From Falsirhodobacter deserti (GTDB lineage: Bacteria > Pseudomonadota > Alphaproteobacteria > Rhodobacterales > Rhodobacteraceae): DNA of 64,000 nucleotides. Positions 1 to 64,000 of this stretch are shown one piece after another. Positions within the stretch are counted from its first letter, which is position 1. Each line of letters opens with the position of its first letter. The stretch covers positions 1,144,311-1,208,310 of the forward strand of contig NZ_ML137218.1 in the NCBI RefSeq assembly GCF_004015795.1. The letters are read 5' to 3'. Below the pieces are notes generated by a model. It was not told the origin of the DNA. It saw only the letters and a list, made by a program, of their open reading frames with translations, and did no database searches. The translations under genes were made by a program, and so were the position numbers.

Positions 1-58
1 TGGTCGGTGACAGGATTGACCTCATCCTCTGCGAGGACTTGCGTGGCACTCGCCTCGA

Positions 59-358
59 TCTGATCGGCGCCGGAGTGAGGCGCGGCGCTCGATCACCTTT
101 GACCAGGGTTCGGAATTCGTGGCGTGGCGCGAGTTGGAAACCGGCATGGGCACAAGAGCCTGGTTTTGCGATCCGCAGGCTCCCTACCAAAAAGGAACGG
201 TCGAGAACATGAACAAGCGCACACGCCGCTACTTGCGCCGGGACACGGCTGTGTTGCAGCTGGCTTCCAACTCAATAAGGATGACGTGTCAGCGCCTGAA
301 CGGCATACCCCGGAATTGCCTGGGCTACCGAACACTGAAGCGTTTCGAGATGAACTGA
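59..358 (+). pseudogene. IS30-family transposase, C-terminal remnant
   Basis: This frame reads SITFDQGSEF, then WRELETGMG, then DPQAPYQKGTVENMNKRTRRYL, which is the C-terminal catalytic core of IS30-type DDE transposases (second Asp in TFD, Glu in TVENMN). Upstream of about position 59 the frame no longer resembles the family and meets stops at 8-10 and 17-19, so the N-terminal DNA-binding half is absent. The last 30 residues are also poorly conserved. No terminal inverted repeat was recognised after the stop. It is a broken copy next to an IS3-type remnant in the opposite orientation. The family call comes from the motif; the exact IS is not identified. Confidence 0.7.
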
Positions 359-406
359 TACGACTGGAGGCACTGTGACGAACCCTGCCCCGCAGAACTG
401 GTGCAT

Positions 407-698
407 TCACTTGCCGGTCCACGGCTTGAGCTTTTTGGACAAAATCGTTGGCGACTGCCAGCTCTCCGATCTTGGCATCCAGCGACCGCACCGTCTCCTC
501 GTCGACTTCGGCCTTTTTCTTCCCGTCCCGCTCGAAGATATCCGCAGCGCCTTCGAAAAGCGTTTTCTTCCACTGCTGGATCATTGTCGGATGCACACCG
601 TATTCCGATGCCAGTTCCGACACCGGGCCTTCGCCCTTCAGGGCTTCCAACGCCACACGCGCCTTGAAGTCCGCCTCATCGTTTCTGCGCCGCCACAG
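407..698 (-). pseudogene. IS3-family transposase OrfA remnant, frameshifted
   Basis: The minus strand reads RRRNDEADFKARVALEALKG, then ELASEYGVHPTMIQQWKKTL, a helix-turn-helix OrfA of the IS3 family, followed by the usual basic and acidic middle and LAVANDF. There the reading frame slips near position 441. Removing one base of shift restores the normal family ending SKKLKPWTGK and a stop at 407-409. No ATG sits at the expected start: the frame begins at a CTG/TGG around 698, or runs on to an ATG at 779 that would add unrelated residues. OrfB, which carries the DDE domain, is missing. This is a dead fragment. Confidence 0.7.
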
Positions 699-797
699 GT
701 TCGGATCTCCTCGTCCTTGAGACCAGCACACGTCAGATTGTAACTTCCGCCACTGTCCGATCTTCGGAAAGTAGCTCAAGTTACTCCGAACCCCGAT

Positions 798-1736
798 TTA
801 TTTTGCCATCTCCGGCACGGGTGTCACCAGCGGTGTGTTCGTCAGGAACGCCTCGATGTTGCGCATCATCATCGCGGCGCTTTGGTGCTGCACCTCTGCC
901 GCCAGGCCAGCCACATGGGGCGACAGCACGACATTGGGCATCGCTCGCAGCTGCTCTGGAACCTCCGGCTCCTCCTCCAGCACATCCAGGGCCGCTCCGG
1001 CAATGCGGCCAGCCTCCAGCGCTGCGACAAGAACGTCTGTTTCGATGATCGAACCCCGACCCACGTTCACGATGATCCCCTGCTGACCGAGGGCATCCAG
1101 CACAGCGTCATTGACAGCATGATACGTGGACGGCCCACCCGGTGCCGCGATCACCAGAACATCGACCGCCTGCGCCAGCAAGACGAGGCTGCCGTGGAAG
1201 GTCCAGTCCGGAAGATCCTTCCTCGTCCGGCTGCAATAGGAGACCGGCATCCCGAAGGCCTCGGCCAGCCGGCCCACACGCTGGCCGATCCCGCCCATCC
1301 CGAAGATCCCGAGGCGGCGCCCTGACATCAGCGAGGACGTCCCGACGTCACCGCGCCACCTGTCCGCTCGCACTGCCGCGTCAAACAGGCAGATCCGGCG
1401 CGTCAGAGCGAGAATCATGCCGATGGTGTGTTCGGCGACCGCGACGGCGTTCACCCCCGCCGCATGGGTCACGGCCATTCCGCGTTGGCGTGCCGCGCCC
1501 ACATCCACAGCCTCATAGCCCGTCCCCACCGTACAAATCAGTCCCAATGACGGAAGCATCGCCATCTCGTCCGCCGTCAGCCCGGTGGTCCCGTTCGTTA
1601 CCACAACTCGTGCGCCTGCGCGCACGGCCACCGGCAGCGTGTCCAAGCCGTTCCACGCATCATGGACGCGGTAGGGGCCTGACAGCGCCTCGGCATAGAT
1701 CGGCCCCTCCACACGGAAGATGATGTCACAGCTCAT
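798..1736 (-). CDS. D-isomer-specific 2-hydroxyacid dehydrogenase
   Basis: This 312-residue NAD(P)-dependent oxidoreductase should interconvert a 2-oxoacid and a D-2-hydroxyacid in the cytoplasm. The Rossmann glycine motif GMGGIG is at residues 146-151. The catalytic triad is R227 (NVGRGS), E256 (DVLEEEP) and H274 (SPHVAG). It resembles GhrB-type glyoxylate/hydroxypyruvate reductases, but the substrate cannot be read from the sequence. It is the last gene of the hydantoin operon, and its ATG overlaps the LysR stop in ATGA. It may reduce a 2-oxoacid made from the D-amino acid product (inference). IS debris begins about 20 bases past its stop. Confidence 0.88.
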   Translation of the reverse strand: MSCDIIFRVEGPIYAEALSGPYRVHDAWNGLDTLPVAVRAGARVVVTNGTTGLTADEMAMLPSLGLICTVGTGYEAVDVGAARQRGMAVTHAAGVNAVAVAEHTIGMILALTRRICLFDAAVRADRWRGDVGTSSLMSGRRLGIFGMGGIGQRVGRLAEAFGMPVSYCSRTRKDLPDWTFHGSLVLLAQAVDVLVIAAPGGPSTYHAVNDAVLDALGQQGIIVNVGRGSIIETDVLVAALEAGRIAGAALDVLEEEPEVPEQLRAMPNVVLSPHVAGLAAEVQHQSAAMMMRNIEAFLTNTPLVTPVPEMAK

Positions 1737-2668
1737 GTCGGCTCCTCTGACCGGGTGGTGGGATGGGAAAGACAGGCGCGCAACCGGTCCGTGAAGCGCT
1801 CCATCAGGGGGGTGTGCGGCACGCCCTTCCGGGTAAACAGGACCGCCCGCACCTCGCAGGCGGGAAGAAAGGGACGCTGGGCAAGCTGCGGACCGGCCAG
1901 CCGCGCGGACCAGGGGTCAACCACGGTGACGCCAAGCCCGGCATTGGCCAGCATGGTCGCCGTCTCGCAATACCGCACCTCCACTCGGAGAAGATAACGT
2001 TGGCCGGTTCTGTCAAAGCCTCCGCGGACAAGACGGCCAAGGTTAGACTCCTGCTCCAGCCCGATTAGGGGTTGATCGCCCAGATCGTCGGCGGCAACAT
2101 GGGGCTGCGCCGCAAGGTGGCTGTCGCGGGGAACCAGCGCCACCATCTGCGCCTGCTGCAGCACATGCGTGTCCAGAAGGTCCGACCGCTCCTGCGTCAG
2201 GGCAATGCCGATATCGGCGGCGCCCGTCTGCACGGCCTCCAGCACATCAACCAGCCGCCGCACATCATAGCTGACCGAGATGTCCGGCACATCCTGCAAT
2301 AGCCGCTGAAGCGCCTGCGGCCCAACGGTGTGCCCCAGCGGTGGCGTCGAGATGACGCGCAGCCGTCCCGTCAGCCCCAGCTTCATGTCGTGTGCCCGAA
2401 CGGCGAAGCCGCGGATCAGTCCGAAGATGGGGCGGATTTCCTCATACAGCTCGCGCGCCTCTGGGGTCGGGGTCAGGCGACGGGCCGTGCGGTCGAACAG
2501 GACAAGGCCCAACTGCGCTTCAAGCTGTCGAACCCCGGCCGAAATGGCGGGCTGGCTGATCTTCAACGCTTCCGCGGCTTCGACCGTGGTGGAACAGCGC
2601 ATCATCGTCGCGAAAATCTCCAGCATCCGCAGCGAGATGTCGGCCGGGTTCACGCCACCGGATGCCAT
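1733..2668 (-). CDS. LysR-family transcriptional regulator
   Basis: This 311-residue protein has an N-terminal winged helix-turn-helix (residues about 12-70, including AEALKISQPAISAGVRQLE) and a LysR substrate-binding domain. The start is the ATG at 2666-2668, which shares one base with the racemase stop; the open frame continues far upstream but only inside the racemase gene. Co-transcription with hydantoin genes suggests it senses a hydantoin or carbamoyl amino acid and controls the operon. This is unusual, because LysR genes are more often divergent from their targets. The AATTAT/ATAATT palindrome at 8685-8701 is a candidate target (inference). Confidence 0.92.
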   Translation of the reverse strand: MASGGVNPADISLRMLEIFATMMRCSTTVEAAEALKISQPAISAGVRQLEAQLGLVLFDRTARRLTPTPEARELYEEIRPIFGLIRGFAVRAHDMKLGLTGRLRVISTPPLGHTVGPQALQRLLQDVPDISVSYDVRRLVDVLEAVQTGAADIGIALTQERSDLLDTHVLQQAQMVALVPRDSHLAAQPHVAADDLGDQPLIGLEQESNLGRLVRGGFDRTGQRYLLRVEVRYCETATMLANAGLGVTVVDPWSARLAGPQLAQRPFLPACEVRAVLFTRKGVPHTPLMERFTDRLRACLSHPTTRSEEPT

Positions 2669-3294
2669 CAGGCCACAACCGCGCCAAGCGCCATGACCGC
2701 CGCCGCCTGCACGGGATCGATCACGGGAACACCCAGGCGGTCTTCCAGAAGGCGGCGGCGGGGAGCGAAACCCGCGCAGCCAAGAACGATGGCGCCTGCG
2801 CCCATGTCGACCAGCCTGGCACCCGCCTCCAGCGTTTCCGCCAGCACCGCGTCGGAGGTGCCTGCGTCCAGCGCCGAAACCCCGGACAAACCGACCTCGC
2901 CCGCCAGCCGCCCTATCACGCCCATCTGGCGCATCCGTGCCATGTGGCGGGGGATGGATTTGGGGGACAGGGCAATGATGCCGAAACGATCGGCCCGCGC
3001 TATGGCCGTCAGGATCCCGCATTCCTGAATGCCGAAGGCGCGGATGCCTTCGGACCGCATCAGATCAAGGCCGGGATCGGAAAAGCAGGCGGTGATGATG
3101 GCATCGGCCTGCCGGTTGCGCGCGATCTCCAGCACGCGCAGGCCGGCGCGGGCCACATCCTCGTTTGTGGCGATGGTGGCGGGGCTTTCGGGTACGGTGA
3201 TGCAGTCAAACTGCGGGCCATAGGGGGCAAGTGCCGCAACCAACCCGTCAGTAACGCCCTGCGAGGAGTTGGGGTTGATGACAAGGATGCTCAT
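2668..3294 (-). CDS. Asp/Glu/hydantoin racemase family protein, probable hydantoin racemase
   Basis: This 208-residue protein has the two cysteines of the cofactor-independent racemase fold: C70 in ITACFSDPG and C173 in VLGCAGF. The N-terminus MSILVINPNSS is typical of hydantoin racemases. In this family the enzyme interconverts L- and D-5-monosubstituted hydantoins, so a D-selective hydantoinase can consume a racemic mixture completely. The ATG overlaps the hydantoinase stop by four bases. The position directly after hydantoinase and D-carbamoylase supports hydantoin rather than Asp/Glu or allantoin as substrate. Confidence 0.87.
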   Translation of the reverse strand: MSILVINPNSSQGVTDGLVAALAPYGPQFDCITVPESPATIATNEDVARAGLRVLEIARNRQADAIITACFSDPGLDLMRSEGIRAFGIQECGILTAIARADRFGIIALSPKSIPRHMARMRQMGVIGRLAGEVGLSGVSALDAGTSDAVLAETLEAGARLVDMGAGAIVLGCAGFAPRRRLLEDRLGVPVIDPVQAAAVMALGAVVA

Positions 3295-4745
3295 GGTGCG
3301 ATCTCCGCCCCGAAGTTCTGCGCGGGATCCAGTTCCTTCGCGCGATACCCCGCCTTGCCCGTCAGGTCCACGCAGGCGCGGGCCACGAAGCGGCCCTGCC
3401 CCTCGGCGGCCAGCAATTCGCCGTTTTCCACGATCACGACGCCGCGGTTGATCACCACCTCCGGCACGCCGGTCAGTTCCATCCCCTCGAACGGGGTATA
3501 GTCCATATTGTCATGCTGGTCGGCCAGCGTGACGGTGCGCGTCACCTCCGGGTTCCAGATCACGATATCGGCGTCCATGCCCGGCATCAAGGACCCCTTT
3601 TTCGTCATCCCGAAGGTCTTGGCCGCGTTGGTGGAGGACAGCGCCACGAACTGCTGCAAGGTGATCCGGCCGCGCACAACCCCTTCCGAAAAGAGGTAGG
3701 GCAGCCGCGCCGCGATCCCGGGCATCCCGTTCGCGATCTTCGGATAGGGCGCATCCATGCCGGCTGTGAACTTCCCCGTCGCATCGAAGCGATAGGGCGC
3801 ATGGTCCGAGGATACGCTTTCGAACGTGCCGGACTGGATGTGCTTCCACAGGGCGTCCTGCGTGGCGCGATCGCGCACGGGCGGGGAGCACATGAACTTC
3901 GCCCCCTCCACCCCCGACCGGTCCAGATCGTCGCGCGTCAGGGCGAGGTATTGCGGACAGGTTTCGGCGAACAGCTTTGCCCCGGCCAGCTTTGCCCGCT
4001 GCACCAGCGCCGCCCCGCCGGCGGTGGAGACGTGGACGATGAACAGCGGCGCATCCACCAGCTTGGCAAGGCTGATGGCACGGTTGATCGCCTCCTCCTC
4101 GGCGAGTTCCGGGCGGCTGATGGCGTGGTATTTCGGTGCGGTCAGGCCCTTCGCGGCCAGACGGCGGTTCATCCATTTCACCATCTCGTTGTTTTCGGCA
4201 TGAACCATGGTGATCGCGCCATGCTCCTTGGCCACGGTCAGGATGTCCAGCATCCCCCCGTCGCCAAGGTTCATCAGGTCATAGGTCATGAAGACCTTGA
4301 AGCTGGTGATCCCCCGCCCGAAGGCGCGGGGCAGCTCGTCCGTGAGAACCTTCTCCGTCGGGTCCGAGATGATGAGGTGGTAGCTGTAATCGATCACTGA
4401 CCGCTTCGCGCGTTCGTCATAGGTCGCCAGAACGTCATCCACCGACTGCCCGCGATGCTGCCCCACGAAGGGAATGAAGGACGAGTTTCCCCCGAACGCC
4501 GCCGAAACCGAGCCCGAGTAATAGTCGTCCGCCGTCATCACACCGGCCGAGCTTTCCTGCGCGATATGGGCATGCGCCTCGATCCCGCCGGGCATCACGA
4601 GGCGGCCGCCCGCGTCGATGCGCCGCTCCCCGCCCTCGATGCGTTCGGCCACGGCCGCGATCCGGCCGTCCCTGATGCCGATATCGCCGCGGAAGGTGTC
4701 AGTCGCCGTGACGACCATGCCAGAATGGATGACGGTGTCGAACAT
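3291..4745 (-). CDS. hydA: Dihydropyrimidinase / D-hydantoinase
   Basis: This 484-residue cyclic amidohydrolase opens dihydropyrimidine or 5-substituted hydantoin rings to N-carbamoyl amino acids. The binuclear metal site is visible: H58 and H60 (EAHAHI), the carboxylated lysine K150 (SFKVFMTY), H182 (MVHAEN), H238 (FIVHVS) and D314 (SSDHAPY). Length matches the family (about 460-490). The canonical HTH between the metal histidines is HAH here. With D-carbamoylase upstream and racemase downstream, the hydantoin role is favoured over pyrimidine catabolism, although the sequence alone does not exclude dihydrouracil. Confidence 0.92.
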   Translation of the reverse strand: MFDTVIHSGMVVTATDTFRGDIGIRDGRIAAVAERIEGGERRIDAGGRLVMPGGIEAHAHIAQESSAGVMTADDYYSGSVSAAFGGNSSFIPFVGQHRGQSVDDVLATYDERAKRSVIDYSYHLIISDPTEKVLTDELPRAFGRGITSFKVFMTYDLMNLGDGGMLDILTVAKEHGAITMVHAENNEMVKWMNRRLAAKGLTAPKYHAISRPELAEEEAINRAISLAKLVDAPLFIVHVSTAGGAALVQRAKLAGAKLFAETCPQYLALTRDDLDRSGVEGAKFMCSPPVRDRATQDALWKHIQSGTFESVSSDHAPYRFDATGKFTAGMDAPYPKIANGMPGIAARLPYLFSEGVVRGRITLQQFVALSSTNAAKTFGMTKKGSLMPGMDADIVIWNPEVTRTVTLADQHDNMDYTPFEGMELTGVPEVVINRGVVIVENGELLAAEGQGRFVARACVDLTGKAGYRAKELDPAQNFGAEIAP

Positions 4746-4748
4746 GGC

Positions 4749-5672
4749 TCAGACCTCAATCTTCATGCCGGTCTGCTCGGTGATCCGGCCATAATGCTCT
4801 ACCCGCCGGTGGGCGGCGAAGTTGAAGACGGTAGATTTGCCGAAGGCGCATTTGTCGAAGTCGCATTCGGCCACGATCAACTCGTCCCCCTCGCCCGTCG
4901 CCCGCGCGATGACGAAGCCGTCCGGATCCACGATGATCGATCCCGCGAACATGTGGTTGCCATCCTCCATCCCGCATTTCGCCACGGCCACGGCATAGGT
5001 GGAGTTCTGATAGGCGCCCGCGCAGACCGAAAGCTCATGGTGATACACGCGCCGCTCGATCCCCTCCTCCTTGGACAGGTTGTTCTGGCTGGGGGTGTTG
5101 TAGCCGATAGTCACCAGCTCCACCCCCTGAAGGCCCAGCGTGCGCCAGGTTTCCGGCCAGCGGCGGTCGTTGCAGATCGCCATGCCCATGATCGCGCCTT
5201 GGTTGCGGACCACGTTGAACCCCGTGTCGCCCGGCAGGAAATAGCGCTTCTCCAGATGCTGGTGCGTCCGGTCGGCCTCGTACTCCGCATGGCCCGGCAG
5301 GTGGGTCTTGCGGTATTTCGACACGATCTCCCCTTCAGGGCTGACGAGGATGGAGGTGTTGTAATGCAGCCCCTCCGGCGTCAGCTCGCAATAACCGAAG
5401 GTGAAGCCCATGCCGAAGCGTTTCGCCATGTCGAACAGGGGCTGGGTTGCGGCGTTCGGCATCTCCGTCTCGAACCAGTGATCGAACTCAGACCGGTCTT
5501 CGACATAGAAGCGGGGGAAGAAGGTGGTCAGCGTCATCTCGGGATAGACAAGGAACTCCACCCCCTTCTCATGCGCCTGTTCCATCAGCGCCATCATCCG
5601 CGCCACCACGGCCTGACGGCCTTCGTCCTTCTGGATGCCGCCGATCTGCGCGCCGCCAACGATCATTTTCAT
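4749..5672 (-). CDS. N-carbamoyl-D-amino acid amidohydrolase (nitrilase superfamily)
   Basis: This 307-residue C-N hydrolase shows the Glu-Lys-Cys triad: E45 (YPEMTLTTFFPRF), K122 (KYRKTHLPGH) and C167 (AICNDRRWPETW). These motifs, together with GYNTPS and NFAAHRR, closely follow the well-studied Agrobacterium D-carbamoylase. It should release D-amino acid, CO2 and ammonia from N-carbamoyl-D-amino acids. The start is the ATG at 5670-5672, eight bases after GAGGA; an upstream in-frame ATG would overlap the permease gene and add unrelated residues. It lies three bases upstream of the hydantoinase gene. Confidence 0.92.
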   Translation of the reverse strand: MKMIVGGAQIGGIQKDEGRQAVVARMMALMEQAHEKGVEFLVYPEMTLTTFFPRFYVEDRSEFDHWFETEMPNAATQPLFDMAKRFGMGFTFGYCELTPEGLHYNTSILVSPEGEIVSKYRKTHLPGHAEYEADRTHQHLEKRYFLPGDTGFNVVRNQGAIMGMAICNDRRWPETWRTLGLQGVELVTIGYNTPSQNNLSKEEGIERRVYHHELSVCAGAYQNSTYAVAVAKCGMEDGNHMFAGSIIVDPDGFVIARATGEGDELIVAECDFDKCAFGKSTVFNFAAHRRVEHYGRITEQTGMKIEV

Positions 5673-5682
5673 GGGAATGTCC

Positions 5683-6348
5683 TCAGATGGAAAGTTTGCG
5701 CTGGTAACGGCTGACAAGGCGCACCATCGGCCACAGAAGCACGAGGTAGATCGCCGCCGCCAGCACCAGCGGAGAAGAGTTATAGGTGACGGAGCGGGCC
5801 ATGTTGGCCTGGTACAAAAGCTCCGCCAGCGACACGACCGAGGCGAGCGAGGTGAGCTTCACCACCTCCACCGTGTTAGACAAAAGGTCGGGCAGCACGT
5901 TGCGCACCGCCTGCGGGATGATCACGTGGCGCAGCGTCTGCGGCATGGACAGCCCCGTGGCGCGCGCCGCCTCCCATTGGCCCCTCGGCAGGGATTGCAA
6001 CCCCGCACGATACACCTCGGCGTAATAGGCGGAGTTGTTCAGAAGGAACGCGATGGCCACGGCCGCGAAGGCCGGCATCTCCACCCCCGCGAAGGGCAGC
6101 CCGGAATAGATGAAGATCAGCAGCACCAAAGGCGGCAGGGCGCGCATCAGGTCGATCACGGCCATCGCGGGCCAGCGCAGCCAGCGGCGCGGGCTGGTGG
6201 CCGCCAGCGACAGGAACAGCCCGCCCACCAGCCCCAGCCCGATCACCACCGCGCACAGCTTCAGCGTCATCCACAGCCCGCCCAGCAGCAGGGGCAGCGA
6301 CTGGCGCATGATGTCGAGGTTGAAGAACATCTCGATGATACCGGGCAT
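5683..6348 (-). CDS. Polar amino acid ABC transporter permease (second subunit)
   Basis: This 221-residue inner-membrane protein of the His/Glu/Gln permease type has about five hydrophobic segments. The EAA loop reads [20 protein letters not shown], where the ATPase docks. It forms a heterodimer with the product of the gene just upstream (three-base gap). Its stop lies 10 bases before the D-carbamoylase start, so transport and hydrolysis are encoded in one transcript. The substrate is likely a hydantoin, a carbamoyl amino acid or an amino acid (inference from context). Confidence 0.9.
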   Translation of the reverse strand: MPGIIEMFFNLDIMRQSLPLLLGGLWMTLKLCAVVIGLGLVGGLFLSLAATSPRRWLRWPAMAVIDLMRALPPLVLLIFIYSGLPFAGVEMPAFAAVAIAFLLNNSAYYAEVYRAGLQSLPRGQWEAARATGLSMPQTLRHVIIPQAVRNVLPDLLSNTVEVVKLTSLASVVSLAELLYQANMARSVTYNSSPLVLAAAIYLVLLWPMVRLVSRYQRKLSI

Positions 6349-6351
6349 GGA

Positions 6352-7023
6352 TCACACCTTCCAGGTGAAGCGGCGTTCCAGCCAGCGCGCCAGAACCACG
6401 GCGGGCAGGAAGATCACCAGATAGGCAATGGCCGCCAGCGTCAGGGGCGTCGCCGACCCCGACACGGCCTGCGCCGAGGAGGACACCGCCAAAATCTCTT
6501 TCACCCCGATGACCGAGCCGAGGGCCGTCATCTTGGTGATCGCCAGCGACCGGTTCACGAGCGAGGGGATCCCCATCCGCACCGCCTGCGGCAGCGCGAT
6601 GAAGATCAGCACCTGCACGAAGCCCAAGCCCGTCGCACGCCCCGCCTCCCACTGTCCGCGGGGGAGCGCGGTCAGGCCGGCCCAGAAGATTTCCTCGGCA
6701 AAGGCGGCCAGCACGGCCGTCAGCACAAGGATCAGCACCAGCGGCCCCGACAGCGTGATCCCCAGTGCCGGCAGCCCAAAATAGATCAGAAGGATCAGCA
6801 CCAGCGGCGGCAAGGCCCGCAGCATGTCGGCAAAGATCACGATGGGCAGCGTCAGCCACCACTTCCGCGCGGCGCGCAGGCAGGCCAGCATCAGCCCGAT
6901 CGCGATCCCTGCCACGATCACCACCACGCCCAGCCACAGCGTCGTCCAGATCGCGGCCAGAACCTCGGGCAGATAGCGCGCAAAGACCTGCGGCGCAAAG
7001 AAGGTGTCAAGGAACCGGTTCAT
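6352..7023 (-). CDS. Polar amino acid ABC transporter permease (first subunit)
   Basis: This 223-residue permease of the HisM/GlnP type has a membrane-spanning N-terminus ([20 protein letters not shown]) and an EAA loop, [17 protein letters not shown], nearly identical in layout to that of its partner. The ATG overlaps the stop of the ATPase gene by four bases. It forms the channel half of the hydantoin-cluster importer together with the next gene. Confidence 0.9.
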
Positions 7024-7763
7024 GCGTGGCTCGATACGCGGGACAGGAAGGCGCGGGTGCGTTCGTGCTGCGGGTTGCCGAAGATCGCCTCGGGTGGGCC
7101 CTGTTCGACCACGACGCCGCCATCCATGAAAACAACACGGTCCGCCGCCTCGCGCGCGAAGCCCATTTCGTGGCTGACAACCAGCATCGTCATGCCCTGC
7201 GCCTTCAGGTCCTTCATCACCTTCAGCACCGATCCCACCAGTTCAGGATCCAGCGCCGAGGTGGGCTCGTCGAACAGCATCACCTTCGGATCCAGCGCCA
7301 GTGCGCGGGCGATGGCCACACGCTGCTGCTGGCCGCCCGAAAGCTCCGTCGGCATGGCCTCGGCCTTGTGGGCCAGACCCACGCGGTCCAGCATGTCCAT
7401 CGCGCGGGCCTTCGCCTCGGCCTCGCCGCGCTTCAGCGCCTTGACCTGCGCCAGCATGACGTTCCTGACGACCGACATGTGCGGGTAAAGGTGAAAGCCC
7501 TGGAACACCATGCCCGTCTGAAGCCGCAGGCTGTTCAGGTCCTTCGACAGCGCGTTCATGATGTTCCGCCCGGCGATGAAGATCGAACCCGAGGTCGGCT
7601 CCTCCAGACGGTTGCAGCAGCGCAGCATCGTGGACTTGCCGGAGCCTGAGGGGCCTATCACGAAGACAAGCTCCCCCCGACGGACCTTCAGGTCGATGTT
7701 GCGCAGGACGGTGGTGTCGCCGAACCGCTTTTCCAGCGCGGCAATCTCAAGCATCGGTGTCAT
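7020..7763 (-). CDS. Polar amino acid ABC transporter ATP-binding protein
   Basis: This 247-residue ATPase of the GlnQ/HisP family energises import. Motifs: Walker [11 protein letters not shown]-loop [12 protein letters not shown], signature LSGGQQQR, Walker [13 protein letters not shown] and switch HEMGFA. The start is the ATG at 7761-7763, preceded by GGAGACG. It lies 17 bases after the binding-protein gene and overlaps the first permease gene. No C-terminal regulatory domain is present. Confidence 0.94.
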
Positions 7764-7780
7764 GAAACGTCTCCGGCCGC

Positions 7781-8626
7781 TCAGGACGAGCAGGCGACCT
7801 CGTGGGCCGTGTCCTCATATCCAGCGAAACCCGGAACACCATAGCCCGCGACCGGCGTCACGATCATCGACCCTGCGGCGGGCTCAACACCCAGCCACTT
7901 TTTGGACAACTCGGCCAGCGAGCCGTCGGCCTTGAGGCATTCCAGCACGGCATCCACCTTGTTGCGGTTCTCCACGTCGTCCTTGCGGAAGGGCAGGCCC
8001 CAGACCTGCCCGGTCGCCAGTTCCGCCCCGAGCGCCAGGCGCGGGTTCTTCTTCACTGCCCAGGCCGCCACCGTCGATCCGGTCAGCGAAGCGTCGGCGC
8101 GTCCCGTCAGCACCGCCTCCACCGCGTCGGTCGCGGTACCGTACGCGGTTACCGTCAGATCGTATTCCGCCGCATGTTCGTTGGCATAGACATCGTAGGC
8201 GGACCCTTTGTTTACCGCGATCGACTGGCCCCGATAATCTTCCAACGTGGCGCCGGGTGCGGTGCCGGCCTTCTGGACGAAGGTGAAATTTGTATCCATG
8301 AATCCTTCGGTGAAGATCATGTTCTCCGACCGCTCCGCTGTGACCGTCACGGGCGCCACGAGGAAATCGTAGGTCCCCGCCTGCATCGCGGGGATCAGGC
8401 CCGAAAACTGTGCGGCATCGATCTGGATCGTGGTGTCCAGTCGTTCTGCGATCAGCTTGGCGAGATCTACGTTGAATCCCTCCACCCCGCCCGAGAGGCT
8501 GGGCATGGCATGGGGCGCAAAGGTGCCGTCCAGCGCCACCCGCAGCCCGTCCTGTGCGACGGCGGGAGAGGTCAGCCCGGCCATGCAAGCGAGGGCAAAG
8601 ATGAAAAGCGGGGGGCGGCGGACCAT
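7781..8626 (-). CDS. Periplasmic substrate-binding protein, family 3 (polar amino acid type)
   Basis: This 281-residue protein has a signal peptide of about 24 residues ending at AVA before [10 protein letters not shown]. The mature part follows the family 3 pattern, including [14 protein letters not shown] and [18 protein letters not shown]. It captures the solute for the importer encoded downstream. It is the first gene of the hydantoin operon. A good ribosome site (AGGAG, six bases before the ATG) and a promoter-like palindrome lie upstream. The ligand is unknown; a hydantoin or N-carbamoyl amino acid is suggested only by the neighbours. Confidence 0.92.
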
Positions 8627-9024
8627 GGGAAGCTCCTGTTGTGATCTGGCACACGACTTTTCCCATCTTCACAACGCCCACCGGAATTATAACCGATAAT
8701 TATGTTCGCAGAGGCCACAAAACCGTCGTTTATAGACGGTGCTTATTCTCTGGGCGGCTTTCGATGCGATGTGACCTTTTGTTGATAACCCTGATGACAT
8801 TCATCGCCTCCGCTACGCTGTTGCGACCTTCATTTGCCCGGCCGCGGTTGCAAGGGGCGGTCATCACCGGCCGCCAAACCTTTCATGGGCGCCCCCGAGC
8901 CCGAGCCTTCACATCCGGGGCGACACCTCCGGCAAGATAAGTCTCTTGTTCTTGACCATCCGACTGCCGAGGTCGCGGATCTTGACCCCTAGGGCGTCGC
9001 AGATGACGAGGCTGCGCCTCCCGC
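8627..9024. other. Intergenic region with operon promoter and a possible coding scrap
   Basis: These 398 bases separate the hydantoin operon from a dehydrogenase gene on the same strand. The right-hand part holds a short minus-strand open stretch (8909-9019) reading LVICDALGVKIRDLGSRMVK and ending at a stop. It has no start codon of its own and could be the tail of a lost gene. The family was not recognised. The left part contains the palindromic promoter region annotated separately. No other gene is evident. Confidence 0.5.
8685..8701 (-). promoter_or_regulatory. Palindrome overlapping a TATAAT box upstream of the hydantoin operon
   Basis: AATTAT and ATAATT form a perfect 6-base inverted repeat around a 5-base spacer. 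On the minus strand it contains TATAAT at 8691-8686, a consensus -10 box, about 60 bases before the ATG of the binding-protein gene. No good -35 element lies 16-18 bases away, which fits an activator-dependent or operator-controlled promoter. This is the most AT-rich spot in the region. The co-transcribed LysR protein is the obvious candidate ligand (inference). Confidence 0.5.
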
Positions 9025-9978
9025 TCAATAGCCGGCGACGCGATTCACAAGACCGCGCGGCGTCCGGCCCGCCCGATGGTCTTCGCAATTTTCGACCAAC
9101 TGGCGCATGATCTCCTTCCGGCTGGCATCGGAGGCCTTGTGCGGCGTGATCAGGATGTCCGGCCGCGTCCAGAAGGGGTGGGCGGTGGGCAGTGGCTCCT
9201 GCCGGAACACATCGAGCGTGGCGGATCGGATGCGCCCGGTATCCATTGCGTGCAGCAAATCGTCTTCCACCAGATGCTCCCCCCGCCCGATCTGGATCAA
9301 CGAGGCCCCTGTCGGCATGCGCGCGAACAGGTCCGCGTTCAGGATGTCACGCGTTGCGGGGGTAAGCGGCAACACGTTCACGAGGATATTCGCGCGTGCC
9401 GCGACCTCGCCGATGCTGGCGGGGCCGGTGAACAGCTCTACCCCCGGCTCCGCCTCTCCTTCGGAACTGCGCGCCGCGATGACGCGATAGCCAAGTGCAA
9501 CCAGCGCGCGCCCGACGGCCCGCCCCATAAGCCCGTATCCCAATATCCCAACCGTCACATCAAAGGGCATGGCCGGGCGAAAGCTCCGCTCCCACCGCCG
9601 CTCTGCCTGCGCGCGGGCGTGGTCGTGCATGCGGCGATGGTGCCAGATGACATGAGCGGCTGCGAAACCGGCCATCATCGTTGCCTGCGCGTCGTCGCGG
9701 ACCCGCGCGATCACCGCTTCGGTCGGCAAGCTGGGACAGGCGGTGATGCTGTCCACGCCGGCCGCGATCGAGTGCACCAGTCGCACGTTCGGAAACCGTT
9801 GGAACGCGTTTGCCGGAGGCTTCCATGCCAGCGCAAGATGGACGGCAAGCGGGTCCTCCACCTCCTCGGGTCGCAGCAGGATCAGGCGAGGATCGCGCGC
9901 ATCGGCGAACATTTCCACCAGATCGAACGTGGAGGAAAGGGCGACAACACGCAGCGGTTCAGAAGCTGAAAGGGTCAT
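9025..9978 (-). CDS. D-2-hydroxyacid dehydrogenase, GhrA-like
   Basis: This 317-residue NAD(P)-dependent dehydrogenase resembles glyoxylate/hydroxypyruvate reductase A. The glycine motif GYGLMG is at residues 147-152, and the catalytic residues are R232 (QIGRGEHL), E261 (DVFRQEP) and H280 (TPHKAS). The start is taken as the ATG at 9976-9978, which has AGGA upstream; an earlier ATG at 10122 would add about 48 unrelated residues. It is divergent from the peptide-type transporter operon and could process a 2-oxoacid or glyoxylate made by that pathway (inference). It differs clearly from the other dehydrogenase at 798-1736. Confidence 0.87.
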   Translation of the reverse strand: MTLSASEPLRVVALSSTFDLVEMFADARDPRLILLRPEEVEDPLAVHLALAWKPPANAFQRFPNVRLVHSIAAGVDSITACPSLPTEAVIARVRDDAQATMMAGFAAAHVIWHHRRMHDHARAQAERRWERSFRPAMPFDVTVGILGYGLMGRAVGRALVALGYRVIAARSSEGEAEPGVELFTGPASIGEVAARANILVNVLPLTPATRDILNADLFARMPTGASLIQIGRGEHLVEDDLLHAMDTGRIRSATLDVFRQEPLPTAHPFWTRPDILITPHKASDASRKEIMRQLVENCEDHRAGRTPRGLVNRVAGY

Positions 9979-10250
9979 GGGGCGTCCTGGGTTTTCATCT
10001 TCCGGAAAGGCTGCGCGTGCACGCCCCGCCCCGCAACCGCTACTGTCGATTCTTGCTGCCTCGCATTCGAAAGCGCCGCGTGGGGCATCATTCGAGAGCG
10101 ATCCTGCCCGGATCTTGGGCAATGACCTTCAGGCAAACCCTAACATCCATCCGCGCTTTGACACGATGGTCGCGCGAATCCCACGCTGAAAACATTGCGA
10201 AATATCGGTGGCTGCGCAGAGCGCGCCAACCATGATCGACAGGGATGTTC

Positions 10251-11798
10251 ATGCGACACGTAGTATCCGCCACTCTCGCGCTTCTTCTGACGACGGCACT
10301 CGCGCAGGCCGAGGCCACCCCCGGCGGCACCGCCGACCTGATCGTGCAACCCGAACCCCCGGGGCTGATGATCGGCATCGTCACCAACGGCCCTGCGCTG
10401 GCCGTGGGAGGCAACATCTATGAAAGCCTGTTGCGTTATGACGAGACGCTGGCACCCATGCCCTCGCTTGCCAGAAGCTGGGAGGTGTCGGAGGACGGGC
10501 TGACCTATACCTTCCATCTGCAGGAGGGGGTGACCTTCCATGACGGCACGCCCATGACGGCAGCCGATGTCCTGTTCTCCGTCAACGATTTCCTGATGAA
10601 GACGCAGCCGCGCCACCGCAACACGATGGCGCAGGTGGAAAGCGTGACAGCCCCCGACGAGGCGACGGTGGTCTTCAAGCTGACGCAACCGTTCGAGCCG
10701 TTCATCCGCGCCTTCGCCTATGGCACCATGCCCATCCTGCCCAAGCATATCTATGAAGGCACGGATTACATGACCAATCCGGCCAATGACAAACCTATCG
10801 GCACCGGACCGTTCAGGTTCGTCGAATGGCAGCGCGGCAGCTTCATTAAGCTGGAAAAGAACGATGCCTATTGGGACAAGGGCAAGCCCTATCTGGACGA
10901 GGTGATTTACCACGTCATTCCCGACGCCGCCTCCCGCGCAGTGGCCTATGAGACAGGGGTGGTGGACATCCTGCCCGGCGGCTCGGTCGAGAATTTCGAC
11001 ATTCCCCGCCTGACGGAGCTTCCCAACACCTGCATCACCGACAAGGGCTGGGAATATTACGCGCCGCTGTCCTGGATGTGGCTGAACAACCGCAACCCGC
11101 CGATGGACAACCCGAAGTTCCGGCAGGCCGTCATGTATGCCATGGACCGCCAGTTCGCGCTGGACGTGCTGTGGAATGGCTATGGCAAGGTCGCCACGGG
11201 TCCGATCTCGTCCAAGACGCCGTTTTATTCGCAGCAGGAGCCGGTCTACGAATACGATCCCGACAAGGCCGAGGCGCTGCTGGATGAGATCGGCTATGAC
11301 GGGGAGCCGATCCGCCTTCTGCCCATCCCCTATGGCGAGACATGGCAACGCTGGGCCGAGGCCGTGCGCCAGAACCTTCAGGACGTGGGTATCAAGGTGG
11401 AGATGGAGGCCGCGGACGTGGCCGGCTGGAACCAGCGTACCGCCAACTGGAATTACGACATCGCCTTCACCTATCTTTACCAGAACGGCGATCCGGCCAT
11501 TGGCGTGTCGCGCAACTACATTACCAGCCAGATCGAACAGGGCAGCCCTTGGAACAATGTCGAAGGGTATTCCGACCCCGAGGTCGACCGCATGTTCGAG
11601 GAGGCGGCGCTTGCCTACCCGGCAGAGGCGCGGCAGGAGATCTATGATCAAGTGCAGGTCAAGCTCCAAGAAGACGTGCCCGTTGCTTGGCTGCTGGAGC
11701 TGACCTTCCCCACCATCTACAACTGCAAGGTGCATGACATCGTGACCTCGGCCCACGGCCCCGCGGACTCCATGCGCGACGCCTGGATCGAGCAGTGA
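10251..11798 (+). CDS. ABC transporter substrate-binding protein, family 5 (peptide/nickel type)
   Basis: This 515-residue periplasmic protein has a signal peptide (MRHVVSATLALLLTTALAQA) and the DppA/OppA fold. Signature stretches include LAPSLARSWEVSEDGLTYTF-like sequence near residues 65-90, GVTFHDGTPMTAADVLFS, and PKFRQAVMYAMDR. The ATG at 10251 is preferred over the one at 10245 because AGGG then sits six bases upstream. It starts an operon with two permeases and a fused ATPase. The family binds peptides, glutathione, opines and other solutes, so the ligand is open. Amidase and kinase genes downstream suggest an amide-containing amino alcohol or a modified peptide (inference). Confidence 0.92.
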   Translation: MRHVVSATLALLLTTALAQAEATPGGTADLIVQPEPPGLMIGIVTNGPALAVGGNIYESLLRYDETLAPMPSLARSWEVSEDGLTYTFHLQEGVTFHDGTPMTAADVLFSVNDFLMKTQPRHRNTMAQVESVTAPDEATVVFKLTQPFEPFIRAFAYGTMPILPKHIYEGTDYMTNPANDKPIGTGPFRFVEWQRGSFIKLEKNDAYWDKGKPYLDEVIYHVIPDAASRAVAYETGVVDILPGGSVENFDIPRLTELPNTCITDKGWEYYAPLSWMWLNNRNPPMDNPKFRQAVMYAMDRQFALDVLWNGYGKVATGPISSKTPFYSQQEPVYEYDPDKAEALLDEIGYDGEPIRLLPIPYGETWQRWAEAVRQNLQDVGIKVEMEAADVAGWNQRTANWNYDIAFTYLYQNGDPAIGVSRNYITSQIEQGSPWNNVEGYSDPEVDRMFEEAALAYPAEARQEIYDQVQVKLQEDVPVAWLLELTFPTIYNCKVHDIVTSAHGPADSMRDAWIEQ

Positions 11799-11846
11799 TG
11801 CAAGGCGGGGGCGTCTGCGCCCCTGCCCCGAAGGGACGGTGACCTC

Positions 11847-12818
11847 ATGGCGAAATTCATTCTTGCGCGGCTGATGAAGGCGGCGCTTATCCTTGTCTGC
11901 ATCGCGATCCTGAATTTCCTTCTGATCCAGGCGGCCCCCGGCGATCCCGCGCAGGTCATGGCCGGAGAAGCGGGCGAGACGGACGCGGTGTTCCTGCAGC
12001 AACTGCGCGAGCGGTTCGGCTTGGACCAGCCGCTTTACGTGCAACTTGGCAGGTATTTGGGAACGATCCTGCAGTTCGACCTCGGCTATTCCTACCGCCA
12101 GCAGGTGCCGGTGGCGGATCTGATCTTCGAACGTCTGCCGGCGACGCTGCTTTTGTCCCTCTCGGCCTTCGTAATTTCGCTGGGGCTGGGAACGCTGGCG
12201 GGGGTTCTGGCCTCGGCCCGGCAGGGGCGCTGGCAGGACAGCGTGATCTCCACCATCGCGCTGATCTTCTATGCGACGCCCCTGTTCTGGCTGGCGCTGA
12301 TGGCGGTGCTTCTGTTCTCGGTCCAGCTGGGCTGGCTGCCGGCCTTCGGATACGAGACGGTGGGCGCCGACCACACCGGCCTGCGCCGGATGGAGGACAT
12401 CGCCGCGCATCTGGTGCTGCCCGCGATGACGCTGGGGCTGTTCTTCATGGCCGTCTACGCCCGGATGACCCGCGCCTCCATGCTGGAGGTCAGCCGCCTC
12501 GACTTCGTCAAGACGGCGCAGGCCAAGGGTCTGCGTCCCGCCCTGATCCAGCGCCGCCATGTCCTGCGCAACGCGCTTCTGCCCGTGGTCACGCTGGCCG
12601 GCTTGCAGGCCGGACAGCTTGTGGGCGGCGCCGTGTTGATCGAGACGGTCTTTGCCTGGCCCGGCATCGGGCGGCTGATGTTCGACGCCCTGACGCAGCG
12701 CGATTACAACCTGCTTCTGGGCGTCTTTCTTGTTTCGGCAGCAATGGTGCTGCTGTTCAACCTGATCACCGACATCCTGTATCGTCTGGTCGATCCACGC
12801 ATCCGGGTGACGGCATGA
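11847..12818 (+). CDS. Dipeptide-type ABC transporter permease, DppB-like
   Basis: This 323-residue membrane protein has six predicted helices. The N-terminus (ILVCIAILNFLLIQAAPGDP) and periplasmic ERFGLDQPLYVQLGRYLG are hallmarks of DppB/OppB permeases. The EAA loop RLDFVKTAQAKGLRPALIQ contacts the ATPase. GGACGG precedes the ATG. The gene follows the binding-protein gene after 48 bases, and its end overlaps the second permease gene by four bases. Confidence 0.93.
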   Translation: MAKFILARLMKAALILVCIAILNFLLIQAAPGDPAQVMAGEAGETDAVFLQQLRERFGLDQPLYVQLGRYLGTILQFDLGYSYRQQVPVADLIFERLPATLLLSLSAFVISLGLGTLAGVLASARQGRWQDSVISTIALIFYATPLFWLALMAVLLFSVQLGWLPAFGYETVGADHTGLRRMEDIAAHLVLPAMTLGLFFMAVYARMTRASMLEVSRLDFVKTAQAKGLRPALIQRRHVLRNALLPVVTLAGLQAGQLVGGAVLIETVFAWPGIGRLMFDALTQRDYNLLLGVFLVSAAMVLLFNLITDILYRLVDPRIRVTA

Positions 12819-13654
12819 TGGAGTTCTGGAACCGCTTCCGGCAGAATCGAGGCGCCGTGGTCGGCCTTCTGATCCTGCTGCTGATCGTGGTGCTGGCCGC
12901 GGCCGCGCCACTGCTTTACCCCAAAAGCCCGTGGTCGATGGTGCAGCGCCCCTTCCTCGCCCCCTTCGCCATGGACGCCTTCCCGCTGGGCACCGACCCG
13001 ATGGGGCGCGACGTCGCCTCGGCCGTGGCGCATGGGGCGCGCGTCTCGCTGTTGGTGGGGCTGGTCTCGACGGTGGTGTCCATGCTGATCGGGGTGCCGA
13101 TCGGGGCCATCGCAGGCTATTTCGGCGGCCGGATCGACGATGCGCTGATGCGCTTCACCGAACTGTTCCAGACCGTGCCCAGCTTTGCCCTTGCCGTGGT
13201 GCTGGTCGCGATCTTCCAGCCCTCGCTCTATTCCATCGTCATCGCGATCGCGCTGGTGTCATGGCCCCCTGTCGCGCGGCTGTTGCGGTCCGAGGTCATG
13301 GCGCTGCGCTCGCGCGAGTTCGTGGAGGCGGCGATCCTTTCGGGGCAGCGGGCACGCACGATCATCCTGCGCCAGATCCTGCCCAACACGCTGTCGGCGA
13401 TCATCGTGATGGCCTCGATGATGGTGGCGGCCGCGATCCTGATCGAAAGCTCGTTGTCCTTCCTTGGCCTTGGCGATCCCAACGTCATGAGCTGGGGCTA
13501 TGTCATCGGCGCAGGCCGCACCGTCATCCGGCAGGCCTGGTGGGTCAGCTTCTTTCCCGGCCTTGCCATCCTGCTCACCGTTCTTGCGCTGAACCTCATC
13601 GGCGAGGGGTTGAACGACGCCATGAACCCGCGCCTGAAGAGGAGGGGAAAATGA
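12815..13654 (+). CDS. Dipeptide-type ABC transporter permease, DppC-like
   Basis: This 279-residue partner permease has an N-terminal helix (VVGLLILLLIVVLAAAAPLL), the DppC signature PLGTDPMGRDVASAVAHGAR, and an EAA loop reading SREFVEAAILSGQRARTIIL. It is coupled to the upstream permease through ATGA and to the ATPase gene through another four-base overlap. Confidence 0.93.
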   Translation: MMEFWNRFRQNRGAVVGLLILLLIVVLAAAAPLLYPKSPWSMVQRPFLAPFAMDAFPLGTDPMGRDVASAVAHGARVSLLVGLVSTVVSMLIGVPIGAIAGYFGGRIDDALMRFTELFQTVPSFALAVVLVAIFQPSLYSIVIAIALVSWPPVARLLRSEVMALRSREFVEAAILSGQRARTIILRQILPNTLSAIIVMASMMVAAAILIESSLSFLGLGDPNVMSWGYVIGAGRTVIRQAWWVSFFPGLAILLTVLALNLIGEGLNDAMNPRLKRRGK

Positions 13655-15279
13655 AGCACGAAACCATCGCCAAACCCGTCGTGGAGATCGAGCGCCTGTC
13701 GGTCGCCCTGCCCGATGGCGCCGACCGCCCCTATGCCGTGGACCGGGTCAGCTTCCGCATCGCGCCCGGCCAGCTTCTGTGCGTCGTGGGCGAAAGCGGG
13801 TCTGGCAAGTCCATGTCGGCCAATGCGCTGATGGGCCTCCTGCCCGAAGGTGTGCGCGTGTCGAACGGGCGCATCCTGCTGGATGGAACCGACCTTCTCA
13901 CCCAGTCCGAGGACGCGCTGCACGACATCCGGGGCCGCCGCGTGGCCATGATCTTTCAGGAGCCGATGACGGCGCTGAACCCCCTGATGAAAGTTTCGGC
14001 CCAGATCGAGGAGGTGTTCGAGGCGCACGGCCTTCTGACCCCGGCCGAGCGGCGCGCCAAGGCGCTGTCCCTGCTGGAGGAGGTGGGCCTGCCCGATCCG
14101 CCCCGCGCCGCCGCCTCCTTTCCCTTCCAGCTTTCGGGGGGGCAGCGCCAGCGGGTGATGATTGCCATGGCTCTTGCGCTGGAGCCGCAGGTCCTGATCG
14201 CGGACGAACCCACCACCGCGCTGGACGTGACGACGCAGGCCCAGATCCTGCGCCTGATCGCGCGGCTCCAAAGGGACCGCAACATGGCGGTCATGTTCAT
14301 CACCCATGATTTCGGGGTGGTGGCCGAGATCGCGGATTACGTTGCCGTCATGCAGCTTGGCCGCGTGGTCGAGGAAGGCACGGTGGAACAGGTCCTTTTC
14401 AACCCGCAGCACGACTATACCCGTAAGCTGATCGCGGCGATCCCGAAGATGCAGGCCGGCATGCGCGCGCCCGTCACCTCTGCCCCCATCCTGACGGTGG
14501 AGGGGTTGACCAAGACCTATCGCCAAGGCGGCGGACTTTTCTCCCGCCCACGGGAGGTGCATGCGGTGCAGGACGTTTCCTTCTCGCTCGCCAAGGGTGA
14601 AACGCTGGGCATCGTGGGCGAAAGCGGCTCGGGCAAATCGTCGGTCGGGCGGTGCCTTGTGCGGTTGCAGGACCCAGATGGCGGCCGCGTCCTGCTGGAC
14701 GGGCAGGACATGGCCACCCTGAGGGGGGAGGAACTGCGCCGCGTCCGCCGCCGGATGCAGATGATTTTCCAGGACCCGTACGGCAGCCTGAACCCCCGCG
14801 AACGCGTAGGCCGCATCATCGCCTCCGGCCCCATCGCCTATGGCGAGGACCCGGCAAAGGCGATGGCCGAGGCTGCCGACCTGCTGGAGATGGTGGGCCT
14901 GAAACGTGACGCCGCACACCGATTCCCGCACGAATTTTCCGGCGGACAGCGCCAGCGCATCGGCATCGCCCGCGCCCTTGCGCTGAAGCCCGGCATCATC
15001 ATCGCCGATGAGGCTGTCTCGGCCCTCGACGTCTCGATCCAGGCGCAGGTGCTGGACCTGCTGCAAAGCCTGAAGCGCGACCTTGGCCTGTCACTGATCT
15101 TCATCACCCACGACCTGCGCGTGGCGGCCCAGATCTGCGACCGCGTCATGGTCATGCAGAAGGGCCGGGTCGTGGAACTCGGCTCCGGCGCCGAGATCTT
15201 CGATGCCCCCCGCCACCCCTATACCCGCAGTCTGATCGACGCCATCCCCGGCCGCGCCCACGAAGCGCGGATGATCTGA
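13651..15279 (+). CDS. Fused dipeptide-type ABC transporter ATPase (DppD-DppF)
   Basis: This 542-residue protein carries two complete ATPase modules. Walker A GESGSGKS occurs at about residues 47-54 and again at 324-331, each followed by LSGGQRQR/FSGGQRQR signatures and Walker B segments (LIADEPTTALD, IIADEAVSALD). Each half ends with the oligopeptide-type C-terminal HPYTR or HDYTR motif. It replaces the usual separate DppD and DppF. The start is the ATG at 13651 inside the ATGA overlap; the open frame upstream lies within dppC. It powers the transporter encoded by the preceding three genes. Confidence 0.94.
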   Translation: MKHETIAKPVVEIERLSVALPDGADRPYAVDRVSFRIAPGQLLCVVGESGSGKSMSANALMGLLPEGVRVSNGRILLDGTDLLTQSEDALHDIRGRRVAMIFQEPMTALNPLMKVSAQIEEVFEAHGLLTPAERRAKALSLLEEVGLPDPPRAAASFPFQLSGGQRQRVMIAMALALEPQVLIADEPTTALDVTTQAQILRLIARLQRDRNMAVMFITHDFGVVAEIADYVAVMQLGRVVEEGTVEQVLFNPQHDYTRKLIAAIPKMQAGMRAPVTSAPILTVEGLTKTYRQGGGLFSRPREVHAVQDVSFSLAKGETLGIVGESGSGKSSVGRCLVRLQDPDGGRVLLDGQDMATLRGEELRRVRRRMQMIFQDPYGSLNPRERVGRIIASGPIAYGEDPAKAMAEAADLLEMVGLKRDAAHRFPHEFSGGQRQRIGIARALALKPGIIIADEAVSALDVSIQAQVLDLLQSLKRDLGLSLIFITHDLRVAAQICDRVMVMQKGRVVELGSGAEIFDAPRHPYTRSLIDAIPGRAHEARMI

Positions 15280-15291
15280 AGGAGCAAACCC

Positions 15292-16716
15292 ATGGACGTG
15301 ATCCTGAAAGCCGACCTGGGCGAGATGACCGCCGCCGAACTATCCCGCCTGTTTGCCAGCGGCGGCGCCTCGCCCGTGGAGGCCGCGCAAGCCTCGCTGG
15401 ACCGGATCGAACGGTTCAACCCGGAGGTCAACGCCTTCGCCCATGTCACGCCCGAGATGGCGCTGGAACAGGCGCGCGCCTCGGAGGCGCGGTGGAAGGC
15501 GGGCGCCCCCCTTTCGCCCATTGACGGCGCGCCGACGACGATCAAGGAACTGACGCCCGTGAAGGGTATCCCGCATCGGCGCGGCTCGAAGCTGGGCGCG
15601 CACGAACCCGCCGCGCAGGAGTTCCTGATCATGGAACGCCTGCGCGCGGCGGGCGTGACGGTGCTGGGGACCACCACCAGCCCGGAATTCGGCTGGAAGG
15701 GCGTGACGCATGGTCCCGCCTTCGGCAACACGCTGAACCCGTGGCGAACCGATCGCGCCTCGGGCGGATCCTCGGGCGGCGCGGCGGTGGCGGCGGCGCT
15801 GAACATGGGCGTGCTGCATGAAGGATCGGACGGGGCAGGATCGATCCGGATCCCGGCAAGCTGGTCGGGCTGCTTCGGCATCAAGCCCTCCTTCGGCTGG
15901 ATCCCCTCCGACACCTTCACCCCGCTTTTCGAACTGGCGCATCGCGGCCCCCTGACCCGCACAGTGGAGGATGCGACGCTGTTCATGGCTGCCACGGCCG
16001 GACCTGATCCCCGCCAGATGTATGGCTGGTGCCCCAGCCCCGTGCCGGACTGGACCGCCGCTTTGGCGCAAGGGGTGAAGGGCCTGCGGATCGGCTACAG
16101 CCGCAACCTCGGCTATGCCGAGGTGTCTCCGGACGTAGCCGCCGTCGTGGATCGTGCGGCCGCCCGCGTGGCCGAACTTGGCGCCATCGTGGAGGAGGTC
16201 GATCCCGGGTTTGCCAACCCGCAGGACGCGCTGATCGCCCTCTGGTATGCAGGCGAGGCGCTGTCGGTCGATATGGCCGATCCCACCCCGGAACGCTTGG
16301 CCCTCATGGACCCCGGCTTGGTGGAGATCTGGCGCAAGGGCAAGGCGCTGACCGGGACCGAGGTCGTGGCCGCCGAACAGGTGCGTGCCACCCTGCGCGT
16401 AACCATGGCGCAGTTCCACCAGCGGTATGACGCGCTGATGCTGCCCACCATGCCAACCACGGCGATTGAAGCCGGGACCGATTTCCCCGGCGGCGTGAAA
16501 GGCAAGGACTGGTCCGACTGGTCGCCCTTCACCTATCCGTTCAACATGACGGGGCAGCCGGCGGTGTCGGTGCCCTGCGGCATGGACGGGGGCGGGCTGC
16601 CCGTGGGCCTGCAATTCGTAGGGGCCATGTACCGCGACGACATTGTGCTGCGGCTGGCCGCGGCCTATCAGGCGGCATGGCCCGAACAAACGCTCTCTGC
16701 CCCGCGCCGCGCATGA
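15292..16716 (+). CDS. Amidase signature family amidohydrolase
   Basis: This 474-residue enzyme has the Ser-cisSer-Lys machinery: K85 (TTIKELTPVKG), the serine pair of GGSSGG around 160-161, and the nucleophile S184 (GSDGAGSIRIPAS). Known members hydrolyse amides, including aryl and fatty acid amides, 6-aminohexanoate dimer and Glu-tRNA amides. Aspartimide-type or GatA functions are unlikely because gatB and gatC are absent. AAGGAG precedes the ATG by seven bases. It follows the ATPase gene after 12 bases and overlaps the kinase gene by four. It probably releases an amine or amino acid from the imported compound. Confidence 0.9.
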   Translation: MDVILKADLGEMTAAELSRLFASGGASPVEAAQASLDRIERFNPEVNAFAHVTPEMALEQARASEARWKAGAPLSPIDGAPTTIKELTPVKGIPHRRGSKLGAHEPAAQEFLIMERLRAAGVTVLGTTTSPEFGWKGVTHGPAFGNTLNPWRTDRASGGSSGGAAVAAALNMGVLHEGSDGAGSIRIPASWSGCFGIKPSFGWIPSDTFTPLFELAHRGPLTRTVEDATLFMAATAGPDPRQMYGWCPSPVPDWTAALAQGVKGLRIGYSRNLGYAEVSPDVAAVVDRAAARVAELGAIVEEVDPGFANPQDALIALWYAGEALSVDMADPTPERLALMDPGLVEIWRKGKALTGTEVVAAEQVRATLRVTMAQFHQRYDALMLPTMPTTAIEAGTDFPGGVKGKDWSDWSPFTYPFNMTGQPAVSVPCGMDGGGLPVGLQFVGAMYRDDIVLRLAAAYQAAWPEQTLSAPRRA

Positions 16717-17690
16717 CGGTCACCGGAATCGAACTGGCCCACCGGGCCGAGATCATCACGCCCGGTCGTGCCGCCGCCATCGCGCAACACATCTATGGCC
16801 TGCAGGGCCGCGTGGAATGGCTGTGGGGGGAGAAGGACTCCAACTACCGCCTGACGTTGGAGGATGGGCAGGCCTTCCTTCTGAAGATCCTGACACCGGG
16901 AGAGGATCCCGGCGTCACCGCCATGCACTCCGCGGCGTTGGCGCATGTGGAACTCCGCGATCCCTTCATCCCCGTGCAGCGCGTGATCCGCACGCGCACC
17001 GGCGCCCTCGACGCCCGGATCGAGGATCGGTCCGTTCGGCTCGTGACCTTTCTGCCGGGTGTGACGCAGGGGGCCGGCCCCGTGGACGACGCGCAACGGC
17101 ATGCCGTGGGGGCGCTGCTGGCGCGGATGCAGGCGGCGCTGGTGGATTTCACCCATCCCTCCGCCCACCATCCGCTGACATGGAACACGAGCCTTTCGCC
17201 CTCGCTTGCACGCCACATCCCCCTGCTGCCGCCGGACTGGCGTGAGGAGGTTGCGGCAACCCTTGCGCGGTTCAGGGACGTGGTCGTGCCCCGCCTGCCG
17301 CATTTGCCCTCGCAGGTGATCCACAACGACTTCAACCGCGAGAATATCCTCGTCGATCCGACCGAACGCAGCCGCGTCACCGGCATCATCGACTTTGGCG
17401 ACCTGTGCCACGCCGCGCGGCTGATCGATGTGGGTGTGGCAGCCTGTTACCAGCAGGACACGGACGATCCCGTCCACTCGGTTCTAGCCATGCTGGAGGG
17501 TTACGGCCCGCTGCTGCCGGAGGAACGCCGCCTCCTCTGGCCGACGATCCGCGCGCGGATCGCCATGCGGCTCCTGATCCCCTACTGGCGGGCAAGCCTG
17601 TTCCCCGAACAGGCCGACCGCATCCTTGCCAAATGCCCCGCCGCATGGGAGCAGCTTCGCGCCAGCGGCCAAGTGGAGACGCTGCCATGA
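16713..17690 (+). CDS. APH/choline-kinase fold kinase, hydroxylysine kinase-like
   Basis: This 325-residue small-molecule kinase has an N-lobe motif GEKDSNYRL, catalytic H204-N-D206 in HNDFNRENIL, and a metal-binding IIDFGD. Its N-lobe pattern resembles the GxDxN of 5-hydroxylysine kinase-like proteins. It should phosphorylate a hydroxyl on an amino-containing substrate. The adjacent gene encodes a PLP enzyme of the phospho-lyase type, and kinase plus lyase is the known logic of hydroxylysine and phosphoethanolamine breakdown. The ATG at 16713 overlaps the amidase stop. It is unlikely to be a drug-resistance enzyme given this context. Confidence 0.82.
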   Translation: MTVTGIELAHRAEIITPGRAAAIAQHIYGLQGRVEWLWGEKDSNYRLTLEDGQAFLLKILTPGEDPGVTAMHSAALAHVELRDPFIPVQRVIRTRTGALDARIEDRSVRLVTFLPGVTQGAGPVDDAQRHAVGALLARMQAALVDFTHPSAHHPLTWNTSLSPSLARHIPLLPPDWREEVAATLARFRDVVVPRLPHLPSQVIHNDFNRENILVDPTERSRVTGIIDFGDLCHAARLIDVGVAACYQQDTDDPVHSVLAMLEGYGPLLPEERRLLWPTIRARIAMRLLIPYWRASLFPEQADRILAKCPAAWEQLRASGQVETLP

Positions 17691-18928
17691 CCCGGATGAT
17701 CAACGGCTTCAACGGCAACACGGCCGCCCTGCCCGAGGCGGAGCGCCACCTGGTCGAACGCCGGCAGCGCCTGCTCGGCCCCTCCTACCGGCTGTTTTAT
17801 GACCATCCGCTGCATCCCGTTCGAGCCGAAGGCGTTCGCCTTTATGATGCCGAGGGGGTGGAGTATCTGGACTGCTACAACAACGTTCCTTCGGTCGGGC
17901 ATTGCCACCCCCATGTGGTGGCGGCGATCCAGCGGCAGGCGGCGGTGCTGAACACCCATACCCGCTATCTTGACGAGGCGGTTCTGGATTACTCCGAGCG
18001 GCTGCTGGCCACCTTCCCCGCCGCGCTGGACCGGGTGATGTATACCTGCACGGGATCGGAGGCTGTGGACCTGGCCCTGCGCATCGCGCGGTTCCACACG
18101 GGGGCCGCCGGCATCATCATCAGCGAAAATGCCTATCACGGCCTAACTGCGGCAACGGCGGCGATCTCTCCCAGCCTTGGCGACAGCGTTCCGTTGGGGC
18201 CGGAGGTGATGACCGTGCGTCCCGGCCCCGGCATGGCCGCCGAGGTGGAGGCCGCGATCGCCCATCTGGCCCGGCGCGGCATCCGCACCGCCGCCTTCAT
18301 CGCCGACAGCATCTTTTCCACCGACGGCGTGATCGCAGACCCGCCCGGCTTTCTGCAGGGGGTGATCGAGGCCGTCCACCGCGCCGGCGCGCTTTACATC
18401 GCCGATGAGGTGCAGCCCGGCTTCGGGCGGCTTGGTAGCCATTTCTGGGGGTTCATGCGCCACGGCATCACCCCTGACATCGTGGTCATGGGCAAGCCCA
18501 TGGGCAACGGCATGCCGATCGCCGCCGCCGTCGCCCGCTCCGAGGTGCTGGAGCGGTTCGGCCTCGAAGTCCGCTATTTCAACACCTTCGGCGCGAACCA
18601 TGTGTCGGTCGCGGCGGCGGCGGCGGTGCTGGACGTAATTGAGGCGGAGGGGCTGGTGGCCAATGCCGCCCGCGTGGGGCAGCACATGGCGGCTGGAATG
18701 CGAGGGATGGGAGAGGTGCGGGGCGCGGGCCTGTTCCTTGCGCTGGATCTTGGCAATGCCGCCCGCGCGGCGCGCGTGGTCAACGGGCTCCGGGCGCGCC
18801 GGGTGCTGATCGGTGCCTCGGGCAAGGATGGCGCCTCGCTGAAGATCCGCCCGCCACTGCCTTTCACCGAGGCCGATGCCGACATCTTCCTGTCCGCCCT
18901 TGCCGACACGCTTGCCCACGACGCATGA
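17687..18928 (+). CDS. Class III PLP enzyme, phospho-lyase-like (AGXT2L type)
   Basis: This 413-residue fold-type I PLP protein is annotated by family as an aminotransferase. The N-terminal YNNVPSVGHCHPHVV is characteristic of ethanolamine-phosphate and 5-phosphohydroxylysine phospho-lyases, which eliminate phosphate and ammonia to give an aldehyde. The PLP lysine is K270 (MGKPMGNG) and the cofactor aspartate lies in IADEVQPGFGRLG. The start ATG at 17687 overlaps the kinase stop by four bases. Transaminase activity cannot be excluded from sequence alone. Confidence 0.8.
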   Translation: MTRMINGFNGNTAALPEAERHLVERRQRLLGPSYRLFYDHPLHPVRAEGVRLYDAEGVEYLDCYNNVPSVGHCHPHVVAAIQRQAAVLNTHTRYLDEAVLDYSERLLATFPAALDRVMYTCTGSEAVDLALRIARFHTGAAGIIISENAYHGLTAATAAISPSLGDSVPLGPEVMTVRPGPGMAAEVEAAIAHLARRGIRTAAFIADSIFSTDGVIADPPGFLQGVIEAVHRAGALYIADEVQPGFGRLGSHFWGFMRHGITPDIVVMGKPMGNGMPIAAAVARSEVLERFGLEVRYFNTFGANHVSVAAAAAVLDVIEAEGLVANAARVGQHMAAGMRGMGEVRGAGLFLALDLGNAARAARVVNGLRARRVLIGASGKDGASLKIRPPLPFTEADADIFLSALADTLAHDA

Positions 18929-19643
18929 TCCTTCCCCCTGCCCCGTCCAAATCCGCCCGCACCTATGACGCGTTGCGCGGCCGCATCATCGCCATGCGCC
19001 TGCGCCCCGGGGCCCGTCTGGCGGAGAGGGAGCTTTGCGCCGAACTTGGCATCTCGCGCGCGCCCTTCCGCGAGGCTGTATGCAGGCTGGCGCAGGAGGG
19101 GCTGGTCATGGTTGTGCCGTCGGATGCAACCTTTGTGAACCCGATCGTGATGCGGCAGGTGGTGGTCGGACATTTCATGCGCGCGAATCTCGAGGTTCCG
19201 GCCGTGCTGCTGGCCAGCCAGCGGGCCGGCAAGGCGGACCTGCGTGCGCGCATCACATCCTCGATCGGATGGAGGCCGCGGCGGAAGCGCGCGATGCCGA
19301 TGTCTCCTTTGCACTAGATTGCGCCTTTCACCGCCTGATCTTCGCCGTGGCAGGGATCGAGGAGGCGTGGCACGTCCTGCATGGCGCAACGGGACAGTTG
19401 GACCGGCTGCGGCGATGGGTCTTTCCCTCCCACCCCGGTCTCTTTGCGGAAGCATTGGACGAACACCGCAGGATCCTTGCCGCGCTGGAGGCTGGCGACG
19501 GCGCGGCAGCGCAGGCCGCAATGAAAGGGCATCTTGACGACACCGTCGCCGTCCCCGCCCGCATCCTTGCCGAAGATCCGGGGATGATCCGCATGGATGC
19601 GGAGGATCTTCAGATGTTCACCTCGGTGATCCGGTCCGCCTGA
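18925..19643 (+). pseudogene. GntR-family regulator (FCD type) with an internal frameshift
   Basis: The first frame (from ATG 18925) gives a normal GntR winged helix: AERELCAELGISRAPFREAV. It reaches RAGKADLRAR, then runs into nonsense and stops at 19317. The FCD domain continues in another frame from about 19255 to the stop at 19643: ILDRMEAAAEARDADVSFAL, then AFHRLIF and DEHRRILAALEAGD. A single missing base around 19240-19260 explains the break. It is either a real inactivating mutation or a sequencing error. The start overlaps the phospho-lyase gene by four bases, so the regulator belongs to that operon. Its 3' end overlaps the convergent M20 hydrolase gene. Confidence 0.82.
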
Positions 19644-20869
19644 TCCAGCGCCAGCCCCAACAGCAGCCTTGCCCCATTGGCCGCCCAATGCGGCTCGCAC
19701 CATTCACCCTCGGCATGGCTGATACCGTCGCGGCAGGGCACGAATATCAGCGCAGAAGGGCAAAGATGCGCCAGCGACAGCGCGTCATGCGCGGTCAGGG
19801 TCATCATCTCGCGCACGGTCAGGCCACGGCCGCCAGCCACATCCGCTGCCCGCTTGCGCAGATCGGCGGGAAACACCGTCGCCTGCCGCAGATGGGACGG
19901 CGCAATATCGATACGCGTGCGCGTCGCCTCGGCAATCGCGTCCGCCGCAGCACGGATGCGGGCGTTGATATCGGCCAAGCCTTCGGCTGTGTCATGCACA
20001 GCCATATAGGTCAGCTTTGTCAGGTGCGGGATGTTCACGCGGTTGTTGGGCCAGTTCTCGATCACGGTGGCGGAAACGCGTCCCGCGGGATCAACCGCCG
20101 CGCCCACCTCCTCGATCGCAAGGATCAGGCGGGCGGCGGCCAGAAGCGCGTTGCGGCGCTGACCCATCGCCTCGATCTGCGCGTGGGCGTTGGCGCCGTG
20201 AATGTCCACAAAGCCCGAGCACATGAAGGTGCTGTGCGTCACGAGGCCGATATCCGTGGCCTCCGCCTCCAGCAGCGGGCCCTGTTCGATATGCAGTTCC
20301 AGATAGCGATGAACAGGGCGCGGGGCGGCGGGAACCGGACCCGCAATGCCATTGCGCGCCAGTTCGTCCGACAGGCGGGTGCCGTCGCGGTCGGTGCGCG
20401 ACAGTGCCTCCTCCAGCGGCAGAAGGCCCGCAAAAACTGCAGAGCCCATGACGCCGGGCTGAAAACGTGCGCCCTCCTCGTTGGTCCAGTTCACGACTTC
20501 GATCGGGTGGCGAGTGGTGATGCCGGCGGCGTTCAGCGCCCGCACCACAACCAGCCCCGCCACGACGCCAAGGACGCCATCGAACCGCCCGCCGGGCATC
20601 TGCGTGTCCAGGTGGCTGCCGATCATCACGGGGGGCAGATCCTCGGACCCTGTCCGTCGCGCAAAGATGTTGCCGATGGCGTCGGTGGTGACGATCATAC
20701 CCGCCTCCTCCGCCCAAAGGCGGAACAGGGCGCGCGCTGCGGCATCGGTTTCCGACAGCGCCGGACGGAAGCACCCGCCCGCCGCGGTCCCGCCTATGGC
20801 GCCCAACGTCATCAGGTCCGACCAGAGCCGGCCGCCATCGATATCAGGATCGGTCATGTCTATGTCCAT
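19610..20869 (-). CDS. M20-family N-carbamoyl amino acid hydrolase (beta-ureidopropionase/allantoate amidohydrolase type)
   Basis: This protein of up to 419 residues is a zinc amidohydrolase with metal motifs IGSHLDTQ, GRFDGVLG and NEEGARF, the HIEQGPLLE loop and the C-terminal FVPCRDGISH. The family hydrolyses N-carbamoyl-L-amino acids, N-carbamoyl-beta-alanine or allantoate, releasing ammonia and CO2. Two starts are possible: 20869, or 20857 with GGA seven bases upstream. It ends an operon with a polyamine-type transporter and a transaminase, which suggests a beta-ureido acid feeding a beta-amino acid transaminase (inference). It is unrelated in fold to the nitrilase-type carbamoylase at 4749-5672. 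Confidence 0.88.
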   Translation of the reverse strand: MDIDMTDPDIDGGRLWSDLMTLGAIGGTAAGGCFRPALSETDAAARALFRLWAEEAGMIVTTDAIGNIFARRTGSEDLPPVMIGSHLDTQMPGGRFDGVLGVVAGLVVVRALNAAGITTRHPIEVVNWTNEEGARFQPGVMGSAVFAGLLPLEEALSRTDRDGTRLSDELARNGIAGPVPAAPRPVHRYLELHIEQGPLLEAEATDIGLVTHSTFMCSGFVDIHGANAHAQIEAMGQRRNALLAAARLILAIEEVGAAVDPAGRVSATVIENWPNNRVNIPHLTKLTYMAVHDTAEGLADINARIRAAADAIAEATRTRIDIAPSHLRQATVFPADLRKRAADVAGGRGLTVREMMTLTAHDALSLAHLCPSALIFVPCRDGISHAEGEWCEPHWAANGARLLLGLALDQADRITEVNI

Positions 20870-20878
20870 TCACGTTGT

Positions 20879-21658
20879 TCAGCGGCTGCGGGCCGCGTTC
20901 CGGTGGCGCAGCCACAGCCCCGTGACGCCGACGCAGACCGTGGCGATGATGAATGAAAACGCCGCCGCCGCGATGGCGGGCGAGAGATTGTCGCGCAATT
21001 GCAGGAACATCTGCTGGGCCAGCGTCCGCTGGTTCGGGCCGGCCAGGAAGATGGTCAGCACCACCTCGTCCAATGAATTGGCGAAGGCAAAAACGAAACC
21101 GGTCACGATCCCCGGCAAGGCCATGGGCAAGGTGACCAGCCACAGCACCTTGGGCGGCGCGGCACCAAGGCTTGCCGCCGCACGCTCGGCCGTGCGGTCC
21201 ACGCTGGCCAGCGCCGCAGCCACCGACAGGATCGTCAGCGGAATGGACAGAACGGCATGCCCGACGATAACGCCCGCATAGCTGCTGCTCAGCCCGATGC
21301 GGGCGTATACAAGCTGCATCCCCACCCCCAGCACCACGGCGGGTGTTGCCATCGGCAGCAAGAACGCGATCCGCGTGAGCGTCATGGGCAACCCGAAGTG
21401 GCCCCGGAGGCCAAGCGCCGCCAGCGTCCCCAGCACGGTCGCCAGCGCCGAGGAGGCGACGCCCACGATAAGGCTGTTCCAGATCGACAGCCGCCAGGCG
21501 GGGTCGGTGAACAGCACGGTGAACCAGCGCAGCGACCATCCTTCTATCGGAAGCACCATGAAGCTGCCGGCGTTGAAGGCGATGGGCAGGATCACCAGCA
21601 GCGGCCCCATCAGGAAGATGACGCACACAAGGCCCCAGGCGAACTTGATGACACCCAT
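20879..21658 (-). CDS. Polyamine-type ABC transporter permease, PotC-like
   Basis: This 259-residue inner-membrane permease has an N-terminal helix (FAWGLVCVIFLMGPLLVILP) and several further helices. The EAA loop reads ERAAASLGAAPPKVLWLVTLP. A conserved SLDEVVLTIFLAGP segment is typical of PotC and relatives. It lies three bases after the PotB-like gene and nine before the M20 hydrolase gene. Confidence 0.92.
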   Translation of the reverse strand: MGVIKFAWGLVCVIFLMGPLLVILPIAFNAGSFMVLPIEGWSLRWFTVLFTDPAWRLSIWNSLIVGVASSALATVLGTLAALGLRGHFGLPMTLTRIAFLLPMATPAVVLGVGMQLVYARIGLSSSYAGVIVGHAVLSIPLTILSVAAALASVDRTAERAAASLGAAPPKVLWLVTLPMALPGIVTGFVFAFANSLDEVVLTIFLAGPNQRTLAQQMFLQLRDNLSPAIAAAAFSFIIATVCVGVTGLWLRHRNAARSR

Positions 21659-21661
21659 CCC

Positions 21662-22828
21662 CTATCTCCGCGCCAAACGGTCAGACAGGCGCTGGTAAAG
21701 CGCGAAGATCGCAACCGTCACGATCAGCAGCACAAGGCCAAGCGCGCTGGCCAGCGACCAGTTCGCCTGCCGGATCGCATAGTTCGCCACGAAAGAGCTG
21801 ATGAGTTGGTCATCCCCGCCCCCCAGCAACGCCGGCAGGATGTAGAACCCCAGCGAGGTCATGAACACCAGCAGGGCCCCCGACACGATCCCCGGCATTG
21901 CCAGCGGCAAAAGCACGGTGCGGAAGGCCGCCAGTGGCCGCGCCCCCATGGAGGCCGCCGCCATCATGAGGCTCTTCGGCATTGCAATCAGCACGCTGTA
22001 GATCGACAGGATCATGAAGGGCAGCATCACATGCGTCATCGCGATCAGCACGCCGGTTCGGGTGAACAGAAGCGGCACCGCCTCGCGCAGGCCGCTGAGG
22101 GTGCGGATGATTTCGGCCATCACACCGTCCTTCTGCAGGATGATCAGCCACGCCATGCAGCGCACCAGAACCGATGTCCACATCGGCAGCAGCACCGCCG
22201 CCATCAGAACCTGCCGCACCCAGCCGGTCGTGACGGCCAGCAGCATGGCAAAGGGCAGTCCGATCAGGGCGCAGAACAGCGTCACCAGCGCCGAGATCCC
22301 GATCGTGCGCAAAAAGACCTGCCGGTGAACGGATTGGTCAGGGGGCATCGCCTCGACTCCCGCCTCGCCGCGCTGCAGGTCCAGCGCGCCCAGAAGGAAG
22401 CGGGTCGTATAGGGCGGAAGGGCCGACCGGATCGTATTCCAGAAGACCGGATCCTCCCATCGCTCATCGATGGAGGGAAGGTCGACGGCCCCCTCGGCCC
22501 GCTCCACGGCCTGCTGCGTGCGCCCGAAAAGCGACCGAAAGCCCGATGTCTGGGTGTTCAGACGACGCACCGCATCACCCATTGCCGTTTGCGCTGTCTC
22601 TCGGATGTCGGCGACCAGCGCCTCCTGCATGGCGGGAGTCGGAGGCGAGACCCCATCCCATTCGTCGATCACGCGGCCAAGGTTCGGAAAGGCGCGGGCG
22701 ACCTCGTTGTCCGATACCGCCGTCGTGGCGATGCTGACCAGCGGCCAGACGAAGAACAGCGCAAGGAACAGGATCAGGGGCAGAACCAGCGCGAAGGCGC
22801 GGATCCCCAACGTGCGAGACCCCGTCAT
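21662..22828 (-). CDS. Polyamine-type ABC transporter permease, PotB-like, with a long periplasmic insert
   Basis: This 388-residue permease is about 100 residues longer than a usual PotB. The first helix (FALVLPLILFLALFFVWPLV) is separated from the rest of the channel by roughly 140 mainly polar residues predicted to be periplasmic, from SDNEVARAFPNLGRV to about VHRQVF. The remaining helices and the EAA loop (AAASMGARPLAAFRTVLLPL) are normal. The start ATG at 22826-22828 overlaps the ATPase stop as ATGA; the upstream open frame lies in the ATPase gene. Confidence 0.9.
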   Translation of the reverse strand: MTGSRTLGIRAFALVLPLILFLALFFVWPLVSIATTAVSDNEVARAFPNLGRVIDEWDGVSPPTPAMQEALVADIRETAQTAMGDAVRRLNTQTSGFRSLFGRTQQAVERAEGAVDLPSIDERWEDPVFWNTIRSALPPYTTRFLLGALDLQRGEAGVEAMPPDQSVHRQVFLRTIGISALVTLFCALIGLPFAMLLAVTTGWVRQVLMAAVLLPMWTSVLVRCMAWLIILQKDGVMAEIIRTLSGLREAVPLLFTRTGVLIAMTHVMLPFMILSIYSVLIAMPKSLMMAAASMGARPLAAFRTVLLPLAMPGIVSGALLVFMTSLGFYILPALLGGGDDQLISSFVANYAIRQANWSLASALGLVLLIVTVAIFALYQRLSDRLARR

Positions 22829-23883
22829 GCCGGCAGCACCCAGCAATCCTCGGGCGTGAAGGAGGCGTTGATTGGCATTCCTGCGCGCAGCCCGTTCGCG
22901 CTGCACGGCAAGCGCCCGATCAACGTGCCGTCCGGCCCGTCCAGCGCCACACGCAGGTGATCGCCCATATAAACGCGGTCCGTCACTTGGCAGGACAGGA
23001 CGTTTCCGCCCTTTCCGCCCAGATGCAACCTTTCGGGCCGCAGGCAGATGGACACATCGACGCCCGGCTCCAACCGCTGATGGACGCGGATGCGCGTATT
23101 GCCCGGCAGGGCGATCACGGAACCATCGGCCCCTGTCTCGGCCACCTTGCCGGTCATCAGGTTCGTTTCCCCGATGAACTCGGCCACGAAACGGGTCGCG
23201 GGCCGGTCATAGATGACTTCGGGCGTGCCGATCTGTTCGATGCGGCCATTGTTGAAGACGGCGATGCGGTCGGACATAGTCAGCGCCTCGGACTGGTCAT
23301 GCGTCACGAAGACGATGGTCAGCCCGAGGCGCCGGTGCAGGTCGCGGATGTCCAGCTGCATCTGTTCGCGCAGCCGCTTGTCCAGCGCGCCCAGCGGTTC
23401 GTCCATCAGCACGACCCGCGGTTCGAACACCAGCGCGCGGGCAAGGGCCACGCGCTGCTGCTGCCCGCCGGAGAGTTGCGACGGGCGGCGTTCGGCCAGA
23501 TGGCCCAGCTCCACCATCTCCAGCGCGCGGGCGATCCGGGTGCGTGCCTCGGACCGCGCGATCTTGCGCATCCGCAGCGGGAAGCCGACATTCTCGGCCA
23601 CGCTCATATGCGGGAACAGGGCATAGTTCTGGAACACCATTCCCATGTTGCGCCGGTGCGGGGCCAGATCGTCGATCCGGTATCCGTCCAGCCAGATCCC
23701 GCCCTCGCTGGGGCGTTCGAACCCCGCGATCATCGTCAAAAGCGTGGTCTTGCCCGATCCCGAGGGGCCGAGAAGGCTCACGAACTCCCCCTGAAAGATG
23801 TCGAGCTGCAGGGAGTCGATGACACGGCTCGCCCCGAAGGACTTGGACACGCCATCGCAGCGGATGAAGGGCGAACGGCTCAA
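22825..23883 (-). CDS. Polyamine-type ABC transporter ATP-binding protein, PotA-like
   Basis: This 352-residue ATPase has Walker A GPSGSGKTT, Q-loop NYALFPHMS, signature LSGGQQQR, Walker B VVLMDEPLGALD and switch HDQSEALTMS. A C-terminal TOBE domain follows from about residue 270 (RPERLHLGGKGGNVLSCQV). The family imports putrescine, spermidine or other cations and small organic acids. It follows the binding-protein gene by 13 bases. Confidence 0.94.
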   Translation of the reverse strand: MSRSPFIRCDGVSKSFGASRVIDSLQLDIFQGEFVSLLGPSGSGKTTLLTMIAGFERPSEGGIWLDGYRIDDLAPHRRNMGMVFQNYALFPHMSVAENVGFPLRMRKIARSEARTRIARALEMVELGHLAERRPSQLSGGQQQRVALARALVFEPRVVLMDEPLGALDKRLREQMQLDIRDLHRRLGLTIVFVTHDQSEALTMSDRIAVFNNGRIEQIGTPEVIYDRPATRFVAEFIGETNLMTGKVAETGADGSVIALPGNTRIRVHQRLEPGVDVSICLRPERLHLGGKGGNVLSCQVTDRVYMGDHLRVALDGPDGTLIGRLPCSANGLRAGMPINASFTPEDCWVLPA

Positions 23884-23896
23884 TCCCGGATCCCTA

Positions 23897-24934
23897 CTAC
23901 TGTGCCAGCCAAGCGTTGAAGCGGGTGGTCAGCGCCTCGATGTTATCCACCCAGAACCAGGTGTCGATCGGGATGGAATTACCGGAGTTCTCGGGTGCAG
24001 TCAGCAGGAGCGAGGCTTCCTCGGGCGTGAGCATCGACATCGCCTCGCTGTTGGGCACGCTGTAGGGCAGAAGCGCGGGCATCTGCGCCATCCTGTCCGC
24101 CTGGCTCATGAAGGAGACAAGCTCCATCGCCTGATCCTTCATCGGGGTGCCCTTCAGCACGACCCAGCTGTCGGTGGCATACAGCGCGCCGTCGAAGGAC
24201 AGCTTGAAGTTGCGGTTTTCGTCCCGGGCGGCCATGGTCAGCCGGCCGTCATACGCGGCTGCCATGACAACCTCGCCCGCGCCCAGAAGCTGCAACACCT
24301 GCGCGCCAGACTCCCACCAGATCACATCGGACTTGATCTCGTCCAGCTTGGCGAAGGCGCGCTCCACACCTTCGGGCGTGGCCAGCACATCATAGATCTC
24401 CTCTCCCGGAACGCCATCGGCGAGAAGCGCGATCTCCAGCGAACCTTTCGCGCCCTTTCGCAGTCCGCGCTTGCCGGGGAAGCGATCGGTGTCCCACATG
24501 TCGGCCCATGTCTCGGGGCCTTCGGGCAGCACGTCGGCGTCCCACCCCAAGGCGAAGGCCCAGGTCAGCGTGCCCGCGCCGCATTCCGAGGCGGTGCCGC
24601 CCGCGAACTGGTCCTCGGTCCCGATCAGTGCCCAGTCCAGCGGCTCATAGATGCCGTCGGCACAACCAAGCTCCAACTCGTCCGCCTCCACCTGCACTAC
24701 GTCCCAATTTATGTCGCCGGTGCCGACCTTGGCCTTGATGATGCCATAGCCGCCGCCCCAGCTTTCCTGCTGAAGCGGGATACCTGTTTGTTCGGTGAAG
24801 GATTCGAAGAAAACCTCCTCCTGGGCGGCCTGGCCGGCGCCGCCCCAACCCACCACCACCAGGTCACGGGCCGAGGCCGCCGCGGAACCGAAGGCAAGAA
24901 CCGCAACGCCAAGCGCAAGGGTGCGAAATGCCAT
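23897..24934 (-). CDS. Periplasmic substrate-binding protein, PotD-like
   Basis: This 345-residue family 1-type solute binder has a signal peptide of about 22 residues (LALGVAVLAFGSAAASA) and a mature start RDLVVVGWGGAGQAAQEEVF. The DTDRFPGKRGLRKG segment and the aromatic residues near WWESGAQ resemble polyamine-binding proteins. The polyamine-binding acidic residues could not be assigned with confidence, so the ligand may be another amine or a ureido acid. Confidence 0.9.
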   Translation of the reverse strand: MAFRTLALGVAVLAFGSAAASARDLVVVGWGGAGQAAQEEVFFESFTEQTGIPLQQESWGGGYGIIKAKVGTGDINWDVVQVEADELELGCADGIYEPLDWALIGTEDQFAGGTASECGAGTLTWAFALGWDADVLPEGPETWADMWDTDRFPGKRGLRKGAKGSLEIALLADGVPGEEIYDVLATPEGVERAFAKLDEIKSDVIWWESGAQVLQLLGAGEVVMAAAYDGRLTMAARDENRNFKLSFDGALYATDSWVVLKGTPMKDQAMELVSFMSQADRMAQMPALLPYSVPNSEAMSMLTPEEASLLLTAPENSGNSIPIDTWFWVDNIEALTTRFNAWLAQ

Positions 24935-24955
24935 GTCTCTCTCCTGTCCAGTGGC

Positions 24956-26353
24956 TCAGGCCAGCACGTCGGCGGCCACGTCGTCCAGCGCCCGGCGGAC
25001 GCGAACCATCATGTCGTCGACATCGGCGCGGGTCATGATCATCGGCGGGCAGAAGCACTGCGCATCCACGACCGCACGCGAGATCACGCCATGTTCCATC
25101 AGCTTTGCCTGCACCTTCGCGCCAAGCTGGCCCGGCTTTTCCAGCGCAGTCCGCGCCGCCTTGTTTGTGACCAGTTCAAGCGCGGCGATCATGCCGATGC
25201 CCCGCACCTCGCCCACAAGCGGATGGTCGGCCAGTGCGCGCAGCCCTTCGATCATGTAGCTGCCAACTTCGGCCGCGTTGGCAACAAGGTCCCGCTCCTC
25301 GATGATGACGATGTTTTCCAGCGCCACGGCGGCGCAGACAGGATGGGCCGCGGCGGTGTATCCATGCGCCAGCACACCCACGCGGTCCGACTGCTCGATA
25401 ATCGGGTCCAGCACCCGGTCATTCATCAGGATGGCCGAAATAGGCAGATAGGAGGAGGATATCTGCTTGGACAGCACGATGATGTCGGGCGTGATTCCGT
25501 AGGTGTCGCAGGCAAACATCTGGCCGGTGCGCCCAAAACCGGTGATGACCTCGTCTGCGACCAGCAGGATATCGTATTTGCGCAGAACTTCCTGAATCTT
25601 TGGCCAATAGGTTTCAGGCGGGACAACCACGCCGCCCGCGCCCATCACGGGTTCGGCGATCATGGCGCAAACGGTTTCGGGGCCGGCCTTCAGGATCTCA
25701 CCCTCCAGCTCCTCGGCCAGACGGGTGGCGAAAGCATCCTCGCTTTCTCCCTCCTGCGCCTCGCGATAATGGTGGGGGCAGGTCAGGCGGATCATGTCCG
25801 GCACGATCAGGTCGAAGCTGTTATGGTTGGCCGCGATCCCCGTCAGCGAGGTCGCGGCAATGGTGATCCCGTGATAGGCGCGATTGCGCGAGATGATCTT
25901 CTTCTTCTGCGGCTGGCCAAGCGCGTTGGAGCGATACCACAGGAATTTCAGCGCGGTGTCGTTCGCCTCGGACCCGGAACTGGTGAAAAAGGCCTTGGAC
26001 ATGTTCCCCGGCGCCATCGTCACCAGCTTTTCCGCCAGATCCACCGCAGGTCCATGGGAGCGGTGGGAGAATATCTGCGAATAAGGCAGCTTCAGCATCT
26101 GCGCGTAAGCCGCATCGGCCAGCCGCTTCTCGCTGAACCCGACGCCCACCGACCAAAGCCCCGCCATCGCTTCGATATACGTCTTGCCCGAGGTGTCGGT
26201 GATCCGCACGCCCTCCCCCCGCTCCATGATGATGGGGCCGGTGGTGCGGTGCGCCTTGGCGTTGGTGACCGGGTGCAACAGGTATTCGATGTCGCGCGCC
26301 TCGGTGGAATTGGGGGCATGGCGCGGCAGCGAGTTCGGGTTTTCCAACTGCAT
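24956..26353 (-). CDS. Class III omega-aminotransferase
   Basis: This 465-residue PLP enzyme of the omega-amino acid:pyruvate transaminase group has SSGSEANDTALKFLWY (phosphate loop), RNRAYHG, the cofactor aspartate in LVADEVITGFGRTG and the PLP lysine K296 (VLSKQISSSY). Relatives act on putrescine, beta-alanine, taurine or other terminal amines. The start at 26351-26353 has AAGGACC upstream; an earlier ATG at 26398 would add residues with no family counterpart. It leads the operon for the PotABCD-like transporter and the M20 hydrolase, and is divergent from the MocR gene. Confidence 0.92.
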   Translation of the reverse strand: MQLENPNSLPRHAPNSTEARDIEYLLHPVTNAKAHRTTGPIIMERGEGVRITDTSGKTYIEAMAGLWSVGVGFSEKRLADAAYAQMLKLPYSQIFSHRSHGPAVDLAEKLVTMAPGNMSKAFFTSSGSEANDTALKFLWYRSNALGQPQKKKIISRNRAYHGITIAATSLTGIAANHNSFDLIVPDMIRLTCPHHYREAQEGESEDAFATRLAEELEGEILKAGPETVCAMIAEPVMGAGGVVVPPETYWPKIQEVLRKYDILLVADEVITGFGRTGQMFACDTYGITPDIIVLSKQISSSYLPISAILMNDRVLDPIIEQSDRVGVLAHGYTAAAHPVCAAVALENIVIIEERDLVANAAEVGSYMIEGLRALADHPLVGEVRGIGMIAALELVTNKAARTALEKPGQLGAKVQAKLMEHGVISRAVVDAQCFCPPMIMTRADVDDMMVRVRRALDDVAADVLA

Positions 26354-26466
26354 GGGGATTGGTCCTTTGGCTTGTTCGCAAGGCAGTTCCGCAAGCAAAA
26401 GCCGCGGCTTGACCTGTCATCCTGCCGATACGCTACGGAAGGGCCGCGCCAGCTGTAAAGTGCCAG

Positions 26467-26489
26467 TGGTCGCCTTTGTGAAAGGACCA
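26467..26489 (+). promoter_or_regulatory. Inverted repeat covering the ribosome binding site of the MocR gene
   Basis: TGGT-CG-CCTTT, a GTG loop, then AAAGG-ACCA can fold into a hairpin with nine base pairs and a two-base bulge. The right arm contains AAAGGA, the Shine-Dalgarno sequence of the ATG at 26494. It could be an operator for autoregulation or a structure that limits translation. It lies in the 140-base divergent gap between the transaminase and regulator genes. Confidence 0.4.
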
Positions 26490-26493
26490 GTTG

Positions 26494-27951
26494 ATGCCTT
26501 ACGACATGCCCGTCATCGGCCTGACGCTTGACCGTGCCAGTGCCGTCCCGATCCAGCAGCAACTGTTCGAGCGTCTGAGGGAAATGATCCTGTGTTACGA
26601 TCTGGAAAAGGGAACCGAGCTTCCGTCCACCCGCGCGCTGGCCGGTGCGATCGGCGTCTCCCGCAATACCGTCTCCTGGGCCTATGAGCGACTGGCGGCC
26701 GAGCGGTATATTGCCACCCGCCCCGGTGCGCCCGCCCGCGTGACGCTGGAGCCCGCATTCCGGGAGGAGCGGGTGCGACCCGAGGGCGCCCTTCCCGCTC
26801 CCGCCTCCGCCCTACGCACGGGGGCGGGTCTCATGCGCGGCCACCGGACACCGCGCGCCATTGCCGAGCGTCCGGGCTTCTGGCCTTTCGTGCCCGACCT
26901 GCGGCAGTTCCCCTTCAAGACGTGGCACCGGATGGTTGCGCGGCACCTGCAGATGTCGCGGCATGATGACCTGACCTATGACCAGCCCGCCGGACTGCCC
27001 GACCTGCGGGCGCTGATCGCGCAGAACCTGCGCCTCAGCCGAGGTGTGGTCTGCCATCCGCATCAGGTGGTCATCACCAATGGCGGGCAGGCAGCGCTCG
27101 ACGTGATCTTTCGCCTGATCCTGAAGCGGGGCGACATGGTGTGGATGGAAGAGCCTGGCTATACCGGCGCCCTTGCCGCGATCCTTGCCGCGGGGGCCAC
27201 GGCCGCTCCGCTGCCGGTGGGGCCGAAAGAGGGGTGGGACCTTTCGCACCCGCATCTCGTCCCGCCCAAGGCGATCTATGTCACGCCAAGCTGCCAGCAG
27301 CCGTTCTGCCGCGTCATGCCGCTGGCACAGCGGCACTGGATATCGGACTACGCCCGCCGGACGGATGCATGGATCGTGGAGGACGATTTCGACAACGAGT
27401 TCCTGCCACCCCGCACCATCATCCCTGCGGTCCAAAGGCTGGATGGCGGACAACGGAGCTTTTATGTCGGCACTTTCGCCAAGACGATGTTTCCCGCCCT
27501 GCGTATCGGTTATGCCGTGGTCCCCGAGGCATTTGCCGATGACATGGCAGAGGCGACCTTCATCTCGGGCCACATGGCCAGTCTGCCGATGCAGGCGGCG
27601 CTTCTCGACTTCATCCGGCAGGGCCATTTCGCTCGCCACATGACGAAGATGCGCAGGGTGTATGACGCGCGTAAGCAGCGCCTGCTGAGCCTTGTGCAAA
27701 GCACCCTGCACCCTTGGCTTGAGCCGCTGCCCACCTGCGTCGGCCTTGCCTTGCCAACGCTGATGCGTCTGCCAGATGTACCGGTGTCGGAAGAAGCGCG
27801 CCGGCAGGGCTTGCGCATCCCGCCCATCTCCGGCCGCTACCACCAGTCATCCCCGCGGCAGGGGCTTCTGCTGGGCTTCTGCGCCATGACAGAGCCGGAA
27901 CTGTTGGCCAACGTTGCCACGCTGCGACGTATTCTGGAGCGCGCTGCCTGA
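26494..27951 (+). CDS. MocR-family (GntR plus aminotransferase-like) transcriptional regulator
   Basis: This 485-residue protein joins an N-terminal GntR winged helix (residues about 10-80, ELPSTRALAGAIGVSRNTVS) to a fold-type I aminotransferase-like domain. The PLP lysine is K330 in GTFAKTMFPALRIGY. Family members such as GabR, PdxR and TauR sense PLP or an amine-PLP adduct. The start ATG at 26494 has AAAGGA seven bases upstream. Its position, divergent from the transaminase/transporter/hydrolase operon, makes that operon the likely target. Confidence 0.93.
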   Translation: MPYDMPVIGLTLDRASAVPIQQQLFERLREMILCYDLEKGTELPSTRALAGAIGVSRNTVSWAYERLAAERYIATRPGAPARVTLEPAFREERVRPEGALPAPASALRTGAGLMRGHRTPRAIAERPGFWPFVPDLRQFPFKTWHRMVARHLQMSRHDDLTYDQPAGLPDLRALIAQNLRLSRGVVCHPHQVVITNGGQAALDVIFRLILKRGDMVWMEEPGYTGALAAILAAGATAAPLPVGPKEGWDLSHPHLVPPKAIYVTPSCQQPFCRVMPLAQRHWISDYARRTDAWIVEDDFDNEFLPPRTIIPAVQRLDGGQRSFYVGTFAKTMFPALRIGYAVVPEAFADDMAEATFISGHMASLPMQAALLDFIRQGHFARHMTKMRRVYDARKQRLLSLVQSTLHPWLEPLPTCVGLALPTLMRLPDVPVSEEARRQGLRIPPISGRYHQSSPRQGLLLGFCAMTEPELLANVATLRRILERAA

Positions 27952-28896
27952 TTGGTTGCTTCTGGAAGACGTGGCAAACTCTGACGGACGGGCATCCATG
28001 CGACATCGATGTGCCTTCCGAAGCGTAAAAATAGCGCCTTCGGGGGGAGTGGAACTTCCCCCGGTATCACGCGCAAGCAGATGCCTGATGCGCTGGCGGC
28101 GACCGAGCGTTCGCGCCTACCGGCGCACCGCGAACTGGCCATTGCGGCAATCGCGGAACGCATGGGCGACACCACCACAAACCCCGACTCGGATTACGCC
28201 GTCCGCCTTACCCGAGTCCTGTTCATGTGATCACCAGGCGGGACCGGAGGGTACCTTCATTCCGGTCCACTCCACGTCCGCCCTCGAGGCCCCGTGGTAG
28301 CAGAGATGCCCTTCAGGTCCCGACCTGACCAAAGCCGGGCAGACTTTGAATCCATCCTGAAAAGCAAAAGAAGAAGGCTTCATTGCGCGTCAAATGATCC
28401 TCGGTATGCATCTGGGAAATGACCACGGCGCTCTGCCCCACGCCTGGCGGATGCCCGGCACGGACCCCCGCGCCTATACCAGCTTCGATGCGAAGGTGCG
28501 GCAGGCGCAGACCGCCGAGCGCGGGAAGTTCCAGTTCCTGTTTCTGCCCGACGGTCCCTCTGCCGTTTCCGTCGATCTCGATCACGAGCCGTCCGGCTTC
28601 AATCTCGACGTGATGATGACGCTGGCGGCCGTCGCCCGCGAGACCGAACGGATCGGCCTGGTCGCCACCGGATCAACCACATTCAATGGCCTTCAATCTC
28701 GCCCGGCAGTTCAAGGCACTGGATATCATGAGCCATGGGCGGACGGGCTGGAACGCCACAGCGCTTTGGGCTGTAACGAAAGCACGTCTCTCTGACGCCG
28801 AACGTCCGACAGGCCAGCACAACACTGATCCCCTGCGTCACCACCGCCTTCGCAGTCCACTCGCGGCGGCAGAGGATTGACTACGGGTTCATATGT
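27952..28896. other. Gene-poor region with decayed coding fragments
   Basis: About 950 bases follow the MocR gene. They hold a G/C-rich hairpin without a T tract (28042-28062), an unrecognised open stretch (28009-28230, plus strand, reading RELAIAAIAERMGD near its end) that may be another gene scrap, and a truncated monooxygenase annotated separately. No intact gene is visible until imuA. Confidence 0.6.
28394..28760 (+). pseudogene. NtaA/SnaA-type flavin-dependent monooxygenase, truncated and frameshifted
   Basis: From the ATG at 28394 the frame reads MILGMHLGNDHGALPHAWRM, then QAQTAERGKFQFLFLPDGP and RETERIGLVATGSTTFN. This is the start of the bacterial luciferase-like NtaA/SnaA/DszA monooxygenases, which use FMNH2 from a separate reductase. 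The frame breaks at about 28686 and continues in the next frame as FNLARQFKALDIMSHGRTGW, the next conserved block. Homology then stops at about 28760, so about 300 C-terminal residues are gone. It is a clear pseudogene. Confidence 0.8.
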
Positions 28897-28911
28897 GAAC
28901 AAAAGGTGAAC
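28897..28911 (+). promoter_or_regulatory. LexA (SOS) box upstream of imuA
   Basis: The sequence is GAAC, seven bases, GAAC; its complement is GTTC-N7-GTTC, the direct-repeat SOS box of Rhodobacter-type LexA. It lies 41-55 bases before the imuA ATG. Extra copies flank it: GTTC at 28887 makes a GTTCA/TGAAC inverted repeat with the first GAAC, and another GAAC lies at 28920. The imu cassette downstream is a known SOS target, which strengthens the call. Confidence 0.85.
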
Positions 28912-28951
28912 TATGCTATGAACCGATCCCTCAACGGAGGCTGACACTGCC

Positions 28952-29707
28952 ATGTCCGCTCGCTCCCCTAACCCGGCCCTTGCCGCGCTGCGCCAGCAGG
29001 TCGCGGCGATCGAGGGTGACGGCGGCCCGCCACCCGCGGTGCTGCCATTCGATATACCCGAACTCGATCGTCGCCTGCCAAAGGGCGGCCTCGTCCTCGG
29101 CTGTCTGCATGAAGTCGCGGGCGGCGGGGGTGGTGCCGTGGACGGGGCGGCGGCCGCGTGCTTTGCCGCCGGCATCGCCGCCCGCCTCAACGGCCCAGTG
29201 CTGTGGTGCGTAACGCAGGCCGATCTTTTCGCACCCGGGCTGGAGCAGGCCGGGCTGCCCCCCGACCGCGTCATCTATGTGGACGCCGGTGATGATCAGG
29301 GCGTGCTGGCCTGCATGGAGGAAGGCTTGCGTCATGGTGGCCTTGCCGCCGTCATTGCGGATGTGGCCAGATTGTCGATGACGGCATCGCGGCGTCTGCA
29401 CCTGGCGGCCAAGGGATCCGGCACCACCGGCATCGCCCTGCGCCGCTGGCGGCATCCCACGGAAGCCAGCGACTTCGGCCAGCCCACGGCAGCCATGACG
29501 CGCTGGCGTGTGTCGGTGCTTCCTTCATCGCCGCTGCCGGTTCCCGGCGTCGGGCGGGCCCGCTGGCTGATCGAACTGATCCGCGCGCGGGCGGGCGAAA
29601 GTCTGGATATCGAGCTGGAGGCATGTGATGGCACGGGTCATCTCGGTCTGCCTGCCGCTGTGGCCGACCGATCGGCTGCGACGGCAGGACGACACGCTTT
29701 CGGCTAG
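28952..29707 (+). CDS. imuA: ImuA, SOS mutagenesis accessory protein
   Basis: This 251-residue RecA/SulA-like protein has the alphaproteobacterial ImuA features LPFDIPELDRRLPKGGL and LHEVAGGGG near the start, and MTRWRVSVLPS and RARWLIELIRARAGES near the end. ImuA works with ImuB and DnaE2 in error-prone lesion bypass after DNA damage. The start ATG at 28952 has GGAGG 12 bases upstream. Its 3' end overlaps imuB by 80 bases in another frame. Expression should be damage-induced through the LexA box. Confidence 0.9.
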   Translation: MSARSPNPALAALRQQVAAIEGDGGPPPAVLPFDIPELDRRLPKGGLVLGCLHEVAGGGGGAVDGAAAACFAAGIAARLNGPVLWCVTQADLFAPGLEQAGLPPDRVIYVDAGDDQGVLACMEEGLRHGGLAAVIADVARLSMTASRRLHLAAKGSGTTGIALRRWRHPTEASDFGQPTAAMTRWRVSVLPSSPLPVPGVGRARWLIELIRARAGESLDIELEACDGTGHLGLPAAVADRSAATAGRHAFG

Positions 29708-31136
29708 GCCGCTGATCATCGCCGGACGGGTCGGCAACCGCCGCATCGTCACCGCTGCGGACGAAGCCGCCATGGGTTTGGGCCTGCACCCCGGCATGCC
29801 GGTCAGCAAGGCGCAGGCGCTGGTTCCGGACCTGCTGATCGAACGGGCCGATCCGGCGGCGGATCTGGCAAGCCTTGAGCGGCTGGCTTTCTGGGTCTTG
29901 CAGCGCATCGCCCCCATCGTGGCGGTGGACCCGCCGGACGGGATCGTCATCGATTCCACCGGCGCCGACCATCTGCATGGCGGCGAGGAGGCGATGCTGG
30001 ATGCGCTGATCGGACGGCTGGTCCTGTCCGGTGTCAGCGCCCGCGCCGCCATTGCCGACACATGGGGGGCGGCCCATGCGCTGGCGCGGTTCGTGGCGCA
30101 GCCGGCGATCATCGCACAGGCGGGTTCGGCAGAGGCACTGCTGTCACCCCTGCCACTGACAGCCCTGCGCCTGCCGCCATCCGTTGCGTCAGGCCTGCAC
30201 GATCTTGGCTTTGCCTGCATCGGCGATCTTCTTGGCCAGCCCCGCGCGCCGCTGACCCGCCGTTTCGGGCCAGAGCTGTGCCGCCGTATGGATCAGGCGC
30301 TTGGGCAGCTTGCCGAACCCATCGAACCGCTGCGCCCCGAGGGGCTGGTCGAGGTGCGCCGCGCCTTTCCCGAACCCATCGGTGCGGCAGAAACCATCGC
30401 CCGCTATATCCGCAAGCTGGTCGCCTCCCTCTGCACGGCGCTGGAGGAGCGGGGCCTTGGCGTGCGCCGTCTGGACCTTCTTTGCACCCGCGTCGACAAC
30501 CGGGTGGAGACGGTGCGCATCGGCCTTGCCGTCCCGCAGCGCGACCCGCAGCGGCTGACCCGCCTGCTTTGCGACAGGATCGAAACCATCGCTCCCGGCT
30601 TCGGCATAGAGATCATGACCCTGACCGCGACGCTGACAGAGCCGCTGGCGGCCAAGCAGATCAGCAGCCTCGATGCCACGGCACCGGACCTCTCCGGACT
30701 GATCGACGTGCTGGCAAACCGGGTCGGCCCCCGCGCCGTTTACCGCATGGCCCCGGTGGCCAGCGACGTGCCGGAACGGTCGGTTCGGCGCATCCCTGCC
30801 CTGGCCGAGGAGACCGGTGCCGGCTGGCCCGACCACTGGCCCCGCCCCTCGCGCCTGCTGCCCCGGCCCGAGGCGATCGAGACCATGGCCCTTCTGCCCG
30901 ATCACCCGCCGAACTGGATCTCGTGGCGGGGCATCCGCCGGCGCGTGCGCCGGGCCGACGGGCCAGAGCGGGTGTTTGGCGAATGGTGGAAGCGGGACGC
31001 CGAGCTGATCGCCGTGCGCGATTATTTCCGCATCGAGGACGATGCGGGCGAGCGGTTCTGGATCTTCCGCGCGGGTGATGGCGAGAATGCCGCCACAGGC
31101 TCGCATCGCTGGTTCCTGCACGGGGTGTTCGGATGA
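29628..31136 (+). CDS. imuB: ImuB, Y-family polymerase-like mutagenesis protein
   Basis: This 502-residue DinB-like protein starts [16 protein letters not shown] and contains the palm-type [16 protein letters not shown] and a little-finger region. ImuB proteins are thought to be catalytically inactive adaptors that bind the sliding clamp and DnaE2. The ATG at 29628 has GGAGG seven bases upstream and lies within the end of imuA. The C-terminus carries the conserved [19 protein letters not shown]. It ends in a four-base overlap with dnaE2. Confidence 0.93.
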
Positions 31137-34100
31137 GATATGCCGAGCTTCAGGTCACCTCCCACTTCTCCTTCCTGCGCGGCGCATCTTCGGCCGAGGA
31201 GTTGTTCGCCACCGCCGCCCTGATGGGGATGACCGCGCTGGCGGTGACCGACCGCAACACCCTTTCCGGCATCGTGCGCGCGCATGAGGCGGCGAAGACG
31301 ACCGGCATGCGGCTGATCGTCGGCTGCCGTCTGGACCTTGCCTGCGGCACGGCGCTGCTGGTCTATCCCATCGACCGCGCAGCCTATTCGCGCCTTTGCC
31401 GCCTGCTGTCGCTGGGCAAATCCCGCGCCGGCAAGGGCGGCTGCCATCTGGAATGGACCGATCTTGCGCCTTATGCTGAAGGGCTGATCGCGGTGCTGGT
31501 GCCCGACCTTGCCGATGACACCTGCGGGCTGCGCCTGCGGCGGTTGCGCAAGCTGTTCGGCGACCGCGCCTATCTTGCGCTGACCCTGCGCCGCCGCCCG
31601 AACGACCAGATGCGGCTGCACGAGCTTTCCACGCTAGCGGCACAGATGCGGGTGCCGACGGTGGTCACGAACGACGTCCTTTACCACGAGCCGTCCCGCC
31701 GCATCCTGCAGGACGTGGTCACCGCCATCCGCCACACCACCACCGTCGACGCCCTCGGCTTTCGGCGCGAACGTCACGCCGACCGCTATCTGAAGCCGCC
31801 GGAGGAGATGCACCGCCTCTTTGCCCGCTATCCCGAGGCGCTGGCCCGCAGCATCGAGATCGCGAACCGCTGCCGCTTCTCGCTGGACGAGCTGAAGTAT
31901 CAGTATCCGGAAGAGCGCGATGATCCCGCGTTGACCCCGCAGGAGACGTTGGCCCGCCTTACCTGGGAAGGTGCCGCAACCCGATATCCGGACGGCATTC
32001 CGGACGGGGTCACTGCTTCGCTGAACCACGAGCTGACGCTGATCGACAAGCTCGGCTATGCCCCCTACTTCCTGACCGTGCACAGCATCGTCCGCTTTGC
32101 CCGCTCCCGCGGGATCCTCTGCCAAGGGCGCGGGTCGGCCGCAAATTCCGCCGTCTGCTACGTCCTTGGCGTCACCTCGATCGACCCGAGCCGCAATGAC
32201 CTCCTTTTCGAGCGGTTCATCTCTGCCGAACGCCACGAGCCACCCGACATCGACGTGGATTTCGAGCATGAACGCCGCGAAGAAGTGATCCAGTGGATCT
32301 ACAAGACCTATGGCCGCGATCGCGCTGCCCTTTGCGCCACGGTCACCCGTTATCGCGCCAAGGGGGCGCTGCGGGATGTGGGCAAGGCGATGGGGCTGCC
32401 GGAGGATCTGATCGCCTCCCTTTCCGGCCTGATCTGGGCCTGGTCGGAAACCGGCGTCAGCGACAGCCAGATACAGGAGCTGAACCTGAACCCCGATGAC
32501 CGCCGCCTGCGGCTGACCCTGGCGCTGGCGGCGCAGCTTCAGGGCACTCCGCGCCACCTGTCGCAGCATCCGGGCGGGTTCGTGCTGACGCAGGACCGGC
32601 TGGACGATCTGGTGCCGATCGAACCCGCCGCCATGGCCGACCGGCAGATCATCGAATGGGACAAGGACGACATTGACGCGCTGAAGTTCATGAAGGTCGA
32701 CGTGCTGGCGCTTGGCATGCTGACCTGCATGTCCAAGGGGCTGGATCTGATCGCCGACCACAAGGGTGTACGCTATGACCTTGCCACCATTCCGGCCGAG
32801 GACCCGCGCACATATGCCATGATCCGCCGCGCCGACACGCTTGGCACCTTCCAGATCGAAAGCCGGGCGCAGATGGCGATGCTGCCGCGCCTGAAGCCAC
32901 GCACCTTCTATGACCTTGTCGTGCAGGTGGCCATCGTCCGGCCCGGCCCGATCCAGGGCGACATGGTCCACCCCTACCTGCGAAGGCGGGCGGGGCTGGA
33001 GGCGGTGGAATACCCGACGGACGCGTTGAGGAACGTGCTGGGCAAGACCCTCGGCGTGCCGCTGTTCCAGGAACAGGCAATGCGCGTCGCCATCGACTGC
33101 GCCGGCTTCACGCCGGGCGAGGCTGACATGCTTCGGAAGTCGATGGCGACATTCAAGTTCACCGGCGGCGTCAGCGCCTTCCGCGACAAGCTGATCGACG
33201 GCATGGCCGAGCGCGGCTATTCCCCCGACTTCGCCGAACGCACCTTCCGGCAGCTGGAGGGCTTCGGCTCCTACGGTTTTCCCGAAAGCCATGCCGCCAG
33301 CTTCGCTCTAGTTGCCTATGCCTCAAGCTGGCTGAAGTGCTGGCACCCCGATGCCTTCTGCGCCGCTCTTTTGAACAGCCAGCCGATGGGCTTCTATGCC
33401 CCGGCGCAGATCGTTCGCGATGCGCAGGAACACGGGGTGGAGATACGGCCCGTCTGCATCAACGCCTCCCACTGGGATTGCACGCTGGAGCCTGCGGGCG
33501 AGGCCTTCGCCGTCCGGCTGGGGCTGCGCATGGTGAAGGGGCTGGCCAATGCCCATGCCGCTGCCATCACGCTGGCGCGGATGGATGACCCCTTCACCTC
33601 GATCGAGGATCTGTGGCGGCGGGTGGACGTTCCTGCCGCCAGCCTTGTCCGCATTGCCGAGGCCGACGGCTTCCACCCCAGCCTGCGCCTTGCCCGCCGA
33701 GAGGCATTATGGGCAATCAAGGGCCTGCCGCAGAATGAACTGCCGCTGTTTGCCGCCGCGGATCGCGAAAGCCGGCAAGACACTGCGGAACCCGCCATTG
33801 CCCTGCGCCCCATGCCCGACGGACGCGAGGTGGTGGAAGATTACAGCCATACGGGCCTCTCACTGCGCCGGCACCCGGTGGCCTTCCTGCGCCCGGACCT
33901 TGCAAGACGGCGGATCATTTCCTGCGCCGAGGCCATGGCCACGCGCGGCCGCCGCTGGTGCGAAGTGGCGGGTCTGGTGCTTGTGCGCCAGCGTCCGGGT
34001 TCGGCCAAGGGCGTGATGTTCCTGACGCTGGAGGATGAAAGCGGCATCGCCAATCTTGTTATCTGGCCAAAGGTGTTCGAGGCGCACCGCCGCATCATCC

Positions 34101-34360
34101 TTGGCGCGGGAATGATTGCCGTGAAGGGTCAGGTCCAGCGCGAGGGCGAGGTCGTCCACTTGATCGCACGCAACATTGCGGATCTGTCGGCAGAGCTGAA
34201 AAGCGTCAGCACGCGGGAAAGCAAAGGGAAGGTGGAGATGGGGAACGGGGCGGAGACGCCAATCCCCGCGAGCCCGTCAAAAGGGGTGCGAGTGCGGGAT
34301 ATCTATATCCCCGATCTTCATCTGGATGCGATCCGTGTGAAAACGAGGGATTTTCGATAG
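31133..34360 (+). CDS. dnaE2: Error-prone DNA polymerase DnaE2 (ImuC)
   Basis: This 1075-residue C-family polymerase has an N-terminal PHP domain ([18 protein letters not shown]), catalytic aspartates in [13 protein letters not shown] (around residues 371-377), the [18 protein letters not shown] segment, and a C-terminal OB fold ([17 protein letters not shown]). Length matches DnaE2 (about 1040-1090) rather than replicative DnaE1. It performs mutagenic translesion synthesis as the catalytic member of the imu cassette. The ATG overlaps the imuB stop by four bases. Confidence 0.96.
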
Positions 34361-34368
34361 CAGACAGA

Positions 34369-34413
34369 GCGGCGCCTGCCCTGTGAGCGTCCTTGAACCG
34401 GCAGGCTGGCCGC
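34369..34413. terminator. Hairpin between convergent genes, candidate bidirectional terminator
   Basis: GCGGC-GCCTGCC on the left pairs with GGCAGGC-TG-GCCGC on the right across a 19-base loop. The structure fills the 57-base gap between the dnaE2 stop and the stop of the convergent hypothetical gene. There is no T run on either side, so intrinsic termination is only moderately supported. Confidence 0.45.
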
Positions 34414-34417
34414 AACC

Positions 34418-35014
34418 CTAATCAGTGTCGCCATGCCGGTGGCCGGCATCATCATGCCACCAGCAGATCACGCGGCTTTCAGCGCGCAGCCCGTCGCTGG
34501 CCGATGGCTGGCTCAGCGCGCGGTGGCAGGTGACGCCGCCGATCTGCAATTGCCCGAATACGTTGTGGCCAAGATGGGCCGTCATGACCTTGTCGATCAG
34601 ATAGGGGCTCAACTCCTCGGGGCGAGCGCAGGCGGGATCCGCCACGATCTCGGCCAGACGCTCGCGCCTGGCATCTTCGGCGGCAAGGATCCGGGCCACT
34701 TCCGCACGGAAGGATTCTTCCGTCGCGGCATAAGCCTCCAGCGCAGGCAGCGATTTCTGCGGGGGTTTCTTCAGCTTCAGATGCCCGCCCCTGTAAAGGG
34801 CCAGCAGCACCCGCGCGCCGATGGGAGAGGTCAGCTGCACCGATGCTTCGCGGAACGCGAGTTCCTTTTCCTCGGCCGACAAGCGCAGCGACAGGGGCCT
34901 GCCATCCAGCACCGCCCGTCGCAGGGCCGCCAGCGCAGGGGTGCGATGTACGTTCGGGATCAGATCGATGACCGAAAGCGCCGGCTTCATCAGCGCCTGA
35001 ATGTCCCACAGCAT
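34418..35014 (-). CDS. Hypothetical protein
   Basis: This 198-residue soluble protein belongs to no family I recognise. It starts MLWDIQALMKPALSVIDLIP, contains a lysine-rich RGGHLKLKKPPQKSLPAL stretch and a Glu/Ala/Arg-rich helical part (SFRAEVARILAAEDARRERL), and ends with a His/Asp-rich tail (CWWHDDAGHRHGD). The start at 35014 is chosen for the GGGGA upstream; earlier starts lie in the divergent rsgA promoter region. Codon usage looks like that of its neighbours. It is divergent from rsgA with 118 bases between them. Confidence 0.7.
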   Translation of the reverse strand: MLWDIQALMKPALSVIDLIPNVHRTPALAALRRAVLDGRPLSLRLSAEEKELAFREASVQLTSPIGARVLLALYRGGHLKLKKPPQKSLPALEAYAATEESFRAEVARILAAEDARRERLAEIVADPACARPEELSPYLIDKVMTAHLGHNVFGQLQIGGVTCHRALSQPSASDGLRAESRVICWWHDDAGHRHGDTD

Positions 35015-35132
35015 GATTTTTCCCCGCCAAACAACCCTTGGTGCCGGATTAGACCGCCGCAGGGTGGGAAGTCCACTCGTGTCGGGCGGGAAAGGCTTGC
35101 AAAGGTCACGGAACGGGCGCATTCAGATCATC

Positions 35133-36167
35133 GTGAAATCTGCATCCGATCATCCTCGTTCGGCACTCGATGCCCTTGGTTGGCAGGCGTTCTTTGCCGA
35201 ACAGCTGGACGCCGAGGAGCTTTCGCTTGCCCCCATGCGCGTTGCGACCGTTCACCGGGCGCGGATGACGGCGGCTTCCCCCGATGGCCCCGTCCGCCTG
35301 AACCTGCCACCCAGGACCAACACCTCGGATTATGCGGTGGGCGACTGGATCCTGGTGGAGCCGGAAACCGGCCTGCTGGTCCGCAGGCTTGAACGCAAGA
35401 CCTTGCTGCGCAGGCGCACCGAAGGGGGGCGCGAGCCGCAACTGATCGCGGCGAATGTGGATACGCTTTTCATCGTCACCTCTTGCAACGATGACCTGAA
35501 TCCGGCCCGCATCGAACGGTATCTGGCCCTTGCCAACGAAGCAGGCACCACGCCCGTGGTTGTTCTGACAAAGGCCGACCAGGTGGCGGATGTTGCCCCT
35601 TACCGCGATCAGGTCACGGGCCTGCAACGCGGGTTGGCGGTGGTCTCGCTTGATGCAACCTCGGCCATGGCGGCGGAAGTTCTGGCACCCTGGTGCGGCG
35701 TGGGCCAGACGGTTGCGCTGGTCGGCTCCTCCGGGGTGGGGAAATCCTCGCTGCTGAACACCATCACGGAAAAAGACCCCGATGAGGCGCAGTTGACCGG
35801 CAGCATCCGCGAGGATGATGCCAAGGGGCGGCATACGACCACGTCCCGCTCGCTTCACGCGATTGCGGGCGGCGCACAGGTGATCGACACGCCAGGCATC
35901 CGCACCCTGCACATCAGCGATATGTCGTTGGGACTGGACGTGCTGTTCGCCGAGATTGCAGAGCTTGCGCCCCATTGCCGCTTTCGCGACTGCACCCACG
36001 CCCACGAGCCGGGCTGCGCGGTTCAGGCAGCCCTGGCAGACGGATCGATCGATCCGGCCCGGGTGGACAGGTGGCGCAAGCTGGCCGAGGAAAGCCGTGC
36101 CAACACGCCCGTTCAGTCGGGCCCGCGCGGTAACAGGATCACGAAACCTGCCGGCAAGCGCCGCTGA
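35133..36167 (+). CDS. rsgA: Ribosome small subunit-dependent GTPase A
   Basis: This protein of about 344 residues assists late 30S ribosome maturation. The GTPase is circularly permuted: TKAD comes first, then GSSGVGKSS, then DTPGIR. An OB fold precedes it, and a zinc-binding CRFRDCTHAHEPGC follows. The start is uncertain: no ATG fits, and the GTG at 35133 (VKSASDHPRSALDALGW) is the best candidate although no clear Shine-Dalgarno precedes it. An ATG at 35001 in the same frame would add residues with no family counterpart. Confidence 0.93.
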   Translation: MKSASDHPRSALDALGWQAFFAEQLDAEELSLAPMRVATVHRARMTAASPDGPVRLNLPPRTNTSDYAVGDWILVEPETGLLVRRLERKTLLRRRTEGGREPQLIAANVDTLFIVTSCNDDLNPARIERYLALANEAGTTPVVVLTKADQVADVAPYRDQVTGLQRGLAVVSLDATSAMAAEVLAPWCGVGQTVALVGSSGVGKSSLLNTITEKDPDEAQLTGSIREDDAKGRHTTTSRSLHAIAGGAQVIDTPGIRTLHISDMSLGLDVLFAEIAELAPHCRFRDCTHAHEPGCAVQAALADGSIDPARVDRWRKLAEESRANTPVQSGPRGNRITKPAGKRR

Positions 36168-36328
36168 AATCCCGCTGCGTCGCGCGCCCCTGCGTGACGG
36201 GCTTCGGGCGCCCGCGCCTGATCCGAAAAACAGCTAGACTTCTCTGGACCCTGCCCCACCTGAAACCCGAAAGCATCCTGATCCCGGGCTGAAGCAAGCC
36301 GAAGGATCAGCGCAATGAGGAGGCGATG

Positions 36329-36721
36329 ATGGCAGACGCAACCTTCCACAAATCCGGCTGGATACGCGCAGGAATCCCCCGCACGGGCGGATGGCGGATC
36401 GCCACCATCGTGCTGGCGGTCGTGCTTGGCCTGTTCGGCATCGCACTGCTTCTGGGTGGCATCTGGCTGATCGCGCTGGGCGGAAGCTGGTATTACGCGC
36501 TGGCGGGGGCCGGACTTTGCATCACGGCGTGGCTGCTTGCAAGACAACGGCGCGCCGCACTGCCTTTCTATGTGATCGTCTGGCTTCTGACCGTCGTCTG
36601 GGCCTTCTGGGAGGTGGGGACCGATTGGTGGGCACAGGTGCCGCGCCTTGTTGCGCCAACCGTGGTGCTGGTGCTGATCCTGCTGGTGCTGCCTGCGCTT
36701 GGCCGCGCCCGCAACCGCTGA
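36329..36721 (+). CDS. Small membrane protein equal to the membrane domain of a PQQ glucose dehydrogenase
   Basis: This 130-residue protein has four clear hydrophobic helices (TIVLAVVLGLFGIALLLGGI, YYALAGAGLCITAWLLA, PFYVIVWLLTVVWAFWEVG, APTVVLVLILLVLPALG). The pattern with YVIVWLLTVVWAFWEVG matches the N-terminal quinone-interacting membrane part of Gcd-type dehydrogenases. The catalytic part is encoded by the next gene, 16 bases downstream. The second of two tandem ATGs is chosen because GGAGG then sits five bases away. It probably anchors the dehydrogenase and passes electrons to ubiquinone (inference). Confidence 0.8.
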   Translation: MADATFHKSGWIRAGIPRTGGWRIATIVLAVVLGLFGIALLLGGIWLIALGGSWYYALAGAGLCITAWLLARQRRAALPFYVIVWLLTVVWAFWEVGTDWWAQVPRLVAPTVVLVLILLVLPALGRARNR

Positions 36722-36737
36722 ACGGGGAGGAAACGAC

Positions 36738-38969
36738 ATGAACTCGATGATCCTGCGCGCCGGCCTTGCCGCGCTTCTGGCATCCACCGCACTGCCGATA
36801 TGGGCACAGGAAACGGCCGCCCCGCCTGCAGGCGATCAGGCCCAAATTCCTTCGGCGCTGCCGGAAGCCGAGGATGCCGAAGCGGCTCCCCCCCAGCAGG
36901 CACCACAAATCCAGCCCGCACAGCCAACGGCCGAACCTGAACCGCAACCCGATGCTGCCGCGCCGGGCGAACCCGCGCCCGACGATCTTCCCGCGCCCGA
37001 AGGGGCCGGTCAGGCCGAAGCGCCGGTTCCCGCCCCGGCTGAACGCCCTGCGCAGGCGCAGGCGCAAGTCGGCAGCGACTGGCCCTTCTGGGGCGGCAAC
37101 GCCGATGCCACCCGTTATAGCCCGCTAAGCCAGATCACGCCTGAAAACGTGGACCAGCTTGAACGCGCATTCGTTTACCGCACCGGCGACATGCCGATGG
37201 GCGATGCCGAAGGCAAATATGCCGCCGAAACGACGCCGCTGAAGATCGGCAACCAGCTTGTGATGTGTTCGGCAAAGAACATCCTGATCTCCATCGACGC
37301 CGCGACGGGCGAGGAGAATTGGCGATACGATCCGCAGGTTTCGAACGATGCGATCCCCTATTCTGCATCGTGCCGCGGGGTGTCGGTCTATACGGCGCCG
37401 GACGTGCCCGATGGCGCTCTTTGCAAATCACGGGTGATCGAGGCAACCATCGATGCCCGCCTGATCGCGGTTGACCTGACAACAGGAGATCTTTGCTCCG
37501 ATTTTGGCGAAAACGGCCAAATCGACCTGTGGCAGGGCATCGGAGAGAAAGTGCCCGGCTGGTATGCGGTGACCGCGCCCCCCGCCATCGTGCGCGGCGT
37601 GGTGATAACGGGCGCGCAGGTCAAGGACGGTCAGGCCGAGGATGCGCCCTCTGGCGTGATACGCGGCTATGATGCCGTGACGGGCGAATTTGTCTGGGCG
37701 TGGGATCTGGGCAATCCCGGCGAATACGGCCAACCGGCCGAGGGTGAGACCTATACCCGCGGCACACCCAACATGTGGACCACCGCCGTTGCGGATGAAG
37801 AACTGGGATATGTCTATCTGCCGATGGGCAACTCTTCGGTCGATTACTATGGCTCCAACCGCAGCGAGCACGAAAATCAGTGGGCAACATCACTTGTGGC
37901 GCTGAACGCCCTGACGGGCGAGCCGGTCTGGTCCTTCCAGACCGTTCGGCGTGATGTTTGGGATTATGACTTGGGTTCCCAGCCGTCATTGCTGGACTTC
38001 GAAGGCACGCCCGCGATCCTGCTGCCATCGAAACAGGGTGACATCTATATCCTTGATCGCACCACCGGCGAGCCCCTGGTCCCGGTGGGAGAGATCGAAG
38101 CCCCCACCAAAGGCAGCGTGGAGCCGGACTTTCTTGCCAAATCGCAGCCGATTTCCGAATGGCACACGCTTCGCAAGGATGATCTGACAGAACGGGACAT
38201 GTGGGGCTTCACCCCCATCGACCAGCTTTGGTGCCGCATCCAGTTCCGCCGCGCCAGTTACGAAGGCTTCTTCACGCCGCCTTCGGCAGACCGCCCGTGG
38301 ATCCAGTATCCTGGCTATAACGGCGGGTCCGACTGGGGATCGGTTGCGGTCGATACGGACCGCAACATCCTGATCGCCAATTACAACGACGTTCCGAACT
38401 ACAACAAGCTGATCCCGCGCGAGAAGGCTGACGAGATGGGTCTGCGCCCGATCAATGAAAAGTCCCCGGGCGAAAGCAGCGGCAACAATGCCGAAGGTGC
38501 GGGTGATCCGCAGGCTGGCAGCCCCTATGCCATCGATGTGAACGCGGGCTGGCGCAACACCGGCACCGGCGTGCCCTGCACGCGCCCCCCGTATGGTGGC
38601 ATCCGCGCCATCGACATGACCACGGGCGAAACGATCTGGGATACGCCCATCGGAACCGCCCGCCGGAACGGACCCTTCGGCATCCCCTCCTACCTGCCCA
38701 TGAAGATCGGAACGCCGAACAATGGCGGTGCAGTCATAACGGCAAGCGGGCTGATCTTCATCGGGGCCGCAACCGATAACCTGTTCCGCGCGATCGATGT
38801 CGAAACCGGAGAAACGGTCTGGTCCGATGTGCTGCCCGCCGGGGCACAGGCCAATCCCATCGCCTATGAAGTTGATGGCCGCGACTATGTCCTGATCGCG
38901 GCAACCGGGCACCATTTCATGGAAACGCCGATCGGGGATTACATCATCGCCTACCGCCTTCCGGAATGA
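36738..38969 (+). CDS. PQQ-dependent dehydrogenase, glucose/quinate/shikimate family, exported catalytic subunit
   Basis: This 743-residue protein oxidises a sugar or cyclic polyol in the periplasm using pyrroloquinoline quinone. It has a signal peptide (LAALLASTALPIWAQ), then a Pro/Ala/Glu-rich linker to about residue 115, then an eight-bladed propeller beginning DWPFWGGNADATRYSPLSQI. Family blocks include YTRGTPNMWTT, TVRRDVWDYDLGSQPSLLDF and PFGIPSYLPMKIGTPNNGG. A normal Gcd is a single chain of about 800 residues with five N-terminal helices; here those helices are a separate gene. GGAGGAAA precedes the ATG. The substrate is not decidable from sequence. Confidence 0.9.
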   Translation: MNSMILRAGLAALLASTALPIWAQETAAPPAGDQAQIPSALPEAEDAEAAPPQQAPQIQPAQPTAEPEPQPDAAAPGEPAPDDLPAPEGAGQAEAPVPAPAERPAQAQAQVGSDWPFWGGNADATRYSPLSQITPENVDQLERAFVYRTGDMPMGDAEGKYAAETTPLKIGNQLVMCSAKNILISIDAATGEENWRYDPQVSNDAIPYSASCRGVSVYTAPDVPDGALCKSRVIEATIDARLIAVDLTTGDLCSDFGENGQIDLWQGIGEKVPGWYAVTAPPAIVRGVVITGAQVKDGQAEDAPSGVIRGYDAVTGEFVWAWDLGNPGEYGQPAEGETYTRGTPNMWTTAVADEELGYVYLPMGNSSVDYYGSNRSEHENQWATSLVALNALTGEPVWSFQTVRRDVWDYDLGSQPSLLDFEGTPAILLPSKQGDIYILDRTTGEPLVPVGEIEAPTKGSVEPDFLAKSQPISEWHTLRKDDLTERDMWGFTPIDQLWCRIQFRRASYEGFFTPPSADRPWIQYPGYNGGSDWGSVAVDTDRNILIANYNDVPNYNKLIPREKADEMGLRPINEKSPGESSGNNAEGAGDPQAGSPYAIDVNAGWRNTGTGVPCTRPPYGGIRAIDMTTGETIWDTPIGTARRNGPFGIPSYLPMKIGTPNNGGAVITASGLIFIGAATDNLFRAIDVETGETVWSDVLPAGAQANPIAYEVDGRDYVLIAATGHHFMETPIGDYIIAYRLPE

Positions 38970-38991
38970 GATCATCCTGATGTCGATTCAC

Positions 38992-39017
38992 AAAAGGCGC
39001 CCTGCGGGGCACCTTTT
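38992..39017. terminator. Bidirectional Rho-independent terminator
   Basis: AAAAGG-C-GCCC pairs with GGGC-A-CCTTTT around a TGCG loop. The stem ends in T4 on the plus strand and, by symmetry, also on the minus strand. It lies in the 69-base gap between the convergent PQQ dehydrogenase and mobA genes. Confidence 0.85.
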
Positions 39018-39038
39018 CATAATGGAAGGCCGCTGAAG

Positions 39039-39608
39039 CTAGGCCATGCACTTCCGGTAATCTTCAGCCGTATTTATATTGAAGAACGGATCGGTGGGGG
39101 CAGAGGCGAACTCCACCATCGCGGCACCGGCCAACCGCGCAGCGTGCATGATGCTGCGATCCCCGCTATGCAAACAGTCCCGCAGCAGCGGGGCCGCCTC
39201 CACTGGCCACAGCCCGAAGGTCGGGTGAGGCCGCCCGGCCGAGGTTGCAATCCGGACTGCAGCGCCATCCACATCGCAAAGCCGCTTCACCAGATCATCC
39301 GGAAAGAACGGTGTATCCGTGGCAACGGTTACGATACGAGTCGCCCCCGCCCCTTCGGCCCGGATCATCCCTGCAAGGATTCCGGCAAGAGGTCCGGGAT
39401 AATCGGGCGTTTCATCCTGCACGACGGGAAGACGCCCCTGAAAACGCGCGGGATCGCCGTTCGCGCTAAGCACCAGTGTATCGACCTGCGGCGCAAGCCT
39501 TTCGACCACGTGATCCAGAAGCGGGCGCTGACCAAGCGGCAGGAGCGCCTTGTCCGCCCCACCCATCCGCTGGCCACGGCCGCCCGCAAGGATGACCCCG
39601 CAGATCAT
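39039..39608 (-). CDS. mobA: Molybdenum cofactor guanylyltransferase
   Basis: This 189-residue enzyme attaches GMP to molybdopterin to make the bis-MGD cofactor of enzymes such as formate dehydrogenase. The nucleotide-binding LAGGRGQRMGGADKALLPLG and the metal-site VATDTPFFPDD are visible. Length is typical. Its ATG shares one base with the stop of the upstream FDH-like gene, which encodes a likely client enzyme. Confidence 0.94.
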   Translation of the reverse strand: MICGVILAGGRGQRMGGADKALLPLGQRPLLDHVVERLAPQVDTLVLSANGDPARFQGRLPVVQDETPDYPGPLAGILAGMIRAEGAGATRIVTVATDTPFFPDDLVKRLCDVDGAAVRIATSAGRPHPTFGLWPVEAAPLLRDCLHSGDRSIMHAARLAGAAMVEFASAPTDPFFNINTAEDYRKCMA

Positions 39609-41896
39609 CAGGCCGGTTCAGGCACGACCCGCACCGGCGCGCTTTTGTAAGCGGGCGTGTGCGAGGCCTGATCGTGCAGGTCCAGCGGCACAAGAACGTT
39701 CGCTTCGGGATAATACGCACCAACACAGCCCATCGGCAGATCATAGGCCGTAATTTTCAACCCGTCGAGACGCCGTTCCGTCCCATCGTCATGCGCGGAA
39801 AGAAGGGAAACGCGCTGGCCGTCGCGCAAGCCGGCGGCGGCGATCTCCTCGGGTGACATCAGGACGATCATCCGGTCCGTTTCCAACCCGCGAAGCCGGT
39901 CGCGATACCCATAGACGGTCGTGTTGAACTGGTCGTTGGACCGCAGGGTAACCAGCGTATAGATACCCTGCCCCGGCATCGTGCCAAGCGCGCTTGCGCT
40001 GGTGGGCGTGGTGAACCGCGCCTTGCCTGTCTTGGTTTTCCATTCCCGCCGTCGGGCCGCGTTTCCGCGATAGAAGCCCCCCGCCTGGAACATGCGCTCG
40101 TTGAAGTCGTGGAACTGGTCGGGATAGGTTTCGGCGATCAGGTCGCGGACAAGCCCGTAATCAGCCACCCAGTCATCCCAGCGGACGTTGGGGTTTGGAT
40201 CAAGTGTCGCCTTGGCGATGCCGGCAACGATGGCGGGTTCCGACAACAGCGTATCGGCCGCCGGTTTGCGCCGCCCGATGGACCCGTGGATATGGCTGAG
40301 GCTGTCCTCCATCGTCACGGCCTGCGGGCCGCTTGCCTGCAGGTCCACCTCACCGCGCACAAGGCAGGGCAGCAGCCATGCCCCGTCACCCACCAAGGCA
40401 TGCGACCGGTTGAAGCGGGTGGCGATCTGAACGTTCAGTTCCAGATTGGCCCAAGCGGGATCGGCGCGGCCCGGATCGGGAATGGCACGCGCAAAGTTGC
40501 CACCAAGGCTGAGGAATCCTTTCACCGTGCCATCAAGGACGCCCTGCACCGCTTCGATCGTCGTCATGCCTTTATCGCGCGGCGGCTCGAAGCCGAACAT
40601 CTTGGCAAGCTTGTCCAGCGGCACCAGCTCGGGCTTTTCGGCGATGCCAACGGTCCGCTGGCCCTGCACGTTCGAATGGCCCCGCACCGGGCAGATGCCC
40701 GCACCCTGCCGCCCGATATTGCCGCGCATCAGCAGAAGGTTGATCAGCATGTCCACCGATTGCGACCCGTGCACATGCTGCGTCAGGCCCATGCCGTAAA
40801 CGCCGATCACGCGGCCGGAATTTGCGTAAAGTTCTGCCACCTCCTCCAGATCGGCGCGGGTCAGGCCGGAGACATGCTCGATCTCGGCCCACTCCATCCC
40901 GCGGGCCCATTCCTCGAACGAGGCGAAGCCGTCGGTATGTTCTTCGATGAAGGCACGGTCCAGAACGCCGTCGGCGCGGTCCTGCATCGTGAAAAGGTGC
41001 TTGGCCATTCCTGCAATGGCCGCAATGTCACCCCCCGGCTTCACCTGAAGATAGATGTCCGAGATCTTGGTTCCCTTGCCGCTTGCCATCTCGGTCGGGC
41101 TTTGGGGATTGGCGAATTCTATCAGGCCGCGTTCGCGCACGGGATTGAAGGTCACGACCTTGCAGCCACGCTTGCGGGCCTGCTGCAGCGGATGCAGGAA
41201 CCGGGGGCTGTTGGACCCGGTGTTCTGGCCGAAGAACATGATCAGATCGCAGCTTTCGAAATCCTCCAGCACGCAGGTGCCCACAGGCGATCCGATGCTT
41301 TCCTTTAACGCCACGCTGGTGGTTTCGTGACACATGTTGGAACTGTCGGGCAGGTTGTTGTGGCCGTAAAGGCGCGCGAACAACTGCCACATATAGGACG
41401 TCTCGAGGCTGGCCCGGCCCGAGGCATAAAAGACGGTCGAACGGGGGTCCAGCTTGCGAAGCGAGGCACCGATGGCTGCGAATGCCTCCTGCCATGTTGT
41501 TTCAACATAACGGTCGGTCGCGGCGTCGAAGCGCATCGGGTGCGTCAGGCGGCCCAGCATTTCCAGATCGTGATCGCGCCACATCCGCAGTTCGGTCACC
41601 GTATGGCGGGCCAGCACATCGGGCCCGCAGCGTTCGCGCGTATGGTCCCAGATCGTGGCCTTGGCGCCGTTCTCGCAAAACTCGGCCAGATGCGGCGAGG
41701 CGGGCTTGGCCCAGGCGCAGGACGTGCACATGTGCCCGCGCGGCTTGTTCTGGTTCCACAGGGTATCCAACACCCCAAGCGAGGCGTTGCCCGTTCCCAT
41801 GTGCCGAAGTACGCTTTTCACCGATCCCCACCCCCCTGTCGGGCGGTCATAGAACGGGGTCGTCGGGTCCTGCTGGCGTTCGGTGTCGTCTTTCAT
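39608..41896 (-). CDS. Molybdopterin oxidoreductase, formate dehydrogenase-like alpha subunit (YdeP family)
   Basis: This 762-residue bis-MGD enzyme has an N-terminal CTSCAW segment, the molybdenum-ligand region SSNMCHETTSVAL with cysteine rather than selenocysteine, and MGLTQHVHGSQSVDMLINLL, NIGRQGAGICPVRGHSNVQG and a C-terminal molydopterin-binding domain (LVTLRSNDQFNTTVYGY). It lacks a typical N-terminal four-cysteine FeS motif. Reaction and partner subunits are uncertain; formate oxidation is only a family guess. The start at 41896 has AGGACA upstream. A longer in-frame start at 42019 would translate through a 12-base C tract. fdhD lies upstream and mobA downstream, so cofactor maturation is encoded together with it. 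Confidence 0.88.
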   Translation of the reverse strand: MKDDTERQQDPTTPFYDRPTGGWGSVKSVLRHMGTGNASLGVLDTLWNQNKPRGHMCTSCAWAKPASPHLAEFCENGAKATIWDHTRERCGPDVLARHTVTELRMWRDHDLEMLGRLTHPMRFDAATDRYVETTWQEAFAAIGASLRKLDPRSTVFYASGRASLETSYMWQLFARLYGHNNLPDSSNMCHETTSVALKESIGSPVGTCVLEDFESCDLIMFFGQNTGSNSPRFLHPLQQARKRGCKVVTFNPVRERGLIEFANPQSPTEMASGKGTKISDIYLQVKPGGDIAAIAGMAKHLFTMQDRADGVLDRAFIEEHTDGFASFEEWARGMEWAEIEHVSGLTRADLEEVAELYANSGRVIGVYGMGLTQHVHGSQSVDMLINLLLMRGNIGRQGAGICPVRGHSNVQGQRTVGIAEKPELVPLDKLAKMFGFEPPRDKGMTTIEAVQGVLDGTVKGFLSLGGNFARAIPDPGRADPAWANLELNVQIATRFNRSHALVGDGAWLLPCLVRGEVDLQASGPQAVTMEDSLSHIHGSIGRRKPAADTLLSEPAIVAGIAKATLDPNPNVRWDDWVADYGLVRDLIAETYPDQFHDFNERMFQAGGFYRGNAARRREWKTKTGKARFTTPTSASALGTMPGQGIYTLVTLRSNDQFNTTVYGYRDRLRGLETDRMIVLMSPEEIAAAGLRDGQRVSLLSAHDDGTERRLDGLKITAYDLPMGCVGAYYPEANVLVPLDLHDQASHTPAYKSAPVRVVPEPA

Positions 41897-41917
41897 GGGA
41901 TGTCCTGCTGGCAGATC

Positions 41918-41929
41918 GGGGGGGGGGGG
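41918..41929. repeat. Homopolymer tract of 12 G
   Basis: Twelve consecutive G (C on the coding strand) lie 22-33 bases upstream of the ATG of the FDH-like gene, between fdhD and that gene. Tracts this long slip during replication and are known phase-variation devices in other bacteria. Here it could alter leader spacing, or frame if the upstream ATG at 42019 is used. A miscalled length is also possible. Confidence 0.85.
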
Positions 41930-41993
41930 AAGCGGTCGCGGCTGGCAAACACTCCTGACGAAACGGGCAAGGCCGCCCGCTGTTCCCTTGATC

Positions 41994-42752
41994 TTAACCT
42001 TCGTGAACGCGGAATCCATGGGTGAAGCACTTGAAGCCGTCGCTGCGGGCCAGCCCGATCAGCGTGATGCCCAGATCATCGGCCAGCATTGCCGCCTGAT
42101 AGGTCGGGGCAGAAACGGAAATCAGAACCGGCGCGCCAAGCATGGCCACCTTCTGCACAAGATCAACAGAAACGCGGCTTGTGATCAGCACCGCGCCTGC
42201 ATCCGGCCGCCCCAATGCCCCTGCCAGCTTGTCCAGCGCGTTGTGCCGGCCGACATCCTCGCGCACGGCAACGATCCCCGCGTCCGGCGTCCAGAACCCT
42301 GCGGCATGCATGGCGCGGGTGGCATCATGCAGCGGCTGATGCGCCGGAAGCGCAGCCATCGCCCGCCCTACATCTGCCGCCCTTATCCGCAGGTCGGACG
42401 TCACGGGTGGCACATCCCTCAGCGCCTGCTCCAGTGAATCGATGCCGCACAGGCCGCAGCCGACGGGCCCTGCCATGACACGCCGCCGCTCGGCAAGGCG
42501 CGCGCCCGCCGCCGGTTTCAGCCAAACCCGCAGATCAATGCCGCGCGGCACCTCGGCCACTTCCACCGCCTCGATCTCTTCGAACGCGGCGATACCTTCG
42601 GTCAGGGAAAAACCGCGGGCGAAATCTTCCAGGTCCCGAGGTGTTGCCATCATCACTGCCTGTGTCGTAGTGTTGTAGCTGATGGCAATCGCAACCTCTT
42701 CCGGCAGCAGCCGCCCCTGCAGAAGCGCTGCGCCCTTTGCTTCATCCATCAT
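41994..42752 (-). CDS. fdhD: Formate dehydrogenase accessory sulfurtransferase FdhD
   Basis: This 252-residue protein transfers sulfur from a cysteine desulfurase to the molybdenum cofactor of formate dehydrogenase-type enzymes. The catalytic pair lies in GPVGCGLCGIDSLEQ. Other family blocks are YNTTTQAVMMATP, DVGRHNALDKLAGAL and LITSRVSVDLVQKVAMLGAP. The start is the ATG at 42750-42752 after AGGAGCGGG; an upstream ATG at 42788 has no ribosome site. It lies 97 bases before the FDH-like gene. Confidence 0.93.
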   Translation of the reverse strand: MMDEAKGAALLQGRLLPEEVAIAISYNTTTQAVMMATPRDLEDFARGFSLTEGIAAFEEIEAVEVAEVPRGIDLRVWLKPAAGARLAERRRVMAGPVGCGLCGIDSLEQALRDVPPVTSDLRIRAADVGRAMAALPAHQPLHDATRAMHAAGFWTPDAGIVAVREDVGRHNALDKLAGALGRPDAGAVLITSRVSVDLVQKVAMLGAPVLISVSAPTYQAAMLADDLGITLIGLARSDGFKCFTHGFRVHEG

Positions 42753-42809
42753 CCCGCTCCTCGTAACCGGGGAAAAATAAGATATCACGCCAGCGCGTCA
42801 ACCTGCTGC

Positions 42810-42840
42810 TTGACAGGCTGCGCCCACCGCAACCTATGAT
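42810..42840 (+). promoter_or_regulatory. Candidate sigma70-type promoter of the glycosyltransferase gene
   Basis: A perfect TTGACA (42810-42815) is followed after 19 bases by TATGAT (42835-42840), 30 bases before the ATG of the glycosyltransferase gene. The spacing is two bases longer than ideal, so the call is tentative. Confidence 0.4.
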
Positions 42841-42870
42841 TGACGCAAGAAGGTCGTCAGGGACATTATC

Positions 42871-44823
42871 ATGACCGAAACGGCACGGATCGGCTCCCTC
42901 TGGGTCGGGGGAACCCTGTCCTGGACGCAGATCGCCTCCATCCGCTCATTCCTTGAACTGGGGCATGATTTCACGCTGTTTACGTATCATGGCGTGCCGA
43001 ATGCCCCTGAAGGTGCGCATGTCATGGATGCGCGCGAGGTTTGGGATGTCGATCTTCCCCGCCCCGCCGAAACAGAGGCTGCCACAAACCATGTCGATGC
43101 GTTCCGCACCTTCATGATCGCGCAGGAAGGAATGGTCTGGGCAGGCATGGATATCCTCGCCCTGCGCCCCTTCCCCGCCTCCATGAAATGGTTCCTGGGG
43201 CATGAGCGTTCGGAGCGTCAGCTTCTTTGCGATGCCATCGTGGGCATGCCGCATGGTTCCAGAACCCTTGGCGCGATGATGAACTTCCTGACTGCCGAAG
43301 CCCCGATCCCCCCCTGGGCGAAAGCCGGGACCCGGCGGCGGCTTCAGCGAATGCGCGACCATGGCGCCAGTGTCCCGCTTGAAGATCTTTCATGGGACAC
43401 CACAGGATCCGAGGCACTGACATGGTTCGCCACCGAAGCCGGAGAGATGGAGCATGCGCTGCCAGCCAGCACCTTCTTCCCCCTTTCGTTCGACGAGCGC
43501 AAACGGCTGGTCAAGCCACCCGAACGTGAAAGCCTGATCGCGCAGCTTGAACAGGACCAAAGCCTGTGCCTTCGCATTTTCCAGCCGTGGCTGCAAAAGT
43601 TCACCAGCAACCTTCCCGGCGGCCTGCCCGCACGCACAAGTTGGCTCGGGTCGCATCTGGAAAGCCGGGGGCTGGCGGATTACGAAGCCATACCCACCCC
43701 TGCGGCAGGCAAGATCAGGTATGTGCCGACACCGGAGGAAAAGGCCGCCGAGCGGGCCGCCATCGCGCTGGATCCCGAAAGCTTCCTGTCGGATCTGGCG
43801 GCAAGAAGGAAGAACATCCCGGGCGGGGCAAATACATCCCCCAACGGCCGCATCACCCTTGTCACGATGGCCAAGGACGAAGGGCCCTATGTGCTGGAAT
43901 GGGTGGCTTATCACCACCTGCTGGGGTTCACGGACATCCTTGCCTATACCAACGACTGCACGGATGGCACGGACGAGATGCTGGATGCGCTTGCGGGACT
44001 GGGCCTTGTGACCCGGATGGAAAATCCGCCCATACGCGACATGCCCCCGCAATCGCGGGCCTTGAAGCGTGCGGCGCATCATCCGCTGGTACGATCGTCC
44101 GATTACCTCATGGTGATGGATTTCGATGAGTTTCTGGCGATCAAGACAGAAGCGGGTGACGTGGACAGCCTGATCGACCTGATGAACCAAACGGATACGG
44201 ACGCGATGGCCGTGACGTGGCGTTTCTTCGGATCTTCAGGCATCCAGCGATATGTCGAGGCGCCGGTCACCCGGCGTCTGGTCTGGGCAGCGGATGATGA
44301 TTTCAACCCCGGTTATGGCGTGAAGACATTGTACCGGAACGAGGATTACCTGCGCATCGCGATCCATCGTCCCCGCGCGCAAAGCCATATCGAAAACCCG
44401 CCCGGGCTGCCGTGGATCAACGGATCGGCCCAGCCCATCGATGGGCGGGTCATGACGTGGCGGCAAACGCGGCATTCAAAGGGCTATGACTTCGCGCAGG
44501 TGAACCATTACGGCGTGAAAACGCATGAGGAATACCTGATGCGCCGCCTGCGGGGGGACGTTCTGAACAATCACGGCAAGTACGACCTCAACTATTTCCG
44601 CCGCTTTGACCGGAACGAGATCGAGGACAGATCGGCCCTGCGCATGGCTGACCGGCTGGATGCGCTGCTGGCCACGCTGCGCGCCGATCCGGCAATTGCC
44701 GCGGCCGAAGCCCTGATCCGCAAGCGCTTTGACGCCAAGCTGAAGCGTTTGCGCATGTCTGAAGGGTATCAGGAGGAGATGCGCGACATGGCCAACCAGT
44801 CGCGCATCATCACGGTCACCTAA
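42871..44823 (+). CDS. Two-domain glycosyltransferase (GT2-like C-terminal domain)
   Basis: This 650-residue cytoplasmic protein has an N-terminal part (about 1-290) with SLWVGGTLSWTQIASIRSFL and AGMDILALRPF, resembling the capsular or alpha-1,4-type glycosyltransferase fold. A C-terminal part (from about 326) starts ITLVTMAKDEGPYVLEWVAY, the mark of GT2-like family 92-related enzymes, with a DFDEF metal motif near residue 417. It probably modifies a surface polysaccharide. No other polysaccharide genes are nearby, so it is an orphan. A TTGACA/TATGAT pair lies upstream. The 3' end overlaps hflX by four bases. Confidence 0.8.
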   Translation: MTETARIGSLWVGGTLSWTQIASIRSFLELGHDFTLFTYHGVPNAPEGAHVMDAREVWDVDLPRPAETEAATNHVDAFRTFMIAQEGMVWAGMDILALRPFPASMKWFLGHERSERQLLCDAIVGMPHGSRTLGAMMNFLTAEAPIPPWAKAGTRRRLQRMRDHGASVPLEDLSWDTTGSEALTWFATEAGEMEHALPASTFFPLSFDERKRLVKPPERESLIAQLEQDQSLCLRIFQPWLQKFTSNLPGGLPARTSWLGSHLESRGLADYEAIPTPAAGKIRYVPTPEEKAAERAAIALDPESFLSDLAARRKNIPGGANTSPNGRITLVTMAKDEGPYVLEWVAYHHLLGFTDILAYTNDCTDGTDEMLDALAGLGLVTRMENPPIRDMPPQSRALKRAAHHPLVRSSDYLMVMDFDEFLAIKTEAGDVDSLIDLMNQTDTDAMAVTWRFFGSSGIQRYVEAPVTRRLVWAADDDFNPGYGVKTLYRNEDYLRIAIHRPRAQSHIENPPGLPWINGSAQPIDGRVMTWRQTRHSKGYDFAQVNHYGVKTHEEYLMRRLRGDVLNNHGKYDLNYFRRFDRNEIEDRSALRMADRLDALLATLRADPAIAAAEALIRKRFDAKLKRLRMSEGYQEEMRDMANQSRIITVT

Positions 44824-46124
44824 AGATCGTGGAACCGGGCCCGCTGGCGTGCCGTCCACAGCACAGCGATGCTGTGGCCATCCTCGACCGGCGTTTCCGC
44901 CTCTACCACGCCTTCTTCATGCAGCCATGCACGGCGGCGCCCGTCGGCGAAGGGAACAGTCAGCGTTTCCTGCGTGCGGTCTTCGTCCAGCGCGCGTGTC
45001 ATCGCCTCGATCAGCGGCAGCACGTTTTCACCTGTCAGGGCGGAAAGTGGGAAGACATGTTCCGACTGCGCACCCCGTTCAAGGATCGCAACCCGCGCAG
45101 GCCCTTCGACCAGATCGGTCTTGTTCCACACCTCGAACATCGGCACGGCAGGATCGACGCCAAGCGAGTTCAGGATGTCACCCACATCCGCCGCCTGTTC
45201 GGCGCTTTCGGGATGGGCGATGTCGCGGACATGCAGGATCAAGTCTGCCTCAAGCACCTCTTCCAGCGTGGCGCGGAAAGCGGCGACAAGCTGCGTCGGC
45301 AGGTCCGAGATGAAGCCCACCGTGTCAGACAGGATGATCTTCAGGCCGGTCGGCAGCTCCACGGCGCGCATCGTCGGGTCCAGCGTGGCAAACAGCATGT
45401 CCTTGGCCAGAACCTCGGCCCCGGTCATGCGATTGAACAGGCTGGATTTGCCGGCGTTGGTGTAACCGACTAGGGCCACCACCGGAAACGGCACCTTCCG
45501 GCGGGCCGCACGATGCAGCTCGCGCGTGCGGACGACTTTTTCAAGCTGCCGCCGGATGCGGATCATCTGCTCGTCGATGGCGCGGCGGTCAGCTTCGATC
45601 TGCGTCTCGCCGGGGCCACCCACAAAGCCCAGACCGCCACGCTGGCGTTCAAGGTGTGTCCAGGCCCGCACCAGGCGCGTCCGCTGATAGGACAGCGCCG
45701 CAAGTTCCACCTGCAGCACCCCTTCCCGCGTGCGGGCACGGTCGGCGAAGATTTCCAGAATCAGGCCGGTGCGGTCCAGAAGCTTGACGCCCCATTCCTT
45801 TTCAAGGTTCCGCTGCTGAACCGGGGAAACAGGGCCGTCCACCAGCACAAGAGACACCTCTTCGGCCTTCATGCGGGCGCCCAGTTCATCCATCTTGCCG
45901 GATCCGAACAAGGTTCCGGGCGCGACCTTGGATATGCGGACAACCTCCGCCCCAACGACATCAAGGCCCGGAAGCGCCGCGGCAAGCGCCACCGCTTCGG
46001 CAAGACCGTGTTCTGGCAAGCGGCGCGACTGGCTTGCCTTAAGGTCGGGATGCAGGACATAGGCGCGCGTAAGCGCGGCCTCGGTTTCGTGCGGGGCACC
46101 CCGCGGGGTATCGTTATCGGTAAT
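44820..46124 (-). CDS. hflX: GTPase HflX, ribosome-splitting factor
   Basis: This protein of up to 434 residues has an N-terminal HflX domain (GTLFGSGKMDELGARMK, RTGLILEIFADRARTREG) and a Ras-like GTPase domain with GYTNAGKSS, DTVGFI and NKTD. It rescues stalled ribosomes under stress. No ATG or GTG is usable. A TTG at 46019 would remove the conserved first strand (TRAYVLHPDLK). That strand is encoded upstream in the same frame, which is open back to ATT (46124) or CTG (46127) overlapping the hfq stop. GAGGG lies six to nine bases before them. The coordinates use the ATT; the start is uncertain. Confidence 0.9.
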   Translation of the reverse strand: MTDNDTPRGAPHETEAALTRAYVLHPDLKASQSRRLPEHGLAEAVALAAALPGLDVVGAEVVRISKVAPGTLFGSGKMDELGARMKAEEVSLVLVDGPVSPVQQRNLEKEWGVKLLDRTGLILEIFADRARTREGVLQVELAALSYQRTRLVRAWTHLERQRGGLGFVGGPGETQIEADRRAIDEQMIRIRRQLEKVVRTRELHRAARRKVPFPVVALVGYTNAGKSSLFNRMTGAEVLAKDMLFATLDPTMRAVELPTGLKIILSDTVGFISDLPTQLVAAFRATLEEVLEADLILHVRDIAHPESAEQAADVGDILNSLGVDPAVPMFEVWNKTDLVEGPARVAILERGAQSEHVFPLSALTGENVLPLIEAMTRALDEDRTQETLTVPFADGRRRAWLHEEGVVEAETPVEDGHSIAVLWTARQRARFHDL

Positions 46125-46357
46125 CAGTCTTCACCCTCGTAAAGGTTGATGGGCGCACCCGGCATGATTGTCGAGATGGCATGCTTGTAGACAAGCTGAG
46201 ATTGGCCGTCGCGACGCAGGAGCACGCAGAAATTGTCGAACCAGGTAATCACACCCTGCAACTTCACCCCGTTGATCAGGAAGATCGTTACAGGCACCTT
46301 GGCCTTGCGAACGTGGTTCAGGAAGGCGTCCTGGAGGTTCTGCTTGTCAGCGGCCAT
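46124..46357 (-). CDS. hfq: RNA chaperone Hfq
   Basis: This 77-residue Sm-like protein forms a hexamer that pairs small RNAs with mRNAs. The Sm1 motif ([20 protein letters not shown]) and Sm2 motif ([13 protein letters not shown]) are complete. The start is the ATG at 46355-46357 ([13 protein letters not shown]); an upstream in-frame ATG would add 17 basic residues absent from the family. It precedes hflX, as in most proteobacteria. A 115-base gap after trkH may hold its own promoter, but none is convincing. Confidence 0.96.
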
Positions 46358-46472
46358 TCGCGTTTGCCTTATCGTTATTATGCGTCTTATCCCTCGCCCG
46401 CCGGCCATGGGCCTTGCGGTGCATATCCACTATGAAGCGGAAAAGGGCGATGTTCCAGACCCAAACCGCTGA

Positions 46473-47978
46473 TCAGCGACGCCACGTTGCAGGGGTGATC
46501 AGCGCAAGAACCGCCAATGTTTCCACACGCCCCAGCACCATGGCCGCCGCCAGAATGACCTTTGCCGCCGCCGTTTGATCCGACCACAGCACCGGCACCT
46601 CTCCCGCAACCCCTGCAAGGGGGCCGGTCGTGGTCAGGGCTGATATGGTGAGGATCAGCGCAGATTCAAACCCCACCCCCACCAGTGCCAGCGCCATCAT
46701 GGCAACGGCGGCAGAAAGGGCGAAAAGCATCAGGAAGATCCACGCGACATAGGCCCCCTCGCCGCGGATACGCCGCGCGACCGGCCCGCCACCCCCGATG
46801 GAGGACGGGTGGATGATCCGCTGCATCTCGCGCTGCGAATGGCGAAAAAGGGCATAGACACGCAGCAATGTCACGCCGCCCGCTGCCGTTCCTACACCGC
46901 CGCCCACCACGGCCAGCCCCAGCAGGATCAGGCCGGAACTGTCCAGCCCTGACCAGCCCCGCGCCACATCCCACCCCCCCGAAACATACCCCGTCGTCGT
47001 CATGAAGCTGAGTGTCGTGAAAATGCTGCCCCAAAGCGCGTGTGCGAACTGCCCCAGCCCGCCGGTATAATCCACGTTGCCCAGCCAGTGGCGCAGGACC
47101 AGCATCGTCGGCGCGCTAAGCATCAGAAGTGCCGCGAACTGCACCTCGGGGTTGTCGCGCATGCGGAAAGACCGCTCGATCGAGGCGAGGCCGGGCAGCA
47201 TCCTTCGGGTGATCGCCACTGAAAAGAACAGGAAGACGAACATCTCTCCCATGCGAAGGCCGGGCTGCTGCGCGAAGTCCACGCCCGGATAGATGCCGGA
47301 CGTGGAAAGCGTGCCCATGGCGAAGGACAACGCGAAGATCCCCGGCTCTCCGCTGACCAGCAGAAGTGCCCAAAGCACCAGTGTCAGGCCGGTATAGACG
47401 GGAAAGATGCGTAGCGCGTGATGCTGGATCCGCTCTGAAGGATCGGCAACCTCGATCCATGCGCCAAGGGCGGGACGGCCCGGCGGACGGCCCGAGATGA
47501 CCTCGATCCCGCCAAGGTTCATCGGTGCCATGACCGCAACCGCCGTCAAGATCACGAAGAACCCGCCCAACCAGCCGACAAGCGCCCGCCACAGGTGCAG
47601 CGTGTCGGGCAGACGCCCCGGCGTGTCGTACAGCGTCGCGCCCGTGGTCGTGAAGCTGGACAGCATCTCGAACCACGCGTTGAAGAAGCTTGTATCCGGC
47701 ACTGTCCAGTTGAACGGGATCGCGAGCACAAGCGGCATCACCAGATAGGCCGCGAGCATCGCTGCCAGATGGCCCCGCGCCACGTCTTTCGAGCGGCGGT
47801 TCGCGGTCGCGATGGCCAGCATTGCCGCGACGATCAGAACCAGCGTCCCGGAATAGAAAAAGGCCCGCGAAACGGGCATGTTCCCCCGCACCAGCGCATG
47901 GCCGGCCGGAAGATACATGAAAGCGCCGCCGATGATGCCAAGCCAGATCAGCAGCGGAAGTCGTGCAAGGCGCGACAT
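46473..47978 (-). CDS. trkH: TrkH-type potassium uptake channel
   Basis: This 501-residue inner-membrane protein imports potassium together with cytoplasmic TrkA. Pore-loop signatures include FTTTGATLYDTP, TLSTSGIYPG, FTTLSFMTTTGYVSGG and SALTTTGPLAG. Its ATG shares one base with the trkA stop. This ntrX-trkA-trkH linkage is typical of Rhodobacter relatives. Confidence 0.94.
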   Translation of the reverse strand: MSRLARLPLLIWLGIIGGAFMYLPAGHALVRGNMPVSRAFFYSGTLVLIVAAMLAIATANRRSKDVARGHLAAMLAAYLVMPLVLAIPFNWTVPDTSFFNAWFEMLSSFTTTGATLYDTPGRLPDTLHLWRALVGWLGGFFVILTAVAVMAPMNLGGIEVISGRPPGRPALGAWIEVADPSERIQHHALRIFPVYTGLTLVLWALLLVSGEPGIFALSFAMGTLSTSGIYPGVDFAQQPGLRMGEMFVFLFFSVAITRRMLPGLASIERSFRMRDNPEVQFAALLMLSAPTMLVLRHWLGNVDYTGGLGQFAHALWGSIFTTLSFMTTTGYVSGGWDVARGWSGLDSSGLILLGLAVVGGGVGTAAGGVTLLRVYALFRHSQREMQRIIHPSSIGGGGPVARRIRGEGAYVAWIFLMLFALSAAVAMMALALVGVGFESALILTISALTTTGPLAGVAGEVPVLWSDQTAAAKVILAAAMVLGRVETLAVLALITPATWRR

Positions 47979-49354
47979 CAGAAGAAGTCGATGGAAACTT
48001 GCAGCAGGCGTTCCACCTCGGGAACGTCCGCACTCATGGCGAAGATGGCGATGATGTCGCCCTCCTCCACCCGCAGATCGGGGTCGGGCTTCATCATCCG
48101 GTCACCTTTCAGCAGCCCCCCGACCAGCACGCCCGGCGGAAAGGCGATGTCACGGATCATCTTGCCCGACATGGAAGAGGTTGAAAGGACCTGCGCCTCG
48201 ATCAGTTCCGCCTCGGAATCGCCAATGGCATAGATCTGGCGAACCCGCCCGTGCCGGATATAGCGCAGGATCGATGAAACGGTGGTCGCCCGGGGATTGA
48301 TATGGGCGTCGATGTTCAGCGGCCCCATCAGCGGCACCAGCGTCGGATCGTTCACCAGCGCGATCGATAACGCACATCCCGCCTCCTTCGCGCGAACGGC
48401 GGCCAGAAGGTTCGTCTTGTCGTTATCGGTCAGGGCAAGAACCGCATCGGCGCGGCCGATATCGGCTTCCTCCAGAAGAGAACCGTCCATCCCGTCGCCA
48501 TTCAACACGATGGTCTTTTCCAGCGCGTCGGCGGCGGCTTCCGCACGGCCACGGTCATACTCGATCAGTTTCGCACGCACGCCATCGCGGCGCTTTTCCA
48601 GTGCCTGCGCCACAGCAAGCCCCACCGCGCCGCCGCCGATGATGACAACCCGTTCCTGTTTACGGCTGGCCTTTCCGAACACCTCCATCGTGCGGGCGAC
48701 GTCATGCGAATGGGTGAAGATGTAAACGGCGTCCCCCGCCAGAAGCTGAACGCCCGCATCCGGCACGAACAGCCGCCCTTCGCGCCGGATACCGACCACG
48801 ATGGCCCGCAGGGTGGAAAACAGCTCGTTCAGCTGGCGCAGCGGCGTGTGCAGAACGGGGCAATCCTCGTCCAGCGCAAGGCCCAGAAGCTGCGCGCGCC
48901 CTTCCATGAAGCTTTCAGTGTCAAAGGCCTGCGGGGCTGCCAGCCGTTGCAGCGCGGCCTCCGCCACCTCCTTTTCGGGGGAGATCACGACGTCGATGGG
49001 CATATGCCCCGAGCGGTACAGATCGGCATAGATCGCGTCGAGATAGCTTTGCGCCCGAAGGCGCGCCACCTTGCGCGGCACCTCGAAGATGGAGTGGGCC
49101 ACCTGGCAGATGACCATGTTCACCTCGTCCGACCGGGTGGCCGCGATGATCATGTCGGCATCCTTGGCGCCCGCCCGTTCCAGCACATCAGGATAGCTGG
49201 CGAAACCGATAACACCCTGAACATCAAGCGTTTCCGTAGCACGCCGCACCAGATCCACCGTCATGTCGATGATGGTCACGTCATTGCGCTCGCCCGAAAG
49301 CTGGCGGGCGATCTGCCAGCCCACCTGCCCGATGCCGCAGATGATGACCTTCAT
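47978..49354 (-). CDS. trkA: Trk potassium transporter regulatory subunit TrkA
   Basis: This 458-residue cytoplasmic protein has duplicated RCK architecture. The first Rossmann motif is ICGIGQVGWQIARQL at the N-terminus and the second is IIGGGAVGLAVAQALEK near residue 235, each followed by a TrkA-C domain (the last is VEEGDIIAIFAMSADV). It binds NAD(H) and gates TrkH. The ATG overlaps the ntrX stop by four bases. Confidence 0.95.
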   Translation of the reverse strand: MKVIICGIGQVGWQIARQLSGERNDVTIIDMTVDLVRRATETLDVQGVIGFASYPDVLERAGAKDADMIIAATRSDEVNMVICQVAHSIFEVPRKVARLRAQSYLDAIYADLYRSGHMPIDVVISPEKEVAEAALQRLAAPQAFDTESFMEGRAQLLGLALDEDCPVLHTPLRQLNELFSTLRAIVVGIRREGRLFVPDAGVQLLAGDAVYIFTHSHDVARTMEVFGKASRKQERVVIIGGGAVGLAVAQALEKRRDGVRAKLIEYDRGRAEAAADALEKTIVLNGDGMDGSLLEEADIGRADAVLALTDNDKTNLLAAVRAKEAGCALSIALVNDPTLVPLMGPLNIDAHINPRATTVSSILRYIRHGRVRQIYAIGDSEAELIEAQVLSTSSMSGKMIRDIAFPPGVLVGGLLKGDRMMKPDPDLRVEEGDIIAIFAMSADVPEVERLLQVSIDFF

Positions 49355-50730
49355 GCCTGATCCTCGGTTCCGTTGCCCTTGACCACGCCAAGGGACTTCA
49401 GTTTCCGGTGCAGCGCCGAACGTTCCATCCCGACAAAGCTGGCCGTGCGGCTGATATTCCCGCCGAAGCGGTTGATCTGGGTCAGAAGGTATTCCCTTTC
49501 GAACAGTTCGCGCGCTTCGCGCAGCGCCATGGATGCGATCAGCCCGCCGATGCTTAACCGGCCATCCATCGCGGGGGCGCCTTCCAGGCCAGGCAGTTCG
49601 GCCGGTTCAATCGGGCCGGAGCCTTCGCCAAGGATCAGCACACGCTCGATCACGTTGCGAAGCTGGCGCACGTTGCCGGGCCAGGGCATGGTCTGCAAGG
49701 TCGCCTCGGCATCCGGCGACAGGCGGCGCAGCGGCAGCCCCTGCGCCTTGTGCAGCAGTTCAAGGAAATGCCGCGCCAGTTCGGGGATATCGTCACGCCG
49801 GTCGGCCAGCGACGGCACCGCGATTGGCACCACGTTCAGCCGGTCATAAAGCTCCTGCCGGAAGCGCCCGGCGGCAATCTCGGTTCGCAGATCCCGCGAG
49901 GTGGAGGAGATGACCCGCAGGTCGACGCGCACCTTCTCCACGCCGCCTACTCGTGTGAACTGCTGTTCAACCAGAACCCGCAGCAGCTTGGACTGGGTGC
50001 CGAGCGGCATCTCTGCCACCTCGTCCAGATAAACGACGCCGCCGTGGGCCTGTTCCAGCAGTCCCTTTTCCAGCCCCCGCTCGGTCGTTTCGCGGCCGAA
50101 CAGCACATCCTCCATCCGCTCCGGCTCGATCCCGGCCGAGGACACGGTGACGAAAGCGGCCTCCCCGCGGGCAGAATTAGTGTGGATGTACCGCGCCGCC
50201 ATTTCCTTGCCCGACCCTGCCGGGCCCGTCAGCATTACGCGCCCGTTGGACTTCGTCACTTTGTCCAGCTGCTGGCGAAGCGTCCGAAACGCCGAGGAGG
50301 AGCCGATCATCTCGGCCGAGGTGGTGTCGCGGCGACGCAGCTCGCTGTTTTCGCGACGAAGGCGGGACGTTTCCATTGCCCGCGTCACAACAACCATCAA
50401 CTGGTCGATGTTGAACGGCTTTTCGATGAAATCATATGCGCCCTGCTTGATGGCGGCGACCGCGATCTCGATGTTGCCATGGCCCGAGATGATCACCACC
50501 GGCACATCGGGGTTGTTGCGCTTCACCGTCTTGAGGATGTCGATCCCGTCCATCCGGCTGTCCTTCAGCCAGATATCAAGGATGATCAACGAGGGCGGAT
50601 CGGCGTTGATTTCGGCCATGCAATCGTCCGAATTGCCGGCAAGGCGCACGATGAAGCCTTCGTCGCGCAGGATGTCGCCAATCAACTCGCGGATATCACG
50701 CTCGTCATCGACGATCAGGATGCTGCTCAT
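49351..50730 (-). CDS. ntrX: Nitrogen regulation response regulator NtrX
   Basis: This 459-residue response regulator has a receiver domain with phosphoacceptor D52 (LIILDIWL), an AAA+ domain with Walker A GPAGSGKE and Walker B VVYLDEVAEM, and a Fis-type helix-turn-helix (GGNISRTASFVGMERSALH). The sigma54-contacting GAFTGA loop is replaced by FGRETTERGLEKGLLEQAHG, so classical sigma54 activation is doubtful; other alphaproteobacterial NtrX proteins share this. It is the partner of NtrY. It overlaps both neighbours by four bases. Confidence 0.95.
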   Translation of the reverse strand: MSSILIVDDERDIRELIGDILRDEGFIVRLAGNSDDCMAEINADPPSLIILDIWLKDSRMDGIDILKTVKRNNPDVPVVIISGHGNIEIAVAAIKQGAYDFIEKPFNIDQLMVVVTRAMETSRLRRENSELRRRDTTSAEMIGSSSAFRTLRQQLDKVTKSNGRVMLTGPAGSGKEMAARYIHTNSARGEAAFVTVSSAGIEPERMEDVLFGRETTERGLEKGLLEQAHGGVVYLDEVAEMPLGTQSKLLRVLVEQQFTRVGGVEKVRVDLRVISSTSRDLRTEIAAGRFRQELYDRLNVVPIAVPSLADRRDDIPELARHFLELLHKAQGLPLRRLSPDAEATLQTMPWPGNVRQLRNVIERVLILGEGSGPIEPAELPGLEGAPAMDGRLSIGGLIASMALREARELFEREYLLTQINRFGGNISRTASFVGMERSALHRKLKSLGVVKGNGTEDQA

Positions 50731-52994
50731 CTGCCTTCTCCGTTCTTGCGGCGGCGCGGAGTGCGCGGCAGACGGATTTCCGCCATCGCACCCGCATGAT
50801 CATTTCCATCGAACACTGGCGCATCCGTCAGCGACAGCGTGCCCCCATGTTCTTCAACGATTTTCTTGACAATCGCCAAGCCCAGTCCCGTCCCTTTTTC
50901 ACGTGTCGTCACATAGGGCTCGAACAGGCGCGATCTATCTGGCGGAAGGCCGCAGCCATTGTCGGCGATGCGGATCACAGCGGCCTCTGCCTCGGTGCAA
51001 AGCGAAAGACGTATCTCCGGGCAATAGTCTTTTACTGTCGATTTACCTGCCTCCTCAATGGCTTCACCGGCATTCTTCAACAGGTTTGTCAGGACTTGCG
51101 AGATCATTGTGGCGTCAAGATCCATCACGAGGGGGGTGTCCGGCAGATCCGTCTTGATATTCAGGCCGACCTGCAGGATTGCCGCATCTCGCAGGATCTT
51201 CACAAGGTCGTGTTCGCGACGATCTGGCTCCGGCATGCGGGCAAACCTTGAAAATTCGTCGATGATGCGCCGCAGGTCATTCGTCTGCCGCACGATGACG
51301 TCGGTATATTGTTCAAGATCACCCGCCATATCACCGACCAGGGGACGGAACTTGCGCTTGATGCGTTCGGCCGAAAGCTGGATCGGCGTCAGCGGGTTCT
51401 TGATCTCGTGCGCGATGCGGCGCGCCACGTCGCCCCATGCGGCCAGGCGCTGTGCGCTGACAAGATCCGTCACGTCATCGAACGCAATTACATAGCCTTC
51501 AAGCCCTTCAGGCGTTTCCCGCACCGACATGCGTACAAGAAGGCTTTCCAGCTTCCCCTTGCGCGAAATTCGCAGCTCTTCCTGTACGGTGCCGCCCATT
51601 TCGCGCAGGCGGGCGAACAGCGGCGCGAATTCCGGTACCGCCACGTCCAGCGGCAGATCGGTAGAATCCATGTCCAGCAGGCGGCGGCCGGCACGGTTGA
51701 TGAAATCCACCCGCCCCTGCGCATCCAGACCGATCACGCCCGATGTCACCGAATAAAGCACCGAATCGAACAGCCTGCGCCGCCGTTCCACCTGCGCATG
51801 GCTGTGTTCCAGATCGTCCCGCTGGCGCTTCAACTGACGCGTCATCTGGTTGAACAGCCGGCCCAGCATGGCGATCTCGTCATCGCCATCCTCCTCAGCC
51901 ACCTGAACGTCCAGATCGCCCCCGCCAACGCGCTGCGCCGCGCCTGCCAGACGGCCCACCGGCCCCGAAAGCCGTTCGGCGAACCACAGTCCCAGCCACA
52001 CGGCAGCAAGGATCAGGATGACGGCAAAGCCCAGATAGAGCAGCGCGAATTCGAACAGCATCCGGCCGCGATCCGCCTCAAGCTGGTGATAAAGATGCAC
52101 GGTTTCGCGCGTATCGTCCAGCAGGCTCAGGATCTGGCCATCCACCTCGCGCGTGACATAAAGATAGCGGTCGGGAAACGCCTCAAGGTGCACGATGGCG
52201 CGGAACTCGTTATGGGACCAATCTTGGATCACCGCCACGCCGTCCTGCTGTGCCTGCACAATCTGGGCTCGCGTGGGGCGGTCGAAATCGAACAGGTAGC
52301 TGCGATCACCCCGCGTGCGAAGCTCCCCCCCGCCATCGATCAGGTACGCCTCGCGCAACCCTCGTTGCACAAGCTCCTGCCCTTGCGAAAGGATGGGGCG
52401 CAACTGGTCATCCTGAAGGAAGAAGGTGGTGCGCTTGGCCGTGTCCAGATATTGCGCAAGGGCGCGGGCGTCGTCGATCAAGTCCTGCCGATGCTCCGCC
52501 TCATAGGCTTGCGCGGCTGCCAGCGAATTGCCAACAACACGCTGCACCCTGTCAGAGAACCAGCCTTCAAGACCGATGTTCAGCGTGATGACGGCGAAAA
52601 CTGCGACAAGAATCGTCGGGATCAGCGCCACCAGCGCGAACACGCCCGAAAGCCGCAGGTGCAGGCGTGATCCAGCCGAACGGCTGTGCCTGTCGGCGAC
52701 GATCTGCGCCACGCGCGCCATCACCAGCGCCGCCACGACCAGCACATAGACAAGGTCCGTCAGCAGCACGAGACGCAGCGCCGGCGATCCGCTGGACAGT
52801 TTCAACGGCCCAAGAAACAGCAGCGTCAGCCCCGTCAAGACCGGACCAAGCGCGACCAGTGCGAAGGTCGCAGCCGTTTGCACCTTGCGCTGGCGGCGAA
52901 GCCGCGACAGGCGCATGAAGGTGTTGTTGCGTGCCGCAGATCGCACGGAGACGCTTGCCCTCATTCGACGGGAAACTTTACCCACATGACCCAC
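50727..52994 (-). CDS. ntrY: Nitrogen/redox sensor histidine kinase NtrY
   Basis: This 755-residue membrane kinase has three N-terminal helices, a periplasmic sensor region, and a fourth helix near residue 320 (LLYLGFAVILILAAVWLGLW). HAMP and PAS domains follow, then the H-box AHEIKNPLTPIQLSAERI (histidine near 529) and an ATPase domain (ADNGCGLPPDRSRLFEPYVT). It phosphorylates NtrX. It lies 27 bases after ntrC. The first ATG is at 52994; starts some residues further in are also possible. Confidence 0.94.
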   Translation of the reverse strand: MGHVGKVSRRMRASVSVRSAARNNTFMRLSRLRRQRKVQTAATFALVALGPVLTGLTLLFLGPLKLSSGSPALRLVLLTDLVYVLVVAALVMARVAQIVADRHSRSAGSRLHLRLSGVFALVALIPTILVAVFAVITLNIGLEGWFSDRVQRVVGNSLAAAQAYEAEHRQDLIDDARALAQYLDTAKRTTFFLQDDQLRPILSQGQELVQRGLREAYLIDGGGELRTRGDRSYLFDFDRPTRAQIVQAQQDGVAVIQDWSHNEFRAIVHLEAFPDRYLYVTREVDGQILSLLDDTRETVHLYHQLEADRGRMLFEFALLYLGFAVILILAAVWLGLWFAERLSGPVGRLAGAAQRVGGGDLDVQVAEEDGDDEIAMLGRLFNQMTRQLKRQRDDLEHSHAQVERRRRLFDSVLYSVTSGVIGLDAQGRVDFINRAGRRLLDMDSTDLPLDVAVPEFAPLFARLREMGGTVQEELRISRKGKLESLLVRMSVRETPEGLEGYVIAFDDVTDLVSAQRLAAWGDVARRIAHEIKNPLTPIQLSAERIKRKFRPLVGDMAGDLEQYTDVIVRQTNDLRRIIDEFSRFARMPEPDRREHDLVKILRDAAILQVGLNIKTDLPDTPLVMDLDATMISQVLTNLLKNAGEAIEEAGKSTVKDYCPEIRLSLCTEAEAAVIRIADNGCGLPPDRSRLFEPYVTTREKGTGLGLAIVKKIVEEHGGTLSLTDAPVFDGNDHAGAMAEIRLPRTPRRRKNGEGR

Positions 52995-53021
52995 CGGATA
53001 GGCGTGCCTTCTGTTGCGCTT

Positions 53022-54386
53022 TTACATCAGCTTCCGGCGGCGTGTCACGCGAATATCCAGTTCGGTGATTTTCTTGCGCAGTGTATTGCGGTTGATCCCA
53101 AGCAGATCGGCACATTTCGCCTGGTTGCCGGCTGTCGCATCCAGTGCAATCTCGATCAGCGGACCTTCCACCTCGCGCAGCACGCGCTGATAAACGCCCG
53201 GCGACGGTAAGGCCCCGCCATGCAGATCGAAATACCGCTTCAGATGCCGTGCGACCGAGGCTGATAGCTTCTCGCCCTCGCCGCCGCCACGAAGGGGTTC
53301 CATGGCGGGCTGGTTGCCAAGAACCGCCTCCACCTCGGCCTTTGTGATCTCTGCCTCGGCCGAGGTGACGACAAGCCGCCGCAGGGTGTTTTCAAGCTGC
53401 CGCACGTTTCCGGGCCAGTTATAGGCGCGGACCATCTCCCGCGCCTCGGGGGAAAGCCGGCGGGTGGACCCCGTGTCCCGCTCTCCACGTGCAAGAAAAT
53501 GTTCGGCCAGAAGCGGAATATCGTCCACACGTTCGCGCAGGGCCGGCACATGCAGCGTCACGCCGCCAAGGCGATAGAACAGGTCCTGCCGGAAGCCCCC
53601 CTGTTCCATCCGGGCCTGAAGATCGGATTGCGAGGTTGCCATGATCCGCGGTGCGGAATCGCCCAGCTGATCCAGCAGGCGGACGATGCGGGCCTGCGTT
53701 TCATCATCGTAGTCGGCCACTTCATCAAAGACGAGGCTGCCGCCGCGGGCCTTCGACAATAGCGTGGCCGCGGCGTCCGGGCCATGCAAATCCGCCGGTT
53801 GCGCCACCACGAAAGGCTGCGCGCGCCGGTCGGAAAAATCGTGGATCGCGCGCGCGATCAGCGACTTACCGGTGCCCGATTCGCCGGTGACCAGCACGGG
53901 CAGATCGGTGTTCATCACCCGCGCCACCAACCGGTAAAGTGCCTGCATCGCCGGGGTGCGGCCAACCAGGGGCAGATCGTCCCCGCCCTCGCGCGGTTGA
54001 ACGGGGCGGGCCGAGGCGCGCCGCTTGGTATCCAGCGCGCGCGCCGACCGCTTCATCAGGTCCGGCAGATCGAACGGCTTGGGAAGATAATCGAACGCTT
54101 CCGCCTCTGCGGCCTGAATGGCTGTCATGATGGTGTTCTGGGCCGAGATGACGATGACCGGCAGGCCCGGCCGCAGTCGCGCGATGCGCGGCAGCGCCTC
54201 CAGCCCGTTGCCGTCGGGCATCACGACATCCGAGATGACCAGATCCCCCTTGCCCTCTTCCACCCACCGCATCAGCGTCAGAAGGGACGAGGTGGCATGG
54301 ACCTTGCAGCCCGCCCGCGTCAGCGCCTGGGTCAGCACCGTGCGGATGGTGCGGTCGTCATCTGCGACAAGGATCGTGCCGTCCAT
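53022..54386 (-). CDS. ntrC: Nitrogen regulator NtrC lacking the GAFTGA loop
   Basis: This 454-residue enhancer-binding response regulator has a receiver domain with D53 (VISDVVMPD), an AAA+ domain with Walker A GESGTGKS (168-175) and Walker B GSLVFDEV (216-223), and a Fis-type helix-turn-helix ([19 protein letters not shown]). The distance between Walker motifs is about 20 residues shorter than in enteric NtrC, and the GAFTGA sigma54 loop is missing. Rhodobacter capsulatus NtrC has this same deletion and activates sigma70 polymerase. Its start directly follows the ntrB stop. Confidence 0.96.
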
Positions 54387-55475
54387 TCAGTTCTCCATCT
54401 GGTTTGATGTTGCCATGCGCGGGGCAACGGGCAGTGACACGCGGAACACGGTGCGGCCGGGAACGGAATCCACGCCGATGATCCCGCGATGGTCGGACAC
54501 GATCTTCGACACCAGCGCGAGGCCAAGCCCTGTGCCGTTCTCACGCCCCGAAACGAAGGGATCGAACACTTGCGCCGCGATTTCGGGCTTTATGCCCGGG
54601 CCGTCATCGATGATCTCCACCTGCAGCGGGACGGTGCCCCCGCCATCCGGCCGGCGCAGGCGCAGTGACAGGTCATAGAAGGTCCGCAGGCGAATGGTGC
54701 CGCCGCCCGACCCTGCCGCCTCGGCCGCGTTCTTGATCAGGTTCAGGAACACCTGCATCAACTGGTCCGGATCGGCATAGGTCATGGGCAACGAAGGATC
54801 GTAATCCTCCACGATCGTCATCTGCGCGGCAAACCCGACCATCGCCGAGCGGCGGGCCTTGTCCAGCGCGTCGTGGATGTTCACGGGGCGAAGTTCGGGC
54901 GGGCGGACATTGCCGAACTGCTCCACCTGCTCCAGCAACTTCACGATGCGGCGCGTTTCCTCCACGATCAGATCGGCAAGTTCCCGATCCTCGGGCGCGA
55001 GGTTGACCGAGATCAGCTGCGCCGCACCCGATATGCCGGCCAGCGGGTTCTTGATCTCATGCGCCAGCATTTCCGCCATGCCGATGGCCGACCGTGCGGC
55101 AGACCGGACGGCGGCGGCCTTGCCCAGCCTGTCGGCAATCTCGCGCGGCCAGATCAGCAGCATGACTGCCCCCGGCACATCGGCGAAGGGTGCGATCTGG
55201 ATGTTGCACTGGATCGGAGGGCGTTCCCCCGTCGTCACGTCCACATCATTGATGGACATCGCGCCTTGGTTGCGGCGCACGCGGGCGATCGCCTCGTCCA
55301 TCGGCGCATCGATGGAAAGGCGGTCCAGCACCGGCTCGTTCAGCAGGCTTTTCTCTGACGCGTTCAGGAAGCTTTCCGCCAGCGGGTTGATCGCGATCAC
55401 TGCATCCTGTGCATCCACCAACAGGGCGGGAACGGGAAGGCTGGACCAGATCGACGCGTCGCTGGGGAGGGTCAT
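54387..55475 (-). CDS. ntrB: Nitrogen regulation sensor histidine kinase NtrB
   Basis: This 362-residue soluble kinase/phosphatase controls NtrC in response to PII protein. It has an N-terminal PAS domain (VPALLVDAQDAVIAINPLAE), the H-box MLAHEIKNPLAGISGAAQLI (histidine near 138), an N-box NLIKNAAEAA and a G-box DDGPGIKPE. The start is the ATG at 55473-55475, in a four-base overlap with dusB. Longer open frame upstream lies inside dusB. Confidence 0.95.
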   Translation of the reverse strand: MTLPSDASIWSSLPVPALLVDAQDAVIAINPLAESFLNASEKSLLNEPVLDRLSIDAPMDEAIARVRRNQGAMSINDVDVTTGERPPIQCNIQIAPFADVPGAVMLLIWPREIADRLGKAAAVRSAARSAIGMAEMLAHEIKNPLAGISGAAQLISVNLAPEDRELADLIVEETRRIVKLLEQVEQFGNVRPPELRPVNIHDALDKARRSAMVGFAAQMTIVEDYDPSLPMTYADPDQLMQVFLNLIKNAAEAAGSGGGTIRLRTFYDLSLRLRRPDGGGTVPLQVEIIDDGPGIKPEIAAQVFDPFVSGRENGTGLGLALVSKIVSDHRGIIGVDSVPGRTVFRVSLPVAPRMATSNQMEN

Positions 55476-56455
55476 GCGGCGATCGCCTTCTGGCTGAACG
55501 CCCCGTGCAGCGCGTCGATCACCTGTTCTGGATCGTTCAGTGTCAGCACGTTTCCTTTGGGCGCCCCGGCGGCCTCCAGATACCAGCCCAGATGCTTTCG
55601 GGCGACCTTCACGCCGAGTTCGATGCCATAAAAATCCAGCATCGCCGTATAGTGGCCGATGACCATATGCGTCAGATCTGCACCTGCCGGCACTTCGGGC
55701 GCAGCCCCTCCGTGCAACGCCGAGGCGATCTGGGCCAGAAGCCACGGGCGTCCCTGCGCGCCGCGCCCCACCATGACGCCGTCTGCCCCTGACTGGCGCA
55801 ACGCCTCGGCGGCAGCGGCAGGGCTGGTGATGTCACCATTGGCGATGACGGGAATGGTCACCGCCTCCTTTACCGGCCGGATTGCGGCCCAATTGGCCTG
55901 CCCCTTGTAGAACTGGCAGCGCGTGCGCCCGTGGATCGTGACCATGCGGATGCCGGCCCCTTCGGCCATGCGGGCGATCTGCGGTGCGTTCAGGCTGTCA
56001 TCATCCCAGCCAAGGCGCATCTTCAGCGTGACAGGAACGGAAACCGCATTCACCACCGTTTCGATCAGGCGCAGCGCAAGATCAGGTTCCCGCATCAGCG
56101 CGGACCCGCAGGCCCCGTTGCCGCTGGCCGAGGTGACGCGCTTGGCCGGACAGCCCATGTTGATATCGATGATGCGTGCGCCCTGCCCCTCGACATAGCG
56201 CGCCGCCTCGGCCAGCCAGTGCGGATCGCGCCCTGCAAGCTGGACCGAGGTGGTCTGATCGCCCAGTCCCAGTTCCGCCTTCGCCCGTGCTTCGGGCTTG
56301 GCCTGCACGACCTCTTGGCTGGCGACCATTTCGGAAACAACGAGGCCCGCCCCGAACCGCGAAACCAGCTGGCGGAACGGCAAGTCGGTGATGCCGGCCA
56401 ACGGGGCCAGCAGCACGGGCGGGTCAATGGTTACGGAGGCGATCTGAATGGACAA
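55472..56455 (-). CDS. dusB: tRNA-dihydrouridine synthase DusB (NifR3)
   Basis: This 327-residue flavoenzyme reduces uridines in the tRNA D-loop. Features: an FMN-binding barrel starting APLAGITDLPFRQLVSRFGA, the active-site cysteine in INMGCPAKRV, HGRTRCQFYKG, and the C-terminal domain. The start is TTG at 56455, with AAGGA eight bases upstream; no ATG is near. It heads the ntrBC operon, the nifR3 position known from Rhodobacter and Azospirillum. Confidence 0.93.
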   Translation of the reverse strand: MSIQIASVTIDPPVLLAPLAGITDLPFRQLVSRFGAGLVVSEMVASQEVVQAKPEARAKAELGLGDQTTSVQLAGRDPHWLAEAARYVEGQGARIIDINMGCPAKRVTSASGNGACGSALMREPDLALRLIETVVNAVSVPVTLKMRLGWDDDSLNAPQIARMAEGAGIRMVTIHGRTRCQFYKGQANWAAIRPVKEAVTIPVIANGDITSPAAAAEALRQSGADGVMVGRGAQGRPWLLAQIASALHGGAAPEVPAGADLTHMVIGHYTAMLDFYGIELGVKVARKHLGWYLEAAGAPKGNVLTLNDPEQVIDALHGAFSQKAIAA

Positions 56456-56631
56456 CTGCCTAATCCTTGAGCGTCAGCCTTCGGGGTACGCCCTGCGCCA
56501 ACGATTTACAATTTGGTTGCAACCGCATCAACGCCCGGAAAGGTGTTGATGATGCTTTATTGTGCGCCATGCACAGTTCGTGGGCGCAGGCGACACTTTC
56601 CTTGAGGGGTGGAGCATGCCATAGCAAGGAA

Positions 56632-57747
56632 ATGACCACAGTTGCCATCATCGTCGCCGCAGGCCGCGGCAGCCGTGCCGGCGGTGGGCTGCCCAAGCAG
56701 TGGCGGCCCCTGAACGGGCGCCCGATCATCGCGCACACGCTGGAAGCGTTTGCCGGACTTCAACGCCTTCTTGTGATCCACCCCGATGATCGCCCCCTTG
56801 CCGAACCGCTGGAGGTGGAGGTTGTGGAGGGCAGCGACACACGCGCCGGATCCGTGCTGAACGCCTTGCGTGCATTGGAAGGGCGCGGCGTCACGCGCGT
56901 TCTGATCCATGACGGTGCCCGCCCGCTGGTGCCGCCCGCCGTGATCGCGCGTGTTCTGGCAGCGCTGGAGGCCTCCCCCGGCGCCGCACCCGCACTGGCT
57001 GTCACCGACGCGCTTTGGCGGGGCGAGGCGCATGTTTCCGGCACGCAGGACCGAACGAACCTTTGGCGGGCGCAAACCCCGCAGGGCTTCCGCTTCGACG
57101 CCATCCTTGCGGCCCATGAGGCGCATCCGGGCGGCGCCGCGGATGATGTGGAGGTTGCCCGCGCGGCGGGCCTTGACGTCGCCATCGTGGAGGGCGACGA
57201 ATCCAACCTGAAAGTGACATGGCCCGACGATTTCGCGCGGGCCGAGCGGCTGTTGAAAGGGCGCGACATGGATATCCGCATCGGCAACGGCTATGACGTG
57301 CACCGCTTTGGCGAGGGGGATCACGTCTGGCTTTGCGGGGTGAAAGTTCCGCACGGACGCAGCCTTCAGGGGCATTCGGATGCGGATGTGGGGATGCATG
57401 CGCTGACCGATGCGATCTATGGCGCGCTTGCCGAAGGGGATATCGGGCAGCACTTCCCCCCGTCGGACATGAAATGGAAGGGGGCGGAAAGCCACATCTT
57501 CCTGCGCCACGCGATGGAACGGGTGGCCGCGCGCGGATATCGCCTGATGAACTGCGACGTGACGCTGGTGTGCGAGCGTCCGAAGATCGGTCCCCATGCC
57601 GAGGCAATGCGCGAAGCTCTGGCCGCGATCATGGGGGTGGAGGTCGGCCGCATCTCCGTCAAGGCGACAACATCGGAGCGGCTTGGCTTCACGGGCCGCG
57701 AGGAAGGCATCGCCTCTGTCGCCACCGCGCTTCTGATGAGGGACTGA
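56632..57747 (+). CDS. ispDF: Bifunctional MEP-pathway enzyme IspDF
   Basis: This 371-residue fusion makes isoprenoid precursors. The IspD part (about 1-215) is a cytidylyltransferase with [20 protein letters not shown] and DGARPLVPP. The IspF part (from about 218) is the 2,4-cyclodiphosphate synthase with zinc site [30 protein letters not shown] and [16 protein letters not shown]. The fusion is common in alphaproteobacteria. The ATG at 56632 follows AAGGAA closely; an earlier in-frame ATG at 56467 would add residues unlike IspD. Confidence 0.96.
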
Positions 57748-57748
57748 C

Positions 57749-58240
57749 ATGACGCGCTGGATCTGCCTTGGTTTCGGGCTGGGCCTGTTGCGACCGGCCC
57801 CGGGAACCTGGGGCTCTGCCGGGGCGTTGATCCTTGGGCTGCTGATCGATCGGTATCTTGGTTTCCCCGCGCTGGTCGTCGCGACGGTTCTTGTGACCGT
57901 CGTTGGCTGGTGGGCCTTGGGTCACGAACTGCGCGGCGAGCATGAGGATCCGTCCGAATTCGTCATCGACGAAGTCGCGGGCCAATGGCTGGCGCTTCTG
58001 TTTCCCGCCGCCGCGTTCTGGTGGCACGGAGTGGAGAATTGGGCCGTCATCGCCTATCCCGGATGGGTGGGTGCGTTCCTGTTCTTCCGCCTGTTCGACA
58101 TCTGGAAGCCGTGGCTGGTCGGCCGCGCCGACCGGAGGGGCGGCGTGGCCGGGGTGATGGCCGACGATCTTTGGGCCGGATTGTTTGCCGGTTTCGCCAC
58201 GATGGTGGCCGCCGGCATCGCACATGGAGTGTTGATGTGA
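57749..58240 (+). CDS. pgpA: Phosphatidylglycerophosphatase A
   Basis: This 163-residue inner-membrane phosphatase makes phosphatidylglycerol. Family blocks: GLLRPAPGTWGSAGALILGL, the acidic EFVIDEVAGQWLALL, and FRLFDIWKPW followed by GVMADDLWAGLFAG. The ATG lies one base after the ispDF stop. Confidence 0.93.
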   Translation: MTRWICLGFGLGLLRPAPGTWGSAGALILGLLIDRYLGFPALVVATVLVTVVGWWALGHELRGEHEDPSEFVIDEVAGQWLALLFPAAAFWWHGVENWAVIAYPGWVGAFLFFRLFDIWKPWLVGRADRRGGVAGVMADDLWAGLFAGFATMVAAGIAHGVLM

Positions 58241-58725
58241 GCTGGATCGATTTCCAAAAACATGCCGAAGAAACCGGCATAACCATCGCAACCGCCGAAA
58301 GCTGCACCGGCGGCCTGATTGCCGCCGAGATCACGCGCAACCCCGGTTCCTCCAAGGTGTTCGAGCGTGGGTTCGTGACCTACTCCTACCCCTCCAAGGT
58401 GGAGATGCTGGGCGTTTCCCCCGAGACGCTGGATGCCGAAGGCGCGGTATCCGAAGCCGTTGCCGCCGAGATGGCGCAAGGCGCACTTGACCGTTCGCGG
58501 GCGACGATCGCCGTCAGCGTGACAGGCGTTGCTGGCCCCGGCGGAAGCGAGAACAAGCCTGAAGGGCGCGTCTGCTTCGGCCTTGCCATGCAGGATCACC
58601 CCACGGTGACGGAAACGGTCGATTTCGGCGCCCTTGGCCGAAGCGCGGTGCGGGAAGCGACGATGGCCCACGCGCTGAAGATGCTGCGCGCGGCCACCGG
58701 CATGGATCAGTTGCCCGAACCGTAA
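58237..58725 (+). CDS. cinA: CinA-family nicotinamide-nucleotide amidohydrolase (PncC)
   Basis: This 162-residue stand-alone CinA C-terminal domain converts NMN to nicotinate mononucleotide. Motifs: [30 protein letters not shown] and [20 protein letters not shown]. The N-terminal molybdopterin-binding-like domain of full CinA is absent, as in many PncC proteins. The start is GTG at 58237 with GGAG seven bases upstream, overlapping the pgpA stop. Its 3' end overlaps the convergent COQ10-like gene by 19 bases. Confidence 0.93.
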
Positions 58726-59165
58726 AGCTCTGCGGCCCGCGCCTCGAAGGCGCGGACGATCCGCTGCATCGCCTCGTTGAAGACCATCCCGATGATGCCC
58801 TGCAGGATGGCGTTGCGGAATTCGAAATCAACGAAGAAATCCACCTCGCAGCCGCCTTCCGGCAGGTCGCGGAAGGACCAGGTGGATTTCAGATACTTGA
58901 ACGGGCCGTCCAGATATTCGGTATCGATCTTGTTCTGTTCGGGCCACAGCGTCACGCGGCTGCCGAACCGTTCGCGAAATACCTTGAACGAGATCACCAG
59001 ATCGGCTTCCATCATCTCTCCGCCGCCCTCGACCGGCGTGCGGGACCGGATGCGCGCAGCCGAGTTCCACGGCAGGAATTTCGGGTAAGAGCCGACATCG
59101 GCCACAAGATCGAACATCTGCGCCGCCGTGTATGGCAGGCGGCGGGTTTCGTGATGGGTCGGCAT
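58707..59165 (-). CDS. COQ10/RatA-type polyketide cyclase (START) domain protein
   Basis: This 152-residue protein belongs to the type II cyclase family that includes mitochondrial COQ10, a ubiquinone chaperone, and RatA. It shows [39 protein letters not shown] and [12 protein letters not shown]. In alphaproteobacteria the ubiquinone role is usual. The start at 59165 is chosen because the motif MPTHHETR begins the family; the open frame upstream lies in the divergent hpt leader. Confidence 0.9.
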
Positions 59166-59228
59166 GGCATCCTCCGTGACTTCCCGAGAGGTTTTCGCTA
59201 CTCGGGTCCACATGTGCAAGGGGATAGC

Positions 59229-59774
59229 ATGACGAAACGTTCCTACGAAATTGACCAGATGATCTCGGCCAAGGCCATTGCGGCACGGGTGGAGGATCTG
59301 GCACGCGAAATCACGGCCCATTACGAGGGGACGGAAAAACTGGTGGTGGTGGGCCTGTTGCGCGGCAGCTTCATCTTCATCGCGGATCTGGTGCGCGAGA
59401 TCGGCCTGCCGGTGGAGGTCGATTTCCTTGAAGCCTCCTCCTATGGCGATGCGATGCAATCCAGCCGCGAGGTTCGCATCCTGAAGGACCTGCGCGGCGA
59501 GGTTGCGGGCCGCGACGTGCTGGTGGTGGAGGATATCGTCGATACCGGCTTCACCCTGTCGCATGTGACGGCGCTTCTGCGGTCGCGCGGCCCCAAAAGG
59601 CTGGAGGTTTGCGCCCTGCTGGACAAGCCTTCCCGCCGCGAGGTGGACATGAAGGCGACATGGACCGGCTTCACCATCCCCGACGAATTCGTGGTGGGAT
59701 ACGGGATCGACTTTGCCCAGTCGAACCGCAACCTGCCCTATATCGGCAAGGTACGGTTCACGGAGGATACATGA
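59229..59774 (+). CDS. hpt: Hypoxanthine phosphoribosyltransferase
   Basis: This 181-residue purine salvage enzyme makes IMP or GMP from hypoxanthine or guanine plus PRPP. The PRPP-binding [15 protein letters not shown], the flexible-loop [10 protein letters not shown] and the C-terminal [20 protein letters not shown] are complete. The ATG at 59229 opens [10 protein letters not shown]. Its stop overlaps the next small gene by four bases. Confidence 0.95.
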
Positions 59775-59953
59775 ACCTGATCTGGTTCCTTCGCATGGCG
59801 CAATGGGTGCGTCACCCTCCGCCGATGTGGAAGGTGATCCTCGTGCTGTGCGTGATCGCGGCCTGTGCCGCGCTGTTCATCGTCGAACGCTATGTCGGGT
59901 GGCCGGACTGGCTGACCACCAATGGCGGCAGCCGGCCAGTCCGCCTGAACTAG
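59771..59953 (+). CDS. Small membrane protein of unknown function
   Basis: This 60-residue protein has one strong helix ([20 protein letters not shown]) after a basic, Trp-rich N-terminus ([17 protein letters not shown]) and a polar C-terminal tail. The helix is probably in the inner membrane with a cytoplasmic N-terminus. The ATG overlaps the hpt stop, so it is translationally coupled. The stop overlaps the convergent alpha-glucosidase gene by four bases. The clean coupling and normal membrane topology support a real gene; no family was recognised. Confidence 0.7.
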
Positions 59954-61581
59954 ACCCGGCGGGCGAGGCAGAATTCCCAAGGCCCCAAGGTTACCGACGC
60001 GGCAGGCGGCTTTGCTCCCGTGTCGGTTCCCATCACCATCCAGTTCCCTTCCGGAGGGCGCGCCTCGACCGTTCCGTCGCCAAGGTTGAAGGCGCAGAAG
60101 ATCGTCTCCACCCCCAGCCGCAGGAACTGGATCAGATCGCCCTGCGTCCAAAGGGCGTCCATCGCGCCATGCCGCAAGGTGGGATAATCGCGGCGCAGGC
60201 GCAGGGCTTTGCGGTAATGCTCCAGCATGGAGCCGGGCACACCCGCCTGCGTTTCCACCGCCCTTTCCAGGTGGGTGGACACAACAGGCAGCCAGGGCTT
60301 CTGCGCGGTGCTGAACCCGCCATTCGTGCCCTGCGTCCACGCCATCGGGGTGCGTGCCCCGTCACGTCCCTTGAACTGTGGCCAGAACTCCTTTCCGTAG
60401 GGATCCTGCAGATCCTCATACGCCAGCTCCGCTTCGGGCAGGCCAAGCTCCTCACCCTGATAGATGCAGGCGGAACCGCGCAGGCACATCAGAAGAACGG
60501 CATAGCTTCGAAGCGCCGCGTCAGAGGCATTCCAGCGCGTCGGCAGACGGACTGTGTCGTGGTTGGTATAGGCCCAGCAGGGCCAGGCGTCCGGTGCCGC
60601 ACGGTTCATCCGGTGGAACGTTTCCTCCAGCAGCGGCGCCGTCAGCTTCTTGGGCTGCAACAGTTCGAACGGATAGCACATGTGGACCTTGTCATTGCCG
60701 GTCGTGTATTCGGCCATGATCTCCAGTCCGCGTTGCGCATCCCCCACCTCGCCCACGGCAGCGGCGGCGTAGGGTTCCATCACAGCACGCAGCTTGCGCA
60801 GGAAATCGAGGTTTTCCGGTTGGTTCTTGTCAAACAGGTGCAGCTGGTGGTTATAGGGGTTTACCGACGGCGCGATGCTGTCATTCCGAAGCTCGCGCGG
60901 AAGCGGCGGGTTGCTCCGCAGGTAACGGTCGCAGAAGTAGAAGTTGATGACATCGAAGCGGAAGCCGCTGACCCCCCGCTCCAGCCAGAAGCGCAGAACG
61001 TCCAGCAGCGCCTCCTGCACCTCGGGGTTGTGCAGGTTCAGGTCGGGCTGCGAGGCCAGGAAGTTGTGAAGATAATACTGCTCCCGCTGCGAGTCCCATC
61101 GCCAGGACGATCCGCCGAACATCGACAACCAGTTGTTCGGCACGGTGCCGTCGGGGCTGGGATCGGCCCAGACATACCAGTCCGATTTCGCATTATCACG
61201 GCTGAGGCGGCTTTCCTGAAACCAAGGATGCCGGTCCGAGGTGTGCGAGAACACCAGATCGACCATCACCCGCAGGCCCAGCGACCGGGCCTTCCGGATG
61301 ACCGCGTCGAAATCCTCGTTCGTGCCGAACATCGGGTCGACGCGGGTGTAATCCTCCACGTCATAGCCGAAGTCCTTCATCGGCGATTTGAAAAACGGGC
61401 TGATCCAGATGGCATCGGCACCAAGATCCGCGATGTGATCAAGTCGCTGCTCGATCCCTCGCAGATCGCCCACACCATCGCCATCGGTATCCTGAAAACT
61501 GCGCGGATAGATCTGGTAGATCGTCGCTCCGCGCCACCAGTTCCTGTCGGCCCAGTCGACAGGCTTCGCTGCTGCGTCCAT
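59950..61581 (-). CDS. Alpha-glucosidase, glycoside hydrolase family 13
   Basis: This 543-residue cytoplasmic enzyme cleaves alpha-linked glucosides. The four family regions are present: DLVFSHTS, GFRFDVINF (nucleophile Asp), VGEVGD (acid/base Glu) and YTNHDT (third Asp). The N-terminus WWRGATIYQIYPRSFQDTDG and the HDT region fit oligo-1,6-glucosidase/AglA-type enzymes rather than amylases. It is divergent from glucokinase, with 96 bases between. The alpha-glucoside transporter expected with AglA may lie outside the window. Confidence 0.92.
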   Translation of the reverse strand: MDAAAKPVDWADRNWWRGATIYQIYPRSFQDTDGDGVGDLRGIEQRLDHIADLGADAIWISPFFKSPMKDFGYDVEDYTRVDPMFGTNEDFDAVIRKARSLGLRVMVDLVFSHTSDRHPWFQESRLSRDNAKSDWYVWADPSPDGTVPNNWLSMFGGSSWRWDSQREQYYLHNFLASQPDLNLHNPEVQEALLDVLRFWLERGVSGFRFDVINFYFCDRYLRSNPPLPRELRNDSIAPSVNPYNHQLHLFDKNQPENLDFLRKLRAVMEPYAAAAVGEVGDAQRGLEIMAEYTTGNDKVHMCYPFELLQPKKLTAPLLEETFHRMNRAAPDAWPCWAYTNHDTVRLPTRWNASDAALRSYAVLLMCLRGSACIYQGEELGLPEAELAYEDLQDPYGKEFWPQFKGRDGARTPMAWTQGTNGGFSTAQKPWLPVVSTHLERAVETQAGVPGSMLEHYRKALRLRRDYPTLRHGAMDALWTQGDLIQFLRLGVETIFCAFNLGDGTVEARPPEGNWMVMGTDTGAKPPAASVTLGPWEFCLARRV

Positions 61582-61677
61582 GCGCTCTCCTCGATTCGCC
61601 TAAGTCCAACATAAGACGGGATTTCGAAGTTGCGAGGGAACGAAGAACACCTAAACTCAAGTCAAAGGGAGGATTTC

Positions 61678-64000
<2,323 letters not shown>

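What the first reader, a model, noticed from the sequence alone, without database searches (positions are those of the whole stretch)
10251..19643. Importer - amidase - kinase - phospho-lyase operon: a possible undescribed route for an amide-linked hydroxy-amine
A family 5 transporter with fused ATPases, an amidase, a hydroxylysine kinase-like APH protein and an AGXT2L-type PLP enzyme are joined by overlaps of 4 to 12 bases. The kinase/lyase pair is the known two-step removal of an amino and a hydroxyl group (as for 5-hydroxylysine or ethanolamine phosphate). Adding an amidase and a peptide-type importer suggests that the substrate enters as an amide or modified peptide, is hydrolysed, phosphorylated and then eliminated to an aldehyde. 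I know of no described pathway with exactly this set.
Basis: partly seen in the sequence, partly recalled or inferred. Interest (0 to 1): 0.75.

Follow-up and report, generated by a model that had tools for sequence, protein, structure and literature searches.

The report
Conserved amide-to-aldehyde amine operon
A set of bacterial genes that seems to import an amide of an amine carrying a hydroxyl group, cut the amide, add phosphate and then strip off phosphate and ammonia is kept together in plant- and sea-associated bacteria, but nobody has yet shown what it eats.

Summary
The operon is real. An SBP5 importer (four genes, ATPases fused), a PRK06169-type amidase, an APH-fold kinase and an AGXT2L-type PLP enzyme lie head to tail. 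Against solved structures the lyase profile scores 507 and 481 bits to two phospho-lyases, 247 to the next enzyme; the kinase profile's best, remote match is a microcompartment aminopropanol kinase. The seven genes occur together in 15 of 28 close genome loci and 4 of 4 fetched plasmid loci. Kinase and lyase are neighbours in 97 of 104 loci. Related importers sit beside acetylpolyamine-amidohydrolase-type genes in 8 of 12 loci. Best reading: uptake of an N-acylated, hydroxylated amine (perhaps a diamine or polyamine), deacylation, phosphorylation, loss of phosphate and ammonia to an aldehyde, with the transaminase handling a second amine. Substrate and all reactions are untested. Phosphotransferase plus aminotransferase with hydrolases and GntR is precedented in RMM1 microcompartment loci: a new variant of a known kind. 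The downstream GntR/FCD regulator is split over two frames.

The parts
9025..9972 (-). D-2-hydroxyacid dehydrogenase (GhrA-like)
   Evidence: PF02826 147.5 bits; a relative (at least 40% identity) within 9.9 kb in 7 of 30 loci with kinase of at least 45% identity, two of them weak matches; beside 6 of 12 related importer loci
10245..11798 (+). SBP family 5 solute-binding protein (start 10245 or 10251)
   Evidence: PF00496 318 bits; 67-78% identical in 14 full genome loci and in pieces (58/70%) in L130, 62% in Thioclava
11847..12818 (+). ABC permease B
   Evidence: PF00528/PF19300
12815..13654 (+). ABC permease C
   Evidence: PF00528/PF12911; 4-base overlap with B
13651..15279 (+). fused double ABC ATPase
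   Evidence: two ABC_tran stretches; 4-base overlap with permease C
15292..16716 (+). amidase-signature hydrolase, PRK06169 family
   Evidence: NF004815 548.7 bits, cut-off 506; TTIKE, GGSSGG and DGAGSIR motifs present (their catalytic meaning recalled)
16713..17690 (+). APH-fold small-molecule kinase, likely amino-alcohol kinase
   Evidence: PF01636 95 bits; model pLDDT 95.3; profile best hit 6ef6
17687..18928 (+). class-III PLP enzyme of the ammonio-phospho-lyase (AGXT2L) type
   Evidence: 5g4i 305 and 6tor 293 bits, next 150; profile 507/481 against 247
18925..19643 (+). GntR/FCD regulator, split over two frames
   Evidence: a homologue cluster in 15 of 28 loci, representative 245 aa in one frame
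19610..20869 (-). M20 hydantoinase/carbamoylase-type hydrolase
   Evidence: TIGR01879 302 bits, cut-off 204; within 9.5 kb of the kinase in 10 of 30 close loci
20879..24934 (-). Pot-type ABC importer (PotC, B, A, D); membership less sure
   Evidence: PotD best solved relative 4eq7 'Polyamine' 173 bits; 49-62% identical PotCBAD beside transaminase-kinase-lyase in L070 and L074, i.e. PotD of at least 45% in 2 of 30 close loci and 3 of 74 others
24956..26353 (-). class-III omega-transaminase (AT3)
   Evidence: NF004767 PRK06105 732.6 bits, cut-off 517; homologue near the kinase in 17 of 18 amidase-bearing loci
26491..27951 (+). MocR-type regulator divergent from AT3; membership of the cluster uncertain
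   Evidence: NF052281 510 bits, below its cut-off of 650

Best explanation
A catabolic operon for an N-acylated (amide-linked), hydroxylated amine. The SBP5 importer takes up the amide (inferred). The amidase frees the amine inside the cell (inferred). The kinase phosphorylates the hydroxyl next to the amino group (family-based). The PLP enzyme removes phosphate and ammonia by 1,2-elimination, leaving an aldehyde (family-based). The omega-transaminase AT3 removes a second, terminal amino group or processes a co-released omega-amino acid, and the M20 enzyme cuts a further amide or ureido bond (inferred). The aldehyde is oxidised by an enzyme encoded outside the window (inferred). Likely substrate class: acylated hydroxy-diamine or polyamine, such as an acylated hydroxyputrescine. 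Likelihoods: kinase then phospho-lyase 0.85; amidase in the same route 0.8; acylated amine of di/polyamine type 0.45; a particular compound not determined. Only gene order, homology, motifs and a predicted kinase fold are shown here.
For: Lyase closer to two phospho-lyases than to any transaminase in the PDB, with NNVxxVGH, GKP[ML]GNG and DEVQxGFGR motifs (79, 90 and 97 of 99 lyases) that 0 of 27 AT3 sequences carry. Kinase catalytic motifs present, model pLDDT 95.3, profile best match the aminopropanol kinase 6ef6 (rank 13 by fold). Kinase-lyase adjacency 97 of 104. Amidase within 9 kb of the kinase in 18 of 30 close loci (within 400 bases in 16), 0 of 74 others; plasmid amidases of at least 60% identity lie next to such a kinase in 6 of 6. 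On a 104-row kinase tree (quick method) the amidase label needs 3 changes, shuffles 16.8 on average, 0 of 500 as low. Sister importers with acetylpolyamine-amidohydrolase-type genes in 8 of 12 loci (type checked by Pfam for two and by PDB for one); L034 has such a gene, the importer and a kinase-lyase pair side by side.
Against: No enzyme or growth data. The window has no acetylpolyamine-amidohydrolase-type gene and no aldehyde dehydrogenase like the two probed for. The M20 enzyme and the dehydrogenase have no clear step. 12 of the 30 closest kinase loci lack the amidase, some having a nitrilase-type enzyme or a ureohydrolase plus GGT-type enzyme instead. In acetobacters kinase, amidases, M20 and AT3 occur without an adjacent lyase. 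L055 has importer parts, amidase, AT3 and kinase but no lyase near; its genome holds one elsewhere, 55% identical. Four of the 12 sister importer loci show no such deacetylase (one is a 4.9-kb contig), and L204 and L205 come from one genus. By fold alone homoserine kinase, not the aminopropanol kinase, is the closest. Kinase-lyase pairs next to sugar-acid genes show that the module serves other substrates. Six other genomes of the window's genus lack the kinase (1 of 7).
Confidence: 0.55

Rival explanations
1. The same route, but the released amine is simply ethanolamine or 1-amino-2-propanol: the operon uses amides of small amino alcohols (N-acylethanolamines and the like), giving acetaldehyde or propionaldehyde.
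For: The closest solved lyases include human ethanolamine-phosphate phospho-lyase and the profile's closest solved kinase is an aminopropanol kinase. The genome has no EutB (PF06751, 0 matches, control rings in 1 of 14), so another ethanolamine route would not duplicate it.
Against: Does not explain AT3 (17 of 18 amidase-bearing loci), the M20 enzyme, or deacetylase genes of acetylpolyamine type beside sister importers. Kinase similarity to 6ef6 is remote (50.5 bits).
Confidence: 0.2
2. Hydroxylysine or another hydroxylated amino acid (hydroxyornithine, 4-amino-3-hydroxybutyrate) released from a modified peptide or acyl derivative; kinase and lyase yield an amino acid semialdehyde or succinate semialdehyde.
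For: Known logic of hydroxylysine kinase and phosphohydroxylysine phospho-lyase (recalled; of the 2012 paper only the reference entry was seen). A related architecture adds a ureohydrolase and an SSADH-like dehydrogenase, as might be expected for guanidino precursors.
Against: No hydroxylysine-specific feature could be tested; no peptidase seen beyond the M20 and amidase families.
Confidence: 0.17
3. The amidase and importer handle an unrelated amide and are only transcribed with the kinase-lyase pair.
For: The kinase-lyase pair occurs in many contexts without the amidase (0 of 74 loci with kinase under 45% identity have it).
Against: The set is kept together in Rhizobiaceae, Paracoccaceae, Breoghania and an Erwiniaceae genome, on contigs and plasmids, including Thioclava where the kinase is only 33-34% identical.
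Confidence: 0.08

Closest known systems
RMM1 (Rhodococcus and Mycobacterium microcompartment) amino-alcohol locus
   Same: [quoted passage not shown] a microcompartment aminopropanol kinase (6ef6; title) is the profile's best solved match.
   Different: No microcompartment shell gene in this genome (PF00936, 0 matches); SBP5 ABC importer; amidase-signature enzyme; omega-transaminase. Whether RMM1's hydrolases are of the amidase family was not checked.
Ethanolamine-phosphate / phosphohydroxylysine ammonio-phospho-lyases (human ETNPPL, PDB 6tor; bacterial phospholyase PDB 5g4i)
   Same: Sequence and motifs of the PLP enzyme.
   Different: Substrate unknown; here with its own kinase, importer and amidase.
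PRK06148-type fusion protein (kinase part and class-III part in one chain)
   Same: Kinase matches its N-terminal part (202 bits), lyase its C-terminal part (405 bits); frames of about 1000 aa holding the kinase occur in the same family. That the middle is an M23 domain is recalled.
   Different: Separate genes here, whole-model cut-off (1128 bits) not reached.
Herbaspirillum rubrisubalbicans operon Hrubri_0242-0245
   Same: Annotated hydroxylysine kinase next to an annotated 4-aminobutyrate aminotransferase; the operon's Lrp/AsnC gene was up-regulated with sorghum (PMC13275390, passages seen).
   Different: Haloacid dehalogenase and Lrp regulator instead of importer and amidase; whether that aminotransferase is of the lyase type was not tested.
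Importer clusters with acetylpolyamine-amidohydrolase-type gene (found here: L198-L201, L204, L205, L207, L034)
   Same: Importer of the same kind (SBP5 49-63% identical in these loci), with the dehydrogenase in 6 and AT3 in 4 of the 12 loci examined.
   Different: Deacetylase and often an ArgE/DapE deacylase in place of the amidase; kinase-lyase pair seen only in L034.

Membership tests
AGXT2L-type ammonio-phospho-lyase | Class-III PLP fold with catalytic Lys | tested here: met
   PF00202 222 bits; GKPMGNG at residue 269 (its Lys as the PLP residue is recalled)
AGXT2L-type ammonio-phospho-lyase | Clearly closer to characterised phospho-lyases than to transaminases | tested here: met
   507 and 481 bits against 247 for the next
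AGXT2L-type ammonio-phospho-lyase | Lyase-type motifs in place of transaminase motifs (my own fingerprint, drawn from these sequences) | tested here: met
   DEVQxGFGR in 97 of 99 lyases and 0 of 27 AT3; strict NNVxxVGH in 79 of 99 and 0 of 27; N65, N66, V67 invariant in the 31 rows of A2
AGXT2L-type ammonio-phospho-lyase | Release of phosphate and ammonia | not testable with these tools
   needs an assay
Amino-alcohol / hydroxylysine kinase (APH fold) | APH fold and catalytic HxDxxxxN, DFG and Lys | tested here: met
Amino-alcohol / hydroxylysine kinase (APH fold) | Nearest solved relative an amino-alcohol kinase | tested here: inconclusive
   profile: 6ef6 first, 50.5 bits, homoserine kinase 2ppq 45.4; by fold 2ppq first, 6ef6 rank 13; by single sequence only 2ppq, E 0.0006
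Amino-alcohol / hydroxylysine kinase (APH fold) | Phosphorylation of an amino alcohol | not testable with these tools
   needs an assay
RMM1 microcompartment locus | Phosphotransferase, aminotransferase, hydrolase, GntR in one locus | tested here: met
   the GntR gene is split
RMM1 microcompartment locus | Shell proteins | tested here: not met
   PF00936: 0 matches in the whole genome, control rings in 2 of 14
Amidase-signature enzyme, PRK06169 family | Score over the curated cut-off; Ser-Ser-Lys motifs | tested here: met
   548.7 against 506 bits; motifs
Acetylpolyamine catabolic cluster | Acetylpolyamine-amidohydrolase-type gene | tested here: not met
   none in the window by tblastn with the L205 protein at E 1e-8; rest of the genome not tested
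Ethanolamine ammonia-lyase route | EutB | tested here: not met
   PF06751: 0 matches in the genome

The most novel reading that the evidence does not exclude
An undescribed catabolic pathway for acylated hydroxy-polyamines (for example acylated hydroxyputrescine or hydroxyagmatine, as in plant amides), in which import, amidase cleavage, phosphorylation and ammonio-phospho-elimination open the hydroxylated end and an omega-transaminase opens the other, shared by rhizobia, Rhodobacterales and an Erwinia relative.
Probability: 0.25. Interest if true: 0.65.

Novelty: new variant of a known kind. Interest (0 to 1): 0.5.

Why it matters
Kinase plus ammonio-phospho-lyase is a little-known way to deaminate amino alcohols, studied (as far as I recall) in very few enzymes. 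Here it is tied by gene order to an importer, an amidase and a transaminase over several bacterial families, in genomes and on plasmids, which makes an unknown natural nitrogen source directly testable: one binding-protein screen and two enzyme assays could name it. It would also give function to genes now labelled only 'amidase', 'phosphotransferase' and 'aspartate aminotransferase family protein' (labels as).

Tried and rejected
Rejected: plain transaminase reading of the PLP enzyme (scores and motifs). Rejected as membership: RMM1 microcompartment (no shell gene). Considered and dropped for lack of a test: pantothenate amide, hydroxyectoine, aminoglycoside-like substrate, opines (SBP5 similarity to AgaA 160 bits and to agrocinopine-binding AccA about 100 bits, not above other family-5 proteins).

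Led nowhere: operator palindromes upstream of SBP5 in the window and 14 relatives (none with four simple patterns); sigma-70-type promoters in 9900-19800 (0 found, 1.2 expected); G+C of the cluster (0.66 against 0.645 for the window), no compositional sign of recent transfer; structure model of the lyase only moderate (pLDDT 84.5) and not used further; a census of neighbours of the 45%-and-under kinases gave no common extra gene.

Literature: ten searches in an open-licence library listed no paper on this gene set that I recognised; subscription papers are not held and only the top rows of each list were seen, so this is not proof of absence. Papers: PMC8154272, PMC4207490, PMC8217296, PMC13275390 and PMC9608346: passages found by term only; PMC12138971: one reference entry; all others listing or start of abstract only. 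Veiga-da-Cunha 2012 and the aminopropanol-kinase paper: content recalled, not held.

Sampling limits: loci L054-L133 are the best 80 of 89 found by kinase similarity; of 39 places in other genomes, 20 were fetched as regions, chosen by score and with unfused kinases favoured; of 6 plasmid amidases of at least 60% identity, 4 regions were read and 2 judged by coordinates; of 29 SBP5 places in other genomes, 11 were fetched, one on a 4.9-kb contig. L130 did not enter the kinase tree (broken frames). In L084, L130 and L213 some genes match only in pieces.
Full report
What is there. The window is part of a 2.98-Mb genome; the nearest named kinase relative on the tree is Pseudooceanicola (Paracoccaceae). 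On the + strand lie SBP5 (10245-11798), permeases B and C (11847-12818, 12815-13654), a fused double ATPase (13651-15279), an amidase (15292-16716), an APH-type kinase (16713-17690), an AGXT2L-type class-III enzyme (17687-18928) and a GntR/FCD regulator (18925-19643). With these starts five junctions overlap by 4 bases; two are gaps of 48 and 12 bases. The regulator is split: its N-terminal part and its FCD part are in different frames.

The PLP enzyme. By single sequence the best solved relatives are a bacterial phospholyase (5g4i, 305 bits) and human ethanolamine-phosphate phospho-lyase (6tor, 293 bits); the next is an aminotransferase at 150. With a 31-row profile: 507, 481, then 247. Motifs separate lyases from the omega-transaminases of the same loci: DEVQxGFGR in 97 of 99 against 0 of 27, GKP[ML]GNG in 90 of 99 against 0 of 27. 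The genome has five further places matching the lyase at E of at most 1e-15; the best, 35% identical, is AT3.

The kinase. Catalytic motifs are present; K58, H204, D206, N211, D227, F228 and G229 are invariant in a 33-row alignment. The model is confident (pLDDT 95.3). By fold, homoserine kinase 2ppq is first (TM 0.76 by query) and the microcompartment aminopropanol kinase 6ef6 is rank 13; by sequence profile 6ef6 is first (50.5 bits) before 2ppq (45.4). Both relations are remote.

Conservation. Scanning one genome per GTDB species with the kinase gave 80 kept loci. There is a gap in identity: 28 loci have kinases of 45-54%, the other 52 have 39% or less. With four plasmid loci and 20 family loci added, 104 loci were scored: a lyase of at least 40% identity lies within 400 bases in 97. 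Of the seven others, two (L049, L053) are fused frames of about 1000 aa, L050 has its lyase some 850 bases on, and L055, L109, L111, L115 show none nearby. The amidase (at least 55% identity) is within 9 kb of the kinase in 18 of 30 loci with kinase of at least 45% and in 0 of 74 others. All seven genes are found in 15 of 28 close genome loci and in 4 of 4 fetched plasmid loci; in L084, L130 and L213 some match only in pieces, as if frames were broken. Of the 13 incomplete loci, L060 and L073 are contigs under 8 kb, and the L055 stretch ends inside the ATPase gene.

Reverse test and controls. In 72,556 plasmid records the amidase of at least 60% identity occurs in 6, each with a kinase of this family next to it: by fetched region in four, by coordinates in two. 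In three fetched Thioclava plasmids the order is M20, LysR, SBP5, B, C, ATPase, AT3, amidase, kinase, lyase, though the kinase is only 33-34% identical. In 385 genomes of the class, 79 have an amidase at E of at most 1e-110, but apart from the window's own none listed exceeds 50% identity; in 29 of those loci no kinase lies within 1.5 kb. In the window's genus 1 of 7 genomes (its own) has the kinase at E of at most 1e-60.

Missed parts. AT3, a class-III transaminase, is near the kinase in 17 of 18 amidase-bearing loci, between ATPase and amidase wherever both are on the stretch. In the window it is at 24956-26353, behind a Pot-type importer and an M20 hydrolase on the minus strand; it passes the PRK06105 cut-off (732.6 against 517). 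M20 homologues are near 10 of 30, dehydrogenase homologues near 7 of 30 (two of the seven weak). L070 and L074 join a PotCBAD importer (49-62% identical to the window's) to a HisD-like gene, AT3, kinase and lyase, so the window's second importer may belong to the same metabolism; this rests on 2 of 30 close loci. The window's PotD is closest to a solved 'polyamine' binding protein (4eq7, 173 bits).

What the importer may carry. Related importers were found in 19 other genomes of 385. Of 12 loci examined (11, SBP5 49-63% identical, plus L034), 8 carry a histone-deacetylase-fold gene; for two Pfam gives PF00850, and the one searched in the PDB is closest to acetylpolyamine amidohydrolases (321 bits; HDAC6 constructs 240; dimethoate hydrolase 152). 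An ArgE/DapE deacylase is in 6 of 12, an aldolase-II gene in 6, the dehydrogenase in 6 and AT3 in 4. L204 and L205 are of one genus, so not all are independent. L034 holds such a deacetylase, a DapE-like gene, the importer and a kinase-lyase pair together. This is why I prefer an acylated amine of polyamine type to a peptide. It is an inference by association.

Other architectures. L071, L076 and L079: ureohydrolase, AT3-like, GGT-type, SSADH-like dehydrogenase, kinase, lyase. L056, L066, L067 and L137: a nitrilase-type gene with Pot-type importer genes. L134 and L135: polar amino acid importer and sugar-acid genes. The kinase-lyase pair looks like a module fitted to several amine sources, in several of them with some C-N hydrolase. 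On a quick kinase tree the window lies in a 30-row clade (SH-aLRT 99) of 18 amidase-bearing and 12 other rows; the label needs 3 changes against 16.8 in shuffles. Long branches in that tree make deeper placement unsure.

Mechanism. Shown: gene order, family, motifs, predicted kinase fold. From family knowledge: phosphorylation of a hydroxyl beside an amine and elimination of phosphate and ammonia. Inferred: amide import, amidase step, AT3 on a second amine, M20 on another amide or ureido bond, oxidation elsewhere.

Against what is known. The closest described locus I found is RMM1: phosphotransferase, aminotransferase, several hydrolases, permease and GntR regulator around 1-amino-2-propanol (PMC4207490, passages). 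This genome has no shell protein, so it is not a member, but part of the chemistry may be alike. An operon with an annotated hydroxylysine kinase and an aminotransferase is described in Herbaspirillum, its Lrp gene up-regulated with sorghum (PMC13275390, passages). Ten literature searches listed no report of the present set.

Verdict. New variant of a known kind; substrate unknown.

Noticed in passing
window 18925-19643: GntR/FCD regulator split over two frames although the operon it ends looks intact; relatives have a one-frame gene (representative 245 aa). Sequencing error or real loss of control cannot be told apart.
   Followed up: partly
window 798-8626 (minus): Hydantoin-use cluster: D-2-hydroxyacid dehydrogenase-like and LysR-like genes (by eye), Asp/Glu/hydantoin racemase (PF01177), D-hydantoinase (TIGR02033 over cut-off), nitrilase-fold hydrolase (PF00795) and a polar amino acid ABC importer (by eye), directly beside the operon.
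   Followed up: partly
window 93-779 (minus): Reading frame that looks like an IS3-type OrfA transposase (by eye, no family search) at the left end of the catabolic region.
   Followed up: no
L109, L111, L115 (Gluconobacter, Komagataeibacter, Novacetimonas): AT3, dehydrogenase, two amidases, SSADH-like dehydrogenase, kinase and M20 gene in a row, with no lyase found next to the kinase.
   Followed up: partly
L071, L076, L079 (Rhizobium sp. and unnamed Rhizobiales): Ureohydrolase, AT3-like, gamma-glutamyltransferase-type, SSADH-like, kinase and lyase genes in a row: possible route from a guanidino or gamma-glutamyl amine.
   Followed up: partly
L134 and L135 (Agrobacterium cucumeris and Mesorhizobium plasmids): Kinase-lyase pair beside a polar amino acid importer (annotated lysine/arginine/ornithine type in L135) and sugar-acid genes (L-arabinonate dehydratase, mandelate racemase family), suggesting a sugar-linked amine.
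   Followed up: no
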